Shown piece after piece: positions 1-64,000 of a stretch of DNA of 64,000 nt (positions within the stretch are counted from its first letter, which is position 1; each line of letters opens with the position of its first letter). The DNA lies in NCBI RefSeq assembly GCF_900215325.1, contig NZ_OCMS01000001.1, positions 62,001 to 126,000 of the forward strand, read 5' to 3'. This DNA is from Fibrobacter sp. UWB16. Its GTDB lineage: Bacteria; Fibrobacterota; Fibrobacteria; Fibrobacterales; Fibrobacteraceae. The notes beneath the pieces are model-generated. The model did no database searches and was not told where the DNA came from. It saw only the letters and a list, made by a program, of their open reading frames with translations. A program made the position numbers and the translations under genes.

Positions 1-50
1 TTCTTAAAATACATTCCTAATTCCGAAATCCTGATTCCAAATTATCCGGC

Positions 51-1430
51 TTACTCGTACTGCGGAGCATCGAAAGAGGTCGGGATTTTCGGCGTATCCG
101 TATCATTATGAATGAACGAGAATCCGCTAATCTTGTTGGTTGCTTTATCGATCGGTCCCGTCTGGAGCTGTCCATGGAGGCTCGATGTGCACTTATCCGG
201 ATGCAAGCACCCCTTATTGCGCATCATCATGTGGTAACCATAGATTTCCCAGACGCCATTCTTGGCCTCAACATTCTTGTTGCCTTCAAATGCAGAAAGT
301 TCGTAGGTACCATCAGCCTTGAGCGTGAATTCCCAATCGATACCATCTTTCTTAGCTTGCCATTCGCCGACAAAATCGCTAGCCTTTTCGTATTCATATT
401 CGCTAGCTTCGACGTTGCAGTTCATTGTCGCACCATCTGAAGCAATAGTGTTGTCCGTTCCGACAGAATAGGCATACATCGAATAAACAGGCTTGCTGAA
501 ATATGCAGGGCGCATCAACAACGTGCTACGCTGGATGTCATAATGCCCGCCGATCCAGTAAGCAAGCTTTTTGCCCGCCGTAACGTCAACGATATACGAA
601 TTGTCGAAGAACGTAAATGTTCTCGTCGTATCGCCATCGGTGCATTCGAAAATTTTGTTCTGAATGTCGGCAGCTTTGGAGACTTTACCCTTCTGAACAG
701 CAACGCTTGCCTTTACAGCTTCGTTATAATCTTTCGATCCGTTGACAGAATACTTGACAACGTCATCCTTATCGACAATGAACGAAAGCGTGAAACCGTC
801 CTTGGACTTGAGTTTTTCCAAAATCTTTTTAACGGCATCCGTTTCTGCATACTGCTTGCCAACATTGTCATCAGTGAATTTAACTTCGCCATTTGCAAAA
901 TCCGTATAAGTAACAAGCCACATTTCATCTGGAATGCGGAGAGCGATAAGGCCCTGCTTACTGCCGGTCGACAGGTAAACAGTCTGGTCAAAAATCTTGA
1001 GTTCATAGTTCTTTTCGAGGTCTGCAAGCTTTGCAGCATGAGCGCCTTTCGGCGCGTCAGCAGAAGACGAAGATTCCGGTTCTTCAGCGCTTGAAGAGGA
1101 CTTGTCATCATCCTTGGAATCAGAAGACTTTTCATCATCCTTTGCAGAGCTAGAAGAGCTCTTTTCGTCCTTGGAATCAGAGGACTTGTCATCACCCTTC
1201 TTAGAAGAGGAGGACTTGTCATTATCCTTTGAATCAGAAGACTTCTTATCATTGGATTTCGACGAAGAGGACTTTTCGTCGCATTCATCGGAATCGCAAT
1301 CATCTTCTTCGGAAGAAGATGATACTTCTTCTTGGTTATTCTTTGGAGAAGAAGGGCTATCGTCGTCTCCGCAAGCAGCAAAGAGGAAAGCCGAGGAAAC
1401 TAAAAGAGCAAGTAACTTTTTCTTATTCAT
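51..1430 (-). CDS. Surface lipoprotein with long Ser/Asp/Lys linker
   Basis: A 459-residue exported lipoprotein of unknown function. A positively charged start and hydrophobic core lead to the lipobox FAAC, with Cys20 as the lipidated residue. Residues about 21-125 are a low-complexity linker alternating SSSS with D/K/E clusters, a style typical of Fibrobacter surface lipoproteins. The folded part follows, and about residues 350-455 (FVGEWQAKKDGIDWEFTLK onwards, ending in the GVWEIYG strand) resembles a lipocalin-like beta barrel, which is inference. The ATG at 1430 is the only start that gives a signal peptide. It appears monocistronic. Secretion and lipidation are clear; the function is not. 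Confidence 0.85.
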   Translation of the reverse strand: MNKKKLLALLVSSAFLFAACGDDDSPSSPKNNQEEVSSSSEEDDCDSDECDEKSSSSKSNDKKSSDSKDNDKSSSSKKGDDKSSDSKDEKSSSSSAKDDEKSSDSKDDDKSSSSAEEPESSSSADAPKGAHAAKLADLEKNYELKIFDQTVYLSTGSKQGLIALRIPDEMWLVTYTDFANGEVKFTDDNVGKQYAETDAVKKILEKLKSKDGFTLSFIVDKDDVVKYSVNGSKDYNEAVKASVAVQKGKVSKAADIQNKIFECTDGDTTRTFTFFDNSYIVDVTAGKKLAYWIGGHYDIQRSTLLMRPAYFSKPVYSMYAYSVGTDNTIASDGATMNCNVEASEYEYEKASDFVGEWQAKKDGIDWEFTLKADGTYELSAFEGNKNVEAKNGVWEIYGYHMMMRNKGCLHPDKCTSSLHGQLQTGPIDKATNKISGFSFIHNDTDTPKIPTSFDAPQYE

Positions 1431-1548
1431 ACATATTAATATAATCTATTTAGTCCAATTTGGACCAATAAATGTTTACAAATTACACAGTAAACAAGCA
1501 AAAAAACGCTTAAAAACGCCAAATTTTCGAGAAAATGTATTATATGGA

Positions 1549-1594
1549 GATGCCCGACTGTCATCCCGGACTTGTTCCGGGACGGGCATGACAA
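1549..1594. repeat. Palindromic intergenic repeat (GTCATCCC type)
   Basis: Nested inverted repeat: an outer TGCCCG / CGGGCA pair around an inner CCCGGA / TCCGGG pair, with the characteristic GTCATCCC edge. Variants recur in this window near 18335, 31420, 34775, 48815, 50455, 51030-51340, 60860 and 63060. It lies between the convergent ends of intergenic space and has no T-run. Confidence 0.75.
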
Positions 1595-1611
1595 TTCCTA
1601 ATTCTTAATTA

Positions 1612-2478
1612 CTAAAAAGGGCAACCCGGATGATATTCGAGGTCGCGTTCGGCATCTTCGATGGACGGGGCAGCATCGTACAAAAATCCCGCTAAAGCCT
1701 GCTCGGCAGACACGCGCTTGCCTCCAATCCAGTTTTTCAGGACGGCAAGTCGTTTGGAAATCCACCACGGAAGCGGAACCATCAGATGATGCATCCCGGC
1801 GTCAGTCAGCACATGCTTAGCCATCTCCGCCATCGTCATGACCGTCGAGCCCGCAAGGGCGTAAGTCTTCCCCACCGCACTTTTCATAAGCCCAGCCACA
1901 GCGATTCCCTTGACCAAATCCACACTGCAAACCGGACGTTTGAGACATTTGCCACCCCCCGGCATAAAATAGACCGGGAATCGCTTCACGTAATCGCGGA
2001 ACATGTTGAACTCGACACCGCCCCCATCGCCAATCACAAGCGTCGGGCGCACAATCGTCCAGTCAAGTCCGGAGGCATGCACCAAAGCCTCGCCCTTCTT
2101 TTTGCTTTCGCCATAAGGCGTAAGCACTGGGTACGTCACGGAAATGCTAGAAACATAAAGGAATCGCCGCACACCAGCAAGTTTGCAAGCCTCAATAACA
2201 TTGCGGGTTCCCCACGTATTCACGTGTTCAAAAGTACCGCGTTTTGTCGATAAAAGAATTGCCGCCAAGTGATAGACGACATCGACGTTTTCGAACGCAT
2301 CTCGGATAGAATCAAAATCAGTCACATCGCCATAACGGACGTCCACCTCGCTCGGTAAGGACTTCGCCAAAGAATCGCCCGGAAGCGTCAAGACGCGGAC
2401 ACACACTCCCCGTGCTATTAGTTCCCGGCACAACGCCTTCCCTACGACGCCGGCGCCACCCGTTAAAAGAGCAATCAT
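1612..2478 (-). CDS. NAD(P)-dependent epimerase/dehydratase (extended SDR)
   Basis: About 288 residues from the ATG at 2478. The N-terminus MIALLTGGAGVVGKAL is the Rossmann dinucleotide-binding motif (TGGxGxxG). YGESKKKGE carries the catalytic YxxxK, preceded by the VSSISV strand. DVVYHLAA is the usual extended-SDR signature. Such enzymes act on nucleotide sugars or similar substrates; the substrate cannot be read here. An upstream in-frame start exists, but the 2478 ATG directly precedes the Rossmann strand and lies one base after the dnaA-like stop codon, with GGAAG upstream, so I prefer it. It is probably co-transcribed with the dnaA-like gene. Confidence 0.85.
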   Translation of the reverse strand: MIALLTGGAGVVGKALCRELIARGVCVRVLTLPGDSLAKSLPSEVDVRYGDVTDFDSIRDAFENVDVVYHLAAILLSTKRGTFEHVNTWGTRNVIEACKLAGVRRFLYVSSISVTYPVLTPYGESKKKGEALVHASGLDWTIVRPTLVIGDGGGVEFNMFRDYVKRFPVYFMPGGGKCLKRPVCSVDLVKGIAVAGLMKSAVGKTYALAGSTVMTMAEMAKHVLTDAGMHHLMVPLPWWISKRLAVLKNWIGGKRVSAEQALAGFLYDAAPSIEDAERDLEYHPGCPF

Positions 2479-2479
2479 G

Positions 2480-3943
2480 CTAGGCTTCCAGCATATAACG
2501 GATATCTTGAACACGCCTTGCGAGGGACGCATCCGTTTCCATCTGCTTTTTGAGGGAATTTATGGCGGCGATTACAGTGGCATAGTCCCTGCAGAACATC
2601 GCACCGATATTCTGGAGCGAATCGGTCGTGAGTTCGCGGCAAAGGAACATCGCCACCTTGCGGGGCATAGAAATTGCGGCAGACTGGCGCTTGGACGAGA
2701 GTTCACAGACTTCGACTCGGTAATCCATAGCCACCGCTTCAATAATGTTCTTGGCAGTGAGTTCCACATGGCCGCCATGTTCCGACGGTGCCACGAGGCG
2801 CTTCACGCCATTCAAGTTCAAATCAGCCTTGCAGAACATGTTCATCGCGCCAAGGAAGTTCAAGAGACCTTCAATCAGGCGAACGTTCTTACGCGGCTGC
2901 ATCGAGAGGTAACGGCAAATTTCTTCGCGGTCAGCCTTTGCAAACGGCAAGTCCTCGGACTTCTTGCTGATCAAGTTCATGCGGGTTGCAAGGTCCGGTT
3001 CATCAATGCCCACAGCCACACAGGAGGCAAGCGGAGCAAGGAGCTTCTTGGAAATACTCGGAATCGAAGATCTCGAAGAACCGCGGGATTCGTTATCCGT
3101 ATCGACCACCCTAAACAAGTTCGGATGGCGGTCGCAAGAAATCACGACCTGCTTGCCTTCGGCGCGCAAATGCTTAATCAGAATAGCAAGGCGGTCTTGC
3201 GTCCAGAGGCCCTTTTCCAAGAGCTGCACATCGTCGAGCAAAAGCACATCGCAAAGCTCATAGCGTTCGCGGAACTTCTGCGCAAGCTCGCGCACATTGC
3301 CCGTCTTGTTGTGGAGTGCAGACGCCATAGCCGTTGCATCACGCAAAAAGTCATAAGCGTGGCAATAGACAATGGAAGCTTCTGGACGGCTCTTCTGGAT
3401 TTTTGCGGCAATGGACTGCAACAAATGCGTCTTGCCAAGGCCACTTTCGCCATAGACAAAAAGTGGATTCAAAGCCGGGTCACCCGGATTTTCAGCAACA
3501 GCCTGGCATGCGCGGAAAGCCGTGGAATTGCACTCCCCTTCGACAAAGTTTTCAAAAGTATAGCGGGCGTAAAGTGCCAAAGGCTGCTTCGGGCGCTTGA
3601 CTTCGGCCTTCTTTTTCTCGGGACGTGGAATAACCGGCATCGTGAGCTTGATTTCGGGAATCGGGTCCGTTGGAGCAATCTGACGGATGCGATAATCAAC
3701 AAATTCACTACCAAATACAGCTGTAAAGGACTTGCGCAATAAATCGCCATAGTGGGAATTCACCCAGTTCTCGCGAAGCTCGTCGGGAACAGTGAGCAAG
3801 GCATAGCCATTGCACATTCCCTCATAACCAAGAGCGTCGAGAATGACGGCACCAAAAAAGTCCTTACATTCCGAACGCACGCGGTCGAGCACCTGTTGCC
3901 AGGGCGACTCTGCAATATCCAACAAAGAAACAGTATTTTCCAC
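2480..3943 (-). CDS. dnaA: DnaA-family replication initiator, atypical motifs
   Basis: 487 residues in DnaA order: N-terminal domain I (about 1-85), linker, AAA+ domain and a C-terminal helix-turn-helix domain. Walker A is GESGLGKTH and Walker B is LLLDDVQLL; the sensor-2 segment KNVRLIEGLLN is present. Two features differ from canonical DnaA. First, the box VII segment (SISKKLLAPLASC, where the usual arginine finger sits in SRFxWGL) has no Arg and follows an extra Ser/Arg-rich stretch. Second, the DnaA signature GGRDHTTV reads CRDYATV, so the His and first Thr that contact the DnaA box are Tyr and Ala. It may be the chromosomal initiator of a divergent lineage or a paralogue. dnaN, recF and gyrB are not adjacent; an SDR gene follows after one base. 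Confidence 0.8.
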   Translation of the reverse strand: MENTVSLLDIAESPWQQVLDRVRSECKDFFGAVILDALGYEGMCNGYALLTVPDELRENWVNSHYGDLLRKSFTAVFGSEFVDYRIRQIAPTDPIPEIKLTMPVIPRPEKKKAEVKRPKQPLALYARYTFENFVEGECNSTAFRACQAVAENPGDPALNPLFVYGESGLGKTHLLQSIAAKIQKSRPEASIVYCHAYDFLRDATAMASALHNKTGNVRELAQKFRERYELCDVLLLDDVQLLEKGLWTQDRLAILIKHLRAEGKQVVISCDRHPNLFRVVDTDNESRGSSRSSIPSISKKLLAPLASCVAVGIDEPDLATRMNLISKKSEDLPFAKADREEICRYLSMQPRKNVRLIEGLLNFLGAMNMFCKADLNLNGVKRLVAPSEHGGHVELTAKNIIEAVAMDYRVEVCELSSKRQSAAISMPRKVAMFLCRELTTDSLQNIGAMFCRDYATVIAAINSLKKQMETDASLARRVQDIRYMLEA

Positions 3944-4369
3944 GATCTAAAAAACCAATCCAAAGTATAAAAGAGCAAGCAAAAAATAAGAAACGAATCC
4001 CGAACCACAAGCACCCCAACTATTTTTTTTTCGAAATCCCTATTTTTCGCTCAAAAATGGCAAAAAATTTTTAGAAACAATTTTTATCACACTTTTTCCA
4101 GTTTACACCACCCTTACGAACGTATGTGCAACAAAATTATCACTTATTATTAGCACAAGTTATCAACAGGTATTTTTTCAAACATCCCTTGACAAGAATT
4201 TCCTTACTTTAAGCATACAAAATATTATACAAATGGCGAAATTTGCTCAAAAACGCCACTTTTTTGCATTATAAAAAATGTAACTTGGTGAAAATCAACA
4301 AGTTACGTGCAAGCTACAAATACAAAATTTTGGGATTTTTTAAGGTTTTCCATAAACCTAAAACAAACG
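3944..4369. other. AT-rich gap upstream of dnaA, weak origin candidate
   Basis: 426 bases without a gene between the ClC gene end and the dnaA-like start. It is very AT-rich, with several A/T runs, and holds one near-consensus DnaA box, TTATCAACA, at 4160-4168 (one mismatch from TTATCCACA), plus weaker TTATCAC words at 4084 and 4138. It must contain the dnaA promoter. Too few clear boxes are present to call an origin, but the altered DnaA recognition helix means the box may not be canonical. Confidence 0.3.
4272..4306 (-). terminator. Intrinsic terminator of the pyrD-clc operon
   Basis: On the minus strand a perfect 8-bp stem GTAACTTG / CAAGTTAC (4280-4287 and 4299-4306, 11-base loop) is followed by A and six T residues. 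It lies about 65 bases beyond the ClC stop codon. Confidence 0.6.
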
Positions 4370-5740
4370 CTATTCCTTAGCAATTTTATCGTACGCCTGG
4401 ATGAGCTCGCGGTCCATGTCACGGCGGTGCGCCGGGGACGCAAACTTGTTGAGCACCTGGCTCTTGTAAATCGTCCAGTTGCGCGAGAAGGCAATGTGCA
4501 TCACGGATGCAATCAGAAGCCCCGGCAGTAAACTATAGCTACCTGTCATTTCGCAGACCATCACGACGCCTGCAATCGGAGCTTTTGCAGCCCCCGCAAA
4601 GAACGACGCCATCCCGACGAGAATGAACATTTCGGGCATGCGGATAACTCCCGGGAACGCAAGTTCGCATATTCCTGCAAACATAGCGCCAATAACCCCA
4701 CCAATAAATAGCGATGGTCCAAAGACACCCCCGGAACCGCCCGAACCGACCGTAAGCGCGGTCGCCACAATCTTTGCAAGCACGATACCGAGCAAGAGCA
4801 AAACGCCCCACAGCGAATGCGGCACAAGCCCCGCCATTAGGTTGTCAATAAAATCAAAGCCGCCACCCGAAACTTCCGGGTACGCAAGAACCAACAGAGA
4901 AATGAACGCGCCACCCAACGCAGGCTTGAGCCATACAGGGATTTCCCACTTGCTGAAACGGCGCTCCGACTCGTAGTAAAAACGCACGTACAGGTACGAG
5001 AATGGGAAGCAAAGTACGCCAAGCAACGCACATGCCAAAAGCTCGACGCCCCCCGTAAACGGGAACGCAGGCACGCCACCGATCAAAGGCGAAGTCCCCA
5101 CAAACGCCACATAAACAGCAAACGATACCACCGAGGATACAATCGAAGTTGCAAAAGCGTTCGATTCAAAGTCCTCGCGGTAAAGCATTTCGACCGACGT
5201 GAGCGCACCTGCAAGAGGAGCCTTGAAAATAGCGCCAAGCCCTGCCGCCGTGCCCGCCAGCAAGAACTGTCCACGCATCATGCGCGGCATCTTGAAAAAC
5301 TTGCAAATCGTCGATGCAATGCCTGAGCCAATCTGCGAAATCGGCCCTTCGTAACCTGCCGAACCGCCCGTCGCAAGCGTGATGATGCTTGCAAAGAACT
5401 TGACCGGCGCCACGCGCGCACGAACGTTCCCGCCCTGATGATGGAATGAATAAATCATCTTGTCGGTGCCCTGCCCCGCCGTCTCCGGCGCACGCGCCAC
5501 CTTGTGGATGAAAAGCCCGACAACAAGCCCGCCAATCGCAGGCACCGCAGCAAAAGCGTACCACGGCAAAATTCCAAGCGTCCACGGCATGCGAACCCAA
5601 TCCACCGCGTGGTCAAGCCCCCAATGGAACGCGACCGCGACAAGCCCCGTCACAAAACCGATTACTGCGGCAAGCCCAAGCTTTGGCAAGTAACCGTTCA
5701 CCACGAGGAGTTTCGCTATTGTACGATGAATCCGCTTCAC
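4370..5740 (-). CDS. ClC-family chloride channel / H+-Cl- antiporter
   Basis: 456-residue multi-pass membrane protein. Diagnostic ClC motifs are present: GYEGPISQIG (the gating Glu of GxEGP), the pore segment around GQGTDKMI, and GSGGSGGVFGPSLFIGG (GGxFxP). About ten or more hydrophobic helices span the protein and there is no CBS domain, which fits the short prokaryotic type. The ATG at 5740 is nine bases after the stop of the PDZ-thioredoxin gene, making it the last gene of a four-gene minus-strand operon. Whether it is a channel or an exchanger cannot be decided by reading. Confidence 0.92.
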   Translation of the reverse strand: MKRIHRTIAKLLVVNGYLPKLGLAAVIGFVTGLVAVAFHWGLDHAVDWVRMPWTLGILPWYAFAAVPAIGGLVVGLFIHKVARAPETAGQGTDKMIYSFHHQGGNVRARVAPVKFFASIITLATGGSAGYEGPISQIGSGIASTICKFFKMPRMMRGQFLLAGTAAGLGAIFKAPLAGALTSVEMLYREDFESNAFATSIVSSVVSFAVYVAFVGTSPLIGGVPAFPFTGGVELLACALLGVLCFPFSYLYVRFYYESERRFSKWEIPVWLKPALGGAFISLLVLAYPEVSGGGFDFIDNLMAGLVPHSLWGVLLLLGIVLAKIVATALTVGSGGSGGVFGPSLFIGGVIGAMFAGICELAFPGVIRMPEMFILVGMASFFAGAAKAPIAGVVMVCEMTGSYSLLPGLLIASVMHIAFSRNWTIYKSQVLNKFASPAHRRDMDRELIQAYDKIAKE

Positions 5741-5749
5741 AGGCCGCAG

Positions 5750-6517
5750 CTACTTTTCGAGAACTTCAAGCACGAGCTTTTCGAGCATTTCAAAGCTCGG
5801 AGCGCCACTCCAGACGCGCTTGATATAGCCATTAGAATCAAGAAGCATGAGCGTCGGGACCGCATGAATCCCGTAACGGCGCCAGAGTCCCTGATCAGCA
5901 TCGCGGTAAAGCGGATACGGAGATGCATGTTGCTTCTTGTAGAAAGCAAGGAGCGGCTTGGTCTGTTCGGACGAAATGCCGATGACTTCGAGCCCCTGGC
6001 TAGAATACTTGTTATAGATTTTTTCGAGCACGGGGAGCGTCTGGCGGCAAGGTCCGCACCAAGTGGCCCAGAAATCGAGAAGTGTCGCCTTCGGAGCTTC
6101 CTTTCTCTTTTCGCCATTCTTGTAGAAGTTCTTGCCAAATTCAGCCATCTTGCTTCCGATAGCAGAACCCGTGAGGCTTGAAATATCGTCCGGGCGTTCC
6201 GTAAGCGTGACAGTCAGCGGGATACGCTTGCCATCGCGGAAAATTTCAATCGCAACCTTCGAACCGACTTTCGCCTTCTTCATGACATCTTGCATCTGCG
6301 CCACGTTGACCAAATCCTTGCCATCAAAACCGATAACCAAATCGCCCGAAACAACACCAGCTGCCAAACAACCCGATTCCGGATGCACACCAGAAACAAG
6401 AAGCGCAAGGTGATTTTCATAGAGGGATTTCTTGTAAATGAGTCCAAGCCACGGTCCCGCAAACGCAGAAGCCGAGAGAAGCATGATAACACAAATTGCA
6501 CGAATGATTTTCGACAT
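5750..6517 (-). CDS. Exported PDZ-thioredoxin fusion (TlpA-like)
   Basis: 255 residues from the ATG at 6517, which has AGGA at good distance; an ATG three codons upstream would overlap that site. A signal peptide ends near AFAG. Residues about 24-110 form a PDZ domain (GPWLGL, then PESGCLAAGVVSGDLVIGFDGK). A linker follows, then a thioredoxin fold of the TlpA/ResA type from about 145: LLDFWATWCGPCRQ with the CGPC active site and a cis-Pro loop AVPT. The protein should act in the periplasm as a thiol-disulfide reductase, with the PDZ domain choosing a partner. PDZ plus TlpA-type thioredoxin is an unusual pairing. It lies between an outer-membrane protein gene and the ClC gene. Confidence 0.88.
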   Translation of the reverse strand: MSKIIRAICVIMLLSASAFAGPWLGLIYKKSLYENHLALLVSGVHPESGCLAAGVVSGDLVIGFDGKDLVNVAQMQDVMKKAKVGSKVAIEIFRDGKRIPLTVTLTERPDDISSLTGSAIGSKMAEFGKNFYKNGEKRKEAPKATLLDFWATWCGPCRQTLPVLEKIYNKYSSQGLEVIGISSEQTKPLLAFYKKQHASPYPLYRDADQGLWRRYGIHAVPTLMLLDSNGYIKRVWSGAPSFEMLEKLVLEVLEK

Positions 6518-6541
6518 TTGATCCATCCTATAAATTGCTAT

Positions 6542-7096
6542 TTAAAAGAGATAAAAACCGATATTCATAGCTGCAGTAAAATGAGCCTCGCGATAAGAAA
6601 AATCATTTTCCTTTTTGGTTAGAGGCTCGCCAATAATGTAACTGGCGTTCAATTCGATACGGCACAAGAAACTTGCGTTTTTGAAAAAGGTAATATCACG
6701 TCCATAGCCAAGCGTCACTCGCGGAGGGAAATAGCTTTTGTCAAAGTGCTCAAAAGAGACAAACGAAGCGCCTAGGCGAACAAAGTCATCTTCGCGAGTT
6801 CCGCGGAAAAAGAATCGCCAATCTACGCCAAGTTCAAAATAATCGCCCGAAAACAAGGCTGCCCCAAAGAAGTCCACCGAATGGTGCTTATGGAAGCGAT
6901 ACTCGCCACTCAGCAAGATTCCGGGATGCACAGCCCCCAAATAATAGACAAGTTCTAGCTCGCCTCCAAACGAGAGCGCCGAAAGCGTATCAGCCACAGG
7001 AGCCTCTTCGTAAGGTTGCTCGATAAAGTATCCAGCAAAAGACTGGACACATACAAGCAAAAGCGCTGCGAAGAATATCCTAAGGCTCCGGAGCAT
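6542..7096 (-). CDS. Small outer-membrane beta-barrel protein
   Basis: 184 residues with a signal peptide (hydrophobic core LRIFFAALLLVCVQSFAG). The rest alternates polar and aromatic/aliphatic residues in about eight short strands and ends in the aromatic residue Phe (NIGFYLF), as outer-membrane barrels do. I recognise no named family. The gene starts nine bases after pyrD and is followed 24 bases later by the PDZ-thioredoxin gene, so it belongs to the same operon. Confidence 0.7.
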   Translation of the reverse strand: MLRSLRIFFAALLLVCVQSFAGYFIEQPYEEAPVADTLSALSFGGELELVYYLGAVHPGILLSGEYRFHKHHSVDFFGAALFSGDYFELGVDWRFFFRGTREDDFVRLGASFVSFEHFDKSYFPPRVTLGYGRDITFFKNASFLCRIELNASYIIGEPLTKKENDFSYREAHFTAAMNIGFYLF

Positions 7097-7105
7097 CAGC
7101 GATCA

Positions 7106-8281
7106 TTAGCCCTTTGGATTCTTGGCGTCGTAATCAGCGAGAGTCCTGAAACCGTCTTTCGAGAGAGCTTCTTCAAGTTCCTTGCGCATGGCATGGGCAG
7201 CCATCCAGCGGAAAGCCACAACAGAATAGCACTGCACCGCATCGACGCCTAGCTTGATAAGGTCGTAAATCTTGTAGCCATGGTCAATGCCACCGCAAGC
7301 CATCACGCTCATCTGCGGGTAATGTTCGCGAATGAACTTGACATTCTTGACCATGTTTTCGTAAAGTGGGCGGCCAGACATGCCACCGCGATCGCCGTCA
7401 GCACGGAGCGGGGTCAAATCATTGTACTTCACATGAACCGGGAGGTCGGTGAGCTTTTTAGTCGGATACGTATTGCCGATGACAACGCCATTCACGCCTG
7501 CCTTCACAAGAGCATCCATGATGGTCGCCGTATGTGCTTCGGCCATATCCGGGCTGAGCTTTGCATAAACGGCCTTGCGGTAGCTTTGAGCATCGCGGTA
7601 TTTCTTGATTTCAGAGAAAATCTTGTCGATAAAGGACATGTCAAGATCGAGGCGGTTCTCTCCCGTATTCGGGCAGCTCACGTTAATTTCGATGTAGTCT
7701 GCCACGCGGTAAGCAATGGAGAAACTTTCGATGATGTCCTTGACTTTTTCATTTTCGTCCGTAAGGCCCGGAGTTTCGGCAACGGAGATGCCCACGCACA
7801 TTTGAGCCCTATGAGCGGCTGCAATTTGAGCGTCCGTGCGACGTGTCACCGCTTCAACGCCATCGTTATTGAGGCCCATGCTGTTGTGAATAGCACGGTC
7901 TTTTTCAATAAATCCGATACGCGGTCTATGCGTATTTCCTTCGCGGACGTGACGAGTAGCTGTCCCGACGGAGATGCCGCCAAATCCCATGTTGGCAAAA
8001 TCGCAAATGCGAAGAGCCGTCTTGTTTGCACCAGCCGCAAGCACAATCGGAGCCCCAAAATGGAGCGGATTCGAGCCATCGGCAAACGTCACCACGCGAT
8101 TCAGAGTCTTGCTCAAGTCCGGGCGACCGCCCATGAACGGAATCACCGGAGCAAAGCGTGCCACATGCTTAAAAGAATCATGGCGAAATTCCGGATTGTT
8201 GTGGAAAATGCGACGAATGAGAGCCAAGATGCGGTCGCTCACGCGCATGTAATATTCGTGGTTGATGCAATTATTGTTCAT
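7106..8281 (-). CDS. pyrD: Dihydroorotate dehydrogenase, class-2-like with Cys base
   Basis: About 391 residues. FMN-dependent oxidation of dihydroorotate to orotate in pyrimidine synthesis. Class-2 features: VGTATRHVREGNTHRPRI followed by NSMGLNNDG, and a C-terminal GGIDHGYKIYDLIKLGVDAVQ-type phosphate loop. The active-site motif reads NVSCPNT, so Cys occupies the position of the class-2 catalytic Ser (NISSPNT in E. coli); Cys is usual in class 1. An N-terminal helical extension precedes the barrel, as in membrane-associated class 2. The start is uncertain: 8281 is chosen, while an ATG at 8317 is also open. First gene of the operon leading to the ClC channel, divergent from the M20 peptidase. 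Confidence 0.8.
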   Translation of the reverse strand: MNNNCINHEYYMRVSDRILALIRRIFHNNPEFRHDSFKHVARFAPVIPFMGGRPDLSKTLNRVVTFADGSNPLHFGAPIVLAAGANKTALRICDFANMGFGGISVGTATRHVREGNTHRPRIGFIEKDRAIHNSMGLNNDGVEAVTRRTDAQIAAAHRAQMCVGISVAETPGLTDENEKVKDIIESFSIAYRVADYIEINVSCPNTGENRLDLDMSFIDKIFSEIKKYRDAQSYRKAVYAKLSPDMAEAHTATIMDALVKAGVNGVVIGNTYPTKKLTDLPVHVKYNDLTPLRADGDRGGMSGRPLYENMVKNVKFIREHYPQMSVMACGGIDHGYKIYDLIKLGVDAVQCYSVVAFRWMAAHAMRKELEEALSKDGFRTLADYDAKNPKG

Positions 8282-8402
8282 GGGTAGTAAAATAGAAAAA
8301 TCTGCCACCAAAGACATCCCCGCAAGACTTATAGAACCAACAAACCACCTATTGCCATGATTCGAAAAATTTTATAATTCTTACTAGACAAGAGAGTAAA
8401 TT

Positions 8403-9776
8403 ATGCAAAATCAAATCAAGAAAGATATTCACGAAAACATGCCACGCTATATCGACATGCTTTCGAGCCTGGTAGCCATCCCCTCCATCAGTTTTGACAA
8501 TTTTGACCAGAAGTACGTTTTGGACTCCGCGAACACCGTCAAGGCGATGTTTGAAAAAGCGGGACTCACGAACATCCAGTTTTTGATGCCGCCGAGCGGG
8601 CGCCCGAGCGTTTACGCAGAAAGCCTTACAAGCCCGGACAAGCCGACCATCCTTTTGTACGCTCATCACGACGTGCAGCCGCCCATGCGAGAAGCTTTGT
8701 GGGACACGCCGCCGTTTACGGCCACGCAGAAAGGCGACCGTCTCTTTGGACGCGGCACCGCTGACGACAAGGCGGGAATCATCACGCATCTCGCAGCCCT
8801 TGAACAGGTTCGCCGCGAACTCAAGAGCAACGGTCCGAACCTCAAGTTTATCATTGAAGGTGAAGAAGAATCCGGAAGCGCAGGCTTCGAAAAGATTCTC
8901 ACGGAACATGCAGAACTCTTGAAGAGCGACGCCGTCATTATTGCAGACCTCGGGAACTTCGCGAAGGGAACACCGTCCATCACGACGACGCTCCGCGGCA
9001 TGAGCGCCATCAACGTCACGCTCCGTGCGACAAAGGCTCCGCTCCATTCTGGCTCTTGGTCCGGCCCGATTCCAGACCCCGCCCAGGCTCTTTGCCGCAT
9101 GATTGCAAGCCTCACCGACAAGGACGGCAAGATTCTCATCCCGCATTACGAAGATGACATTATCCCGCCGACCAAGGAAGAGCTTGAATCTTACAAGTCG
9201 CTCGGCATGACCGAAGAAATTTTCCGCAACGACGGCGGCGTTCTTGAACAGGTCAAGTTGAACGTTCCCGAAGACGAAATTTTGCTTTCGTTGTGGCGCC
9301 GCCCGAGCATCATCGTAAGCACAATTGAATCCGGATCCCGCGTGAACGCCGGTAACGTGCTGCAAGACAGCGCCTATGCCCGAATCGGCATCCGCCTGGC
9401 ACCCGGCATGGACGCCGTGAAATGCACCGACATGCTCGCCGACTTCCTCAAGGCCCAAGTTCCGAACAACATGGAAATCACCATCGACAAGGAAGGCGGC
9501 GCCAATCCGTTCACGACCGACACGAATCACCCGTTCTTCAAAAAGATGAGCGAAGCCATGACAGACGCTTACGCCTCCCCCACCAAATTCATAGGCTGCG
9601 GCGCAAGCATCCCAGGTGCAGAGCTTTTCCGTAACACGCTCGGTAACATCCCGATTTTGCTCACGGGCCTCGAAGACCCGGAATGCAATGCCCATGGCGA
9701 AAACGAAAGCCTTTACCTGCCCGATTTCGAAAGCGGAATCGTTGCAGAAGCGCTTTTCTTTGCATCTATTTCGTAA
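8403..9776 (+). CDS. M20-family dipeptidase
   Basis: 457 residues, cytoplasmic. Metal ligands of the M20/M25/M40 family are visible: YAHHDVQPP (HxD), GRGTADDKAG (bridging Asp), EGEEESGS (catalytic Glu and ligand Glu), D of IIADLGN, and a late His in ECNAHGENESL. The dimerisation domain lies in between. Length and the YAHHDVQP motif fit the CNDP/PepV-like dipeptidase group. A sirtuin gene starts nine bases downstream and is probably in the same operon. Confidence 0.92.
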   Translation: MQNQIKKDIHENMPRYIDMLSSLVAIPSISFDNFDQKYVLDSANTVKAMFEKAGLTNIQFLMPPSGRPSVYAESLTSPDKPTILLYAHHDVQPPMREALWDTPPFTATQKGDRLFGRGTADDKAGIITHLAALEQVRRELKSNGPNLKFIIEGEEESGSAGFEKILTEHAELLKSDAVIIADLGNFAKGTPSITTTLRGMSAINVTLRATKAPLHSGSWSGPIPDPAQALCRMIASLTDKDGKILIPHYEDDIIPPTKEELESYKSLGMTEEIFRNDGGVLEQVKLNVPEDEILLSLWRRPSIIVSTIESGSRVNAGNVLQDSAYARIGIRLAPGMDAVKCTDMLADFLKAQVPNNMEITIDKEGGANPFTTDTNHPFFKKMSEAMTDAYASPTKFIGCGASIPGAELFRNTLGNIPILLTGLEDPECNAHGENESLYLPDFESGIVAEALFFASIS

Positions 9777-9785
9777 GGAGGAACT

Positions 9786-10475
9786 ATGAAACGTAAAAGA
9801 CTCGTCGTACTGACAGGCGCAGGAATCAGCGCGGAATCTGGCCTCCGCACATTCCGCGGAAACGACGGCATGTGGGAACACGAAAACATCGAAGACGTCT
9901 GCACGCCAGACGCCCTCCGTCGCGACCCGAAGCGCGTCAAAGACTTTTACAACTTCTTGCGAAAGGGTCTCCCCGAGCATCAGCCGAATGCGGCGCACAT
10001 CGCGCTTGCCAAGCTCGAAGAGCGCCTCGGCGACGAATTCTTGCTCGTGACGCAGAACGTCGACGACCTCCACGAACGTGGAGGAAGCAAGCGCGTTTTG
10101 CACATGCACGGAGACCTGATGAAACTCCGTTGCACCAAGAACGAGCATGAATTCGAATTCACGGGAGAAGAAACATTGGACACAAAATGCCCGATTTGCG
10201 GTAGCCCCGTGCGCCCGGACATTGTGTTCTTTGGCGAAACGCCTTTGTACATGGACGAGATTCAAGAAGCACTCATGAACTGCGATGAATTCGCCTATAT
10301 CGGCACAAGCAGCGTTGTGTATCCAGCAGCAGGTTTCAAGAGTTTTGCGAAATCGTACGGAGCAAAAGTCACTTGCTTAAATCTAGAAACCCCCTATGGC
10401 GACCCGTACACGGACGTCGTCATTCAAGGGAAAGCAACAGAAATCGTTCCCAAGTGGTGCGAAGAATTCAAGTAG
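9786..10475 (+). CDS. cobB: NAD-dependent protein deacylase, CobB/SIRT5-like
   Basis: 229-residue class III sirtuin. LTGAGISAESGLRTFRG binds NAD, TQNVDDLHERGG and the catalytic His of HMHGDL follow, then the zinc-site half CPICG and the FFGETP segment; the first CxxC is reduced to one Cys, as in E. coli CobB. The acyl-lysine selectivity motif YxxR (Tyr92/Arg95 in CobB) reads YNFL, so the Arg that binds succinyl or malonyl groups is Leu, with an Arg one residue later. Translation starts at 9786 after a strong GGAGG. Confidence 0.92.
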   Translation: MKRKRLVVLTGAGISAESGLRTFRGNDGMWEHENIEDVCTPDALRRDPKRVKDFYNFLRKGLPEHQPNAAHIALAKLEERLGDEFLLVTQNVDDLHERGGSKRVLHMHGDLMKLRCTKNEHEFEFTGEETLDTKCPICGSPVRPDIVFFGETPLYMDEIQEALMNCDEFAYIGTSSVVYPAAGFKSFAKSYGAKVTCLNLETPYGDPYTDVVIQGKATEIVPKWCEEFK

Positions 10476-10567
10476 TCATTAGTTTTTAGTCATTAGTTTT
10501 TAGTTAATAGTTTGACGAATTTCACGATTATAATTCTATCGACTATTGACCAATGACTATTGACTAT
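10474..10567. repeat. Tandem and inverted AGTCATTAGTTTTT repeats
   Basis: Between the convergent cobB and HPt genes, a 14-base unit AGTCATTAGTTTTT occurs twice in tandem (10474-10487, 10488-10501), then a variant. The right side carries the inverse (AATGACTATTGACTA), so the whole gap can fold; TAGTCATT at 10473 pairs with AATGACTA at 10552. It could act as a bidirectional terminator. Confidence 0.6.
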
Positions 10568-10569
10568 TT

Positions 10570-10914
10570 TTATTCAGCACAAAGCTTGCCGAGCTCATCT
10601 CGTTTTTCGAAAAATTTGACCAAAAGTGCGCTGTAATCCATTTGCGTGCGATTGCGCAAGAGTTCGGTAATCTCGACAGCAAGCGTATATAGCGGCGTGA
10701 GCGAAAGGTTCCCGAGAACGCCCTTTAGTGCATGAGCCGCTTCAAACGCACCATCCAAGTCCTTGGCCGCAACTTTCTTCTCCAATCGTTCAAAAGTAGC
10801 GTCGTCAGGAATCGTCGTCACCAGTTTCAAATACAGGGCTTCGTTTCCAAAGCAGCGTTCAAGGCCTTCGGCCGTGTCGACACCGAAAGAATTCAGTTTT
10901 TCAATAGTAATCAC
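10570..10914 (-). CDS. Histidine phosphotransfer (HPt) protein
   Basis: 114 residues forming one HPt domain. AHALKGVLGNL carries the phosphorylatable His in the usual HxLKGxxxxLG context. The start is a GTG at 10914, three bases after the stop codon of the REC-GGDEF-EAL gene, with GGGGAA upstream. It would pass phosphate between the second receiver of the hybrid kinase at 13048 and the receiver of its operon partner. No other domain is present. Confidence 0.88.
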   Translation of the reverse strand: MITIEKLNSFGVDTAEGLERCFGNEALYLKLVTTIPDDATFERLEKKVAAKDLDGAFEAAHALKGVLGNLSLTPLYTLAVEITELLRNRTQMDYSALLVKFFEKRDELGKLCAE

Positions 10915-10917
10915 AGG

Positions 10918-12630
10918 TTATTCCCCTTTTTTCAAATTTTTTTCACTTATTTCACGCTCTATAAATGGAGCAAAATCCATTGCAGGCACAGGCTTGGAGA
11001 AGTAATACCCCTGAATAATATCACAGCCCATTTGTTTTAACATGTTTAACTGAGATTCGGTTTCAACGCCTTCAGCAACTGACGGAATCTTGAGAAACTT
11101 CGCAATTTCAATAATAATCTTTACGAGTTTCAAGTTGCATTCGTCCTTTTCCATATTACGGACAAAAGACATATCAATCTTTAATACATCAACCGGGACC
11201 GTAGTAATCATGTTCAAGGACGAGTATCCTGCACCAAAGTCATCCATTTCTATGCGGAATCCATTTTTACGTAGCTTGTCAACAACCTCGACAAGTCTAT
11301 TCGTATTTTCGGAATATGCACTTTCTGTGACTTCCAGCATGATTTCGCTCGTAGAAATTTCATACCTTGAACAAATGTCTTCCAGCTTTGCTTCAAGATC
11401 TGGATCCATGATGTTTATACGGGAGACGTTCACAGATACCGGTATAGATTCTCCATACAAATCTTTCCAACGTCGGATTTGTGCAGCAGATTCCTTCCAC
11501 ACATAGTTATCCACTTTGCGGATAAGCCCGTTAGATTCAAATAATGGAATAAAATCACCTGGATTAATGAAGCCCAGTTTCGGATGAATCCAACGCACCA
11601 GCGCCTCAGCGCTCGTCAGTCGCGGTTTTTCACCCACAATGCTATACTTGGGCTGGTAATAGACTTTCAATTCCTTATTGGCAATGGCTTCATCAAGATC
11701 ATGGATGAGAGTTTCTTCAAAGATATACTTTGCATGCAATTCATTATTGTAACGCGCAATACATTTCGATGAATCACCGCGATTTGAATCACAGGCGATC
11801 TTTGCGCGGTCAAACCAAACTTCAATTTCGAATTCTCGGCTGACATTTTCCCAAATTCCATAACGGATTCGAATATTGCTGATATGGAAAAAGCTTGCAA
11901 TTACAGAATCTAAGGCTTTACGCAAATCAGAATAATCTTCCTGATGCTCTGCAAAAATGTAGAACGTATCCGCATGGGCACGGCACGCAAAAGCATTCAT
12001 CTGCGGAACAAGCGCGAGCAGGGCTTCACCAATTTTGGAAAGGAGCATATTGCCAAAAGCACGCCCACAAAATTCATTCACCAAATGGAAGCGTTCAATA
12101 TCGAAAACCAGAGCGTCCCTGGGAATCTGCTTACCCAACAGTTCCGATCGGCGTACATACTCAAAGAAGTAGTCTTTAGCCAAAAGCCCCGTAAGCACAT
12201 CTTTTTCGGTATTGCGGATGATACTTTTCTTTTCAAAAAGTTCAATAATGCGCTCGCACCGAGCTAATACAACTTCGGGCAAATTGAACGGTTTCGTGAT
12301 AAAATCAGCGGCTCCAAGCTTTAGACACTTGATTTCAAAAGCCTTCTCCGAAGTCATTACGACAACAGGAATCGACTTTAGACGATCGCTTTCAACGCGG
12401 TGTTCCAGGAACTCGATGCCACTCATCACAGGCATAATCAAGTCCAGCAACACAAGCGAATACTCGACATCGGGATTCATCAGCATCCCAAGTGCGATTT
12501 TTGCATTGCTCGCGTAATCGACCGTATAAACCGTCGAAAGGAAATTTCCTAAAATTTCGCGGTTCACCATTTCGTCGTCTACAACAAGTACACGACGCCT
12601 TAAAACACCCTGTTGTCCAACAAAATCCAT
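10918..12630 (-). CDS. Response regulator REC - degenerate GGDEF - EAL
   Basis: About 570 residues from the ATG at 12630, preceded by GGAG; an upstream TTG is less likely. Residues about 10-130 are a receiver (VLVVDDE, phospho-Asp in LVLLDLIMP, Lys in FITKPF). About 145-300 is a GGDEF fold whose signature reads AHADTFYIF, so it should not make c-di-GMP. About 320-560 is an EAL domain with AEALVRW, NVSRIN, EVTES, DDFGAGYSSL and EGVETE, so the metal and catalytic residues look intact. Prediction: a c-di-GMP phosphodiesterase controlled by phosphorylation from the adjacent HPt protein. Confidence 0.9.
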   Translation of the reverse strand: MDFVGQQGVLRRRVLVVDDEMVNREILGNFLSTVYTVDYASNAKIALGMLMNPDVEYSLVLLDLIMPVMSGIEFLEHRVESDRLKSIPVVVMTSEKAFEIKCLKLGAADFITKPFNLPEVVLARCERIIELFEKKSIIRNTEKDVLTGLLAKDYFFEYVRRSELLGKQIPRDALVFDIERFHLVNEFCGRAFGNMLLSKIGEALLALVPQMNAFACRAHADTFYIFAEHQEDYSDLRKALDSVIASFFHISNIRIRYGIWENVSREFEIEVWFDRAKIACDSNRGDSSKCIARYNNELHAKYIFEETLIHDLDEAIANKELKVYYQPKYSIVGEKPRLTSAEALVRWIHPKLGFINPGDFIPLFESNGLIRKVDNYVWKESAAQIRRWKDLYGESIPVSVNVSRINIMDPDLEAKLEDICSRYEISTSEIMLEVTESAYSENTNRLVEVVDKLRKNGFRIEMDDFGAGYSSLNMITTVPVDVLKIDMSFVRNMEKDECNLKLVKIIIEIAKFLKIPSVAEGVETESQLNMLKQMGCDIIQGYYFSKPVPAMDFAPFIEREISEKNLKKGE

Positions 12631-12730
12631 GTGGGCAATCTCCAATCCATTCTATGAGTCTAAATGTAAGAAATAGACACAAAATAGATTATGTTTTTTT
12701 AGTTACATTTTATTCATTATAAAGCTTTAT

Positions 12731-12808
12731 TTACAGGTTCACGATGTCTTCTTCGTAATTTCCGATATCGGGAATCATCAATCCAATCAATTTATTTGTT
12801 TTGTCCAT
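12731..12808 (-). CDS. Possible 25-residue leader peptide
   Basis: A short open frame MDKTNKLIGLMIPDIG... ending EDIVNL, with TAA at 12731. It lies upstream of and in the same direction as the REC-GGDEF-EAL gene (gap about 100 bases). The core IGLMIPDIGN looks like the first strand of LacI/periplasmic-binding folds, so it could be the remnant of a larger gene. No strong ribosome site; a hairpin lies just upstream. Existence as a gene is uncertain. Confidence 0.35.
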   Translation of the reverse strand: MDKTNKLIGLMIPDIGNYEEDIVNL

Positions 12809-12814
12809 AATTTC

Positions 12815-12835
12815 CACACCCGTAAAAAAGGTGTG
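12815..12835 (-). promoter_or_regulatory. Hairpin upstream of the 12731 small frame
   Basis: Perfect 6-bp inverted repeat CACACC / GGTGTG with a nine-base A-rich loop, ending seven bases before the small frame's ATG. On the transcript it would sequester the GGGTGTGG that is the only ribosome-site-like stretch. Confidence 0.35.
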
Positions 12836-12898
12836 ACAAATTTAAACATAAAACTTATGTATGAGTATTTCTTTTTTATTACTTATTTCACAAATAAC

Positions 12899-12917
12899 AA
12901 TGACACTTTATGTCATT
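12899..12917. promoter_or_regulatory. Palindrome AATGACA-N5-TGTCATT, operator candidate
   Basis: A perfect 7-bp dyad with a 5-base centre lies in the divergent intergenic region between the kinase gene (13048, plus) and the REC-GGDEF-EAL group (minus). A further half-site, CAATGACA, occurs at about 12965. Spacing and symmetry fit a dimeric transcription factor. Confidence 0.45.
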
Positions 12918-13047
12918 TTACTAAAACTTCTTACATTTATATAACTTTGCTATCAAATTTATTACAATGACAACTTATAGCACAACGTTACTTATATTTG
13001 CGCTTACTTAATACAAATACAACCTAACTTATAAAGGGAAGGATTAT

Positions 13048-16000
13048 ATGGTGTGGAAAAAAAGGAACGGCATAAAAGACACAGCCGTCGGAAACATCGT
13101 TATGGCCATAGCTCTAATCGCAGGCTTTATAGTCCTAGGCTATAGCGCGGTACAAAACGTTAGCTCCATGTTCATGGAAGAACTGGCCGGACGTAGAGAA
13201 CAGTTTGTTGAGTCAAAACTTGAAGACTATATCAACAGCCTTGAATTTGCTGTTGAGCTTTTGACAACAGAAAATTTATCTAGTGAAAAAAACTTTCAAT
13301 CATACCAGTACCGTCTAAAGCATGTCTATGGATTGGAACGATTCGCCTTCGTCGATTCAAACGGGCTCATTTACACCTCCAACGGAACACGTAACGACAT
13401 CGATCTTTACGATTTCGATTACAAGAATCTCACCAAGCCCGTAATTTCACTAAAAAAAGCCGAAGACGAGAACAAGACACTCATCGTCGCTATTCCAATT
13501 AACAACAAATATTACAACAAGAAAAAACTTGTCGTTTCCTTTATGGAAATCACCATTGCGCGCCTTCTCGAAGGAGTTTCCCTACAGTTAGACACGAATA
13601 GCGCGGCATCTTGCAACATTTATACAAAAGACGGCAAGTCGCTGAAGAGCATGGTTCTCGGAGGACTCACCAACGATGAAAACTTGTTCACAGCCATGGA
13701 GCACGCAACATTTGAAGATGGCTACACCATTGACAAGATTCGTGAAGACTTCGCGGCTCACAGGCAGGGTTCTACGTCATTTTCATACAACGGCATGCAA
13801 GAAACCGTTTATTATATGCCCGTCAAGTCTACAGACTGGATGTTGACATACCTCGTTCGTGACAACGTTTCCACAGAACAGATGAGTTCCTTTTCTGAAG
13901 GCATTCTTGAGAGGAACCTCATCATCGCCATTATTATTTTATTCGTCATCATTATCTTATTCATTTTCTTCCTTATCCAAACACGACGCACAGCAAAGCT
14001 CAAAATCGAGCGTGAAATCATTGATGCCGAAAACAGAGTCAAGCAGAAGAAACTTGAAGACGAACTTGAGCTCCAGCAAAAGCTCATTGACCAGGAGCGC
14101 AAGCGTAACGAACAAAGTTACATGATTACGGCAATGGCATCAGATTACCAAAGCGTTTTTTATGTAGACCTGGAAGAGGACATCTCTATTTGCTATCGCA
14201 AAAACGATTCCGTTCCAACACCATTCAAGAAGGGTGACAAATTTAAATTCAGCGAATCGTTTACTCAATACGCCCATAAATACGTCGCTCCGGAATACCA
14301 AAAGAAATTTCTTGAATTTATCGACCCCGCAAACATTGTCAGGAGATTGCAGAAAAACGCACTCATTGCGTTACGCTACATGGTCATCCGCGACGGCAAG
14401 GAAAGCTACGAAATGCTTCGCATGGCAGGCGTGCGAGATGACGAGAACAGCGAAACGCTCCGCATTATTGGCGTCGGGTTCTCCGACATTGACGAAGAAA
14501 TGCGCGACTCTCTCGCCAAAAACCAAGCACTCATTGATGCGTTAAAGGTCGCCGAAGAAGCGAACAAGGCAAAGACCGTTTTCCTCTCGAACATGAGCCA
14601 TGAAATACGCACCCCGATGAACGCCATTATCGGTCTTGACAGCCTTGCACTCCACGAAGAAAACATTTCCCCAAAGATGCAAGACTATCTCGAAAAGATC
14701 GGTTCCTCTGCCGAGCACCTTTTGAGCCTCATCAACGAAATCCTAGACATGAGCCGAATCGAAAGTGGAAGACTGACTATCCGCAACGAAGAATTTTCTT
14801 TCACGAAACTTCTCGAACAAGTGAATACCATTTTCAACGGCCAGTGCGAAGAAAAAGGCATCCATTACAGCTGCAATGTCGACCCAAAAATCGACAGCTA
14901 TTATATTGGCGACGGCATAAAGATCCGCCAAATTCTCATCAACATTCTTGGAAACGCAGTCAAATTCACGCCGAAGGACGGCAATATAGCCTTTGACATC
15001 AAAAAGACGGCTAAATTCGACAAAAATTCTACGCTCACCTTCAAGATTAGCGACACCGGCATCGGCATGAGCAAGGAATACTTACCCAAGCTCTTTGAAC
15101 CGTTCAGCCAGGAAAACTCGGGAACGACAAACAAGTACGGAAGTAGCGGTCTTGGGCTTGCCATTACCAAGGGTATTGTCGACATGATGAACGGCAAGAT
15201 TGAAGTCGAAAGTGAAAAGGGCAAGGGTACGACATTTACGATTACGCTCACGCTTTTGAATTCTGGCCGCTCCGATGTTATCGAAAGTAACGATGTGGAA
15301 ATCCGTCCGAGCGAAATGAGCGTCCTCGTCGTCGACGATGATGATGTGGCATTACAACACGCCAAGGTCGTTCTTGAAAAGTCGGGAATTGCCGTCGAAA
15401 CAGCCCCTTCAGGACGAGAAGCCATCGAGATGGTAAAGCTCCGCCACGCTAGATGCAACCCATACAGCCTTGTCGTTTTGGACTGGAAGATGAACGAAAT
15501 GGACGGCGTAGAAACGGCTCAACAAATTCGCGCAGTCACAAGCGACGACACGGCAATCATCGTGCTCACGGCCTACAACTGGGACGATGTTCTGGACGAA
15601 GCGCACGCCGCTGGCGTCGATAGCTTTATCGCAAAACCGATCTTGACGGACCACCTTCTGGACGAACTCAAGGACATCCTCAAGAAGAAACGCCAGCATA
15701 CAGCACCCAAAAAGACGAAGGCGGAACTTACAGGAAGATGCATCCTCCTTGCTGAAGACATGGAAGTGAACGCCCAAATCATGATTGAAATTCTGAAGAT
15801 GCGTCAGGTGAGTACGGAGCATGCCGAAAACGGAAGAATCGCCGTCGAGATGTTCGAAAAATCACCAGTCGGCTATTACGACGCCATTCTTATGGATATG
15901 CGCATGCCAGAGATGGATGGCTTGGAAGCGACGGCGGCAATCCGCAAATTGGACCGCCCCGACGCCAAAAAGATTCCGATTATCGCGCTCACGGCAAACG

Positions 16001-16107
16001 CATTCGATGAAGATGTTCAGCGCAGCTTGCAAGCAGGCCTCAACGCACATTTAAGCAAGCCTGTAAAGCCCGATATCTTGTTCGAAACGCTCGAAGGAAT
16101 GCTGTAA
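13048..16107 (+). CDS. Hybrid histidine kinase with two receivers
   Basis: 1019 residues. TM1 at about 15-37, a periplasmic Cache-like sensor to about 285, TM2 (LIIAIIILFVIIILFIFFLI) near 291-311, then a coiled coil and a PAS-like region. HisKA has His518 in NMSHEIRTPMN. The ATPase shows NILGNAVKFTP (N box), DTGIGM (G1) and SSGLGLAIT (G2). Two receivers follow: VLVVDDDD with phospho-Asp in VVLDWKM, and ILLAEDM with LMDMRMPEMDG. It has no HPt domain of its own; the HPt gene at 10570 can supply it. The ribosome site is AAGGA. It is divergent from its probable output protein, with a palindrome between them. Confidence 0.95.
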   Translation: MVWKKRNGIKDTAVGNIVMAIALIAGFIVLGYSAVQNVSSMFMEELAGRREQFVESKLEDYINSLEFAVELLTTENLSSEKNFQSYQYRLKHVYGLERFAFVDSNGLIYTSNGTRNDIDLYDFDYKNLTKPVISLKKAEDENKTLIVAIPINNKYYNKKKLVVSFMEITIARLLEGVSLQLDTNSAASCNIYTKDGKSLKSMVLGGLTNDENLFTAMEHATFEDGYTIDKIREDFAAHRQGSTSFSYNGMQETVYYMPVKSTDWMLTYLVRDNVSTEQMSSFSEGILERNLIIAIIILFVIIILFIFFLIQTRRTAKLKIEREIIDAENRVKQKKLEDELELQQKLIDQERKRNEQSYMITAMASDYQSVFYVDLEEDISICYRKNDSVPTPFKKGDKFKFSESFTQYAHKYVAPEYQKKFLEFIDPANIVRRLQKNALIALRYMVIRDGKESYEMLRMAGVRDDENSETLRIIGVGFSDIDEEMRDSLAKNQALIDALKVAEEANKAKTVFLSNMSHEIRTPMNAIIGLDSLALHEENISPKMQDYLEKIGSSAEHLLSLINEILDMSRIESGRLTIRNEEFSFTKLLEQVNTIFNGQCEEKGIHYSCNVDPKIDSYYIGDGIKIRQILINILGNAVKFTPKDGNIAFDIKKTAKFDKNSTLTFKISDTGIGMSKEYLPKLFEPFSQENSGTTNKYGSSGLGLAITKGIVDMMNGKIEVESEKGKGTTFTITLTLLNSGRSDVIESNDVEIRPSEMSVLVVDDDDVALQHAKVVLEKSGIAVETAPSGREAIEMVKLRHARCNPYSLVVLDWKMNEMDGVETAQQIRAVTSDDTAIIVLTAYNWDDVLDEAHAAGVDSFIAKPILTDHLLDELKDILKKKRQHTAPKKTKAELTGRCILLAEDMEVNAQIMIEILKMRQVSTEHAENGRIAVEMFEKSPVGYYDAILMDMRMPEMDGLEATAAIRKLDRPDAKKIPIIALTANAFDEDVQRSLQAGLNAHLSKPVKPDILFETLEGML

Positions 16108-16129
16108 TAACTATCCTATCTCTAAAAGG

Positions 16130-16160
16130 AAGGCTGCTCGTTTTGAGCAGCCTTTTCTTT
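16130..16160 (+). terminator. Intrinsic terminator after the hybrid kinase
   Basis: Perfect stem AAGGCTGCTC / GAGCAGCCTT with a five-base loop, followed by TTCTTT. It overlaps the end of the convergent FISUMP gene and may serve both strands. Confidence 0.8.
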
Positions 16161-17094
16161 ACTTTTCAATTTTCTTTTCGGCAGTATCGTCTTTAATCAA
16201 TCGGACAAAAGACTGCGAATGTGTACTGAAAGTCACGCGACCGGGGAAAATTTCAAAGCAGAACTTGTCCTCGGAGGTCCAGAAATGACTAAAGAAGTTA
16301 TTGCTGATACCTGTGCTGCATTTGACCGGAGTCGCTTCAAATCCCAAGTTATCGGTCGGGGTCACATTACACTTTTCCCAGCCCTTGCGAGACATGAGCA
16401 CGCTCGACGGGTCACCAAGCCCTAAACCAGCAGCAGTCTTGATCAATGTTTCAAAATCCTTTTTGCTAGGAACGCGCCAGCCCCTTACGGCACAATACTT
16501 GTTCACCGAGCTCCATTCGTACAAGCCCTCGCCCGTATAACCCACGCACTTGTACTTCAAGGGTTCCTTCATCCACACTTGATCGCCAATCCTTACGGTC
16601 TTGTAGACCTGACCATCGCGAGGGTCGACAAACTGTGATTCAAAAAGATTCGGGGAAAGCGAGAATCTTTTTTGCCAAATATACTCTTGCAAAATATCTA
16701 GCATTTGTGCGCAAGGTTCAAAAGACAAGCCTAAATCCACGCAAAGCCGTCTTTGGCAAGCCTCCAAAACTTCTTGCTGTTCGCCATCCGAAAAACTTCT
16801 GACCTCATACATGCTTGACGGAATTTGCTTTAAGACAAGCAGGAACAATCGGTCCTTGGCATCCGCAAATTCGGGAGCGTTTAAATCGCGCAGTTCTTTT
16901 TCCAAAGTCGATTCGTTTGCGAAAATAGAATCACCGACTTTTTGCACAAGAGCATCACACAAAGCCTTGACATCTTTTTGCGCCACCTTGACCGCTGGGC
17001 GCACCAATTTTGCACCGCAAAACGGGCAATTTTCCATTTTATCGATTAAAGCATCAAAATCTTTTAGATTCTTATGACACTCTTTACAGAACAT
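16159..17094 (-). CDS. Cytoplasmic zinc-ribbon FISUMP protein
   Basis: 311 residues without a signal peptide. Residues 1-30 form a zinc ribbon (Cys3, Cys6 in CKEC; Cys23, Cys26 in CPFC). A helical middle part (about 40-150) follows. From about 160 comes a FISUMP domain: FVDPRDGQVYKTVRIGDQVW with the WMKEPLKYKC variant of WMAENLNY, then GWRVPSKKDFETL. FISUMP domains usually occur behind lipoprotein signals in Fibrobacter, so a zinc-ribbon version inside the cell is odd. Function unknown; the gene is convergent with the hybrid kinase. Confidence 0.85.
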   Translation of the reverse strand: MFCKECHKNLKDFDALIDKMENCPFCGAKLVRPAVKVAQKDVKALCDALVQKVGDSIFANESTLEKELRDLNAPEFADAKDRLFLLVLKQIPSSMYEVRSFSDGEQQEVLEACQRRLCVDLGLSFEPCAQMLDILQEYIWQKRFSLSPNLFESQFVDPRDGQVYKTVRIGDQVWMKEPLKYKCVGYTGEGLYEWSSVNKYCAVRGWRVPSKKDFETLIKTAAGLGLGDPSSVLMSRKGWEKCNVTPTDNLGFEATPVKCSTGISNNFFSHFWTSEDKFCFEIFPGRVTFSTHSQSFVRLIKDDTAEKKIEK

Positions 17095-17237
17095 AACGTT
17101 CTCCCCAATAATATTATCGAGCTTTCAACATCCATAGGGAGCCTCTAAAAAATTTAGCGGCAACCTTCGATGATAATATTAAAAAACGAGAAAGAACGGG
17201 ATGTAAAACTTATGCAAAAAACAATCGCTAGGATTAA

Positions 17238-18383
17238 TTACTTGGCACAAAAGCAATAGGCGAAATGATTCGCTTCGGCAATTTTCGTCGGAAGTTCGGC
17301 GGAAAGGCATTTTTCGCGAACATCGGCAGAAGATTGGGCGCATTTGCAACAGCGATCGGCAAAGCGGCACCCCTCAGCAAAGTCTTTCGGATGAGGCACG
17401 GAGCCGGGAATGGACGCGAGCGTGCGCAAGTCGCTATGGCTTTCGGGAATCGCAGCAAGGAGGCCTTGCGTGTAAGGGTGCATCGGATGGTTGATGACTT
17501 CGCGGACGGAACCTTCTTCGACAATGCGGCCGGCATACATCACGGCCACGCGGTGCGCGTACTGCGAAACAATTCCCATGTTGTGCGTTATGAGGAGAAC
17601 TGCTGTTCCCGTTTTCTCGGCCATTTCCTTGAGCACGGCAAGCACTTGAGCCTGCACGGTCACATCCAAAGCAGTCGTCGGTTCATCGGCGATGATCAAT
17701 TTGGGCTTTGGCAAAAGCGCCATCACAATGCACACGCGCTGGAGCATGCCGCCCGAAAGTTCGTGCGGGTACGAATTCAGAACGCGGTCAGGATCGGTAA
17801 AACCGGCCAAGCGAAGCTGCTCGCGGATAACGTCGAGAGGATCGTTTTGCGCATTCCGAGATGGCGCCGAGACTGCACCCTTCGAGACTGCGCCGAACTT
17901 AAAGACTTCGAGGAGTTGCTTTTTGATGGTGACGACGGGATTCAGCGCTTGCATCGGTTCCTGGAAAATGCACGCAATTTCGGAACCGCGGACGGATTGC
18001 AAATCCTTAAGCGGGAGCTTTACAAGGTCGCGGGCATTTTGAGATTGCGCATCATTCGCCCTCACATCGAACAAAATCTCGCCGTTCACAATCTTTGCAC
18101 TTGGCCACGGCAACAAGCGCAAAATACTCATCGCAGTCACGCTCTTTCCGCAACCGGACTCGCCCACCAACGCAAAAAATTCGCCTGGGAAAATGTCAAA
18201 CGAGACGCGGTCCGTCACTTGCAACGGTTGCTTGCCGTCACACGAGTTACCGTTCTTGTCGAACCCGAACGCCACCGAAACGTCTTTAACACGCAAAACG
18301 GGGACTTTACTGGATCCTTCGACGGAGTTTATCCCGGACTCCGTTCCGGGACTCAGGATGACGCGATTATCTTGACTAAACAT
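17238..18383 (-). CDS. Peptide-type ABC transporter ATPase (OppD/YejF-like)
   Basis: 381 residues from the ATG at 18383. This start has GGGAG six bases upstream and overlaps the permease stop (ATGTTTAG), so coupling is likely. Walker A is GESGCGKS, signature LSGGMLQRV, Walker B LIIADEPTTALDV, and the C-terminal Cys-rich OppD region has CRFADRCCKC. The ABC fold begins at about residue 30 (VLRVKDVSVAFGF). Before it, residues 8-25 (VILSPGTESGINSVEGSS) are encoded by an inserted palindromic repeat of exactly 54 bases. A single ABC domain means a partner ATPase may be needed; none is adjacent. Confidence 0.92.
   Translation of the reverse strand: MFSQDNRVILSPGTESGINSVEGSSKVPVLRVKDVSVAFGFDKNGNSCDGKQPLQVTDRVSFDIFPGEFFALVGESGCGKSVTAMSILRLLPWPSAKIVNGEILFDVRANDAQSQNARDLVKLPLKDLQSVRGSEIACIFQEPMQALNPVVTIKKQLLEVFKFGAVSKGAVSAPSRNAQNDPLDVIREQLRLAGFTDPDRVLNSYPHELSGGMLQRVCIVMALLPKPKLIIADEPTTALDVTVQAQVLAVLKEMAEKTGTAVLLITHNMGIVSQYAHRVAVMYAGRIVEEGSVREVINHPMHPYTQGLLAAIPESHSDLRTLASIPGSVPHPKDFAEGCRFADRCCKCAQSSADVREKCLSAELPTKIAEANHFAYCFCAK
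18309..18362 (-). repeat. 54-bp palindromic repeat inside the OppD-like gene
   Basis: Minus strand: starts GTCATCCTGAG, has an inner CCCGGAACGGAGTCCGGG dyad and ends GAAGGATCCAGT. The same borders occur in the intergenic copy at 51105-51137 (GTCATCCTGAG ... GAAGGATCCAGT) and a related left border at 50453. Its length is a multiple of three and it is read through as 18 residues. Confidence 0.8.
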
Positions 18384-19455
18384 AACGGTCTCCCGACTTC
18401 GGATCCATTGCATCTCGAACGCCTTCGCCGACGAAAGTCGTAAGGAGGAGCGTTACAAACAACGCAGCGACCGTGCTCACGGAAATCCACGGAGCATAGA
18501 GGTTGTTGAGCCCCTGGCTCATGAGTTCACCCCAACTCGGCGTCGGCGGCTGGAGTCCAAAGCCCAAGAAGTCAAGCGACGTGAGGCTCCCGATTCCACC
18601 GATAAGTGTGAACGGGAAGAGCGTCACCACAGGCGTCATCGCGTTCGGCAGGATTTCCTTGAAAAAGATATGGCGATGCCCAAGTCCAAGCACCTTCGCA
18701 GACATCACGTACGTCATGCTGCGGAGCTTCAGGAATTCCGCACGCATGTAATAGCTGAGCGAAAGCCAGTTGAACGCCGCCATAATCAAAATCAAAAGCC
18801 AGAAACTGCGGCCGTAAATACTGCCGATGAGAATCACCACGTAAAGCATCGGGAGCGACGACCAGATTTCAATCATACGCTGCATGCCCGTATCCCAGAA
18901 CTTTCCGAGATAGCCCTGAATACCGCCAATGACAATGCCAAGGAAAGTCCCTAGCACGGTCAAGAGCAAACTGAAGCTAATGCAAATACGGAACCCGTGA
19001 ATCAAGCGCGAAAGAACATCTCGCCCATTGCTATCGGTCCCGAGCCAGTGCTTTGCGCTCGGCGCAAATGGAGGGGTTCCCTCCTCGCTCAGATCCGCCT
19101 TCAGCGGATCGTGCGGCACTGGCGGCATGATCGTCCACATCTCGGGGCAGCCTCCAGCACGCGGGAATCCATCTTCTTCATCCTGCTTACATTCTTCGAC
19201 ATCTGCAAAAAGCTTTGCGTAATCCTGTTCCGTCTTGTATTCGCCACCAAAGTCTGCTTCGCTGTAACGCGCAAACGCCGGGAAATAGCTCTTGCCGTTG
19301 TAACGCAAATAGAACGGCTCGTCATTCACCGTCCACGGGCTCGTGAGCGAAAGCAAGTACGCCACCACCAGAATTACAAGCGACCAAAAGGCGCGCTTAT
19401 TCTTGCGGAAGCGCTTCAAGCGGTTCAAAGTTTCTGTCGAAAGTCTAAGTTTCAT
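18376..19455 (-). CDS. Peptide-type ABC permease (OppC/YejE-like)
   Basis: 359 residues. An N-terminal helix (LVILVVAYLLSLTSPW) is followed by a large extracytoplasmic loop of about 90 residues, then five helices with the permease EAA-type loop (AKVLGLGHRHIFFKEILPNA) and the GxDxxGRDVLSRL-type motif (LGTDSNGRDVLSRL) of the OppC family. The large loop favours the YejE branch. It lies between namZ (gap 53 bases) and the ATPase gene (8-base overlap). No OppB-type permease or binding protein is present in the window, so the transporter is incomplete here. Confidence 0.9.
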   Translation of the reverse strand: MKLRLSTETLNRLKRFRKNKRAFWSLVILVVAYLLSLTSPWTVNDEPFYLRYNGKSYFPAFARYSEADFGGEYKTEQDYAKLFADVEECKQDEEDGFPRAGGCPEMWTIMPPVPHDPLKADLSEEGTPPFAPSAKHWLGTDSNGRDVLSRLIHGFRICISFSLLLTVLGTFLGIVIGGIQGYLGKFWDTGMQRMIEIWSSLPMLYVVILIGSIYGRSFWLLILIMAAFNWLSLSYYMRAEFLKLRSMTYVMSAKVLGLGHRHIFFKEILPNAMTPVVTLFPFTLIGGIGSLTSLDFLGFGLQPPTPSWGELMSQGLNNLYAPWISVSTVAALFVTLLLTTFVGEGVRDAMDPKSGDRYV

Positions 19456-19508
19456 AGATTAAACAAGGTTCGGCACATTTTTTGCGGCAGTCCCGACAGC
19501 GGCAAGCA

Positions 19509-20606
19509 TTAAATACTCGACTCGATAAATTCCTTGCGGAACGTCCCGTTGCCGAGCAAAATATCAATCGGCAGCTTGTGGAACTCGTACTCGTACGGAG
19601 GCTGCTTCCACGCAAAATCCTTCGGGTATTCGTTGAAAATATACTGCAACAGCTTCACCGCCATTTCAAAACTGCGGAACTTGTTACGGTCCGTCACATG
19701 GATCTGCGCACCGCCACAAATCTGCCCCGCGCCCTTGTGGAATGTCGGCTGGAAGTAGTTTTCGCGGAAATACACACCCGGGAGTTTGAGCCCGTTCATG
19801 TACTTGCAAAGCTTGACCGCATCGATAAACGGCGCACCGAAAATTTCGAACGGGCGCGTCGTGCCACGGCCTTCGCTCACATTTGTTGCTTCAAACAAAC
19901 ACATGCCCGGATACACAATTGCAGTATCGAGCGTCGGCATGTTCGGGCTCGGCAAAATCCACGGGAGTCCCGTTTCGTCAAACCACATGCGCTTATCGTA
20001 GCCGTCCATGTGCATCACGTAAAGTTCGCACTTCGGGAAACGTTCGGCCTTGAACTGTTCAGCAAGTTCTCCAATCGTCTTTGCATGGCGCGTGCGGATG
20101 CTATGGAGTCCCACAAAGCTCGTGTAATTGAGGTCGAGCACCGGCCCTTCTTCATCCACGCAGTTAATCGGATTCGGGCGATCCACCACGACCACCGGGA
20201 TTCCCGCCTTTTCGCATGCCTTCATGCAAAGGAAAAGCGTCCAAATGAACGTGTAGTAACGCGCGCCCACATCCTGCAAATCCACAAGCATCGCATCCAC
20301 ATGCGAAAGCATTTCTGCGGTCGGTTCACGATGTTCACCGTAAAGGCTGTAAACCGGAATATGCAATTCCGGATCTTCGTAGCCTTCCCATTCAATCATG
20401 TTGTCTTGCGTGTGTCCCTTGATGCCGTGCTGCGGGCCAAACAAAGCCGAAAGCTTAAAGAGCTTGCCATCCAAATCCTTGAGCAAGTCAAGCGTATAAC
20501 TCAAATCGGCACAGACCGAAGCCGGATGTAGAACCGCACCCAGGCGCTTACCACGAAGTACCACCGGGAAACTTTTTTCAAAATGGGAAAGAGCTAACGT
20601 AACCAT
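19509..20606 (-). CDS. namZ: Exo-beta-N-acetylmuramidase NamZ family (DUF1343)
   Basis: 365 residues. Family motifs: FGPQHGIKG, PVYSLYGEHREPT, LVDLQDVGARYYTF, VVVDRPNPI and PSPNMPTLDTA. Members remove N-acetylmuramic acid from the non-reducing end of muropeptide glycans. There is no signal peptide, unlike secreted members, so the enzyme should act on imported muropeptides in the cytoplasm. It leads an operon with an Opp/Yej-type permease and ATPase, consistent with peptidoglycan recycling; that link is inference. Confidence 0.88.
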   Translation of the reverse strand: MVTLALSHFEKSFPVVLRGKRLGAVLHPASVCADLSYTLDLLKDLDGKLFKLSALFGPQHGIKGHTQDNMIEWEGYEDPELHIPVYSLYGEHREPTAEMLSHVDAMLVDLQDVGARYYTFIWTLFLCMKACEKAGIPVVVVDRPNPINCVDEEGPVLDLNYTSFVGLHSIRTRHAKTIGELAEQFKAERFPKCELYVMHMDGYDKRMWFDETGLPWILPSPNMPTLDTAIVYPGMCLFEATNVSEGRGTTRPFEIFGAPFIDAVKLCKYMNGLKLPGVYFRENYFQPTFHKGAGQICGGAQIHVTDRNKFRSFEMAVKLLQYIFNEYPKDFAWKQPPYEYEFHKLPIDILLGNGTFRKEFIESSI

Positions 20607-20621
20607 ATTTTAAAAGTAGAA

Positions 20622-20642
20622 AAAGCCCCAAAAAGGGGCTTA
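20622..20642 (-). terminator. Intrinsic terminator after the nucleotidyltransferase
   Basis: Stem AAGCCCC / GGGGCTT with a five-base loop; on the minus strand it is followed by TTTCT. It separates the nucleotidyltransferase gene from namZ. Confidence 0.75.
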
Positions 20643-20674
20643 TAAACAAAGACTTAATTGCGTCTATTTCGATT

Positions 20675-21595
20675 TTATTCGTGGACCACAACTTTTTCAA
20701 GTTTCTTGTCCTGAACCTTCACGCCGTCCCAGAGAATCGCATTGCTGATTTCAGAATTTTCAATCACGCAGCCATCCCCAACCGACACGTTAGGACCGAC
20801 CTTAGAATTCTTGATGACCACGTTCTTGCCGATGTAGCAAGGCATGACAATTTCAGAACCGTCAAACTTCGGAGCCACCTTTTCGTTGCGTTCAAGAACA
20901 TGCGCATTCGTTTCAAGCAGCGTCTCGACAAGGCCGCAGTCCAGCCACTTTTCAACCGGAGCCGTGCGGAACTTGCAGCCGCCCTGAATCATGCGTTCAA
21001 GAGCATCCGTCAACTGGAATTCGCCCTTCGTACGGATGTCGTTCTGCATGAGGTAGTTCAAGGCCTCCTTAAGAGCTTTGACATCCTTGATATAATAAAT
21101 ACCAACAATTGCCTCGTCCGAAACGAACTCCTGCGGTTTTTCTACAAGACGTTCAATATGGCCATTCTTATCCGTCACTGCCACACCGAAACGCTTTGGA
21201 TCAGAGACCTTGAACGTGTAGAGAATATTTTCCGTAGCCTTGTCCAGAATAGACAAGTCCGCCTCGAACAGCGTATCGCCAAGAATAATCAAGAGAGGTT
21301 CATCGTCGTTCACATACGGGAGAGCAAGGCTAATAGCTTCACCCAGCCCCTGCGGATTAGACTGAACCACCGTGCGCACAGCGCCCCATTCCGATCTCTG
21401 CTTTAAAAAATCATCAACAACGGAAGCCTTATACCCCGTTATGAAAATCGTCTCGGAAGGCTTCAAAAAAAGAGCACCATCAACAATCCAATCTATGATT
21501 GTCTTACCAGCAACAGGAAGCAAGCACTTAGGCAAATTTTCCGTGTATGGACGTAGGCGAATGCCATTTCCAGCAACAGGAAGAACAATTTTCAT
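20675..21595 (-). CDS. Sugar-phosphate nucleotidyltransferase with LbH domain
   Basis: 306 residues. The N-terminus has the nucleotidyltransferase signature (VLPVAGNGIRLRPYT, then PKCLLPVAGK) and LIILGDTLFE as the metal-binding strand; VEKPQEF is the usual sugar-site segment. From about 235, hexapeptide-like repeats (IVMPCYIGKNVVIKNSKVG) form a left-handed beta helix. This fits long RmlA/GlmU-type enzymes making an NDP-sugar. A MurNAc-1-phosphate uridylyltransferase role beside namZ is possible but unproven, and a terminator separates the two. ATG at 21595. Confidence 0.88.
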   Translation of the reverse strand: MKIVLPVAGNGIRLRPYTENLPKCLLPVAGKTIIDWIVDGALFLKPSETIFITGYKASVVDDFLKQRSEWGAVRTVVQSNPQGLGEAISLALPYVNDDEPLLIILGDTLFEADLSILDKATENILYTFKVSDPKRFGVAVTDKNGHIERLVEKPQEFVSDEAIVGIYYIKDVKALKEALNYLMQNDIRTKGEFQLTDALERMIQGGCKFRTAPVEKWLDCGLVETLLETNAHVLERNEKVAPKFDGSEIVMPCYIGKNVVIKNSKVGPNVSVGDGCVIENSEISNAILWDGVKVQDKKLEKVVVHE

Positions 21596-21734
21596 TCAAA
21601 ACCCTTTTTATTACAGTGTGTATCAAACACCCTTACTTAAGGCAAAATATAAAAAAAATGTATCTAAAAAAAAGCATAAGCATTTATTAAGGTCTTTTTT
21701 CATTCTATGTAATCACTGCTCCCGCAACAAATTC

Positions 21735-21769
21735 TATAAAAAAACACCATCTCGTTAAAGATGGTGTTT
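21735..21769 (-). terminator. Terminator of the tRNA-Lys array
   Basis: Minus strand: an 11-bp stem AAACACCATCT / AGATGGTGTTT (21742-21752, 21759-21769) followed by a seven-T run, three bases after the last tRNA. It occupies the same place as the hairpins that follow the other two tRNAs. Confidence 0.85.
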
Positions 21770-21771
21770 AG

Positions 21772-22294
<523 letters not shown>

Positions 22295-22316
22295 ATAGTC
22301 GCTTAGGACGCGCTCA

Positions 22317-22345
22317 ATGTTAGAAATATTGAAAGCGATTGGCAA
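22317..22345 (-). promoter_or_regulatory. Promoter of the tRNA-Lys array
   Basis: Minus strand: TTGCCA (22340-22345), 17-base spacer, TAACAT (22317-22322), then a GC-rich discriminator (TGAGCGCG) as in stable-RNA promoters under stringent control. It lies 22 bases before the first tRNA. Confidence 0.75.
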
Positions 22346-22417
22346 GGGGAATATGGAGAAAAATTTTATTTTTTTTGCTATATTCTACGTTGTAAACAAT
22401 TTTTCGCATCTATCACC

Positions 22418-24430
22418 ATGACAAAACTGCTCCCCGCACTTCTATTTTCGCTGTTATTTCTAGCCTGTGGCGATGAAAAATCCCCAAATTCTCCCGATGA
22501 CGATGAAAAAGTCTCAAGTTCTTCCCAAAAAGATTCCAAGTCGAAAAAAAGCTCTTCTTCAAGAAAAGACAGTTCTTCTTCGAAGAAAAACTCTTCGTCA
22601 AGCTACAGCTCCTCCTCTACAAAAAGTTCTTCTAGTTCAAAAACATACTCCACAGAATTTAAAATCGACCCTAAAACGGTCTCCAAAGGAAAATTCACCG
22701 ACAAGCGCGACGGACAAGTCTATAAAACCGTTACCATAGGCGACCAAACATGGATGGCTGAGAACCTGAACTACAAGACGAGCTCCGACAGCGAATGCGA
22801 AGCCGACTCCACAGATAAAAAGTGCGAGAAAAAAGGATTACTCTACAAATGGCAAGCCATAATCGATGCCGCTTCAGGTTATTGCGAACCCTATAGAATA
22901 TGCGCTGAACCCATTCAAGGTATTTGCCCCGACGGATGGAGAATTCCTACAAGAGATGAATGGGACACACTTATAACTCGCATCGGCATTCGAGATAAAG
23001 ACGGAATAAAAATTGAAGCAGGTTATCGCCTTCGCTCAAAGGACTTCTACGGTTCTGACGTTTACGGATTTTCTGCACTTACCGTGGAATTTTGGACATC
23101 AACAAACTTCAGAGACCAAAGAGACGACAGACGCGTTGTAACCGCTAAATTAGGTGAGGACGCATACTTGTCTGGATCTGCCCAAGACTATCCAAAAGCA
23201 TATCTTCGTTGCATTCAAGATACAACCCCCAAACCAGATTTAAACAACCCAGCTACAATCAGGTCTTACGACAAAAACTGCAAAGATTCGGTTTGGACCC
23301 CTAAGATTCCGCCTTGCAATATCAATGGCAAAGACAATTGCGAATACGGCGAATTTGAGGGCAAAAAAACAATAAAAATCGGAAATCAAAAATGGATGAA
23401 CTACGATAAAACCGTATATCCACTTTACGACTCACGAACATGCCCCTTGGGATGGCGAGTTCCAGACCCAAAAGATTGGGACGAACTCATTCAAAATGTC
23501 GGAGGAAAATGTTTTGCCACCAAAATGTTGGCTTCGCAAAAAGGCTGGGAAAGCGGGAATGGATTTAACGCTTACGGATTTGACATTAAGCCGACGGGCT
23601 ACTACTCCACATGGCTTGATTACGAGAAAAAAAGAGTTTCTCAAGGGCGAGAATTTTATGAAAAAGAAACAGCAACCACATTTGTCGTCAGAGACAGCTT
23701 AAATACAACATATAAGTACATGGCATATTTTTCCACAGGACGTTCGTTCTTTTTGCAATACAATGATGATTATAGTGCCAATCTTTATTGCGTCACAAGT
23801 ACCCCTGCGCCGGATATCTCAAGTTCTTTCTTTAATCCAAATTTCAATTACGGAGAATTCACTGATTCTCGCGACGGGAAAACATACAAGACGACAATAA
23901 TCGGTCCGCAAAAATGGATGGCTCAGAACCTGAATTACGAAAGCGATTCTAGCGTCTGCTATCAAGACTACTTTTATTCAAGTTATTGCAAATCACTAGG
24001 ACGGCTATATTCGTTCGAGGATGCTCAAAACGCATGCCCCGCAGGGTATCATTTACCATCAAAGGACGAATTCGACACACTGATGTCCTTCGGAGCCATT
24101 TACCACAAAACAAACAACTTGTTCTCGGCCTACAACTTTGGTGATGATACTTACGGATTTTCATTAGTTATGGCGGGTAGTGGAGAAGGTTCTACGTTTT
24201 TTAGTGGTTTTTACGACAAAAAACAAGCAAAAAAATTGTCTTATAACGGAGCGGCATTCCTTTGGAGCAGCACGCCAAAATCTGATTCTACTGCATACGG
24301 ATTATATGCATACAAAAGCGATGTGTCAGACACTTTACATGTAGGTTATTCAAAAACATCTGGATTATGGAGAACCTACGCGTCTGTCCGTTGCCTAAAC
24401 GACACTCTCTTTAACGAAGAATCCAAATAA
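22418..24430 (+). CDS. FISUMP lipoprotein with three modules
   Basis: 670 residues. Lipobox FLAC (Cys17) then a Ser/Lys-rich linker to about 82. Module 1 (about 88-272) starts GKFTDKRDGQVYKTVTIGDQ and has WMAENLNY. Module 2 (about 305-470) is degenerate: it keeps KKTIKIGNQKWM and CPLGWRVP but lacks the AENLNY part. Module 3 (about 485-665) is canonical (FTDSRDGKTYKTTIIG, WMAQNLNY, CPAGYHLPS). The FISUMP role is unknown; surface display is inferred. Its TAA overlaps the ATG of the Xer recombinase by one base, suggesting translational coupling. Confidence 0.9.
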   Translation: MTKLLPALLFSLLFLACGDEKSPNSPDDDEKVSSSSQKDSKSKKSSSSRKDSSSSKKNSSSSYSSSSTKSSSSSKTYSTEFKIDPKTVSKGKFTDKRDGQVYKTVTIGDQTWMAENLNYKTSSDSECEADSTDKKCEKKGLLYKWQAIIDAASGYCEPYRICAEPIQGICPDGWRIPTRDEWDTLITRIGIRDKDGIKIEAGYRLRSKDFYGSDVYGFSALTVEFWTSTNFRDQRDDRRVVTAKLGEDAYLSGSAQDYPKAYLRCIQDTTPKPDLNNPATIRSYDKNCKDSVWTPKIPPCNINGKDNCEYGEFEGKKTIKIGNQKWMNYDKTVYPLYDSRTCPLGWRVPDPKDWDELIQNVGGKCFATKMLASQKGWESGNGFNAYGFDIKPTGYYSTWLDYEKKRVSQGREFYEKETATTFVVRDSLNTTYKYMAYFSTGRSFFLQYNDDYSANLYCVTSTPAPDISSSFFNPNFNYGEFTDSRDGKTYKTTIIGPQKWMAQNLNYESDSSVCYQDYFYSSYCKSLGRLYSFEDAQNACPAGYHLPSKDEFDTLMSFGAIYHKTNNLFSAYNFGDDTYGFSLVMAGSGEGSTFFSGFYDKKQAKKLSYNGAAFLWSSTPKSDSTAYGLYAYKSDVSDTLHVGYSKTSGLWRTYASVRCLNDTLFNEESK

Positions 24431-25320
24431 TGAGTTTCAATTCCAACCGTCTAGACGCATTTCTTTCGCACCTCGGAGTCGAGCGAAACCTTTCGCCCGT
24501 GACTATCCAGAGCTACCAAGAAGACTTGCGACACTTTATTGCCTGGCTAGACGAAAATGGGATTGACCTCAAGGATTTAAAGCCCGAAAAGCTAGACGAA
24601 TTTTTGACATTCACTGCGGGGCAGGAGGAATACTCCCCCACATCTGTCGCTAGGCATTTTTCGAGCCTGCGCGGGTTCCTCAAGTACATGCAGAACCAAG
24701 GCGAGTACGATTACAGCACTGAATCGATGCTTGCAACACCCAAACTCGGGCACTACCTGCCGCAATACCTGACCCGTGAAGAAATCGACAGCGTATTTGA
24801 GAGCGCTGCAAACGGCAAGAATCCGCTCCGCGATACCGCATTGTTCGAACTGATGTACAGCGGCGGGCTCAGAATTTCAGAAACGCTCGGCATAAAGCTT
24901 TCGCAAATCGATCTCGAAAACGAATGGCTGATGCCCATCGGCAAGGGCAACAAGCAACGTCTTGTACCGCTCGGCAGCAAGGCGAAAGAAAATCTCCGCG
25001 CATGGATTGAAGAGGGCCGCCCCCTCACCCACCCGACTACAGACAACATCATTCTCAACGCGCACGGTAAGCCGATGACCCGCATGGGGGCATGGAAAAT
25101 CGTTCAACTGCATACAATGCATTTGAGCAAGCAAGTCTCGCCGCATACGTTCCGCCACAGCTTTGCCACGCACTGCCTAGAAGCGGGTATGGACTTGCGC
25201 GTATTGCAGGAACTGCTCGGACACGCCGACATCGGGACCACGCAAATTTACACGCACATCGACAAAGAATTTATCAAAGTAGAACACCGCAGCTTCCACC
25301 CGAGAGAACAAGCGCATTGA
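24430..25320 (+). CDS. Tyrosine recombinase, XerC/XerD type
   Basis: 296 residues, normal length for XerC/D. N-terminal SAM-like domain (VERNLSPVTIQSYQEDLRHF) and catalytic domain with Arg in SGGLRISE, Lys in GKGNKQRLVP, HTFRHSFATH (HxxR), LLGHADI and nucleophile Tyr in TTQIYTHID. All six catalytic residues are visible. Probably the chromosome-dimer recombinase, because no phage or integron surrounds it. The start overlaps the preceding lipoprotein stop (TAATG), an unusual operon partner. Confidence 0.92.
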   Translation: MSFNSNRLDAFLSHLGVERNLSPVTIQSYQEDLRHFIAWLDENGIDLKDLKPEKLDEFLTFTAGQEEYSPTSVARHFSSLRGFLKYMQNQGEYDYSTESMLATPKLGHYLPQYLTREEIDSVFESAANGKNPLRDTALFELMYSGGLRISETLGIKLSQIDLENEWLMPIGKGNKQRLVPLGSKAKENLRAWIEEGRPLTHPTTDNIILNAHGKPMTRMGAWKIVQLHTMHLSKQVSPHTFRHSFATHCLEAGMDLRVLQELLGHADIGTTQIYTHIDKEFIKVEHRSFHPREQAH

Positions 25321-25389
25321 CATGCGCTGTTTTTCTATTTAAATTTTCCGCAAAATTTTATTTCTTTATCCTGATTATCGGGGAAAATC

Positions 25390-27555
25390 ATGAAAAAAGT
25401 AATTCCAGCCCTTTTATTTGCGGCCACTACAGCTGCTACAATCTTTGTAGCCTGTAGCAACGAGTCTAGCGACGAGAACCTCCCAAGAGAAATCATTACG
25501 GAAGTCGAGTCGATCTACGAACTTGGAAAATGTGGCGACGAAAACGAAGGCGACACCGTATACGCCAAAAAAGAAGACGCCGAATACTACTGCCACAACG
25601 AAAACTGGATCCCCGTTTCCAATGAAGAATCTGAAAAATCATCTAGCAGCAGCAAGGTAAGTTCCTCGTCCATGACCAAGGACGAACTCAAGAAGTTCAC
25701 CGAACTGTGTAAGGCTTCTGGAGGTACCACCAAAGACGGTGTTTGCGTCTGTAAAAAAGAGCTCTGCGATGTCGGTGCAGTCTGTAATACCGTTACAGGT
25801 ATTTGCGGCAACCAAAGCAAGCCCACTGATATACCACCGGATTCAAAATCCAGCGACTCTAAATCCAGCGATGACCCTACAGAACTCACCTTCGCTGACC
25901 TGTGCGTAGCTTCCGGCGGCAAAGCAAAAGACGGTATCTGCATCTGCGATAGCGAACGCTGCGACAAAGGTGCTGTCTGCAACACCATCACGGGAGTCTG
26001 CGGGAACCAGAGCAAGCCCTCCGATGTTCCACCGGAATCCGACCCCATCGACCCTTCTACCGACCTTACCTTCAACGATTTGTGCAAGGCGTCTGGCGGT
26101 AATGCCAAAGATGGCATCTGCGTCTGTAAGAAAACATCCTGTGACGAAGGCGTACTCTGCAACACCATCACGGGTGCCTGCGGAAACCAGAGTGAACCTG
26201 TCGAAAACTCTTCGGATTCCAAGTCCAGTTCTTCTACAGAACCCACCTTCGCCGACTTGTGCGAGGCATCCGGCGGTACAGAAAACGACGGAGTCTGCGT
26301 CTGTAAGAGTTCCCCCTGTGACGAAGGCGTGCTTTGCAATACCAAGAGCAAGGAATGCGCCAACAAGGACGTCTTTGAAAAAGAATGCAACGACAGCTAC
26401 GAAACCAAGTGCAGCAACAGCGATGCCGACATCGGATTCGTAAAGGAATGCATAAGAGGAGTCGTTGTGAACCGCTCTTGCGGTACAGTCTCATGTAACG
26501 AAGAAGGAACGGCATGCGGTAAATGCCTCAATAGTGCCCCCCAGACTTGTACCGAAGACAAAAATTTCCACGCAACCGTCACCCGCTGCGAAAACGGAAA
26601 GAAGGTAACAGAAAGTTGCGGAGCATTCTCCTGCGACCCGCGCGACAACGGTTGCGGCGAATGCACGAACTACGAACACACCTGCACCAACGATGAAGCC
26701 GGAAAGGGAACCGTCTACGAGTGCGTCGCCGGCGAAGCCAAGAAGGCCATTTCCATATGCGGCAACAAGTCATGCCGTACCGACAAGGCTATCTGTGGCG
26801 AATGCCTTAACGGCGAACTGAGGTGCGACAACGACATCAACAACAACGCCATCATGTACAGGTGCGTCGACGGGCAATGGGAAAGACTCCATAACAAGTT
26901 CGACCCGCTCGACAAGGACAATTACAAATGTCCCGTCGCTTGTAGAGAGGGCACCGATCCACAGATAATGGATTACGAATGCGACATAAACCAATGTTCT
27001 GATTGTGATCCATGCTGGGGTGAACCAATGGTGGGATCTCCCTCCAATCCAAACCCCTGCTACGACGAGAAACGTTGCAAACAAATTCTCAAGGATGAAG
27101 ATCCTGACTACCCGCCGTTCAGGGATTTCGAAACGAAAAATAAATGGAAGGCCCTGATTCCCGAAGAAAAAATGGCCGTGAAGACCGTTACAGGATACAA
27201 CTGGAAAGACTATACCCACACTGACGTTAATGACCGAGTGGGGCCTTTCGAGTTTGACCTTACAAACGAGACGCGCCGCGTATCGTGCAACGCCTTGGGA
27301 ACCTACTTCGGCAAATGCCACAACACCCTGCAGACCTGCATCAACACAAGTTATCACAAAGGCGGATTCATGGTGGTCTGCGCTAACGGTGAACTTATCG
27401 ACGAAGAGAAGAAAGGAGACGGAATCGCTTGCAATTGCGAAATAACAACTAACAACGCCGAGGGATGTTGTTACACCAGAAGTGCCTGCTTCAAGCAAAC
27501 CAACTGGTCTAGGGACCGTTGCGCTAAGCCCAAGAGTACCGCTGCCGACGAATAA
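25390..27555 (+). CDS. Cys-rich repeat lipoprotein
   Basis: 721 residues with lipobox VAC (Cys22). Four Cys-rich modules start near residues 103, 168, 228 and 287, each F-x-(D/E)-L-C-x-A-S-G-G ... D-G-(V/I)-C-(V/I)-C ... C-D-x-G ... C-N-T ... C, joined by Ser/Asp/Pro linkers. From about 330 to 510 a second repeat type (CxxGxxxxxxCG, SCR/SC, CGEC) continues. The C-terminal third is also Cys-rich, ending CCYTRSACFKQTNW. Many even-spaced Cys suggest disulfide-stabilised extracellular modules. I recognise no family. An intrinsic terminator follows. Confidence 0.88.
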   Translation: MKKVIPALLFAATTAATIFVACSNESSDENLPREIITEVESIYELGKCGDENEGDTVYAKKEDAEYYCHNENWIPVSNEESEKSSSSSKVSSSSMTKDELKKFTELCKASGGTTKDGVCVCKKELCDVGAVCNTVTGICGNQSKPTDIPPDSKSSDSKSSDDPTELTFADLCVASGGKAKDGICICDSERCDKGAVCNTITGVCGNQSKPSDVPPESDPIDPSTDLTFNDLCKASGGNAKDGICVCKKTSCDEGVLCNTITGACGNQSEPVENSSDSKSSSSTEPTFADLCEASGGTENDGVCVCKSSPCDEGVLCNTKSKECANKDVFEKECNDSYETKCSNSDADIGFVKECIRGVVVNRSCGTVSCNEEGTACGKCLNSAPQTCTEDKNFHATVTRCENGKKVTESCGAFSCDPRDNGCGECTNYEHTCTNDEAGKGTVYECVAGEAKKAISICGNKSCRTDKAICGECLNGELRCDNDINNNAIMYRCVDGQWERLHNKFDPLDKDNYKCPVACREGTDPQIMDYECDINQCSDCDPCWGEPMVGSPSNPNPCYDEKRCKQILKDEDPDYPPFRDFETKNKWKALIPEEKMAVKTVTGYNWKDYTHTDVNDRVGPFEFDLTNETRRVSCNALGTYFGKCHNTLQTCINTSYHKGGFMVVCANGELIDEEKKGDGIACNCEITTNNAEGCCYTRSACFKQTNWSRDRCAKPKSTAADE

Positions 27556-27575
27556 TTTCATCGACTTTTCAAGAG

Positions 27576-27602
27576 AAAGGAACCGCAAGGTTCCTTTTTT
27601 TT
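27576..27602 (+). terminator. Intrinsic terminator after the Cys-rich lipoprotein
   Basis: Perfect stem AAAGGAACC / GGTTCCTTT closed by a GCAA tetraloop, followed by a T run. Confidence 0.9.
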
Positions 27603-27735
27603 TATAACCACGCCATCAACCTATTTTAAGTACAAATTTCATACAAGGAACCTTGTTTCAAAGCACCAGTAATTTATATTTTATAAAGAAAACTTTATAT
27701 AAACATTATTGCAGCGGTCATCAAAATAGGGCTCT

Positions 27736-31388
<3,653 letters not shown>

Positions 31389-31393
31389 TCGCA

Positions 31394-31448
31394 TTGTCAT
31401 TCCTGCGAAGGCTGTCATTCCCGGTTCCGACCGGGAATCTCCTTTTAC
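31394..31448. repeat. Palindromic repeat after leuB
   Basis: GTCATTCC twice, the second opening a CCCGGTTCCGACCGGG dyad ending GAATCTCCTTTTA, the same right edge as the copy at 34770. Confidence 0.7.
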
Positions 31449-31451
31449 AAA

Positions 31452-31486
31452 AAAAGCGACCGGATTTCTCCGGCCGCTTTTTTTTG
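31452..31486. terminator. Bidirectional intrinsic terminator
   Basis: A-run, stem GCGACCGG / CCGGCCGC (one mismatch), loop ATTTCT, then nine T residues. It sits between convergent leuB and the lipoprotein gene at 31528 and has runs on both sides. Confidence 0.85.
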
Positions 31487-31527
31487 TAAGAAGGATAACT
31501 TAACCTTCGCGAATCAGACGGTTTTTA

Positions 31528-32649
31528 TTACTTAGCGCAACCCGTGCCAAGCGTACCTTCCAAAACGGATTCGCACTGAGTCTTCATCGCAATAGCTTCG
31601 TCGCTACCTGCCGGGAATTCAAGGCATTCGCCCAAGACACCCGGAATGTCGCAAGAAACCATGTCGCCAGACTGCGTTTCACCAGAGCCCTTGTTTTCAG
31701 GATCCTTGTTTTCAGGATCTTCTGTTGCGGTAGATTGAGCCGGCATGAATTCCTTGCAAGCCTTCTGTTCGATTTCAAAAAGCGTTGCCTTATCAAAAGA
31801 TGTACTAGAAGATGCAATGTTCAAGTATGCATCAGCAGTGCAATAGTGGATGCCGCTGAAATCGGCAAAGTTCTTGGAAACGCATTCAAGATGGGACATC
31901 GGGTAAATCGAGTAGTTCATATTGACATAACGTCCATCTTCTGGATCAAGGAACACAAGCTTCTTCTTGGGAACCGTATCGCCCTTCAAGTCTTCATCCT
32001 TATAGAAGTAGCTCCATTCAGCATCATCCATGGTAAAGTCGCATTTTGTTTCAGGCACAAACGTATACTTGTCAAACTCACCACCTTCAATACCGGCCCT
32101 GCACGCATTCTGCACGTTATGAAAGACATTTTCGCGAGTTCTATTTGCAAAGTAACCTTTTTCCGTCGTGCTAGAAACATAGATAACCGTGTTTCCATCT
32201 TCGTCACAAGAACGTTCACCCACAAAAATGCCGTCAGAAGACTTATTTGAAGAAGTCGGATCAATGCGGCACATCATGCTCGTCATGCTGCCCGTATAGC
32301 GGATGGAATCGCGAATGACAAGGTCTTCGCCCTTGATTTCATACGTTGTTGTAATCTTAGCATTGTTCTTTCCATCACTCCCCTTGTACGAAATCGTCCA
32401 GACATCGTCCGTAGCCGCAAAGCCACAGGGATCTGCTTCTTTCACAGAAGAACTGGACGGTTCTTCAGCAACACTCGAAGAACTTGCAACCACAGAACTA
32501 GAACTCGGAGAAGACTCAACAGAACTAGAAGACACCTTCGTATCAGGCGTATCAGAAGCTGACACTGGAGATGAGGAATCATCACCGCAAGCCATAAAAT
32601 TCATAGCCATAGAAAGAGAAAGGCCAAGGCCTATCTTTTTGTAATTCAT
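31528..32649 (-). CDS. Lipoprotein with Ser-rich linker, unknown function
   Basis: 373 residues from the ATG at 32649, which has GGAG eight bases upstream; an in-frame GTG three codons earlier is less likely. Lipobox FMAC, SSSS-type linker to about 70, then a globular part with about ten Cys (WTISYKGSDGKNN, CDFTMDDAEWSYFY). A repeated DPENKDPENK run appears near the C-terminus. No family recognised. Confidence 0.85.
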   Translation of the reverse strand: MNYKKIGLGLSLSMAMNFMACGDDSSSPVSASDTPDTKVSSSSVESSPSSSSVVASSSSVAEEPSSSSVKEADPCGFAATDDVWTISYKGSDGKNNAKITTTYEIKGEDLVIRDSIRYTGSMTSMMCRIDPTSSNKSSDGIFVGERSCDEDGNTVIYVSSTTEKGYFANRTRENVFHNVQNACRAGIEGGEFDKYTFVPETKCDFTMDDAEWSYFYKDEDLKGDTVPKKKLVFLDPEDGRYVNMNYSIYPMSHLECVSKNFADFSGIHYCTADAYLNIASSSTSFDKATLFEIEQKACKEFMPAQSTATEDPENKDPENKGSGETQSGDMVSCDIPGVLGECLEFPAGSDEAIAMKTQCESVLEGTLGTGCAK

Positions 32650-32807
32650 ATATAACACTCCTTTTTTATTTTAATCGTAAGGCCAAATATACAAAGTTTA
32701 TACATAAAAAACAAACTTTTTCTAATAAAAAAAGCAATCAGATTACTCTAGTCGCTTTTTACATTTTCACACAATCGCAAATGAATTACTTAAAAACAAA
32801 CAACAAC
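32650..32807. other. Gap between two lipoprotein genes
   Basis: AT-rich. Contains a loose AAAAAGC / GCTTTTT hairpin at about 32726-32762 that could end the upstream lipoprotein transcript. No gene seen. Confidence 0.4.
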
Positions 32808-34115
32808 TTAATCACTTAAAGACATGCAATGATCGAAAAGGGAATCAACAGCAACTTCCATTTTTTCTGCAAGAGGTTTTACAATCTTATCCTTATATTC
32901 CCCATATTTTTCATAAAACTCAATTGTAGTACTATGTGACCCATCGGCGCATGCAAACTGTAGAGGTCGAGGATTGTCACAAGGAGCAGAACCAAATGCC
33001 TTACTCCGTCTTATCTCATGTAAATTATCCAAGCTATCAAGGGCATTTTTTAAACATACTTTCGTTAAATCAGAAAGGGGGACTGTATCATTTTCAACCT
33101 TATTCTTCTTTCTATCGAGATAGAGCCTTGCGTCAACCGAAGCCATATCAATAGCACTTTCTTCCGAGAACTCGCATTCACAGAAAACCGTCTCCACATA
33201 AATTGGTTCACATGTTCCATCGTAAGGATGAGAATCCGTCATTGGAACATTAGCCAAATTATACCAGTCAATACTTATAATATTAAAGTCTGTATTTTCT
33301 GCATTATAGTTGAATATAAATCGAACGCCCTTTAAATGTGCGAGGACATCTTCCATTGGCACAAGTCCAATTTCAGACCAATTTTGATTATCAGTGTAAA
33401 ATCCAAATCCACCCCACATATTGCACAATTTTTTACTTTTAGACAGAGAATTTTCAGAATCCCACGAATATGTACGGAACCCATAAGTAGATATTTTATT
33501 TAAACTAGCAATAGAATCACTAGGTATAAATTCTACCGTAATATCCCCCGAATATTCCATACAAATTCCTTGCAAAGCGCTAGCATCGACTTCTTTAATG
33601 TTTCCCAAAGAATCCTTCCCCGCAAAATAGAATTCCACAGAAGCACGCCTGTCAAATACATTTTCGGCATCGGAATCAGCTTTATTTTCATTCAATTCAT
33701 ATACAACCTTACCACACAAGCTACCACCGCACTTGTCAATCACATCGGCAAGTGCCATGGAATCATATTCGGCCGTAGCCACACCAGGCCATTCAAATCG
33801 TACATTGCCACCATCGCTCTGTTCTACATGCCAAGTCCAAATACCCGAAGTATTCGTCCCATTATCGAAACCTGTGTGCACGCGGTATTCCGATGTACGG
33901 TTCCACATTTCAGGCGACCATATACACCCTTTTTCCACGGCTTCCAAGGAATCCTTCACGCCAGCCACACTGCACAGCACAGGCGATCGCAGGTTATTCA
34001 GATTATTTCCCATATTCGGAACACTCGTCGATCCCGAAACTGGAGATGAATTGTCGGAGCAAGCCACAAAAAGAAGCGCACCCAAAGCTATCAAGCTGTA
34101 AATTCTCTTGTTCAT
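32808..34115 (-). CDS. Lipoprotein linked to a TIGR02147 gene remnant
   Basis: 435 residues from the ATG at 34115 (GAGGA nine bases upstream); it starts one base after the stop of the TIGR02147-like frame. Lipobox FVAC, then a large domain with several Cys (IWSPEMWNRTSEYRV, GIWTWHVEQSDGGNVRFEWP). The middle looks beta-rich, perhaps carbohydrate-binding-like; that is a guess. No catalytic motif seen. Confidence 0.82.
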   Translation of the reverse strand: MNKRIYSLIALGALLFVACSDNSSPVSGSTSVPNMGNNLNNLRSPVLCSVAGVKDSLEAVEKGCIWSPEMWNRTSEYRVHTGFDNGTNTSGIWTWHVEQSDGGNVRFEWPGVATAEYDSMALADVIDKCGGSLCGKVVYELNENKADSDAENVFDRRASVEFYFAGKDSLGNIKEVDASALQGICMEYSGDITVEFIPSDSIASLNKISTYGFRTYSWDSENSLSKSKKLCNMWGGFGFYTDNQNWSEIGLVPMEDVLAHLKGVRFIFNYNAENTDFNIISIDWYNLANVPMTDSHPYDGTCEPIYVETVFCECEFSEESAIDMASVDARLYLDRKKNKVENDTVPLSDLTKVCLKNALDSLDNLHEIRRSKAFGSAPCDNPRPLQFACADGSHSTTIEFYEKYGEYKDKIVKPLAEKMEVAVDSLFDHCMSLSD

Positions 34116-34116
34116 A

Positions 34117-34737
34117 TTATTTGTCCTCATCTTTATTCAATTTCCAGGTTAGCGGGAATAGTTGCATATTCAAATGATAAATTTGATCAGCCTTTTCTAT
34201 TTCCGAAGGCATTGCGGCAATTTTTCTTCGAAACGAATCGATTTCTTGCACAATGCGTTCATAGCATTCGCGATTGACCGTAAAAGTCACACTAGACACG
34301 CTGCGTTCTTGTGGTTCAAATCGTTCAATTGATTCATCGGCAAGCTGCAACATTTTGTGCTGCATAGCGTGCACGGCATAGGCCATACCTTCCTTTGACG
34401 CGGCTACATTCTTTTCGGTCTGGCGATACGAACCATCCGCACCTTTCTTCAGAAATCCCGCCTTCGTCAAGAATTCGAGCGATTTGCTGACTTCTGCGGC
34501 TGTGATTTCGTTGCAGCAAGTTTTAGCAATCTGCCCTGGAGTGGCGCCAGGCATCATCGGAGCAAGTTCGCGAACAACCTGATTTTTCCAACCATCGAAA
34601 TACTCGACAGCTTCTTTATCGACGACGCGTACTTTGTACTCAAGCGCAATCCGACGCATTTCTTTCCAATACGGCATTTTGGATTCGTCATCCTTGGCAT
34701 TGCAAAAATTGACAAGCGCCTTGAAAATGACACAACC
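34117..34737 (-). pseudogene. TIGR02147-family gene lacking its 5' third
   Basis: The readable frame runs from a TAA at 34738 to the stop at 34117. Family-like sequence (VIFKALVNFCNAKDDESK, then YWKEM, FDGWKNQVVRELAPMM, ALSSVTFTV-type segment SVSSVTFTVNRECYERI and QIYHLNMQLFPLT) begins right at that stop. Members are usually about 260-300 residues; here only about 206 remain, and the first ATG (34677) would give 186. The missing part abuts a palindromic repeat. It may still be translated, since it is one base before a lipoprotein gene; members often neighbour lipoproteins and are thought to be regulators. Confidence 0.7.
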
Positions 34738-34761
34738 TTAATAATTTAAAGCGATAAAAAA

Positions 34762-34830
34762 GGAGATTCCCGATCAAGTCGGGAATGACATACTAAAGAG
34801 GAGGAGCCCGCTCGATGGCGAGCATAACAG
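34762..34830. repeat. Palindromic repeats between adk and TIGR02147 remnant
   Basis: GAGATTCCCGATCAAGTCGGGAATGACAT-type copy (dyad TTCCCGA / TCGGGAA) followed by a GCCCGCTCGATGGCGAGC hairpin. The first lies where the coding start of the TIGR02147 gene is lost. Confidence 0.7.
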
Positions 34831-34835
34831 TTCAA

Positions 34836-34866
34836 TAAAAAACACCCTGCCGCGAGGCAAGGTGCA
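34836..34866 (-). terminator. Intrinsic terminator after adk
   Basis: Minus strand stem CACCTTGCC / GGCAGGGTG (one G-U pair), loop TCGC, then six T residues. Confidence 0.85.
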
Positions 34867-34891
34867 TTCTGAATAAGTTTCAGCGAACGAA

Positions 34892-35488
34892 TTAAGCGTT
34901 CTTCGTGAAGTCCACGTATGCCTTGAGCACGTCGAGGAAGACTTCGTCCGGAGTGTTGTCGCCAACGATGTGGCTGATGATCTTCGGATCGTACTTTTCG
35001 AGAACCTTAGCGGTGGATTCCTTGTAAACCTTGAGACGGTTCTTGATGACGTTTTCGTCAGCGTCGTCCTTACGGCCTTCGATCTTAGCGCGGTTGAGGA
35101 GGCGGGCAACGATAGTAGCTTCGTCCTTGATGTCGAGAACGAAGATGTGCTTCACGTCAACGATCGGCTTGATGAGATCGACCTGAGCAACCGTGCGAGG
35201 AATACCGTCGAGGAGGAGGGTGTCCTTTTCCGGGTTGAGCTTGTTCGTGTTCACGAGGCCTTCAACAAAGCGGCCGAAGATTTCAACGGTTGCTTCATCC
35301 GGAACGAGGAGACCCTTGCTGGAGTAAGAAGCAAGGAGCTTGCCGGATTCGCTAGACGGAGCGATGCCACGGAAGATGTCGCCCGTGGAGAGGTGCTTGA
35401 GAGCGGTCGTAGCGGCGAGCTTTGCGCCCACAGTGCCCTTGCCAGAACCCGGTGCACCGAAGATAAGAACTGCAGAAATCTGAGACAT
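34892..35488 (-). CDS. adk: Adenylate kinase, short form
   Basis: 198 residues. P-loop GAPGSGKGT, AMP-binding STGDIFR, DGIPRT in place of the common DGFPRT, and a LID Arg segment (ARLLNRAKIEGRKDDADENV). The LID is short and without zinc Cys. Converts AMP and ATP to two ADP. Highly biased codon use. Follows clpC after about 110 bases that contain a palindromic repeat, and has its own terminator. Confidence 0.94.
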   Translation of the reverse strand: MSQISAVLIFGAPGSGKGTVGAKLAATTALKHLSTGDIFRGIAPSSESGKLLASYSSKGLLVPDEATVEIFGRFVEGLVNTNKLNPEKDTLLLDGIPRTVAQVDLIKPIVDVKHIFVLDIKDEATIVARLLNRAKIEGRKDDADENVIKNRLKVYKESTAKVLEKYDPKIISHIVGDNTPDEVFLDVLKAYVDFTKNA

Positions 35489-35535
35489 TTATAACCTCAT
35501 AGGTTGATTGTTAATTTTCGCGACAAATATAGAAA

Positions 35536-35582
35536 AAAAGATGACCCCGACACCCTGGAACTCGTCCGGGGCAGGCTCAGCC
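35536..35582. repeat. Palindromic repeat between adk and clpC
   Basis: CCCCGACACC ... GGAACTCGTCCGGGG dyad; on the minus strand TCATC and seven T residues follow, so it may also end the clpC transcript. Confidence 0.55.
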
Positions 35583-35596
35583 GAGGTAACAAAGCA

Positions 35597-38113
35597 CTAC
35601 GACTTGATCTTTTCGCACTTGAACGAGAGCTTGCCATTTTCAACGCCCACGTAAATCGTGGAGAAGTCCGTCATCGTCCCGAGCAAAAGCCCTTCGGCGA
35701 TTTCGTCTTCCACCAGATTCTGAATGGAGCGGCGGATCGGGCGTGCACCCAGCGAAGCATCGTAATTGTGGTTTACGACAAATTCCTTTGCTTCCTGGCT
35801 CATTTCCAAGAGGATACCGCGATCGGAAAGATTCTTCTGCAAGAATCCCATCTGGATATCCACGACAGAAACGAGGTCCTTCTTCGAGAGAGCTCGGAAC
35901 ACAATCTGTTCGTCCACACGGTTCAGGAATTCCGGAGAGAACACGCGCTTGACTTCTTCACGAATAGCGGTTTCCATGCGTTCGTAATCGTCGGTCTCGC
36001 CCATCTTGGTAAAGCCCATGCCACTGCTATGGCGAACTTCACGGGCACCAGCGTTACTCGTCATGATGATAATCGTATTCTTGAAGTTGATCTTGCGGCC
36101 ATAGCTATCCGTCAAAATGCCATCGTCCAAAATCTGGAGGAGCAAGTTGTAAATGTCCGGATGCGCCTTTTCAATTTCATCGAGCAACACCACAGAATAC
36201 GGATGCTTGCGAACCTTTTCGCTCAGCTGACCACCGCCATCTTCAAAGCCCACATATCCCGGAGGAGCGCCAATCAAGCGGCTCACGCTATGCTTTTCCA
36301 TGTATTCGCTCATGTCGATACGCACAAGCGAATCTTCGCTACCGAAAAGTTCCTTGCAAAGCACCTTCGCGAGTTCCGTCTTACCCACACCCGTCGGGCC
36401 CAAGAAGAGGAAGCTGCCCATCGGGCGCTTGTTGTTGCGGATGCCTGCACGGCTACGGCGAATGGATTTCACAATTGCATCCACAGCCTGGTCCTGCCCA
36501 ATCACGCGCTGCTTGATTTCATCGCCAAGGTGGATGAGCTTTTGAGCTTCTTCGCCACCGAGCCTGCGAACCGGAATTCCCGTCATCTTGCTGATGACGT
36601 CACGGATAACGTTGTCATCGACAATCGGCGTTTCGGATTCTTCGCTCTGCAACTGCTTTTTGCGTTCGGCAATGCTGTTCTGCAATTCTTCTTCGCGAGC
36701 GCGAAGCTGGGCTGCCGAAGTGTAATCCTGGTTGGCGACAGCCTCTTCCTTTTTCTGGAGGCATTCGCCAAGTTCGTCTTCCATGTTCTGCAAATCCTGC
36801 GGAATCTTGATGGAATTCAAGCGCACGCGTGCGCCCGCTTCATCGAGCACGTCAATGGCCTTGTCCGGCAAGAAGCGTTCGCTGATGTAGCGTTCACCAA
36901 GTTCAACGGCAGCACGCACAGCATCCGGCGTATAACGCACATTGTGATGTTGTTCATACTTCGGGCGGAGGCCATCGAGAATTTGGATAGAATCTTCGAC
37001 CGTAGGCGGATTCACGACAATCGTCTGGAAGCGGCGTTCAAGAGCCGGATCCTTCTCGATGTACTTGCGGTATTCGTCAAAAGTCGTTGCGCCAATGCAC
37101 TGGAGTTCACCACGTGCAAGAGCGGGCTTAAAGATGTTCGAAGCATCGAGGCTGCCTTCAGAGCCGCCTGCCCCCACAATCGTGTGGAGTTCATCGATAA
37201 AGAGAATCACGGAATTGCCAACGCGCTGGAGTTCCATGATGAGGCCCTTCACGCGTTCTTCAAACTGGCCACGATACTTTGTACCTGCCACCATGGCGGC
37301 AACGTCAAGCGTCACAACGCGCTTGTTCGCAAGCAAATCCGGAATCTTGCGCTGCACAATCTTGAGAGCAAGGCCTTCAATAATCGCAGTCTTGCCCACG
37401 CCCGGTTCACCAATGAGCGCCGGGTTGTTCTTTTTGCGACGGCAAAGGATCTGGATCAAACGTTCAATTTCTGCTTCACGACCGATAATCGGGTCAAGCT
37501 TGCCTGCGCGAGCCATCGCCGTGAGGTCACGACCGAAATGTTCAAGAATCGGCGTCTTGGAACGGGACTGCGGATTCGCCTGACGAGTTTGCGTATAACG
37601 TTCACGCGGTTCATCTTCGGGCTGACCATCATCCATCGGCTGTCCGTCAGCCTGGCGCTTGATTTGCATCAGCATTTCCTGATAGTTTTCAAACGTCACG
37701 TTGTACGTCGAGAGCGTTGCTGCCGCCGGAGAATCGGTCTGCTGCAAAATGGCAAGCATCAAGTGTTCGGGGCCAATGAACTGGACGCCCTCTTCCTTGG
37801 CAATCTTTGCTGCATTGTAAAGCACAGCCTTGCACTGCGCCGTAAAAGTCAAAAGGCCGCCGTGGGCATCGCCACCGACCGTCATGAGGCCACCGTTCGT
37901 ACTCAGCGCACGCTGGATGGTTTCACTGAGTTCTGTCAGGTTGACCTTCAAAGCCTTGAGCGTTTCCGAGGCAACACCAGAATCCTCGCGAACAAGACCA
38001 AACAAAAGGTGTTCTACCGTTACGCAGTCGCTCCCTAAATTGCGGGCCGCAATACGTGCCGCCTGCAGCGCTGCTTTTGCCTTAGCTGAAAAAATACCGT
38101 TAATATCTGCCAT
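35597..38113 (-). CDS. clpC: Clp protease ATPase subunit ClpC
   Basis: 838 residues. N-terminal double Clp_N repeat (1-145), AAA+ module 1 with GEPGVGKT, a middle region with a UVR-like motif (about 445-480, LQKKEEAVANQDYTSAAQLR), AAA+ module 2 with GPTGVGKT, and a D2-small domain. A short middle domain with UVR marks ClpC rather than ClpB. It should unfold substrates for ClpP. Last gene of the operon lysS - lolC/E - lolD - clpC. Confidence 0.93.
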   Translation of the reverse strand: MADINGIFSAKAKAALQAARIAARNLGSDCVTVEHLLFGLVREDSGVASETLKALKVNLTELSETIQRALSTNGGLMTVGGDAHGGLLTFTAQCKAVLYNAAKIAKEEGVQFIGPEHLMLAILQQTDSPAAATLSTYNVTFENYQEMLMQIKRQADGQPMDDGQPEDEPRERYTQTRQANPQSRSKTPILEHFGRDLTAMARAGKLDPIIGREAEIERLIQILCRRKKNNPALIGEPGVGKTAIIEGLALKIVQRKIPDLLANKRVVTLDVAAMVAGTKYRGQFEERVKGLIMELQRVGNSVILFIDELHTIVGAGGSEGSLDASNIFKPALARGELQCIGATTFDEYRKYIEKDPALERRFQTIVVNPPTVEDSIQILDGLRPKYEQHHNVRYTPDAVRAAVELGERYISERFLPDKAIDVLDEAGARVRLNSIKIPQDLQNMEDELGECLQKKEEAVANQDYTSAAQLRAREEELQNSIAERKKQLQSEESETPIVDDNVIRDVISKMTGIPVRRLGGEEAQKLIHLGDEIKQRVIGQDQAVDAIVKSIRRSRAGIRNNKRPMGSFLFLGPTGVGKTELAKVLCKELFGSEDSLVRIDMSEYMEKHSVSRLIGAPPGYVGFEDGGGQLSEKVRKHPYSVVLLDEIEKAHPDIYNLLLQILDDGILTDSYGRKINFKNTIIIMTSNAGAREVRHSSGMGFTKMGETDDYERMETAIREEVKRVFSPEFLNRVDEQIVFRALSKKDLVSVVDIQMGFLQKNLSDRGILLEMSQEAKEFVVNHNYDASLGARPIRRSIQNLVEDEIAEGLLLGTMTDFSTIYVGVENGKLSFKCEKIKS

Positions 38114-38127
38114 AAATTTCCTTCCAC

Positions 38128-38808
38128 CTACTCCGCATTCTGAATAACACCATTATGCATAATCACACGGCGTTTTGCAAACTGAGCCAGTTTTTCATCG
38201 TGCGTCACTATCAAGAACGCCTGATGGAATTTTTCATTAAGTTCGCCAAAGAGTTCGTTCAATTTCGCCGAATTCGCTTCGTCCAGGTTACCGCTCGGTT
38301 CATCTGCAAAAACGAGAGATGGGCTATTCATGAGCGCACGCGCAATTGCAATTCGCTGGCGTTCGCCGCCCGAAAGTTCTCGCGGCAAATGCTTGAGGCG
38401 TTCCTTGAGTCCAACCGTTTCCAAAAGCATTTCAGCACGTTCACGGCATTCCTTTTCGGGAGTCCCGAGAATGCGGCCCGGCACACAGACGTTTTCGAGT
38501 GCCGTAAATTCCGTCAACAAATGATGGAACTGGAAAACGAACCCAACATGCTTCCGATGGTACATATCGCGTTCTTCGCTACTGAATTTACTGAGCGGCT
38601 TGCCCTTGAACAAAATCTCACCCGAAGTCGGCGTATCAAGCATTCCGACCAAATTCAAGAACGTCGATTTGCCGGAGCCCGACGAACCCGTGAGCGCCAC
38701 AAGTTCGCCCGCATCCATCGAAAAATTCACGCCCTTGAGGATTTCAAGTTTTTCACCCGTCTCGGAGAAAACTCTGCGAAGGTCGACTGTTTGCAATAAA
38801 CTACTCAT
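38128..38808 (-). CDS. lolD: Lipoprotein-release ABC ATPase LolD
   Basis: 226 residues from the ATG at 38808. Walker A GSSGSGKS, LSGGERQR signature, Walker B LVFADEPSGNLDE (the MacB/LolD-type SGNLD). The start overlaps the LolC/E stop by eight bases (ATGAGTAG). Powers release of outer-membrane lipoproteins from the inner membrane, fitting the many lipoproteins here. clpC follows after 14 bases. Confidence 0.93.
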   Translation of the reverse strand: MSSLLQTVDLRRVFSETGEKLEILKGVNFSMDAGELVALTGSSGSGKSTFLNLVGMLDTPTSGEILFKGKPLSKFSSEERDMYHRKHVGFVFQFHHLLTEFTALENVCVPGRILGTPEKECRERAEMLLETVGLKERLKHLPRELSGGERQRIAIARALMNSPSLVFADEPSGNLDEANSAKLNELFGELNEKFHQAFLIVTHDEKLAQFAKRRVIMHNGVIQNAE

Positions 38809-40048
38809 GTCTAATCGCCCCCACAGGATCCAAACGGCTTGCTTTCCATGCCGGCAAAAGCGTTGCAGACACGCAAAGCACAATACCAATCAAAAAAATC
38901 AAAATGACGTCAATCGCATGCACCGAAATTGGGAAATACGGAATCACGTACACATCGCCCGGCAACTTAATGAAGTGGTAAGCCTCTTGCAGTTTGCACA
39001 AGATAAGCCCAATCGAGCCACCCACAACGGTACCGCCCACGCCAATGAAACTACCCATCAGCATGAACACGCGCATCACGCCCGCCTTGCTAAAGCCCAT
39101 GCTACGCAAGATGCCGATTTCCTTTGTCTTATCAATCACCACCATGATAAGCGAGCTAATGATGTTGAATGCAGCGACCAAGATAATCAAACAAATCACC
39201 GCCGCCACAATGAACTTTTCGTAGTTCATCCACTTGAGGAGCGTGATATTTTTGGACTTCCAATCCATCCCGTAGTACGGATAAGAGAGCCAAGTCGCCA
39301 TGCTATCGACCGCCTCGCCCGCTTTCCAATGATCCTTGATGCGGAACTGGATGCCGGTCACGGTGTTCCCCATGCCGAGCAACTTCTGCAAATCCGAAAT
39401 GCCGACATACGCAAGGTTTCCATCGTATTCGTAAGTACCCGTCTCAAAGATGCCGCTCACCACGCACATCATCATCTTCGGGCCACCAGCACTCATCGCC
39501 TCGTCTGGACTCTGGAATGTCTGCAACACGAGTTTGTCACCAACGACAACGCGCAAGCGCGCCGCAAGCCCAGTCCCGAGAATAATTCCCGGACGGAGTT
39601 TGCCACCCATGTCCTGCAAACTATCGACAGAGTATTCTCCCCACTTGATGTACTTGTGGATATCCGTCACGCCCTTAGCAGTCGCCGGGTCAATGCCGTA
39701 AATGACAATGCCATCGTTCACCTTCTTGGAGCTGATGCCCACCTTGTAAACGATAAACGGCGACGAAGCGACTACGTCAGGCACACGCTTTTGCACTTCC
39801 TGCGTGAGGCTATCGTACGGACCAATCGGATTGCCATTATACGCCATCAGTTCAAAGTGAGCGTCCTTCCCAATCATCTGGGCTGTGACCTCTTCTTCGA
39901 AACCGTTGACCGCCGCAAGCGCCACCACCAGCGCAAACACGCCAATGGAAACGCCGAGCATACTGAAAATACCAATAAGCGAAACAAAGAGGCTCTTGCG
40001 TTGAGCCCCCAAGTAACGCCAAGCAATGAGGAGTTCGAGTTTGTTCAT
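38801..40048 (-). CDS. Lipoprotein-release permease LolC/LolE
   Basis: 415 residues. Layout of the LolC/E family: TM1 (FVSLIGIFSMLGVSIGVFALVVALA), a periplasmic MacB-like core (about 45-260), then three C-terminal helices, with RSMGFSKAGVMRVFMLMGS and DPVGAIRHE at the end. Only one permease is encoded, suggesting a homodimer (LolF-like) with LolD. 24 bases after lysS. Confidence 0.92.
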   Translation of the reverse strand: MNKLELLIAWRYLGAQRKSLFVSLIGIFSMLGVSIGVFALVVALAAVNGFEEEVTAQMIGKDAHFELMAYNGNPIGPYDSLTQEVQKRVPDVVASSPFIVYKVGISSKKVNDGIVIYGIDPATAKGVTDIHKYIKWGEYSVDSLQDMGGKLRPGIILGTGLAARLRVVVGDKLVLQTFQSPDEAMSAGGPKMMMCVVSGIFETGTYEYDGNLAYVGISDLQKLLGMGNTVTGIQFRIKDHWKAGEAVDSMATWLSYPYYGMDWKSKNITLLKWMNYEKFIVAAVICLIILVAAFNIISSLIMVVIDKTKEIGILRSMGFSKAGVMRVFMLMGSFIGVGGTVVGGSIGLILCKLQEAYHFIKLPGDVYVIPYFPISVHAIDVILIFLIGIVLCVSATLLPAWKASRLDPVGAIRHE

Positions 40049-40072
40049 CTTAGGCGAGAAATAAACGAGATG

Positions 40073-41578
40073 CTACACTTCCGGCTTCATGAGCGGGAAG
40101 AGCTGCACGTCGCGGATGGTCTGCTGGTTCGTGAGGAGCATGACCATACGGTCGATGCCAAAGCCCACGCCGCCCGTCGGCGGAAGACCGCTTTCCACAG
40201 CGTGCATGAAGTTTTCGTCCATCGGGTGGGTTTCACCTTCACCACCGCGTCCACGACGCACCTGGTCTTCCAAGAGTTCGCGCTGGCGGATCGGGTCGTT
40301 AAGTTCGGTATAAGCGTTACCGAGTTCCCAGCCGTTGGCATACGGTTCGAACTGTTCAATGAGGCCTGCAGTCGTGCGGTGCTTCTTGCAAAGCGGAGTG
40401 CTTTCGGTAGGCATGTCCTTGATGATCGTCGGCTGGATGAGCTTGCCTTCCACCGTGAGGTCGAAGAGTTCCAAGATGCCACGGCCACGAGTAAATTCAC
40501 CATCGAGGTGACCACCGAGTTCTTCCATCTTGGCCTTGATTTCGTCGTCGCTCATGTCGTTGACCTTGATACCACCGAACTTTTCAATGGCTTCGATCAT
40601 GCTGTAGCGCGGCCACGGAGCCTTGAAGTCGATTTCCTTGCCCTGGTAGTTGATCTTGGTCGTACCGTTAGCGGCAATGCAAGCGCGTTCGTAAATGTTT
40701 TCGAAGTGCACCATCATGTCGTTGTAGTCGGCGTAGGCTTCGTAGAATTCGAGGCCAGTGAATTCCGGGCTATGCGTACGGTCCATACCTTCGTTGCGGA
40801 AGTTCTTGCAGAACTCGAAAACCTTTTCCATACCGCCGATGATGCAGCGCTTGAGGTAAAGTTCCGGAGCTACGCGCAAGTAAAGCGTCATGTCGCAAGC
40901 ATTGTGGTGCGTCGTAAACGGACGGGCGTTTGCACCACCATAAATCGGCTGCAAGGTCGGGGTTTCGACTTCGATGAATCCCTTTTCAATGAGGTATTCG
41001 CGGATTGCCTGCATAATCTTGGAACGCTTGATGAAGACTTCCTTCACATCGTCGTTCAAAGCCATGTCGATATAGCGCTGGCGGTAGCGGGTGTCCACGT
41101 CGGCAAATTCGTTGAACACAACCTTATTGCCATTTTCGTCAATCTTTTCCTTGGCGACCGGGAGCGGGCGCACAGCCTTCGAAAGCATCGTCACCTTTTC
41201 GGCACGCACAGAGTATTCACCGCTCTGCGTTTCGAACATCGTACCGTTCACACCGATGAAGTCACCGAGGTCAGTCATCTTCACGATTTCGTAGTTTTCT
41301 TCGCCCACTTCGTCACGGGCAACCACAACCTGCAAGCGGCCATAGCGGTCCTTGAGGTGCATAAAGCACATCTTGCCCTTGCGATTGAAACGCACAACGC
41401 GGCCGGCAAATGCAACCGGTTCCTTGGTCACCATCAAGGCATCCTTGTTTTCCTTCAAAACCTTGGAATCATGGGTCCTGTTAAACTTGTGCGGATAAGC
41501 ATCCACACCCATTTCCTTGAACTTGTCGAGCTTAGCCAAGCGAGCCATCACCTGGTCATTCATGTCTTGCATTGCCAT
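40073..41578 (-). CDS. lysS: Lysyl-tRNA synthetase, class II
   Basis: 501 residues. OB-fold anticodon-binding domain (VAFAGRVVRFNRKGKMCFMH), motif 2 (FRNEGMDRTHSPEFTGLE) and motif 3 (GVGFGIDRMVMLLT). Charges tRNA-Lys; the window also carries three tRNA-Lys(CUU) genes. First gene of the operon continuing into lolC/E. Codon use is strongly biased. Confidence 0.97.
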   Translation of the reverse strand: MAMQDMNDQVMARLAKLDKFKEMGVDAYPHKFNRTHDSKVLKENKDALMVTKEPVAFAGRVVRFNRKGKMCFMHLKDRYGRLQVVVARDEVGEENYEIVKMTDLGDFIGVNGTMFETQSGEYSVRAEKVTMLSKAVRPLPVAKEKIDENGNKVVFNEFADVDTRYRQRYIDMALNDDVKEVFIKRSKIMQAIREYLIEKGFIEVETPTLQPIYGGANARPFTTHHNACDMTLYLRVAPELYLKRCIIGGMEKVFEFCKNFRNEGMDRTHSPEFTGLEFYEAYADYNDMMVHFENIYERACIAANGTTKINYQGKEIDFKAPWPRYSMIEAIEKFGGIKVNDMSDDEIKAKMEELGGHLDGEFTRGRGILELFDLTVEGKLIQPTIIKDMPTESTPLCKKHRTTAGLIEQFEPYANGWELGNAYTELNDPIRQRELLEDQVRRGRGGEGETHPMDENFMHAVESGLPPTGGVGFGIDRMVMLLTNQQTIRDVQLFPLMKPEV

Positions 41579-42264
41579 ATTATTTACCTCGTGAATAAAT
41601 CACGTCTTAAATTTGAACGGGGTAAAGATAGCTTTTTAGTAGACAGTAGGAAGTAGTAAGTAGGAAGTTCGCGGCCTTAAACAGAACATACAGCCCCATT
41701 TTGCCAGTTTTATGCTATTAAAATAGTATTTTTGTGTTTTTAGTAGCACATTTTTTACTTTGTCTAACAAATTTCAGACCGAAAACTAAGCGTACATACT
41801 ACAAAATCTGGCATTTTTCACTTTTAGTAGCATATTCAATGCGAAAAAACACCAGACACGGCACAAATCCGTATAGTTTGTATAAAATTCATGCTACCAA
41901 AGAAGAGATTCGTCCATTTTAGTAGCACATTTTTGGATTTTACGCCATTTTAGGGAACCGCAAACTGCACCCAAACGCGCCGAATTCTTCGTCATTTTAG
42001 ATAAGCATTCCATTGACCCGCGGATAAAAGACTCACCCACGATTTCCGCATTTAAAGCGAGAGTCTATCCGCACGCAAAGCCCTGAATTTTATAAAAGCA
42101 TCTGTTTTTTACTGAATGACGAAAGGCTCTTCAGTCAAAAAGATCTATATTAATTTAACAAAAAAATATAGAAACGATATTTCTAAAATTGATTGTAGAA
42201 CTAATTCAGAAAAAGTTAAAGGGTGATGAATAACAAGGCTTGAAGCAGAAAAGAGGAAAACATA
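41579..42264. other. Large AT-rich gap with TTTTAGTAGCA repeats
   Basis: 686 bases upstream of lysS (minus) and the 1200-residue gene (plus). It starts with a GTAGGAAGTAG tandem (41638-41670). Three direct copies of TTTTAGTAGCA(C/T)A lie at 41737, 41822 and 41917, spaced 85 and 95 bases, plus inverted TATGCTATTAAAA at 41711. A dyad ACTGAA / TTCAGT lies at 42111-42135. A 62-residue frame here is built largely from the repeats and is not called. Confidence 0.5.
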
Positions 42265-45200
42265 ATGATAGATGATTATATTTTACAGAAAGACCGGAAC
42301 ATAATAAATTCATATTTGAAAAAAAATGAATTTCCTCCCAAAGAGAAGTATATTGATTTCTCTTGGAATCCTACCTTATTCTTTGCAAAAATCATTCTAG
42401 CTTCGCAAAATCATACGGCGTTAACCGAAACGGCCATACATACAGAAATTGTTGAATATAACCAAGCAAAAGGAACGAATGTTTCGCTAGATTATTTGTT
42501 AAACCGATTCTGGTTAAGAAATGTTTTGGGGCAAATAAAAATCTCAGGAGCAGTATTACGATTGTTCTTGGATGATAAAATTGTAGAAATACCAAAAGAG
42601 ATTAAAGACGATGAATTAGTAGAAAACTTCCTTTTTATGGAGTTCTTAGTAAAAAAATACAAATACGAAGATTCAAGAACCTGCGAGATTTCCTCGGAAG
42701 TATTTGACTCAATATACATAGGATTCAAGAATTTTTACCCCCAAATGTCCGAATTAGATACTCTTTTGCAGGAATATTCAATAACAAAAGAAGAGGATAA
42801 ATATGTCTTTGTATTGTGGAGGCTAGAACTAAAAGTCGATAAAGGCTTTTTATCGTCGTACATTTTATACTCATTGTTCCAAATTAGAGATTCCTCACAG
42901 GATGCAAAATCACTAAAAGAATGGTTGATTGCCACAAAGTTTATTTTTTGTCCAGAAGCATTTGAATCCCTTTCTGAATGGCATAAAGAACGTTTTATAA
43001 AAACAGCCCTGGAATTGTTGAAAAATGAATATGATTTGGAAGATGGTCGTGAGAATGAAAAATTTTTATTGAACGAAGATTTGAGTTTTTGCTCTTTTTA
43101 TTCAGCAAAAGACATTATATTGAGAAATGGATTGTCTGATTACACTATAGAATCTAAAGAACCTTTTGTTCAGTGGTTAAAATTCTTTTCAAATCGAGAG
43201 AGAGGGGTAGATCTCTTAGATTTTTCGATTCGTGAGGATTGTGTAAAGCTCCTGCAATCACTGCTGATTTACGCAATAAAGAATCCACGAGTCATTAATG
43301 TTTTAGACTTATTTGAAAATAAGTCATATTTACTATATCAAACAATCTTTTACCTAATTCGATTTAATCCTACTCATTTATTGGCATTTATTGATGATAA
43401 AAGATATGGATTATTTTTCTTTTGTTCATTTATCATATTATGTGAGGATTCGTTCAAAAAAAAGTTTGCTGATGAACATATTCCTTTTAAACTAGTTGAT
43501 AAATACACGATTTTATTTTGTGAAAAGAATTTGATCTGCAAAGAGAATTATCATGATGCTTCTTTGCTTTTAGTGTTTTTGATTGAAGGAATGTACAACA
43601 GCAAATGGCCATTTTTATACAGAAATGTTTATGAAAAGGTTTGCTCATCACCCATATTTAAAAAACCAACAAAATCTTGTGTTGCGGCGGCTTTGGACTG
43701 CTTTGAAAAAAATGCCAAAGATATATGGACTCAGCGTATTTGGCAAATAAAAATAAGTGAATTTAAATATTTATTCTTTTTTTATATAAAGGCTGAATCG
43801 TTTGAGAAAAAACAATGTTTTGATTTGATAAAGACATTGTACGAAAATTCTGTTCTAAAAAACGAAAAGTTCAATTATTGGAGAGAATGGAATGAAATTG
43901 ATTCGTTTGAATGGGGAGTTTTTTTTAATCAACTCTATGAACTAGATGAATTAAAAGTTTTTTGCTTAGATATTTTCAATTATCTCAATTTTGATGAGAG
44001 CGAAAGTGATTTTGATAAAAAGTATTCTGGTCCAAAAAAACTTCGTTTGCATCTAAAATTATTGTGCACGGTCTATTCTGAATGGCGTAAGTATGAAAGC
44101 AATGAGAAAGCGGAAAGGCTGGAAGAATGTATTGTTATAATTCTTCAAAATTGCTTTGTAAATAAAATTGAATCGAAAAAGATAGCCATTTTTGACCTAC
44201 TATACGAATCAAACTTGGGTTTTGATTTTAGTACGGAACTGTTTCCGCAGGTGATTGACGTATTGAAGTCTTTTTCTGAGCCGAACAGAAAGAAGGTTCT
44301 GCTGGCAATGTCAAAAGGCGATGACTTAAGACTGATGACAAAGACGTATAATTTAATGGATGATGAAGAAGATCAACGCTTTTTAAAGGGGTTGATGGAC
44401 TTTTCAACAGATGTCGAGAAATCAATCTCATTTTTTGACGATTACATTTCTTTTTTGCAAGATTTATATAATTCACATATTAACAATGAGTTCGCAGATA
44501 AGCTATTTGAAAAATTGGATAGTTCCATCAAAAATAGAGCAAAGGGACTGATAATCGCGCCCTTTGTATTGAATGCGCAAATTTTGAAATTATATAGTCT
44601 ATTTTGGCATAACAATCAAATGGGTTTACTTGAATACAAGAGTCCTTATAAGGATCCAGATGGACGGTATAAAGATGGCTTGATTAGTTTGGAAAATGAG
44701 CGGTACTTTTTGCTGACTCGAATGTATATGAAAAATGGAAAGAATGAGGAAGCTCAGAAAAATGTAAAAAAGATTAGATGTCAAGATTCTGATTATTTTG
44801 CTTTGAAGTACAAGTCTTTTGCACTTTATATATCCGTTTTTTACTCGAAAAACAGCTGCAATTATGCAGAATTGTTAAAACAATGTGACTCGCTAATTAG
44901 AGTGACAAAAAATAAAATGGGAGAAAATAAAAAAATATCGTATGAAGGACTTCAATATTTGTACTACGCTAAAGCGAGTCTTTTAGAAAAGATTGGGGAT
45001 TGTGATAAGCTCTATCAATTCTATAATTCTGTAGAAAATAATTATCATACCAAATTGGATTTCGCCAAACCGGTTGCGACTTGTCTGCTCAATAAAGGAC
45101 GGAATATAGAAGCTTTTAAAGTTTGTAATGCTATTCGACCATCTGAAAAGGAAAAAACAGAATATGAAAAACTAAAGAAAAGCATTCCAGCAGAAGATGA

Positions 45201-45867
45201 AATTTCTCGCTTAGCTAGTTCTTATAGGGAAATCATATGTTTAAGCAAAGAAGATCGATTCAAAGTTTTGCCGGATGTTGTGTGTAAACATCGAGAAAAC
45301 GTTGGCAGTTTTGTTATTCATTCAATATATTTTTGCTTGGAAAAAATTCTTCGGAAGATTAAAACACTAAAACTTTTGCCAGAAGATAATAAAACTGATT
45401 TAATTCAGATAACACTTGAAGCATATCTAAAGACTTTAAATTACGAAAACGATAAAGATCAACCGCATCGAGGTCTTTCGTCATCGAAGAAACAAGCCGG
45501 TGAGTTGGATTTTGTATTAGATTTTGATACATATTCCGTTGTTTTTGAAGCCGTAAGATGTGATTCGTTTAATCAAAATGTAAGAAAACATATTTTAAAA
45601 ATATTCCATTATGATTCGTCAAAGAGAATTTTCGTTAACTTGTTGTATTATGAAGGAAACAATTCTGATTTCTTGAATCATTGGGAAATAATTACTCAAA
45701 AAACATCCAATAATTCAGATGTCGTGTATCCACACAATTTTAAATGTTTGTCTTGTAAAGATATCTCTAATGAATTTGGAAATGCTTCAATTAAAGTTTT
45801 GAAAAATACTCATGAAAACGAATTAGAATTTTATCATATATTTGTCAATTTAAGTTATGCGGATTAA
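42265..45867 (+). CDS. Large helical-repeat protein with C-terminal REase-like domain
   Basis: 1200 residues, AT-rich, unlike its neighbours. The start has AGAGGA at proper distance. Most of the protein (1 to about 1020) is alpha-helical; about 785-950 reads like TPR repeats (YFLLTRMYMKNGKNEEAQ, YYAKASLLEKIGD). Near 1065-1140 a PD-(D/E)xK-like pattern appears: RGLSSSKKQ, GELD (Asp1082), a strand, VVFEAVR (Glu1095, then V where Lys is common) and HILKIFHYD. I recall such GELD-EA domains at the ends of large STAND defence proteins. No Walker A or B is present, so it lacks the NTPase. Candidate anti-phage protein; function not established. Confidence 0.75.
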   Translation: MIDDYILQKDRNIINSYLKKNEFPPKEKYIDFSWNPTLFFAKIILASQNHTALTETAIHTEIVEYNQAKGTNVSLDYLLNRFWLRNVLGQIKISGAVLRLFLDDKIVEIPKEIKDDELVENFLFMEFLVKKYKYEDSRTCEISSEVFDSIYIGFKNFYPQMSELDTLLQEYSITKEEDKYVFVLWRLELKVDKGFLSSYILYSLFQIRDSSQDAKSLKEWLIATKFIFCPEAFESLSEWHKERFIKTALELLKNEYDLEDGRENEKFLLNEDLSFCSFYSAKDIILRNGLSDYTIESKEPFVQWLKFFSNRERGVDLLDFSIREDCVKLLQSLLIYAIKNPRVINVLDLFENKSYLLYQTIFYLIRFNPTHLLAFIDDKRYGLFFFCSFIILCEDSFKKKFADEHIPFKLVDKYTILFCEKNLICKENYHDASLLLVFLIEGMYNSKWPFLYRNVYEKVCSSPIFKKPTKSCVAAALDCFEKNAKDIWTQRIWQIKISEFKYLFFFYIKAESFEKKQCFDLIKTLYENSVLKNEKFNYWREWNEIDSFEWGVFFNQLYELDELKVFCLDIFNYLNFDESESDFDKKYSGPKKLRLHLKLLCTVYSEWRKYESNEKAERLEECIVIILQNCFVNKIESKKIAIFDLLYESNLGFDFSTELFPQVIDVLKSFSEPNRKKVLLAMSKGDDLRLMTKTYNLMDDEEDQRFLKGLMDFSTDVEKSISFFDDYISFLQDLYNSHINNEFADKLFEKLDSSIKNRAKGLIIAPFVLNAQILKLYSLFWHNNQMGLLEYKSPYKDPDGRYKDGLISLENERYFLLTRMYMKNGKNEEAQKNVKKIRCQDSDYFALKYKSFALYISVFYSKNSCNYAELLKQCDSLIRVTKNKMGENKKISYEGLQYLYYAKASLLEKIGDCDKLYQFYNSVENNYHTKLDFAKPVATCLLNKGRNIEAFKVCNAIRPSEKEKTEYEKLKKSIPAEDEISRLASSYREIICLSKEDRFKVLPDVVCKHRENVGSFVIHSIYFCLEKILRKIKTLKLLPEDNKTDLIQITLEAYLKTLNYENDKDQPHRGLSSSKKQAGELDFVLDFDTYSVVFEAVRCDSFNQNVRKHILKIFHYDSSKRIFVNLLYYEGNNSDFLNHWEIITQKTSNNSDVVYPHNFKCLSCKDISNEFGNASIKVLKNTHENELEFYHIFVNLSYAD

Positions 45868-46049
45868 TTTTTTTAATGGGCATGAAATTAACCTTTTAAA
45901 AAGCCAATTTTCACAACAAATCGGAAGACTGAAGCGTAGAGTATAGAAGTCCGCCGGTATCCCGCAATCAGCCCTCTAAGCGTAAAAATCGTAGTTTCAT
46001 GACGCATTCCCCCCCCCCACACACTCTCTCAGTATCAGGAGGGGCGCCC
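45868..46049. other. Gap with a 10-C homopolymer
   Basis: Contains a run of ten C at 46009-46018 followed by CACACACTCTCTC, 32 bases before the ribosome site of the small gene at 46050. No gene otherwise seen. Confidence 0.5.
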
Positions 46050-46181
46050 ATGCGTAACAAGCTCATTTTGACACTTTGTGACAAAATGGGAATGTATATT
46101 TGGTGGCGTAGTAATCTTGCGTTTTTTTTGGCTTGTAACGCAAAGGAGTTGATGATGAAGGAAGTGAAAAGTGTCACATAA
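46050..46181 (+). CDS. Small 43-residue protein, strong ribosome site
   Basis: The ATG at 46050 follows AGGAGG with seven-base spacing. The frame MRNKLILTLCDKMG ... LAFFLACN ... is moderately hydrophobic and ends with VKSVT. An imperfect 21-base dyad (TTTTGACAC-TTT-GTGACAAAA) at 46066-46086 lies inside it, and a second strong site (AAAGGAG) precedes an eight-codon frame near its end. An upstream in-frame ATG at 45999 would read through the C tract. A terminator follows. Function unknown; could be a leader. Confidence 0.45.
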   Translation: MRNKLILTLCDKMGMYIWWRSNLAFFLACNAKELMMKEVKSVT

Positions 46182-46191
46182 ACTTGCTGAT

Positions 46192-46227
46192 GGAACCTGG
46201 TCGCAAATTGCGACTGGTTCCTTTTTT
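46192..46227 (+). terminator. Intrinsic terminator after the 46050 small gene
   Basis: Stem GGAACC...GTCGCAA / TTGCGAC...GGTTCC (one T-T bulge), followed by six T. Confidence 0.85.
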
Positions 46228-46237
46228 AATACGGAGG

Positions 46238-46266
46238 TTGACGAGTAATAAAAAGTAATATATATT
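46238..46266 (+). promoter_or_regulatory. Sigma-70-type promoter at the toxin start
   Basis: TTGACG (46238-46243), 17-base spacer, TATATT (46261-46266). The -10 ends only four bases before the toxin ATG at 46271, so the transcript would be leaderless or start inside the gene. Confidence 0.6.
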
Positions 46267-46270
46267 TATT

Positions 46271-46546
46271 ATGTACAATATTTTAATGTCGAGAAGGGTC
46301 TCTCGGGCTGTTTCAGCAATGCCCCAAAAGCAACAAGAAAAACTTGCGTTGCTTGTTGATGACATACGAATGAATGGTCCCGTCAGAACAAATTGGCCAA
46401 ATTACGGAATATTGGCAGGAACGTCTACTCATCATTGCCACCTTTCCCACAAATGGGTGGCGTGTTGGGTTGAAACGAAAAAAGGAATAACTGTGGAGGT
46501 TACTTATGCAGGCAGTCGTGGAAGCGCCCCCTATGCAGAACACTGA
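46271..46546 (+). CDS. RelE/HigB-like toxin
   Basis: 91 residues. YNILMSRRVSRAVSAMP starts like RelE-superfamily toxins, with GPVRTNWPNY, HHCHLSHKWVACW and VEVTYAGSRGSAPY, the pattern of the toxin type paired with XRE antitoxins. Predicted mRNA interferase acting at the ribosome. The toxin gene comes first and overlaps the antitoxin gene by 41 bases in another frame. The family match supports the ATG at 46271; no ribosome site is visible. Confidence 0.85.
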   Translation: MYNILMSRRVSRAVSAMPQKQQEKLALLVDDIRMNGPVRTNWPNYGILAGTSTHHCHLSHKWVACWVETKKGITVEVTYAGSRGSAPYAEH

Positions 46547-46916
46547 TGAACCGGTGTCGTTCAAGGTTTCGGGCAAGAATATTCCGAAACCTGTCATTGC
46601 CTTTTTGGACGCGCTGTTCCCCGATTCCGTCCGTATCGAAGACGACGATGACGTTCTCGAGCCAGTGGAAGAAATGGATTGGTACAAGAAGGCGAAAAAA
46701 AATATAAATCCAGCCAAGACGCTGAAAATAATGCGCATAAACGCAGGACTTACGCAAGCGCAGTTGGCACAAAAAGTTGGTCTCGCAAAACAAAATTATA
46801 ATTCGCTTGAACGAGGAGCCAGGCCCATTTCTATGCTCATGTCAAAGAAGTTAGCCGATGCGCTCGGGACATCTTATTTGATGTTTTTCCGCGAAAATAA
46901 AAGTCGGTCGCCTTAA
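46506..46916 (+). CDS. XRE-family antitoxin
   Basis: 136 residues. An acidic N-terminal half (toxin-binding; IEDDDDVLEPVEE, EMDWYKKAKK) is followed by a helix-turn-helix of the XRE type (about 75-130: MRINAGLTQAQLAQKVG, NYNSLERGARPIS). It should neutralise the overlapping RelE-like toxin and repress the operon. GGAGG lies ahead of the ATG at 46506. Confidence 0.88.
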   Translation: MQAVVEAPPMQNTDEPVSFKVSGKNIPKPVIAFLDALFPDSVRIEDDDDVLEPVEEMDWYKKAKKNINPAKTLKIMRINAGLTQAQLAQKVGLAKQNYNSLERGARPISMLMSKKLADALGTSYLMFFRENKSRSP

Positions 46917-47002
46917 ATCCGCCGTATGTATTGACTTTGGCGATTTGAGGTAATATACTTTTTTGACGGGAACAACAGCAGCCACGAAGAGAAATTTCGC
47001 AT

Positions 47003-47125
47003 TTACAAAGGAACCCCAAGATTCGCTTTAAGAAAACGAAATAGCAACAACAATATAATAGGGATAATAATTATTCCCACACAACAGCCTAAGCCAACAA
47101 TTTCATCATCATCTAAGTCTTTCAT
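47003..47125 (-). CDS. Predicted 40-residue membrane protein
   Basis: An acidic N-terminus (MKDLDDDE) followed by one hydrophobic segment (GIIIIPIILLLLFRFL). Its ATG overlaps the TAA of the 26-codon frame upstream (TAATG), which favours translation. No family recognised. Confidence 0.5.
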   Translation of the reverse strand: MKDLDDDEIVGLGCCVGIIIIPIILLLLFRFLKANLGVPL

Positions 47126-47205
47126 TACCACTTCAACATATTCAACTTTCGAAGGACACTATCAATCTCTTTTTGGAAGGTCGGATCTTGGAATTTATCA
47201 CTCAT
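47125..47205 (-). CDS. 26-residue frame coupled to the small membrane protein
   Basis: MSDKFQDPTFQKEIDSVL... ends LKW. The open frame extends upstream without a start to the A7 run at the end of the 47252 gene, in its +1 frame. It may therefore be a displaced C-terminus of that gene rather than a separate gene. Stop overlaps the next ATG. Confidence 0.4.
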   Translation of the reverse strand: MSDKFQDPTFQKEIDSVLRKLNMLKW

Positions 47206-47251
47206 CTGCCCATAAGGACTTTTCGGATTTGGCTGCCGCAAAATTTTCCTG

Positions 47252-47719
47252 TCATTTTTTTAAACTATCCGAAAATTTTTCAGTTTTTTTACGAGATTCT
47301 TCTAGCCAATATTTATCAGAATTAGTCTTTGTCAAATAGAAAAAAGGTTCATATTCCAACAACTTTGAAGTAACAACTTGAGCCAATCCCACAGAATCAT
47401 CAAAGTTCAAAAAAGTCATCACGTTTCCGTTCTTAATCGTAACAAAATTTATTTTTTCCCTTTTTTCGTCTTTATAATAAATTCTAACAACTGATGACTC
47501 AAAAGAATTTTCAATCGGTTCATCGTTTAAAGATTTTGGATCAAATACCAAAGCTTCAAACTCAACCGGTTCATTTGAACTTGTGGGCTGAATAGCGCAT
47601 ACAGTTCCTTTACATTCGATTTTTATTTCAGAATCGATGCAATCCTTATTAAGCAAAGCCAATTCCAATGGAAACAAAGCAACCAAAATAACAACAAAAA
47701 AAGAAAGTATTCTTTTCAT
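47252..47719 (-). CDS. Small exported protein, unknown
   Basis: 155 residues with a signal peptide (ILSFFVVILVALFPLELAL). Two Cys pairs near the front (CIDSEIKIECKGTVC) and an Asp/Lys-rich body. The frame ends at TTA AAA AAA TGA; removing one A of the A7 run would extend it by about 47 residues into the 47205 frame. Lies 12 bases after the 47732 gene in a run of small exported proteins. Confidence 0.65.
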   Translation of the reverse strand: MKRILSFFVVILVALFPLELALLNKDCIDSEIKIECKGTVCAIQPTSSNEPVEFEALVFDPKSLNDEPIENSFESSVVRIYYKDEKREKINFVTIKNGNVMTFLNFDDSVGLAQVVTSKLLEYEPFFYLTKTNSDKYWLEESRKKTEKFSDSLKK

Positions 47720-47731
47720 AATCTAGGCTCA

Positions 47732-48127
47732 CTAATAAACAGCATTTACTTCCCGAAAAGGCCCAAAGAAATGTTTTCCCAAAACAATGTAATAGCCCGT
47801 CCTATCATAGCCATTCAAAAAATCAACATATTTACTCTCTTCATACTTCACGACTCCGATTACGCTCTTGATGCCATGAAATTCGGCCATTAAACGAATG
47901 GTATCCTTATCAAGAACTTTCAATTCATTTTTCAAGAAATAACGGTCTTTTTCTGTAAAGCAATAATCAAAGCAGTCCGTTTCAATCTCGACAAAAGACG
48001 TGTTCATTGTAAACGATTTTTTCATCGGTGATTCATCGTGCATCACATAAAAAATAAACACCAAACACACTAGCAAAAAGCTAGCGATAAAAGCAAATGC
48101 GATTTTGATTATCTTTTTAACGTTCAT
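47732..48127 (-). CDS. Small membrane-anchored protein, unknown
   Basis: 131 residues from the ATG at 48127. One N-terminal membrane helix (IAFAFIASFLLVCLVFIFYVM), then about 100 extracytoplasmic residues with CFDYCF. No family recognised; same strand as its exported neighbours. Confidence 0.6.
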   Translation of the reverse strand: MNVKKIIKIAFAFIASFLLVCLVFIFYVMHDESPMKKSFTMNTSFVEIETDCFDYCFTEKDRYFLKNELKVLDKDTIRLMAEFHGIKSVIGVVKYEESKYVDFLNGYDRTGYYIVLGKHFFGPFREVNAVY

Positions 48128-48196
48128 CTTCAATAGCAATCCGACAAATCAATATTATTTTGCACATCATCCCAAAAATTGGGACTTAAGCCATTT

Positions 48197-48742
48197 TTAT
48201 CTGATGATTTCTTCTTTTGAGCTTTTTCTCTTTCTATTTTTTACATCGCGCAAGTCATGCCAATTGGTACAGGCATAATTCTGCAAAGCATAGTCCTTAT
48301 TCCGTTTTTCAAGCATAGGAATAAGGAACCGTACGGTCATCACCTTTTCCGTATTAAGGGAGCCCTTTGAAAACAAGTCCCCCGCGCCCCACAAATCGGC
48401 AAGAGCGACAGAATCCGTTTTTCCAGCTAAAGACTTTATCTGTACTACATCAGCCGAGTCAACCATATTGCCATTTTCGGAATTTTCATAAGAAATATGA
48501 TATGTCAGAATAGCATCCTTTGACTTGAACTGAACAACACCATCATAATCAACAGCTTTCTTTACAGGGAACAATGTCAAACTTTCGCTCGAAGCTACGT
48601 TATTCCCAAACGTGAACATAAACTTTTCAGGGACATTAAATTTATCAAAAGCAATATCCACATTGAGCATTTCAATGCAGTTTAAACCACGAGCCTGCAC
48701 GCAGGCAACGCAAAGGAGAAGAAAGAAAAGTAATGATTTCAT
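48197..48742 (-). CDS. Exported protein, unknown
   Basis: 181 residues from the ATG at 48742. Signal peptide (LLFFLLLCVACVQARG); a body of beta-like strands with two Cys and a basic C-terminus (VKNRKRKSSKEE). First gene of the small minus-strand cluster 48742-47003. No family recognised. Confidence 0.65.
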   Translation of the reverse strand: MKSLLFFLLLCVACVQARGLNCIEMLNVDIAFDKFNVPEKFMFTFGNNVASSESLTLFPVKKAVDYDGVVQFKSKDAILTYHISYENSENGNMVDSADVVQIKSLAGKTDSVALADLWGAGDLFSKGSLNTEKVMTVRFLIPMLEKRNKDYALQNYACTNWHDLRDVKNRKRKSSKEEIIR

Positions 48743-48796
48743 GCTTTTCAATATAAAAAAACGACAACTTCGTCAAAAGTTGCCGTTTAAAAAAAT

Positions 48797-48838
48797 CATT
48801 GGATTCTATCGGCCCGTCGGGCCTCCAGAATGACAAGA
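48797..48838. repeat. Palindromic repeat between the island and prfC
   Basis: GGCCCGTCGGGCC dyad with GATTC and AATGACA borders, a member of the same repeat class; it marks the edge of the AT-rich block. Confidence 0.6.
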
Positions 48839-48843
48839 ATAAA

Positions 48844-50409
48844 CTACCCTTGCGAGGTTTCGGCGAAGCTCAGGCGTTCGTAATTTTTGAGCGCGAGGTT
48901 CAGGCGGTACTCATTCGGGAAGAGGCACACAAGATTGCGTTCCTTGTCCATCATGCAGTCGCCGGCATATTCTTCGGCGAACTTGCCCACGTCAGCTTCG
49001 GGGCCTTTAACCCAACGGATGCAATGAGCAGGCACGCGGTCGAGCTGTACATCGGCGCCGTATTCGCTCTGCAAGCGGAACTTGAGCACGTCGAACTGGA
49101 GCTCTCCCACAACGCCCACGACAGGCACAGCGGACTTGAGCGGTTCATAGAGCTGCGTTGCACCTTCTTCCGAAAGTTCTGCAAGGCCCTTCGCCATCTG
49201 CTTAGACTTGAGCGGATTCAAAAGTGTCACGCGGGCAAAGTGTTCCGGCGCAAAGTCCGGGATACCCGTGAAGTTCATCTTTTCGCCATCCGTAAGCGTA
49301 TCGCCAATGCGGAAAAGTCCCGGGTCGTTGATACCCACGATGTCGCCCGCCCAGGCATGGTCAATGACTTCCTTATCCTTAGCGAGGAAGGCGGTCGGAG
49401 CAGCCAAGCGGATGTCACGACCAGTACGCACGTGGAAAACCTTTTCGCCACGGGTAAAGCTACCCGAGCAAATGCGGAGGAATGCCGTGCGGTCGCGGTG
49501 TTTCGGGTCCATGTTGGCCTGAATCTTGAAGACGAATGCGCTGAAAGCGTCTTCGTCCGGCTTGACCGGGCGCTTGTCGGTGTCGCGGATCATCGGCGGC
49601 GGAGCGAGTTTTGCAAAAGCGTTCAAGAGCTGGCGCACACCGAAGTTGTTCACAGCAGAACCGAAGAACACCGGGCACATTTCGCCCTTGAGGAACTTTT
49701 CGTGGTCGAACGGATCCATACCGCCTGTGACCATTTCATACTCTTCGCGGAATTGCGCAACCCAGTTTTCACCGCAGAGTTCAACCAAGCGCGGATCGTC
49801 CGGACCTTCCATCTGGATAATTTCTTGCTTGCCATCGTCCGGATTGAACGTGTGGAACGTGTTTTCGGCAATGGAATAGACGCCCTTGAAAAGCTTACCG
49901 ACGCCAATCGGGAGCGTAAACGGAGCGGTCTTAATCTGCAAAACGCTTTCAATCTGATCGAGCAAGTCGAGCACGTGACGACCGTCCAAGTCCATCTTGT
50001 TGATGAACGTGATAATCGGCGTGTGGCGCATACGGCAGACATTCATCAAGCGAATCGTCTGCTTTTCAACACCGTTCACGCTATCGATAAGCACCAAAGC
50101 AGCGTCCACGGCAGTAAGCGCACGGTACGTGTCTTCGCAGAAGTCCTGATGCCCCGGGGTATCGACGAGGTTGAACATGCAACCTTCAAACGGGAAGTTC
50201 AGCACGGAACTCGAAACAGAAATACCACGCTGTTGTTCAATCTTCATCCAGTCACTAACAGTGTAGCTCTTGTTGGCCTTCGCGCGCACGTGACCAGCCT
50301 CGCGAATCACATTCCCGTACCACAGGAACTTTTCGGTGATGGTGGTTTTACCGGCGTCAGGGTGGCTGACAATAGCGAAAGTGCGGCGTTTTTCAATTTC
50401 TGGATTCAT
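48844..50409 (-). CDS. prfC: Peptide chain release factor 3
   Basis: 521 residues from the ATG at 50409 (an upstream start adds 16 non-conserved residues). Translational GTPase motifs: SHPDAGKTT (G1), DTPGHQDF (G3), NKMD (G4). RF3-specific EKQQ-type segment (WMKIEQQRGISV) and C-terminal domain follow. Recycles RF1/RF2 after termination. Strong codon bias. Marks return to core genome after the AT-rich island. Confidence 0.96.
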   Translation of the reverse strand: MNPEIEKRRTFAIVSHPDAGKTTITEKFLWYGNVIREAGHVRAKANKSYTVSDWMKIEQQRGISVSSSVLNFPFEGCMFNLVDTPGHQDFCEDTYRALTAVDAALVLIDSVNGVEKQTIRLMNVCRMRHTPIITFINKMDLDGRHVLDLLDQIESVLQIKTAPFTLPIGVGKLFKGVYSIAENTFHTFNPDDGKQEIIQMEGPDDPRLVELCGENWVAQFREEYEMVTGGMDPFDHEKFLKGEMCPVFFGSAVNNFGVRQLLNAFAKLAPPPMIRDTDKRPVKPDEDAFSAFVFKIQANMDPKHRDRTAFLRICSGSFTRGEKVFHVRTGRDIRLAAPTAFLAKDKEVIDHAWAGDIVGINDPGLFRIGDTLTDGEKMNFTGIPDFAPEHFARVTLLNPLKSKQMAKGLAELSEEGATQLYEPLKSAVPVVGVVGELQFDVLKFRLQSEYGADVQLDRVPAHCIRWVKGPEADVGKFAEEYAGDCMMDKERNLVCLFPNEYRLNLALKNYERLSFAETSQG

Positions 50410-50439
50410 GGCGCCAAATATAGTAACTTTAGGGGTTAA

Positions 50440-50485
50440 GTTCAATGATGGGGTCATCCTGAGCGAGAGCCTCGAAATATCTTTT
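50440..50485. repeat. Palindromic repeat, left-border copy
   Basis: Carries GTCATCCTGAG at 50453-50463 followed by GCGAGAGCCTCG; a partial copy of the composite repeat, between prfC and the glycosylase gene. Confidence 0.6.
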
Positions 50486-50498
50486 TATTTTTAAGGAT

Positions 50499-51026
50499 AT
50501 GGCAACTAAGAAGACGCAATCTAGAACCGCAAAGAATACGAGGACTTGGGTAACGCATGAGTTTCCCGCACTTTTCGATGATAATTCGGAAGTTCTTTTG
50601 CTCGGTTCCATCCCCTCGCCCAAATCGCGCGAACAGGGATTTTACTACGGACACCCGCAAAACCGTTTCTGGAAAGTTCTCGCAAGCGTCTTAAACGAGC
50701 CTCTCCCTGCGACCATCGACGCGAAAAAAGCGATGCTTTTAAAGCACCACATCGCCCTTTGGGACGTTCTCGACAGTTGCACCATCATCGGGGCTAGCGA
50801 CACGAGCATCGAAGACATCGTACCCAACGACATCGCCACACTCCTCGCCAAAACGAAAATCAAGCGCATCTTTTGCACAGGCACCACCGCCCACAAGCTC
50901 TACGAAAAATACTGCGAAGCTGCAACCGGAATCAAGGCGGTAAAACTCCCCTCTACCTCCCCCGCCAACTGCGCCGTCAAATTCGAGAAACTCGTAGAAG
51001 CGTATAAGGCAATTCTTTCCGCTTAA
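50499..51026 (+). CDS. DNA-deoxyinosine glycosylase (UDG superfamily)
   Basis: 175 residues. LLLGSIPSPKSREQGFYYGHPQNRFW matches the hypoxanthine-DNA glycosylase branch (UDG family 6), with STSPAN as the second motif. Removes hypoxanthine formed by adenine deamination. AAGGAT precedes the ATG. No partner genes; repeats lie on both sides. Confidence 0.88.
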   Translation: MATKKTQSRTAKNTRTWVTHEFPALFDDNSEVLLLGSIPSPKSREQGFYYGHPQNRFWKVLASVLNEPLPATIDAKKAMLLKHHIALWDVLDSCTIIGASDTSIEDIVPNDIATLLAKTKIKRIFCTGTTAHKLYEKYCEAATGIKAVKLPSTSPANCAVKFEKLVEAYKAILSA

Positions 51027-51029
51027 TAC

Positions 51030-51345
51030 GAGAAAGGAGATGCCGGAACACCGTCCGGCATGACAAACGCACAACAAGTCGGGGGTGACACATCAACACG
51101 TGTTGTCATCCTGAGGCCGTAGGCTGAAGGATCCAGTTAATTCTAGCCAAGAATCACTGGATGTTTCACTTCGTTCAACATGACGTAACACAATCGTAAT
51201 AGGCGCCCCCGGCACATTGGCCGGGGTGACAATCACACAAATGTCACTGGATACTTCGAGGCTATTCGCCTCTCAGTATGACGTATGCACAGACAGCATC
51301 TCGGCATGACGTATGCACGGACTGCACCTCGGCATGACATTTGCA
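51030..51345. repeat. Array of palindromic repeats
   Basis: At least six consecutive units: GCCGGAACACCGTCCGGC, the composite GTCATCCTGAG...GAAGGATCCAGT (51105-51137) with a mirrored CACTGGATG...AACATGAC part, CCCCGGCACATTGGCCGGGG, a GAGGCTATTCGCCTC unit, and two CATGACGTATGCAC-type ends. Many end in CATGAC(A/G) or TATGACG. Confidence 0.8.
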
Positions 51346-51365
51346 CAATTCAAACGCAACAAAAA

Positions 51366-51402
51366 ACGCCCCGCGGCTTTAACCACGAGGCGCTCTTTAT
51401 TT
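51366..51402 (-). terminator. Terminator of the giant repeat protein gene
   Basis: Minus strand stem GCCTCGTGG / CCGCGGGGC (two G-U pairs) then GTTTTTTG. Confidence 0.75.
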
Positions 51403-51415
51403 TACAAGGAAATCC

Positions 51416-54400
51416 TTATTTCTTTTTCTTGTTAGCGTTATTTCCGCGGACATCCTTCGGCTTGAACTGAACGCTAATTTCCACATTCGTCACCTTGGAA
51501 CCGAGTCCAGACGGGTCAAACACCTTGTACGTAAATTCATCGATTCCAGAGAAGCCCTTGTTCGGGGTATATTCGAAGGAACCATTCTTTTCGTTCAAGA
51601 CGATTCGACCATTGCGCGGCTTCATCACGGTCTTCACAGATTCGAGCTTGTCGCCGTCCGGGTCCTTCGCAGCAGACATAAGGCCTGTTGCAGCCGGGAC
51701 CTTGAGCACTTCACCTTCGCGAGTCTGGTAAGAGAGCGGCTTCGTTTCCGGAGCGTTATTCACAGCAATCACCGTAAACGTTGCTGTCTTGTGAGCCGTA
51801 GCGCCTTCCGGGTCGGTGACCGTGAACGTGATGCGTTCCGGCTTGCCCTTCCAGTGAGAATACGGCTGAGCCACGATTACAGTCTTCTTGGCCTTGTCAT
51901 AAGTCACCTGCAGCTGCTTATTGCCAGTGAACTTCCACTTGAGATCGTCGAAGTTGTGGTCCTTATCGCGAGCGTACTGGTCCAGCTTAATCGTAGCAAT
52001 AACGCCTTCGTTCTGATTTTCCCTAATAGTGTAGTCAGGAATGTCGCGCATCACCGGAGCTGCATTCACATGCTTCACGATGAACTTCACAACAGACTTG
52101 TCCGTGCCACCAGCCGGGTCAGTTGCGGTAAAGATGATGGTTTCGTCACCGAACCAGTTGTCTCTTCTCGGCTTGATTTCAGCAACGCGGTTGGCGTTGA
52201 TTCTCACGTCGAGGTTCTTGGCACCAGAGACCTTCCAGCGGATTTCATTCTTCTTGTGGTCCGGATCCGAGACAAAGTCATCGAGATTGATAGACTTGAA
52301 AGCCTTGCCTTCGAGAGTCGTCTGTCCCGGGATTTCCTTCACCACCGGAGCGTCGTTCACGGACTTCACCGTAAAGCGCACTTCAATAGAAGCCTTTTCC
52401 TTGCTCGGGTCAAACACGTTGATCGTCACCGTTTCGCTACCGTTCCAGTACTTGTTCGGGATTTCAACAGTGAGAATACCCTTTTCACTGATATTGTACT
52501 TCAGTTCATGCTTGCCAAAGGTCGGAGCCGGTTCTTCTTCAACATGCTTCTTTTTCTTCTTATCCTTTTTCTTGTCCTTCTTCTTGGACTTTGCAGGTGC
52601 GGCAGAAGCAAACGGATTTTCGCCATCGATAGACCACTTGAGTTCATCGACCTTGTTATCCGGATCCGTCACATACTTGGTCAAGTCGATTGCCGGGAAG
52701 GTCTTCTTTTCGTCAATGACCTGCGGCGGAATCGTCTTAAACTTCGGAGGATCGTTCACCGGAGTCACTTCGAATGTAGCCTTGGCAGACTGCTTGTCGC
52801 CAGCCGGGTCCATCACCGTGAACACGAGCGTTTCCTTACCAAACCAGTTCGGGTTCGGAGTCGTCACCGTTGCACGTCCATTCTTGATATCCACAACGAG
52901 TTCGTTGTTACCAGCAACAGACCACTTGAGTTCATTCGGCTTGTTATCCGGATCATGCACAACCTTGGTAAGGTCCACCATCGTGAACTTTTCCTTTTCC
53001 TTGATCTTCTGATCGCCAATCTGCTTGACAATTGTCGGCGGGTCATTCACCGGAGTCACTTCAAAATCAATCTGCTGAGAAGCTCTTGCACCTTCCGGGT
53101 CCGTCACATCGAGGCGGATCTTTTCAGAACCGTTCCAGTACTTGTCCGGAGTCGTCACAACCAACTGCTTCTTGGCATTGATCGTTGCCTTGAGAGCGCG
53201 GGTCTGGGCAACTTCGATCTTGAGAGAACTCGTCGGATGATCCGGGTCAGAGATGAACTTGGTCAAGTCAATCGGTTCAAAGTGTTCCTTTTCCTTGATT
53301 GTCTGAGCAAGAATCGGTCTGATAACTGGAGCGTCGTTCACAGATTCCACAACGAAATTGACTGTCTTGGAATCCGTAGCACCATCCGGATCCTTCACAG
53401 TGAACACGACATTGCGTTCACCATGCCAGTGCGGGTCGGCAATATTGATGTGGGCAAGGCCACCCTTGTAAATTACGACACTGAACGGATCCTTTACGGC
53501 TTCCTCGTCTTCTTCGTCATCATCCTTCTTACCCTTCTTCTTATCCTTCTTGCTCTTCTTGACCGGCTTTGTTTCAGGCTTCAGCACCTTCACTGCCCAA
53601 GAAAGCTGTTCCATGGTATTATCCGGGTCACGAACGAACTTGCTCAAGTCAATATCCTTGAACTGGCCCTTTTCACGAATTCTCTGCGGCGGGATATCTC
53701 TCAAAACCGGAGGATCGTTCACAGAAACAATTTCAAACGTAATGGACTGAGAAGTCTTAGCGCCATCCGGGTCGCTCACTTCGAGAATCATCATTTCAGG
53801 AGCGCACCAGAAATCCTTGTTCGGAGCCATCACCGTAAGCACACGGCTCGGAGAAATTTCAGCCTTGAGCTGCTTTGCACCAGTGATTCTCCAGCGGAGT
53901 TCATTCGGCTTGTTATCCGGGTCCTTCACAAATTCGTCAAGCTTGATCTGCTTGAAGGTTTCCTTTTCCTTAATCTTCTGGTCCGGGATTCTCTTCACGA
54001 ACGTCGGAGGATCGTTCACACGAGTCACTTCAAAGAGCATCTTGTGGCGAGCATAAGCGCCTTCCGGGTCCGTCACGGAGAACGTGAGGTTTTCCTTACC
54101 GCTCCACTGCTTGTCCGGAACAGAAATAATCACAGTGTTGTCCTTGCGGATATCCACCTTGAGGTCACGATTGCCAGAAACTTCCCACTTCAAGGAAGAT
54201 GCCGGATGGTCCGGGTCTTCGGCGAGAGTCGAGAGGTCGATCGTCTTGAAGCGGCCGCCTTCGAGAATCGTTTCACCCATCGGAGCGTCCTTCGAAATAA
54301 TCGGGGCGTCGTTCACAGAACGCACTTCGAAGCGAGCTGTCTTGCTTGCAGAAGCACCTTCCGGGTCAGTTGCGGTAAACGTGATGTTTGCAGCACCGTG

Positions 54401-57400
54401 CCAATACTTGTTCGGGATAACAATGTTGGCGACCTGGTTTGCATCAACGTTCACGCTGAGCTTTTCACCAGCCGGTTCTTCGTCATCCTTCTTGCCCTTC
54501 TTCTTGGAAGAACCCTGGCCAATCGGGCTTACCTTGAACGTCCACTTGAGATCGCTAATCTTGTGGTCCGGATCCTTCACGAAGTCAGCGAGCTTAATCG
54601 GCTGGAACTGCTTCTTTTCATCAATCGACTGATCGCGAATATCACGAACGAATTCCGGAGCATCGTTCACAGAAAGCACCGTGAATGTCACTTCCTTGCT
54701 ATCCGAGGCGCCATCCGGGTCCGTCACCGTGAAGCGGATCTTTTCAGAACCGTTCCAGCTTGCGTTCGGCGGAGTCACAGTCACCTTATGCGTTGCATCC
54801 ATCGTCACGCGAAGTTCCTTCTGGCCTTCGATCTTCCACTTGAGGCGATTCTTGGCATGGTCAAGGTCTTCAACGTAATTGTCAAGTTCAATCGGCTTGA
54901 ACGATTCCTTTTCCTTGACAGTCTGGCTTGCAATTTCCTTCATGACCGGCGGGTCATTCACAGAAACAACCGTAAATGTTGCAGTTGTACGAGCCTTGGC
55001 ACCAGACGGGTCCGTCACCGTGAACGTCACCTTTTCAGAGCCGTTCCACATCTTGTTCGGAGTCTTGACCGTAACAATGCCGGCCTTGGACATATCGACC
55101 TTGAGGTCCTTATTGCCGGTAAAGTCGATCTTCAAGCTTTCAAAGCGGTCATCCGGGTCAGACACGAGTTCAGACACGTTGAACGGAGTAAATTCGCCCT
55201 TTTCCTGGATGGTCTGGTCGGCCACCTGCTTAATTTCCGGGAGGTCGTTCACGGATTCCACGGTGAAGAGTGCAGAAGAGGAAGCCTTAGCACCTTCCGG
55301 GTCCGTCACCGTAAACGTAATTTCTTCGGCGCCATTCCAGAACTTGTTCGGAATGATAATCTTTGCAACCTTCTGGTCGTCAATTTCAACCTTGAGTTCA
55401 GAATCTTTCTTCTTGGAACCTGCCGCCGGCTTGCTAGAGACAGAGAACGTGAGTTCAGAGAGCTTGTTATCCAAGTCCTTCACCATGTCAGCAAGCTTGA
55501 TCGGCTGGAACTGACCCTTTTCGCGAATCGTCTGCGGCATCACCTGCTTCACGAACATCGGAACGTCGTTCACGGATTCCACAGTAAAGGTTGCGGTACG
55601 TTCGTCGCAAGCGTTATCCGGGTCGCAAACCTTGAACGTCAAGGCTTCGGCACCATGCCACTGCGGAGACGGCGGAGTAATGCGCACGTTACGAGCGGCA
55701 TCCACAGCCACCTTGAGTTCCTTGTTGCCCGTAATCGTCCACTTGAGGCGGTTCTTGGCATGGTCAAGGTCTTCAACAAAGTTATCAAGTTCAATCGTCT
55801 GGAATTCACCCTTTTCCTTGATCGTCTGTTCACGAATATCCTTCATGACCGGCGGGTCGTTGATAGCCTTTACAGTGAACTTAGCAGAAGTTGTTGCACG
55901 AGCGCCTTCCGGGTCCGTGGCCGTAAAGGTCAAGTTTTCCGTACCATTCCACTGGTCGTGCGGAATCTTCACAGAGACTTCATGGGACCTGTTATCGATA
56001 TTGACCTTGAGGTCCTTATTGCCCGTCACTTCGACCTTGAGCTTGGAGAAGTCATGGTCGGCATCGCTCAAGTAGTCATCCAAAATGAACGACGTGAATT
56101 CATTCTTTTCTTCAACAGCCTGGTCCGGGATTTTCTTGAATACCGGCGGGTCGTTCACAGACTTCACATTGAGTGCGACATCCTGCTTTGCAGAACCGCC
56201 TTCCGGGTCGGTGACCGTGAACGTAGCAATCGTGTTACCGTTCCAGCTCGGGTCCGGAATTTCAACCGTAGCCACATGCTGGTCGTCAATATTTACGTTG
56301 AGCGTGCCGAGTTCCGGCATCGGGCCCTGGTGCTTGACTTCGACATCCCAGGAGAGTTCAGAATTCTTGTGGTCTTCATCCTTGACAAAATCATCAAGCT
56401 TGATCTTCGTGAACTGCTGTTTTTCGCTGATGTTCTGGTTCGGAATCGGACGAATGATCTTCGGCAAGTCGTTCACGGAATTGACCGTAAACACGGCTTC
56501 GCATTCAGCAGAAGCGCCTTCCGGGTCCGTAGCCTTGAACTTGATGGATTCAGAGCCATTCCAAAGTTTGTTCGGAATGCGAATAGTGGCAACACCACCA
56601 GAAACAGAGACCTTCAGGTCCTTGGCACCGGCAACAGCCCACTTGAGCATTTCGATGCGGTGGTCCGGATCCTTCACGTACTGGCCAAGCTGAATCGGAG
56701 TAAATTCCTGCTTTTCGTCAATTGTCTGGTCCGGGATGTTCTGAACAAACTCAGGAGGGTCGTTAATAGACTTTACCTTGAGCAAAACATCCTGCTTTGC
56801 AGAAGCACCAGCAGCGTCGGTCACGGTAAACGTCACGCGTTCCTGGCCGTTCCAGAATTCATTCGGAGTGGTAATGATGGCAGAACCGTAATTATCGATT
56901 TCGATCTTCAAGTCCTTGTTGCCCGTCACTGTCCACTTGAGCTTCATCGGATCGTCATCCGGGTCGGTGACATAGTCCGCAAGGGAAATCATGTCGAACT
57001 GGTTCTTTTCGTCGATGACCTGGTCCGGAATCTTCTTCGTAAACGTCGGAGGATCGTTCACGGGCTGAACCGTAAATGCAGCGGTCTTGTTATCGCTACC
57101 GTAATCCGGGTCATTGGCAATAAACTTGATTCTTGCAGCACCATACCAGTGAGCATCCGGCACGACAATCGTCGCAACGCGGTTAGCGTCAATCGTCACA
57201 GACAAATCGCCATCAGCCTGCGGGCCACCAGCCGGAACGACTTCGGTATCCCACGTAATCTGGTTCTTCTTATGGTCTGGGTCATTCACAAAGTCATCCA
57301 GGCGGATCTTTGCAAACTGCTTGCCTTCCGTAATCACCTGGCTTGGAATTTGAGCCACCACCGGTGGATTGTTCACAGATTCGACGGAGAAGTTTACGGT

Positions 57401-57817
57401 TTCCGAAGCCGAGGCGCCCTTGGAGTCCGTAGCCGTAAAAGTCAAGTCTTCAGAGCCATTCCAAAGAGCATCCGGCGTGGTAATTTCAACCGTATGGTCC
57501 GGAGCAATATTCACCTTGAGGGCCTTGTTGCCACTGACTTTCCAGCGAATCTGGGAGGGCTGGTCCACATCGTCGGTGACAAAGTTATCAAGCTTAAACT
57601 TCGAGAAAGTTCCACCTTCCTGAATAGATTCACCAGGAATACCACCAATCTGAGGAGGCTCGTTTGCCGGAGCCGGTTCTGGCGCCGGGGCAGGTTCGTT
57701 CACAGGAGCTGCAGGCTCAGCCTGTGGAGCCGGTGCTGGATTTTGCGCAAACGACGATGTTGCAATAACACTAGCAGAAGCTATCAAGGTCGCCATGGAC
57801 CGCTTCAGTTTATTCAT
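51416..57817 (-). CDS. Giant exported protein of about 20 Ig/cadherin-like repeats
   Basis: 2133 residues from the ATG at 57817. Signal peptide ends near SSFAQ; a Pro/Ala/Glu-rich stretch follows. Then about 20 tandem domains of 90-115 residues, each with VNDPP at the border, EK or EG, LDxFVxDPDH, W-x-V-x-G-x-K-x-L-K-V, WNG-x-E and FTVTDPEGA. DPDH and TDPEG suggest Ca2+ sites as in cadherin-like domains. Domains 2, 5, 8, 11, 14 and 17 carry an insert that becomes longer and richer in Lys/Asp/Glu towards the C-terminus. The last domain differs (tandem-95-like) and the end is Lys-rich without a recognised sorting domain. Likely a stalk, adhesin or envelope scaffold. Confidence 0.9.
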   Translation of the reverse strand: MNKLKRSMATLIASASVIATSSFAQNPAPAPQAEPAAPVNEPAPAPEPAPANEPPQIGGIPGESIQEGGTFSKFKLDNFVTDDVDQPSQIRWKVSGNKALKVNIAPDHTVEITTPDALWNGSEDLTFTATDSKGASASETVNFSVESVNNPPVVAQIPSQVITEGKQFAKIRLDDFVNDPDHKKNQITWDTEVVPAGGPQADGDLSVTIDANRVATIVVPDAHWYGAARIKFIANDPDYGSDNKTAAFTVQPVNDPPTFTKKIPDQVIDEKNQFDMISLADYVTDPDDDPMKLKWTVTGNKDLKIEIDNYGSAIITTPNEFWNGQERVTFTVTDAAGASAKQDVLLKVKSINDPPEFVQNIPDQTIDEKQEFTPIQLGQYVKDPDHRIEMLKWAVAGAKDLKVSVSGGVATIRIPNKLWNGSESIKFKATDPEGASAECEAVFTVNSVNDLPKIIRPIPNQNISEKQQFTKIKLDDFVKDEDHKNSELSWDVEVKHQGPMPELGTLNVNIDDQHVATVEIPDPSWNGNTIATFTVTDPEGGSAKQDVALNVKSVNDPPVFKKIPDQAVEEKNEFTSFILDDYLSDADHDFSKLKVEVTGNKDLKVNIDNRSHEVSVKIPHDQWNGTENLTFTATDPEGARATTSAKFTVKAINDPPVMKDIREQTIKEKGEFQTIELDNFVEDLDHAKNRLKWTITGNKELKVAVDAARNVRITPPSPQWHGAEALTFKVCDPDNACDERTATFTVESVNDVPMFVKQVMPQTIREKGQFQPIKLADMVKDLDNKLSELTFSVSSKPAAGSKKKDSELKVEIDDQKVAKIIIPNKFWNGAEEITFTVTDPEGAKASSSALFTVESVNDLPEIKQVADQTIQEKGEFTPFNVSELVSDPDDRFESLKIDFTGNKDLKVDMSKAGIVTVKTPNKMWNGSEKVTFTVTDPSGAKARTTATFTVVSVNDPPVMKEIASQTVKEKESFKPIELDNYVEDLDHAKNRLKWKIEGQKELRVTMDATHKVTVTPPNASWNGSEKIRFTVTDPDGASDSKEVTFTVLSVNDAPEFVRDIRDQSIDEKKQFQPIKLADFVKDPDHKISDLKWTFKVSPIGQGSSKKKGKKDDEEPAGEKLSVNVDANQVANIVIPNKYWHGAANITFTATDPEGASASKTARFEVRSVNDAPIISKDAPMGETILEGGRFKTIDLSTLAEDPDHPASSLKWEVSGNRDLKVDIRKDNTVIISVPDKQWSGKENLTFSVTDPEGAYARHKMLFEVTRVNDPPTFVKRIPDQKIKEKETFKQIKLDEFVKDPDNKPNELRWRITGAKQLKAEISPSRVLTVMAPNKDFWCAPEMMILEVSDPDGAKTSQSITFEIVSVNDPPVLRDIPPQRIREKGQFKDIDLSKFVRDPDNTMEQLSWAVKVLKPETKPVKKSKKDKKKGKKDDDEEDEEAVKDPFSVVIYKGGLAHINIADPHWHGERNVVFTVKDPDGATDSKTVNFVVESVNDAPVIRPILAQTIKEKEHFEPIDLTKFISDPDHPTSSLKIEVAQTRALKATINAKKQLVVTTPDKYWNGSEKIRLDVTDPEGARASQQIDFEVTPVNDPPTIVKQIGDQKIKEKEKFTMVDLTKVVHDPDNKPNELKWSVAGNNELVVDIKNGRATVTTPNPNWFGKETLVFTVMDPAGDKQSAKATFEVTPVNDPPKFKTIPPQVIDEKKTFPAIDLTKYVTDPDNKVDELKWSIDGENPFASAAPAKSKKKDKKKDKKKKKHVEEEPAPTFGKHELKYNISEKGILTVEIPNKYWNGSETVTINVFDPSKEKASIEVRFTVKSVNDAPVVKEIPGQTTLEGKAFKSINLDDFVSDPDHKKNEIRWKVSGAKNLDVRINANRVAEIKPRRDNWFGDETIIFTATDPAGGTDKSVVKFIVKHVNAAPVMRDIPDYTIRENQNEGVIATIKLDQYARDKDHNFDDLKWKFTGNKQLQVTYDKAKKTVIVAQPYSHWKGKPERITFTVTDPEGATAHKTATFTVIAVNNAPETKPLSYQTREGEVLKVPAATGLMSAAKDPDGDKLESVKTVMKPRNGRIVLNEKNGSFEYTPNKGFSGIDEFTYKVFDPSGLGSKVTNVEISVQFKPKDVRGNNANKKKK

Positions 57818-57844
57818 TTTAGATCTCCGATTCCATATACGCAA

Positions 57845-58231
57845 TCAAAATTTCACTGTGAAATTTTTCACACGTCCTTAAAAACGTCTCTAAATATAAT
57901 GCTTTTCTGCGAAATCTTTTCATATTTCAAAAATGTTTTTCCATAACAAAAAAAGGCTTTTTTGTCCAGCCGTTCCAATTATTTCACGTAACTTTTTGAC
58001 TATCAACGACTTACAGAAAAATCCCCCCAAAAAGTAAAACAGGCGCCATTTTTCAAGAAAACGCCATTTTTCCGAAAAAAGCGCCCTCCAACCGCCCGCA
58101 ATTGTAAACTTTTTGTAAAAATTGGATTTTTTAAGGCATCAGCCCCTCGCAAGAAGGTTCCAAAATATGACAAATTGAGCTAAAAAAGCTAGTTTTAGAG
58201 ATAAACCGATTAAATCTAACCAGGAAACACA
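57845..58231. other. Divergent promoter region with CGCCATTTTT repeats
   Basis: About 390 bases between the giant gene and the 58232 gene, very AT-rich. CGCCATTTTTC occurs twice near 58044-58075 with a related AAAAAAGCGCC inverse. CAATTG-type and CTAAAA / TTTTAG dyads lie at 58100-58195. No gene seen. Confidence 0.4.
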
Positions 58232-58639
58232 ATGAAATTCGTATTTCTCTGCGACGCCAACTACCTCAAAGGCGACATGGTCAACTTCCAGAACAACTTC
58301 CCGACCAATCACGAACTCGTGACGATGACCTCTGAAGACCTTCTCCAGAGCAAGTCCATCATCGAAGGGACATTCGCTATCTTGGCAGAACGCACCACTT
58401 GGCAGAAGAACTTCAGCCTTTTCCGCTACTTCGGCCTCCTCCCGCTCCTTGAAGTGCTCCCGCTCGGCATCGTCAGCCGTGGCCGCCGCAACGAACCCAT
58501 CAAGGGCCGCAGCCAGAACAGAAACCAGGAAATATTCTTCAACCCGGCCGCATCCGCTGAAGAACTTTATCTCCAGGTCGACAAGTTCGTCGCCGCTCCT
58601 CCTTCTGGCTACTCCTATCCGCGCGGAGCCGCCAAGTAA
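58232..58639 (+). CDS. Small cytoplasmic protein, receiver-like fold possible
   Basis: 135 residues without signal or membrane segment. MKFVFLCDANY could be the first strand of a receiver-like alpha/beta fold, with GIVSRGR as a late strand and SAEELYLQVDKFV as the last helix; the phospho-Asp cannot be assigned. C-terminus Pro/Ser-rich. Stop is three bases before the M23 peptidase ATG, so the two are coupled and probably act together. Strong codon bias suggests abundance. Confidence 0.7.
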   Translation: MKFVFLCDANYLKGDMVNFQNNFPTNHELVTMTSEDLLQSKSIIEGTFAILAERTTWQKNFSLFRYFGLLPLLEVLPLGIVSRGRRNEPIKGRSQNRNQEIFFNPAASAEELYLQVDKFVAAPPSGYSYPRGAAK

Positions 58640-58642
58640 GGC

Positions 58643-60175
58643 ATGCAAAGAAAGGTCCTAGAAAGCCTTTACAACCAAGGCGGGCTTACACTTTTCGCCA
58701 TTTCTGACGAAGAAGCGTTACCCATAGAAGCCTTGCATAAATTCGCACTGGCACTTAACGCCGGTGCGCGTTTTGTTGTAATTGACTTCACTGGGAAGCG
58801 CCCTCTCGAAGGGAACGCCCCCATTCAAGCCGCAGACCTTTCAAAAAAGATCCTCTCATCCGAAGAAATCGAAAAAATTTCCGCCTCATTTGCTGACGAC
58901 GGAAGTATTTCATTCACGGGGACCAAAGCACTCCCCACTTCGGACGACGCATTCCGCAAGCTCTACCACAACATCAAAAGCCTCGAAAAGATAGCCCCGC
59001 ACGTCATAGGCATCATTTCGACAGAGCAAGTCGAGAACGTCGGACACCTCGTCTCTATGGCGCGCCTCCTGATTATGCATGTGACGCCCCTTTCAATGAA
59101 ATCGGCAGCCGCATTCATCGAAGACGTCAAAGAGGCTCAAAAAATCGAGATTTTGTGGCTTTCCAAGGAACGCCCAGCCAGACGCAGTTACCCCAAGGCC
59201 CGCAAAGCCATTAGCCGAAACGCCTGCGCCACCAAAGAAGCCTTTTCCATCGATTTCAAGAAAAATCCAGAAAAACTAGCCCAGGTTGTAAGGAAACTCC
59301 ATAAAGTATCCATTCTCGTCAAGAATCCGCTGGACGGATTCCCGAGAATTATCCGCAACCTATTCCCGCTTTTGCTCATTGCGGTCATTATCGCCCCGTT
59401 CCTGTTCGTAACAGACATCGACAGGAGCGATTCGAACCTCCGCGACCGCATCCAGGAACGAAACCAGCTCTCCGTAGCCCCTTCGTTTGAATACACCTTC
59501 GATGGAAACGAAAGTATGCAGCGCATCGCCCGTTACGCCATCGGACGCTTTGACGCCATCATCACCAACGACAAGATGATCAAGAACTACGTGGCGAAAA
59601 CGCTTGAGGACAACGGATATAAAGTCGTCGAATGGGAAAGAGGAAACTTGAACATTCCGCCTAAAGGGACGACCATACGCTTCTCGAGACCGGACGAAAT
59701 CAAGCGCCCCGCCTCGGCAGATACAATCGGCGCCGCCTGGAAATACTGGACATCCGTCATTTCGGATAGCATCGCCTACATTACTGAATTTTATCACGAA
59801 ACAGCGACAGCCACGCAACGAAAGCATAACGGTATCGACGTCGCAAGCCGCCAGGGGGCCCGTATTTTAGCACCATTCGGCGCAAAGGCCTGGACGAGCC
59901 GCGATGAACGAGGCGGCGTCATCATTGCACTTGTCCGCAAGGAAGACGTTATCTTGTTCATGCACTGCGACAAGCTCCTTTATCTGAACGGCCAGGAAGT
60001 CATGCCGGGCGACCCGATTGCAACCGTCGGAACCACCGGGCACACCACAGGGCCACACGCCCACATTGTTACAGGGCTCGTGAGCAAGAAGGGCAAAAAG
60101 CGTATTGGCAATGTCAAATACGACGTAATTGACCCTATCAAGTGGTTTTACAAGTTCAAGCCGACCAACAAATAA
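58643..60175 (+). CDS. Membrane-anchored M23 peptidase with cytoplasmic domain
   Basis: 510 residues. About 1-230 precede the membrane segment and should be cytoplasmic: a Rossmann-like pattern (ARFVVIDFTGK, HVIGIISTEQVENVGHL) reminiscent of MinD/FlhG folds but with no P-loop. One TM helix (LFPLLLIAVIIAPFLFV) near 247-265. The C-terminal part is an M23 fold: HNGIDVAS (HxxxD), FMHCDKL, GHTTGPHAHI (HxH). Such domains cut or bind peptidoglycan stem peptides. A cytoplasmic sensor-like domain joined to a periplasmic M23 is unusual. Coupled to the 58232 gene. Confidence 0.85.
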   Translation: MQRKVLESLYNQGGLTLFAISDEEALPIEALHKFALALNAGARFVVIDFTGKRPLEGNAPIQAADLSKKILSSEEIEKISASFADDGSISFTGTKALPTSDDAFRKLYHNIKSLEKIAPHVIGIISTEQVENVGHLVSMARLLIMHVTPLSMKSAAAFIEDVKEAQKIEILWLSKERPARRSYPKARKAISRNACATKEAFSIDFKKNPEKLAQVVRKLHKVSILVKNPLDGFPRIIRNLFPLLLIAVIIAPFLFVTDIDRSDSNLRDRIQERNQLSVAPSFEYTFDGNESMQRIARYAIGRFDAIITNDKMIKNYVAKTLEDNGYKVVEWERGNLNIPPKGTTIRFSRPDEIKRPASADTIGAAWKYWTSVISDSIAYITEFYHETATATQRKHNGIDVASRQGARILAPFGAKAWTSRDERGGVIIALVRKEDVILFMHCDKLLYLNGQEVMPGDPIATVGTTGHTTGPHAHIVTGLVSKKGKKRIGNVKYDVIDPIKWFYKFKPTNK

Positions 60176-60341
60176 CATTTTTTGGTGTTTTACGTCACAC
60201 GTAACGTAAAAATATGTGAAAAACGGCCTTTCGTAACTGTAAATTTACACCCTTACTATCGCAAATCTATCCACAATTAAGTAACTTTGGAACACGGGAT
60301 TGATGTAGTAAAAAAACAATGTCAAACAAAAGGATTAGGAC

Positions 60342-60794
60342 ATGAAAAATTCCATCATTTGGGCATCCCTCGCACTCGTCGCAGCATTCTTCTCTGCATG
60401 CTCTGGAGTCGTGACCCCAAAGGCCGAACTCGCCACCCATACCGATTCGGTACACGATATTCCTGCTATTGACAGCCTTATCGTCAGCATGAAACAAGAC
60501 TACATCAAGCAGTGCTATATGCCTGTTGCAAGCCACATGCCGCCCGAAAATTCCTGCCAGTCTGACTTGTTCCAGATGGTCGAACGCCGCTACCACATGG
60601 ACTTCAACCAGAACCACGTCGCTGCTGCTAGCAACGAACTCTTCTTCAAGGACGTCGTTCCGGAAATCAACAAGAAGGTCAAGAGAGAACCGGCCCTCCG
60701 CGATCCGCTGCGCCGCGCATTCTCCAACAGCAACGAAATGCTTGCCTACTACAAGGACAAGTACAAGTTCAACACCCAGATTGAACAGTTCTAA
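60342..60794 (+). CDS. Small lipoprotein, unknown
   Basis: 150 residues. Lipobox FSAC (Cys20) after a clear signal; helical body with Cys residues (KQCYMPVAS, ENSCQSDLF) and an Asn/Lys-rich C-terminus. Good ribosome site (AAAAGGATTAGGAC). Own terminator at 60824. No family recognised. Confidence 0.8.
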   Translation: MKNSIIWASLALVAAFFSACSGVVTPKAELATHTDSVHDIPAIDSLIVSMKQDYIKQCYMPVASHMPPENSCQSDLFQMVERRYHMDFNQNHVAAASNELFFKDVVPEINKKVKREPALRDPLRRAFSNSNEMLAYYKDKYKFNTQIEQF

Positions 60795-60823
60795 TTCAAG
60801 TTTTTCTTGTTAAGACTACATTG

Positions 60824-60850
60824 AACACGGCTACTCTGCCGTGTTTTTTT
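60824..60850 (+). terminator. Intrinsic terminator after the 60342 lipoprotein
   Basis: Perfect stem AACACGGC / GCCGTGTT, six-base loop, seven T. Confidence 0.9.
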
Positions 60851-60851
60851 C

Positions 60852-60890
60852 ATGTCATCCCGGACTCCGTTCCGGGATCACCAGACACAA
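60852..60890. repeat. Palindromic repeat upstream of leuC
   Basis: GTCATCCCGGACTCCGTTCCGGGATCAC; its inner dyad is the same as that inside the OppD-like gene. Confidence 0.8.
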
Positions 60891-60988
60891 TTCTAATAGC
60901 AATCTAAATTCAATACCTACCTTTTAAGTATTTTCAAAAAATTCTATATTTACGCCCGCAATAAAACAAACCTAAAAGAGACAAATCT

Positions 60989-62398
60989 ATGGGAAAATCA
61001 CTCTATCAGAAAATTTTCGAAAGCCACACGGTAGCTAAGCTCCCGAGCGGCCAGTGCCAGCTCTTTATCGGGCTTCACCTCTGCCACGAAGTGACGAGTC
61101 CGCAGGCCTTCGCCCAGCTCCGCGAAGAAGGTCAGAAGGTGCTGTTCCCGGAACGCACTTTTGCAACGGTCGACCACATTATCCCGACCACATTCCCGGA
61201 ACGCAACCGCCCGCTTCAGGACGGCATTTCCGAAGAGATGTTCTCCCATATCGAAAACAACACCAAGAATAACGGCATCAAGTTCTTTGGCCCCGCAACC
61301 GCTGAACAGGGCGTGATCCACATCGTAGGCCCGGAAGAAGGCGTTACGCAGCCGGGTATGACCGTTGCCTGCGGTGACTCCCACACGGCAACGCACGGTG
61401 CATTCGGTGCTATCGCATTCGGTATCGGCACAAGCCAGGTGGCAGACGTTTTGGCCACCCAGACGCTCGCCATGAGCCCGCTCAAGACTCGCCGCATCAA
61501 GTTCACCGGCAAGCTCAAGCCGGGTGTAACCGCCAAGGACGTCGCCCTTGCTTACATCGCTAAGCTCGGAGTGAACGGTGGCGTTGGCTACGCTTACGAA
61601 TTTGCCGGTCCGGTCATCGAAGAAATGGGCATGGAAGGCCGTATGACGGTCTGCAACATGGCTATCGAAGGCGGCGCCCGCGTCGGTTACTGCAACCCCG
61701 ACGAAAAGACTTTTGAATACCTCAAGGGCCGTCCGTACGCCCCGAAGGCCGACAAGTGGGACGAAGCCGTTGCTTACTGGAAGTCCGTCGCTACCGACGC
61801 CGACGCACAGTTTGACGACGAAGTCGAAATCAACTGCGACAACCTCGAACCGATGGTCACCTGGGGTATCACTCCGGCTCAGGCCATCCCGCTCAACGGC
61901 AACATGCCGAAGATCGACGAATTCGAAGGCAGCGAAAAGAAGGTCATCTCCGAAGCTTATGAATACATGGGCTGGGAAGAAGGTTCCAAGATGATTGGCC
62001 GCCCGATCGACATCGCCTTCGTGGGTAGCTGCACCAACGGCCGCCTCTCCGACTTGCAGGCCGCCGCCGAAATCATCAAGGGCCACAAGGTCGCTCCGAC
62101 CGTCAAGATGTGGGTCGTTCCGGGTTCCATGAAGATCAAGGTGGAAGCCGAACAGCTCGGTCTCGACAAGATCTTTAAGGAAGCCGGTGCCGAATGGCGC
62201 GAAGCAGGCTGCTCGCTCTGCCTCGCCATGAACCCGGATAAGCTCAAGGGTCGCCAGGTCAGCGCAAGCTCCAGCAACCGTAACTTCAAGGGCCGCCAGG
62301 GCAGCCCGACGGGCCGCACCATCCTCATGAGCCCCGCCATGGTGGCTGCTGCCGCCATCGAAGGCAAGATCACCGACGTCCGCAAGTACATCAAGTAA
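60989..62398 (+). CDS. leuC: 3-isopropylmalate dehydratase large subunit
   Basis: 469 residues. [4Fe-4S] ligands in GSCTNGR and [29 protein letters not shown] and [10 protein letters not shown] are family motifs. Isomerises 2- to 3-isopropylmalate with LeuD. AAAAGAG precedes the start. leuD follows after 18 bases. Confidence 0.97.
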
Positions 62399-62416
62399 CG
62401 CAAGGAGATTTAAAAA

Positions 62417-63019
62417 ATGAATTCTATCGACATTGTTAAAGGTTCCGGCGTTCCTGTACGCGGTAACGACATCGACACTGACCGTATCATCCCGGCACGC
62501 TTCCTCAAGTGCGTGACTTTCGAAGGCCTCGGCGCAAACGCCTTTGCCGACGATATCGCAGGCCTCGCCGCTCAGGGCAAGGTCCACCCGTTCCGCGATC
62601 CGGCCTACAAGAACGGCTCCATCCTCGTCTCGAACCAAAACTTCGGTTGCGGTTCCAGCCGTGAACACGCTCCGCAGGCCCTGAAGCGCTGGGGCATCCG
62701 CGCCATCATCGCCGAAAGCTACTCCGAAATCTTCTTCGGTAACTGCGTCGCCATTGGCGTGCCCTGCTACAAGGTAAGCCACGAAGTGGCCGACAAGATC
62801 CTCGCCTGGATCGAAGCACACCCGAGCGAAGAACTCGTCACGAGCACCGAAAGCCGCACGCTCAAGATGGGTGACGAAACCATCGAGCTCACGCTTGCCG
62901 ACGGCCCCCGCGGTCAGTTCCTCGACGGCTCCTGGCACGCACGCTCCGCCCTCATGGCCAACGCCGACAAGGTGCAGGAACTCGCCAAGAAGCTCCCGTA
63001 CATGAACTTCTTGAAGTAG
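62417..63019 (+). CDS. leuD: 3-isopropylmalate dehydratase small subunit
   Basis: 200 residues. GNDIDTDRIIPARFLK and GCGSSREHAPQAL are the swivel-domain signatures, and FGNCVAIG follows. Ribosome site AAGGAG. Partner of LeuC; leuB is elsewhere at 30297. Confidence 0.96.
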   Translation: MNSIDIVKGSGVPVRGNDIDTDRIIPARFLKCVTFEGLGANAFADDIAGLAAQGKVHPFRDPAYKNGSILVSNQNFGCGSSREHAPQALKRWGIRAIIAESYSEIFFGNCVAIGVPCYKVSHEVADKILAWIEAHPSEELVTSTESRTLKMGDETIELTLADGPRGQFLDGSWHARSALMANADKVQELAKKLPYMNFLK

Positions 63020-63085
63020 GAAGTAGACGGTAGGAAGTAGACTGTAAAAATGTCATGCCCGCCTCCGAGCGGGCACCTTCCTTTC
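63016..63085. repeat. GTAGGAAGTAGAC tandem and palindromic repeat
   Basis: GTAGGAAGTAGAC occurs twice in tandem right at the leuD stop; the same word lies at 41638 after lysS. Then ATGTCATGCCCGCCTCCGAGCGGGC, a palindromic repeat copy. Confidence 0.65.
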
Positions 63086-63088
63086 AAA

Positions 63089-63121
63089 AACGTCCAGGTT
63101 AAAAGCCTGGGCGTTTTTTTT
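63089..63121 (+). terminator. Intrinsic terminator of leuCD
   Basis: Stem AACGTCCAGG / CCTGGGCGTT (one G-U pair), seven-base loop, then seven T. Confidence 0.9.
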
Positions 63122-63175
63122 ATTTTGTACATTTACGTTTGTTAAAAAAACTACCTTCGTTTAAGGAGGTTTTAT

Positions 63176-63799
63176 ATGAAATTTTCGACTATCATTTCTG
63201 TATTGAGTATCATCGCACTTGTCGGCTGCGCGAGCGCTCCTCGTCAACGCAGCATCAACGAAATTCCGGAATACGGCAACCAGCCCAAGAGTGCAGAAAT
63301 GTTGCAAGCAGACCAGGAATTTCTAGCCCTGACAAAAGGCAAGGAAAAAGAATCCTTTGACCATATGATGGCTGTCGGATGGTCCTTTTTCAAACGAGGC
63401 GATATCGGGACCGCCATCAAGCGCTTCAACCAGGCGTGACTTATAGACTCTACCCGCTACGAGTCTTACTGGGGCTTTGCCGCCGCCGAAGGACGCCTGA
63501 ACAACTTCGAAACATCCAAGCATTATTATGAAAAGGCCCTCAACCACGGAGGCGACACTAAAATTCTGAACCCCGAATATGCCATCGTTCTCCGCGAACA
63601 AGCCAAGGCCGAAAACAACAGCGAAAAGCTCGCCAATGCAGACAACCTGTTCATGAGCGAAATCGAAGCGGGCAACGAAAAAGCAGCCTGCATTTACGCC
63701 TACCAGCTTTACCGCGATAACAAGAAAGAAGAAGCCTGCAAAATCATGGAATCTTGCCCAGATGATAAAGACAATCTGAAAAAGGCATGCGGGATGTAA
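63176..63799 (+). pseudogene. TPR lipoprotein gene interrupted by in-frame UGA
   Basis: From the ATG at 63176 (GGAGG upstream) a lipoprotein (VGCASAP, Cys19) reads 87 codons to a TGA at 63437. The same frame then stays open for another 119 codons to the TAA at 63797 and reads as protein: LIDSTRYESYWGFAAAEG, then a TPR-like HYYEKALNHGG and a Cys-containing tail. In TPR proteins of this kind the sequence is typically FNQAWLLDP, so the UGA stands where Trp (UGG) is expected: a single base change. Either a nonsense mutation or read-through; UGA serves as stop in other genes here (e.g. the Xer gene). Confidence 0.8.
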
Positions 63800-63805
63800 G
63801 GGGAT

Positions 63806-63970
63806 TTAGGATTCATGCCTGTAAAAACCGTTAGCCAACGATGCAAGTTCTTTTCTGCGTTCCTCGGTAATCTGAGTTTTTCCAGCATGATTTGCCTCGA
63901 AATCGGCAAGGATTTCTTGTTCCTCTTCGTCTAGATTGAACTTTTTCGCATGCTTTTTAAAAGACAGCAT
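63806..63970 (-). CDS. Small 54-residue antitoxin-like protein
   Basis: MLSFKKHAKKFNLDEEEQ... ends YRHES. A basic start and acidic amphipathic helix (LDEEEQEILADFE) resemble the N-terminus of CopG-associated antitoxins; no ribbon-helix-helix follows, so this is tentative. Its ATG overlaps the stop of the gene running off the window (TAATG) with GAGGA upstream. Convergent with the TPR lipoprotein gene. Confidence 0.55.
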   Translation of the reverse strand: MLSFKKHAKKFNLDEEEQEILADFEANHAGKTQITEERRKELASLANGFYRHES

Positions 63971-64000
63971 TATAGACCATTCCTCACAGCTTCAATTTCA
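63970..64000 (-). CDS. 3' end of a gene beyond the window
   Basis: Last nine codons (EIEAVRNGL) and TAA of a minus-strand gene. Coupled to the 54-residue gene; too short to identify. Confidence 0.5.
   Translation of the reverse strand, partial: EIEAVRNGL

Follow-up and report, generated by a model that had tools for sequence, protein, structure and literature searches.

A stand-alone helical-scaffold protein with a C-terminal PD-(D/E)xK-like domain in Fibrobacter: a probable one-gene phage-defence protein

What does a solitary gene for a large, mostly helical protein do between lysS and prfC in the 3.56-Mb genome of a rumen bacterium, and is it part of that bacterium's defence against phages? 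We analyzed a stretch of 64,000 nucleotides from Fibrobacter sp. UWB16 (hereafter the window; positions are window positions). The gene is a reading frame of 1200 codons with an ATG start (42265..45867, + strand), preceded by a Shine-Dalgarno sequence, AGAGGA, 7 nt 5' of the ATG (42252..42257, +). Its product has two parts: (i) an N-terminal helical scaffold, residues 1-1016 (42265..45312, +), a putative sensor or regulator that is TPR-like in part; and (ii) a C-terminal PD-(D/E)xK-like domain, residues 1017-1200 (45313..45864, +), delimited by alignments, leave-out HMMs and fold comparison. A first-pass annotation, made from the letters alone, had proposed a one-gene defence protein, in which a nuclease-like tail is attached to a TPR-like solenoid that has no NTPase. 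We recover its ORF at exactly those coordinates and its motif string at residues 1069-1117, and a motif scan of the 1200-aa protein finds no Walker A motif, as it had stated. The protein has no match in Pfam, PADLOC, NCBIfam, PHROGs or PDB sequences, and PADLOC-DB 2.0.0 (2023) returns no family at E<=10.

A single gene in an accessory-gene hotspot

The ORF is a real gene. Its copy in Fibrobacter succinogenes RUG10790, the closest named relative with the gene, lies at the same chromosomal place and is 82% identical across all 1200 residues, with a dN/dS between the two of about 0.16-0.17. We rejected strong constraint as the reason why the last 200 residues are near-identical, because dS falls from 0.70 over residues 1-1000 to 0.09 over residues 1001-1200 with dN/dS steady at 0.16; this pattern is that of recombination. 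The gene is under purifying selection and has recombined internally.

No other gene adjoins it closely. The divergent lysS (40073..41578, − strand) starts 687 bp upstream. Downstream, about 400 bp with a terminator-like stem-loop and T-run (46197..46217, +; a consensus match only) separate the gene from a HigB/HigA-like pair. This pair comprises a small HigB/RelE-like toxin ORF (46271..46546, +), named by eye and without a family match, and a HigA-like HTH antitoxin (46506..46916, +; HTH_3, E=1.7e-12). GC content is 0.31-0.32 across 42-46 kb versus 0.48-0.53 in most of the window; the gene itself stands at 31%, its surroundings at about 49%. The AT-rich composition and the toxin-antitoxin neighbour that had been read as signs of a defence island are both present.

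We placed the gene within a variable site, bordered on the left by lysS and on the right by prfC (48844..50457, − strand), from the ORFs and a cross-genome comparison. In four close relatives with a 97-99% identical lysS, the interval between them (window 41579-48843) is empty, at 240, 486, 505 and 506 bp; seven genomes have 2.0-7.3 kb there, with varying cargo that includes other conflict-type genes. One genome (G004) has an HD-CE/HATPase protein of 879 aa exactly where the window gene sits, another (G148) carries a NERD-domain protein, an unassigned 544-aa protein and a SocA/PemK pair, and a third (G114) has HigBA without the window gene. The lysS-prfC interval is an accessory-gene hotspot with cassette turnover.

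We note some further features of this site. The HigB-like ORF (window 46271-46546; L002 about 14022-14363; L023 in G114) has an unbroken frame in the window and G004; in RUG10790 and G114 a common 32-bp deletion breaks it, with the antitoxin intact. Three exact copies of TTTTAGTAGCA are found within 190 bp upstream of the gene (window 41713-41927); at one mismatch or fewer the window holds 5 matches versus 0.9 expected, and intergenic repeats related to it occur at the same site in G147. A 2142-aa protein with about 20 cadherin/Ig-like repeats (51416-57844, − strand) is kept beside the hotspot in RUG10790.

The C-terminal domain and its candidate active site

The 184-residue C-terminal domain defines a small mobile family with the pattern E...DQxxxGxSxS...GE(L/I)D...EA...HxxK...Y...H, which appears in the window protein as RGLSSSKKQAGELD (1069-1082), FEAVR (1094-1098) and HILKIFHYD (1109-1117). 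Ten aligned domains of several architectures share 13 invariant columns: E1040, Q1066, G1070, S1072, S1074, G1079, D1082, E1095, H1109, K1112, Y1116, F1136 and H1191. The first link to a known sequence was weak (E=5) and joined residues 1040-1131 to ORF333 of P2-EC5; pairwise BLASTP of the window domain against ORF333 gives E=7e-7 over about 118 residues. HMMs made from the AAA_15-partner, Roc-COR and phage versions, with all Fibrobacter sequences left out, retrieve the window protein at E=3e-13 to 6e-13, against E>=1.3 for shuffled decoys. These sequence comparisons rule out chance as the source of the shared motif. The domain is present in 3 of 168 Fibrobacterota genomes. Its profile finds no relative by sequence in the PDB, and tblastn of plasmids with the window protein or its tail returned no matches. 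We took one further candidate member, L014 (E=6e-4, in a 2069-aa frame), to be a chance match.

We compared an AlphaFold model of residues 1017-1200 (pLDDT 74) with known structures. Its elements run in the order helix (E1040), strand (D1082), strand (E1095), helix (H1109, K1112) and strand, which is compatible with a restriction-endonuclease type of core. The six best VIA-align matches are all PD-(D/E)xK enzymes, including OkrAI, BamHI and McrC, at Z scores of 6.2-6.8, a range that the tool calls middling, and the first core strand would lie in a low-confidence stretch (model residues 45-61). Lower matches comprise other PD-(D/E)xK proteins and RPB5, whose N-terminal domain is classed with the PD-(D/E)xK fold. 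The best Foldseek match of the domain model is McrC, a weak one (E=0.05). The C-terminus thus models, if with modest scores, as the PD-(D/E)xK-type alpha/beta domain that had been predicted, in which D1082 and E1095 take the places expected of them; because these scores are middling, we regard a PD-(D/E)xK nuclease-type fold as likely, short of proven.

Alignment and model together outline a candidate active site. The invariant E1040 (45382..45384, +) opens the first core helix, and D1082, the D of GELD (45508..45510, +), and E1095, the E of FEAVR (45547..45549, +), are candidate metal ligands. The acidic residues of the PD-(D/E)xK superfamily are in place, with E1040 on the predicted first helix and D1082 and E1095 on two adjacent strands, all three invariant in 10 proteins. 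The ExK lysine, two residues past the second acidic residue, is not conserved in the 10 aligned domains, which have EA(V/F/M/L), EPL, ECF or ESL instead. An invariant HxxK on the next helix (H1109..K1112; 45589..45600, +) may replace it. As the canonical lysine is absent, we treat the domain as a putative nuclease.

The helical scaffold, the relatives and the other carriers of the domain

Residues 1-1060 are predicted to be helical nearly throughout, and the full-length model is poor (pLDDT 41). The helical part of the earlier TPR-like assignment therefore stands at low confidence, and its TPR part weakly: TIGR00540 (TPR_hemY_coli) matches three of the seven family members (best E=0.0027, weak), the window protein not among them, and a Pfam search gives no TPR match in the window protein. 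The scaffold of the third Fibrobacter member (P0010) matches that of the window at E=1e-69. Solenoid-only HMMs of the Proteobacterial group fail to retrieve the window protein, and for this reason we do not claim a single scaffold for all seven members. A profile-profile alignment of the Fibrobacter and Proteobacterial groups, tail included, gives E=1.1e-8 over 762-1197; hhalign of the scaffolds alone gives E=0.031, in register, and beats all 20 column-shuffled controls. Common descent of the two groups of scaffolds is possible on this evidence.

Our search led from ORF333 to an AAA_15 pair in Vibrio, to a pair of LRR-Roc-COR proteins and to a Burkholderia protein; the Burkholderia protein in turn led to the full-length Salmonella, Edwardsiella and prophage members and to the third Fibrobacter member. 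It yielded a small set of six NTPase-free proteins with the layout of the window protein. The RUG10790 member occupies the same lysS-prfC hotspot in another Fibrobacter, and the homologue in Fibrobacter G139 starts 58 bp past hsdS of a type I restriction operon. The Burkholderia member (1269 aa; no PADLOC family at E<=0.01) starts 83 bp past an OLD nuclease gene (PADLOC Old, E=1.5e-84), and a few genes beyond it is a reverse transcriptase of the defence-associated type. An IncC plasmid carries the Edwardsiella member, with a PIN/HTH pair and an integrase next to it; another is on a Salmonella plasmid and has no DNA match in E. coli genomes; the L015 member (7995-11771), which is enterobacterial, lies among prophage genes. 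The first-pass annotation had held that homologues in conserved core positions, with no defence genes nearby, would speak against defence; they lie in mobile or defence contexts, so that objection falls away. We also observed that the G139 operon (L016 1920-12895) contains an inserted DUF1016/YhcG PD-(D/E)xK nuclease gene and an unassigned 316-aa gene, followed by the scaffold-nuclease homologue.

The domain also occurs in other architectures. ORF333 of P2-EC5, which carries it, follows ORF555, an AAA_15 ATPase (Pfam AAA_15, E=1e-23; NsnB is its top PADLOC model, E=1e-49). ORF333 also matches Pfam PDDEXK_4 below threshold (E=0.08) and PADLOC CARF-PDDEXK at E=0.004. Several P2-like prophages carry this two-gene version flanked by the replication and portal genes, and the P2 replication-portal (gpA-gpQ) site is reported to be a defence hotspot (Rousset et al., PMC9122126; Vassallo et al., PMC9519451). 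A Vibrio domain gene is likewise paired with an AAA_15 ATPase, and Photobacterium toruni and Spirosoma linguale have the domain as the C-terminus of LRR-Roc-COR GTPases. The first reading had described the domain as the tail of STAND NTPases; we found no such tail among the carriers traced, and the hosts that we did find are the LRR-Roc-COR GTPases and separate genes beside AAA_15 ATPases. Two carriers had further features. The Photobacterium toruni LRR-Roc-COR protein is encoded on a plasmid (L007 3697-6435), between Tn7-like transposition genes and the tniQ/cas genes of a type I-F CRISPR-associated transposon, and a phage contig (L027 4750-6423) encodes a 557-aa protein with a possible metalloprotease-like motif (QLAHVILH) at its N-terminus and the same C-terminal domain.

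Several systems resemble the window protein in part. Large STAND/Avs (NLR-like) defence proteins combine helical repeats with a nuclease effector; the window protein, in contrast, has neither a STAND NTPase nor Walker A, carries its putative effector at the C-terminus, and has no sequence similarity that we could detect with any PADLOC model or PDB chain. The LRR-Roc-COR (ROCO) proteins likewise join an N-terminal repeat scaffold to the same C-terminal domain in one chain, but they have a Roc GTPase, a COR module and leucine-rich repeats, whereas the window protein is without an NTPase. ORF555/ORF333 of P2-EC5 shares with it the C-terminal domain, the invariant residues and a place in a variable locus, there a prophage defence locus. 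That system differs in consisting of two genes with an ATPase partner and in having about 150 residues ahead of the domain versus about 1000 in the window protein; the literature text searched held no defence test of this pair. A further comparable case is a single-gene defence protein with a beta-propeller and an Mrr nuclease (Vassallo et al. 2022, PMC9519451), which also places scaffold and nuclease domain in one gene with no NTPase described. Its Mrr nuclease is N-terminal, whereas the window protein has a helical scaffold and a C-terminal domain.

A probable defence role weighed against its alternatives

We think it fairly likely that the window gene moves horizontally and makes up a single-gene defence against phages (or mobile elements), its product combining a sensing or autoinhibitory helical scaffold with an effector nuclease. 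Since relatives of the protein or of its end domain lie in prophages, on plasmids and in a restriction locus, it probably serves phage defence as a one-gene system not described before, and we found no description of a one-gene system of helical repeats and PD-(D/E)xK domain among open-licence papers. The probable defence role follows from context, with small counts, namely the restriction operon, the OLD neighbour, the P2 hotspot for the domain and the cassette turnover; what we infer beyond it are the sensing role of the scaffold, the nuclease activity and the independence from a partner. The scaffold of about 1000 residues would detect an invader product, keep the nuclease inactive, or both; the PD-(D/E)xK-like domain would be the effector and would cut DNA upon release, and either the invader would be restricted or the infected cell killed. 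The observations of the first-pass annotation were right and its interpretation mostly so. A bolder proposal, which we offer only tentatively, is a hitherto undescribed family of one-gene, NTP-independent immune sensors, in which a helical receptor of about 1000 residues frees its own fused nuclease. That nuclease would represent a new PD-(D/E)xK clade, with the catalytic lysine moved to the next helix (HxxK), and would be an effector that also serves ROCO GTPases and AAA ATPases, the sensor modules being interchangeable.

That the gene is stand-alone and without an NTPase holds, but it may not form a system by itself. The protein may require a partner, since a defence gene immediately precedes it in two relatives (OLD in Burkholderia, the restriction operon in G139). 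In P2-like prophages and Vibrio, all copies of the domain that we saw come immediately past an AAA_15 ATPase. The protein could accordingly be half of a two-component system, a scaffold-nuclease that depends for activation on another protein, an ATPase or nuclease (OLD, AAA_15 or a restriction complex), whose gene is a neighbour in some hosts and lies at another locus in the rest. We consider this, the main rival reading, unlikely: the window, RUG10790, Edwardsiella and prophage L015 have no adjoining ATPase gene, the Roc-COR carriers have their NTPase within the same chain, and the upstream partners vary from member to member.

The unconserved ExK lysine, and structural matches that include non-catalytic domains such as RPB5, would also suit a domesticated or regulatory protein, whose PD-(D/E)xK-like domain, no longer catalytic, would just bind nucleic acid, and whose scaffold would serve some other accessory function of mobile elements. 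However, E1040, D1082, E1095 and H1109/K1112 are invariant across very divergent proteins, which is the pattern of an active site, and BamHI, among the best structural matches, also lacks the ExK lysine yet is active, and the superfamily is known to include such lysine-free members; we judge loss of catalysis improbable. Least convincing is a selfish-maintenance or toxin-type module regulated by the neighbouring HigBA, with no phage sensing involved. A toxin-antitoxin pair does adjoin the gene at both lysS-prfC loci (window and RUG10790), and the Edwardsiella plasmid copy adjoins a PIN/HTH pair, but HigBA occurs without the window gene in G114 and beside a different gene in G004, the 400-bp gap and the terminator-like stem-loop separate it from the gene, and the remaining family members found are not next to HigBA. 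We regard such a module as very improbable.

If the one-gene defence reading is correct, the C-terminal domain would be an uncatalogued defence effector that is plugged into several types of sensor: a ROCO GTPase, an AAA ATPase pair and a bare helical scaffold. The family would then offer a small set of test cases, one of them prophage-borne, for the control of a nuclease by a large sensor that hydrolyses no nucleotide. The lysS-prfC interval would likewise be a place to seek defence genes in genomes of the type of Fibrobacter succinogenes, a fibre degrader of the rumen.

Follow-up and report, generated by a model that had tools for sequence, protein, structure and literature searches.

The window (the whole stretch of DNA that was analysed, 64,000 nucleotides from Fibrobacter sp. 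UWB16) carries on its minus strand the gene of a large secreted-type repeat protein. The encoded protein has 2133 aa (237 kDa, computed pI 5.5) and is laid out as a putative signal peptide, a Pro/Ala/Glu linker, an array of 20 domains (about 97 residues each) and a short basic tail, where the domain borders were set by cutting at the recurrent VNDxP linker. The protein matches PF17963 (Big_9, Pfam; 482.9 bits against a gathering cut-off of 23.6, E 5e-148, 18 stretches) and NF012211 (tandem-95, NCBIfam; 534.7 bits against a cut-off of 90, 19 stretches), and the NCBIfam model of the Ca2+-stabilised adhesin repeat, NF033510, gives 22.4 bits, below its cut-off of 50. The putative signal peptide was read by eye, and the N-termini of the orthologues resemble it. 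The features of the locus are as follows (D1 to D20 are the domains).

51416..57817, minus strand: gene of the 20-domain repeat protein (open frame; Big_9 and tandem-95 matches)
57743..57817, minus strand: putative Sec-type signal peptide (by eye; cleavage expected near ...SSFA/QN)
57377..57667, minus strand: D1, without insert (domain split)
51764..52360, minus strand: D18 and D19, without insert (domain split)
51419..51763, minus strand: last domain, D20 (divergent), and short basic C-terminal tail, ...NANKKKK (domain split)
57818..58231, no strand: region of 414 bp between the repeat-protein gene and a divergent gene pair (sequence)
58643..60175, plus strand: M23 peptidase gene, a divergent and conserved neighbour (Pfam)

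The divergent pair consists of a 135-aa ORF and then the M23 peptidase gene. In the 414-bp region there is a sigma-70-like site (58006-57978, minus strand), and such sites are no commoner there than expected by chance. Of the 57 loci of the same family, 54 have the M23 gene upstream in divergent orientation; of the remaining three, two have less than 1.4 kb of upstream sequence, and the third has 4 kb and no M23. No adjoining M23 gene was found in two genomes of another family (2.1 and 4.9 kb examined). This conserved neighbour hints at a role in the cell envelope. The 2133 codons include no TTA, CTA or TCA, which accounts for an antisense ORF of 2051 aa, and by CAI against ribosomal genes the gene ranks 5 of the 31 window ORFs scored. 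The codon usage is of the kind found in strongly expressed genes, and the repeat protein is probably highly expressed.

The every-third insert register

The inserts of the window protein occur only in D2, D5, D8, D11, D14 and D17, all at column 46 of the domain profile, with lengths of 8, 8, 9, 20, 30 and 36 residues from D2 to D17.

57215..57238, minus strand: D2 insert, 8 aa (profile column 46)
56312..56335, minus strand: D5 insert, 8 aa (profile column 46)
55406..55432, minus strand: D8 insert, 9 aa, with KKK (profile column 46)
54470..54529, minus strand: D11 insert, 20 aa, with KKKGKKDDEE (profile column 46; pLDDT below 50)
53495..53584, minus strand: D14 insert, 30 aa, a lysine block and then an acidic block (profile column 46)
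52514..52621, minus strand: D17 insert, 36 aa, KKKDKKKDKKKKK...EEE (profile column 46; pLDDT below 50)

An earlier note, made from the sequence alone, had placed inserts in exactly these six domains, and the profile bears it out: the computed insert centres (57226, 56323, 55419, 54499, 53539 and 52567, spaced by 903, 904, 920, 960 and 972 bases) agree with its positions to within 8 bases. With the orthologues left aside, a strict every-third run arises in 5 of the 38,760 placements (C(20,6)), a chance of 1.3e-4.

The orthologues were collected from 113 genomes of the order, of which 84 have a match; 60 of the proteins are full-length. In these 60, the insert site is occupied in 403 of the 403 phase-2 domains (D2, D5 and so on) that precede the last domain, whereas 863 of the 866 other domains have 0-1 residue at the site and three have more than one. 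The small departures are an insert of just 3 residues in D11 of four orthologues and 6 additional residues in D21 of two. The every-third register holds exactly throughout the order examined.

For comparison, eight tandem-95/Ig-like proteins of named plasmids, some of them partial, were placed with the window protein in one iterated profile. They share with it the domain family (NF012211, PF17963), the Asn-Asp-Pro linker and the long head-to-tail array, but a strict every-third register is found in none of the eight. Four have no insert of at least 5 residues. In a fifth, which has 9 domains, 8 carry a 7-residue insert and the first has 11 residues at column 46. The remaining three, tandem-95 proteins (L112, L113, L114), have irregular inserts at the same loop. 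Within these eight controls the loop is therefore permissive, and the register is the distinctive feature of the Fibrobacter protein.

Such permissiveness is also what would be expected if the register were a fossil of duplication, that is, if the ancestral unit had one tolerant loop whose lengths have since drifted by slippage and which serves no function. The irregular inserts of the unrelated L112, L113 and L114 speak for this explanation, as does the variation of insert length between species (3 to 44 residues, every position and species pooled). Against it, the phase-0 and phase-1 domains have never gained a loop of more than 6 residues in any of the 60 orthologues. We return to this explanation below with the unit loss and the composition of the loops.

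Ancestry of the unit and the loss of one copy

Over D1-D18 of the window protein, the identity between domains is 0.47 at a lag of three and about 0.41 when the lag is 1, 2 or 4. The consensus domains of 41 orthologues with 23 domains give 0.545 at lag 3 against 0.46, and none of 20,000 permutations reaches as high; for the window's clade the count in this test is 0/20,000, and for the pair of genomes from the other family it is 3/20,000. In a domain tree of 22 consensus positions of the 23-domain orthologues, built with the insert columns excluded, the phase changes 6 times against a shuffled mean of 10.9 (2 of 1000 shuffles are as low). This tree groups D2, 5, 8, 11 and 14 (89/91), D7, 10 and 13 (95/97), D3 with D6 and D9 with D12, and a second domain tree unites D3, 6, 9 and 12. 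One of the 19 branches of the 22-position tree is starred, so that the grouping is statistical and the individual forks are weak. Domains i and i+3 thus cluster in D2-D14, and neither tree sorts D15-D22 (23-domain numbering) by phase; the final inserts may for this reason have a separate history. The earlier note would have been refuted by a domain phylogeny in which domains i and i+3 did not cluster; over the first two thirds of the protein it withstands this test, over the rest it does not. Judged by these alignments and trees, the protein has a genuine and ancient three-domain unit, which is visible in the phylogeny for part of the protein only.

The number of domains is 20 in 17 orthologues, which are the window's clade, and 23 in the other 43, which include six more genera of the same family and, from another family, one genus with two genomes; the register (2, 5 ... 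20) is shared. When the shared domains are used to build a tree, the 20-domain genomes fall into a single clade (support 100) nested among the 23-domain genera; two long branches join elsewhere in the tree, and the clade of other Fibrobacter has a support of 91. With 23-domain genera on either side of the 20-domain clade, we reject recent growth in favour of loss. Of the idea that the protein grew by duplicating a three-domain unit, the repeated duplication is upheld by the phase clustering of D2-D14, and recent growth is not, since the clade has lost a unit.

The missing unit can be located by matching domains. D1-8 of the window's clade correspond to D1-8 of the relatives, and D10-20 correspond to D13-23. 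D9 of the clade is 59% identical to the relatives' D12 and 57% to their D9; of the columns at which the consensus of D9 and that of D12 differ, it shares 12 with D12 and 5 with D9 (manual count). While a loss of D10-D12 could be considered instead, this resemblance to D12 makes it less likely, and the domain tree concurs. The window's lineage therefore lost exactly one unit, the relatives' D9-D11, in frame and in register and most simply in a single event, at the following site.

55250..55255, minus strand: junction of D8 and D9, site of the unit loss, relatives' D9-D11 (domain matching, trees)

The consensus D9 and D12 of the 23-domain orthologues are 70% identical, and recombination between such alike same-phase domains would be able to remove one unit without selection. 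Homology alone thus suffices for the three-domain loss, a further point for the duplication fossil.

Of the 58 good-quality genomes of the order, 53 have the protein, which occurs in 10 of the 12 genera; a search of the order's genomes did not find it in genus g16. Beyond the order, matches at E <=1e-20 (best 2e-53) occur in five genomes of the phylum; the register is described for the order only.

Since the genus is Fibrobacter, we consider an adhesin for the plant cell wall or cellulose, with the loops as contact sites; cellulose had been named in the earlier note as a possible partner. The cell-envelope proteome of strain S85 contains two further proteins with cadherin domains, one of them only on cellulose (PMC4619616), but these are listed at 318 and 22 kDa against 237 kDa here. 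The Pfam and NCBIfam profile searches found no CBM or other binding domain, and the NCBIfam search found no T9SS C-terminal sorting domain (TIGR04183 or similar) at E 0.01; they lend no support to cellulose as a partner or to a T9SS role. The basic C-terminal end is a likeness to the BTD/Fpm-1 ends of secreted Fibrobacter enzymes. BTDs have about 40-90 residues and are proposed as T9SS signals, as given in the main text of PMC6851124, whereas the tail of the window protein has 16 residues (16-63 among the eleven orthologues listed) and no match to a T9SS model. Further points against such an adhesin are the spread over 10 of 12 genera and the divergent neighbour, which is a peptidase gene and no carbohydrate-enzyme gene, and we find this reading very improbable.

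In the main text of PMC4619616 no S85 protein of this size is given except a 233-kDa GH9 enzyme, the word "cadherin" is absent from the main text of PMC6851124, and neither "cadherin" nor "Ig-like" was found in the available text of the S85 genome paper (PMC3079729). Among the publications listed in a literature search, none was recognised as describing the protein or its register. The protein is widely conserved, yet apparently unstudied.

Predicted fold and charge of the loops

The AlphaFold models of D10-D12 (pLDDT 87, pTM 0.54) and of D16-D18 (pLDDT 86.5, pTM 0.59) of the window protein each contain three beta-sandwich domains, and in both the insert is the sole segment with a pLDDT below 50. 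It separates two strands of the middle domain whose counterparts in the neighbouring domains pair as a short hairpin. The strand that precedes it has 9 residues in D11 against 5 in the neighbours and in D17 is no longer than in the neighbours. The insert is predicted to be a disordered loop that opens the hairpin formed by main strands three and four.

Foldseek gives E values of 6e-15 to 9e-12 (identity 13-18%) and VIA gives Z of 10.8-12.1 (identity 11-22%), in each case among the 50 matches listed. The best PDB matches among those listed are desmocollin, protocadherin, other cadherins and an RTX adhesin extender, a resemblance of fold only; a sequence search for solved relatives returns weak matches (best E 5e-6). 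According to the models, the fold of the tandem domains is cadherin-like. Across 1269 domains, N2, E17, D32, D34 and D81 are conserved at 96-100%, D3 at 86% and E73 at 76%, and the spacing of these seven positions presumably resembles that of the calcium ligands of cadherins. The cadherin and RTX-adhesin extender repeats (protocadherins, 6xi1) are thus alike in fold, in tandem layout and in conserved acidic ligand-like positions; they differ by their low sequence identity (11-22%), and calcium binding in the Fibrobacter protein is putative.

We turn to the loops themselves, which had been described as growing, and as graded in charge, along the protein. The growth is seen in the window protein and its clade, with lengths that never decrease toward the C-terminus in 17 of 17 orthologues of 20 domains, but in none of the 43 of 23 domains, so that a general gradient of length is rejected. 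By median, the longest insert is the sixth in the same-family orthologues; in both genomes of the other family it is the seventh. The gradient of charge does not survive: with K+R/D+E of 0/0, 1/1, 4/0, 5/4, 11/10 and 12/6 from D2 to D17, the net charges are 0, 0, +4, +1, +1 and +6.

What does recur is a basic character. Of the 180 inserts of at least 15 residues in the orthologues, 160 are net positive, 17 neutral and three negative; Lys makes up 27% of these inserts (11% elsewhere) and Ala 21%. The final 12 residues carry a net charge of +4 to +9 in all 60 orthologues. In the window protein, the Ig scaffold has a net charge of -62, and the inserts and tail together have +18. For the duplication fossil, a composition maintained as length varies and a basic tail maintained in 60/60 are unfavourable, and we regard it as rather unlikely.

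The loops of most relatives, and of the other family, are chiefly basic with fewer acids; the 20-domain clade has added acidic blocks, and its median D14 insert is neutral. In the window protein the inserts of D11, D14 and D17 each have a lysine block and then an acidic one, and this suggests another possibility, in which the opposite charges (KKK, then DDEE) zip rods together into an S-layer-like sheet or bundle, for which the codon usage of a strongly expressed gene would also be suitable. The mainly basic loops of the relatives make zippering unlikely as the ancestral role, and as an account of the loops we consider it quite improbable.

A proposed rod with spaced contacts

Combining this information, we propose that the protein is a secreted, rod-like envelope or surface protein with junctions probably stiffened by calcium and with evenly spaced basic contact loops, a reading to which we give about an even chance. 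A three-domain unit duplicated in tandem would have built part of the protein, and one domain per unit would have become specialised, its hairpin opened by a disordered, usually lysine-rich loop. The length of a cadherin domain is about 4.3 nm; taking this value for each domain, the loops (six here, seven in the relatives) and the basic tail may form electrostatic contacts evenly spaced about 13 nm apart. Through these contacts the rod would be kept lying along something anionic, for instance polysaccharide of the envelope, a polymer associated with peptidoglycan, or adjacent rods. Periodic binding sites, as the earlier note had suggested, would be plausible; as for the docking partner, our guess would put anionic envelope polymers first, above self-association and plant polysaccharide.

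The rod reading is supported by the register (403/403 against 3/866), the phase clustering and the in-register loss of a unit, and by the net-positive long inserts, the basic ends in 60/60, the cadherin-like models, the conserved acidic columns and the codon usage. Four observations count against it. The long loops of the window's clade are polyampholytic (D14 has a net charge of about 0), a poor fit to a purely polyanion-binding role; D15-D22 are not sorted by phase, so that the final inserts may have arisen separately; the pTM values of 0.54 and 0.59 leave the straightness of the rod putative; and inserts at the same loop in other tandem-95 proteins without the register mean that the loop may be merely permissive.

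The nearest precedent in logic for docking loops in every third domain would be titin, an analogy with no homology claimed. The likeness of its A-band super-repeats is that of tandem Ig-class domains in higher-order repeats; the differences are the eukaryotic sarcomere, the Ig/FnIII domains and the long units, a titin super-repeat having 11 domains. Bacterial Ig arrays are usually taken for featureless extenders, and the marking of every third domain in 60/60 orthologues, with the in-register loss of a unit, is a hint that loop spacing is important. With this protein, from a rumen genus that is a major degrader of cellulose, ruler or scaffold logic becomes tractable to test outside muscle. In the central super-repeats of titin, domains at like positions are the most similar, one site per repeat docks a partner at about 43-nm intervals, and the filament shortens when super-repeats are deleted, as described in the available text of PMC10665226. 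A fully titin-like arrangement, with a calcium-stiff rod of about 90 nm that spaces envelope partners by about 13 nm and changes length in whole units, would be the boldest form of the analogy, and we think it unlikely.

Open frames at the repeat gene

Two plus-strand open frames are considered at the repeat gene:

51791-57946 (+), antisense open frame of 2051 aa, frame-aligned with the repeat gene at 51416-57817 (-)
58232-58639 (+), ORF of 135 aa flanked by the repeat gene on one side and the M23 peptidase gene on the other

The first of these is open because the sense repeat gene is without TTA, CTA and TCA codons, each of which is counted zero times in 51416-57817 (-). We therefore reject the 2051-aa frame as a real gene and regard it as a codon-usage artefact of the sense repeat gene. 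The 135-aa ORF is overlain by an antisense ORF of 169 aa, and is left out of an ORF listing that uses a 150-aa cut-off.

A weak match of the repeat protein to the NCBIfam model for FosC2 fosfomycin resistance, scoring 22.5 bits where the cut-off is 250, is spurious. In genus g16 of the same family, the repeat protein is unmatched in two genomes, each of at least 90% completeness (G062 and G068).

A 1200-aa frame with low CAI

42265-45867 (+), open frame of 1200 aa

This ORF looks like a recently arrived gene. It has the lowest score of the 31 window ORFs when codon usage is compared with that of ribosomal genes (CAI), and beyond its own genome it is matched in one of the 60 other Fibrobacter genomes searched, with an identity of 28%. 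Pfam and PADLOC searches give no match.

Tandem-95 arrays on plasmids

In the array on a Qingshengfaniella alkalisoli plasmid, more than half of the 27 domains carry an insert at the loop that also takes the inserts of the window protein. These inserts are 8-26 residues long and follow no register across the 27 domains. In the tandem-95 protein of a Variovorax paradoxus plasmid, pieces of about 40 residues interrupt the full domains at intervals, possibly a super-repeat of a kind differing from that of the window protein.
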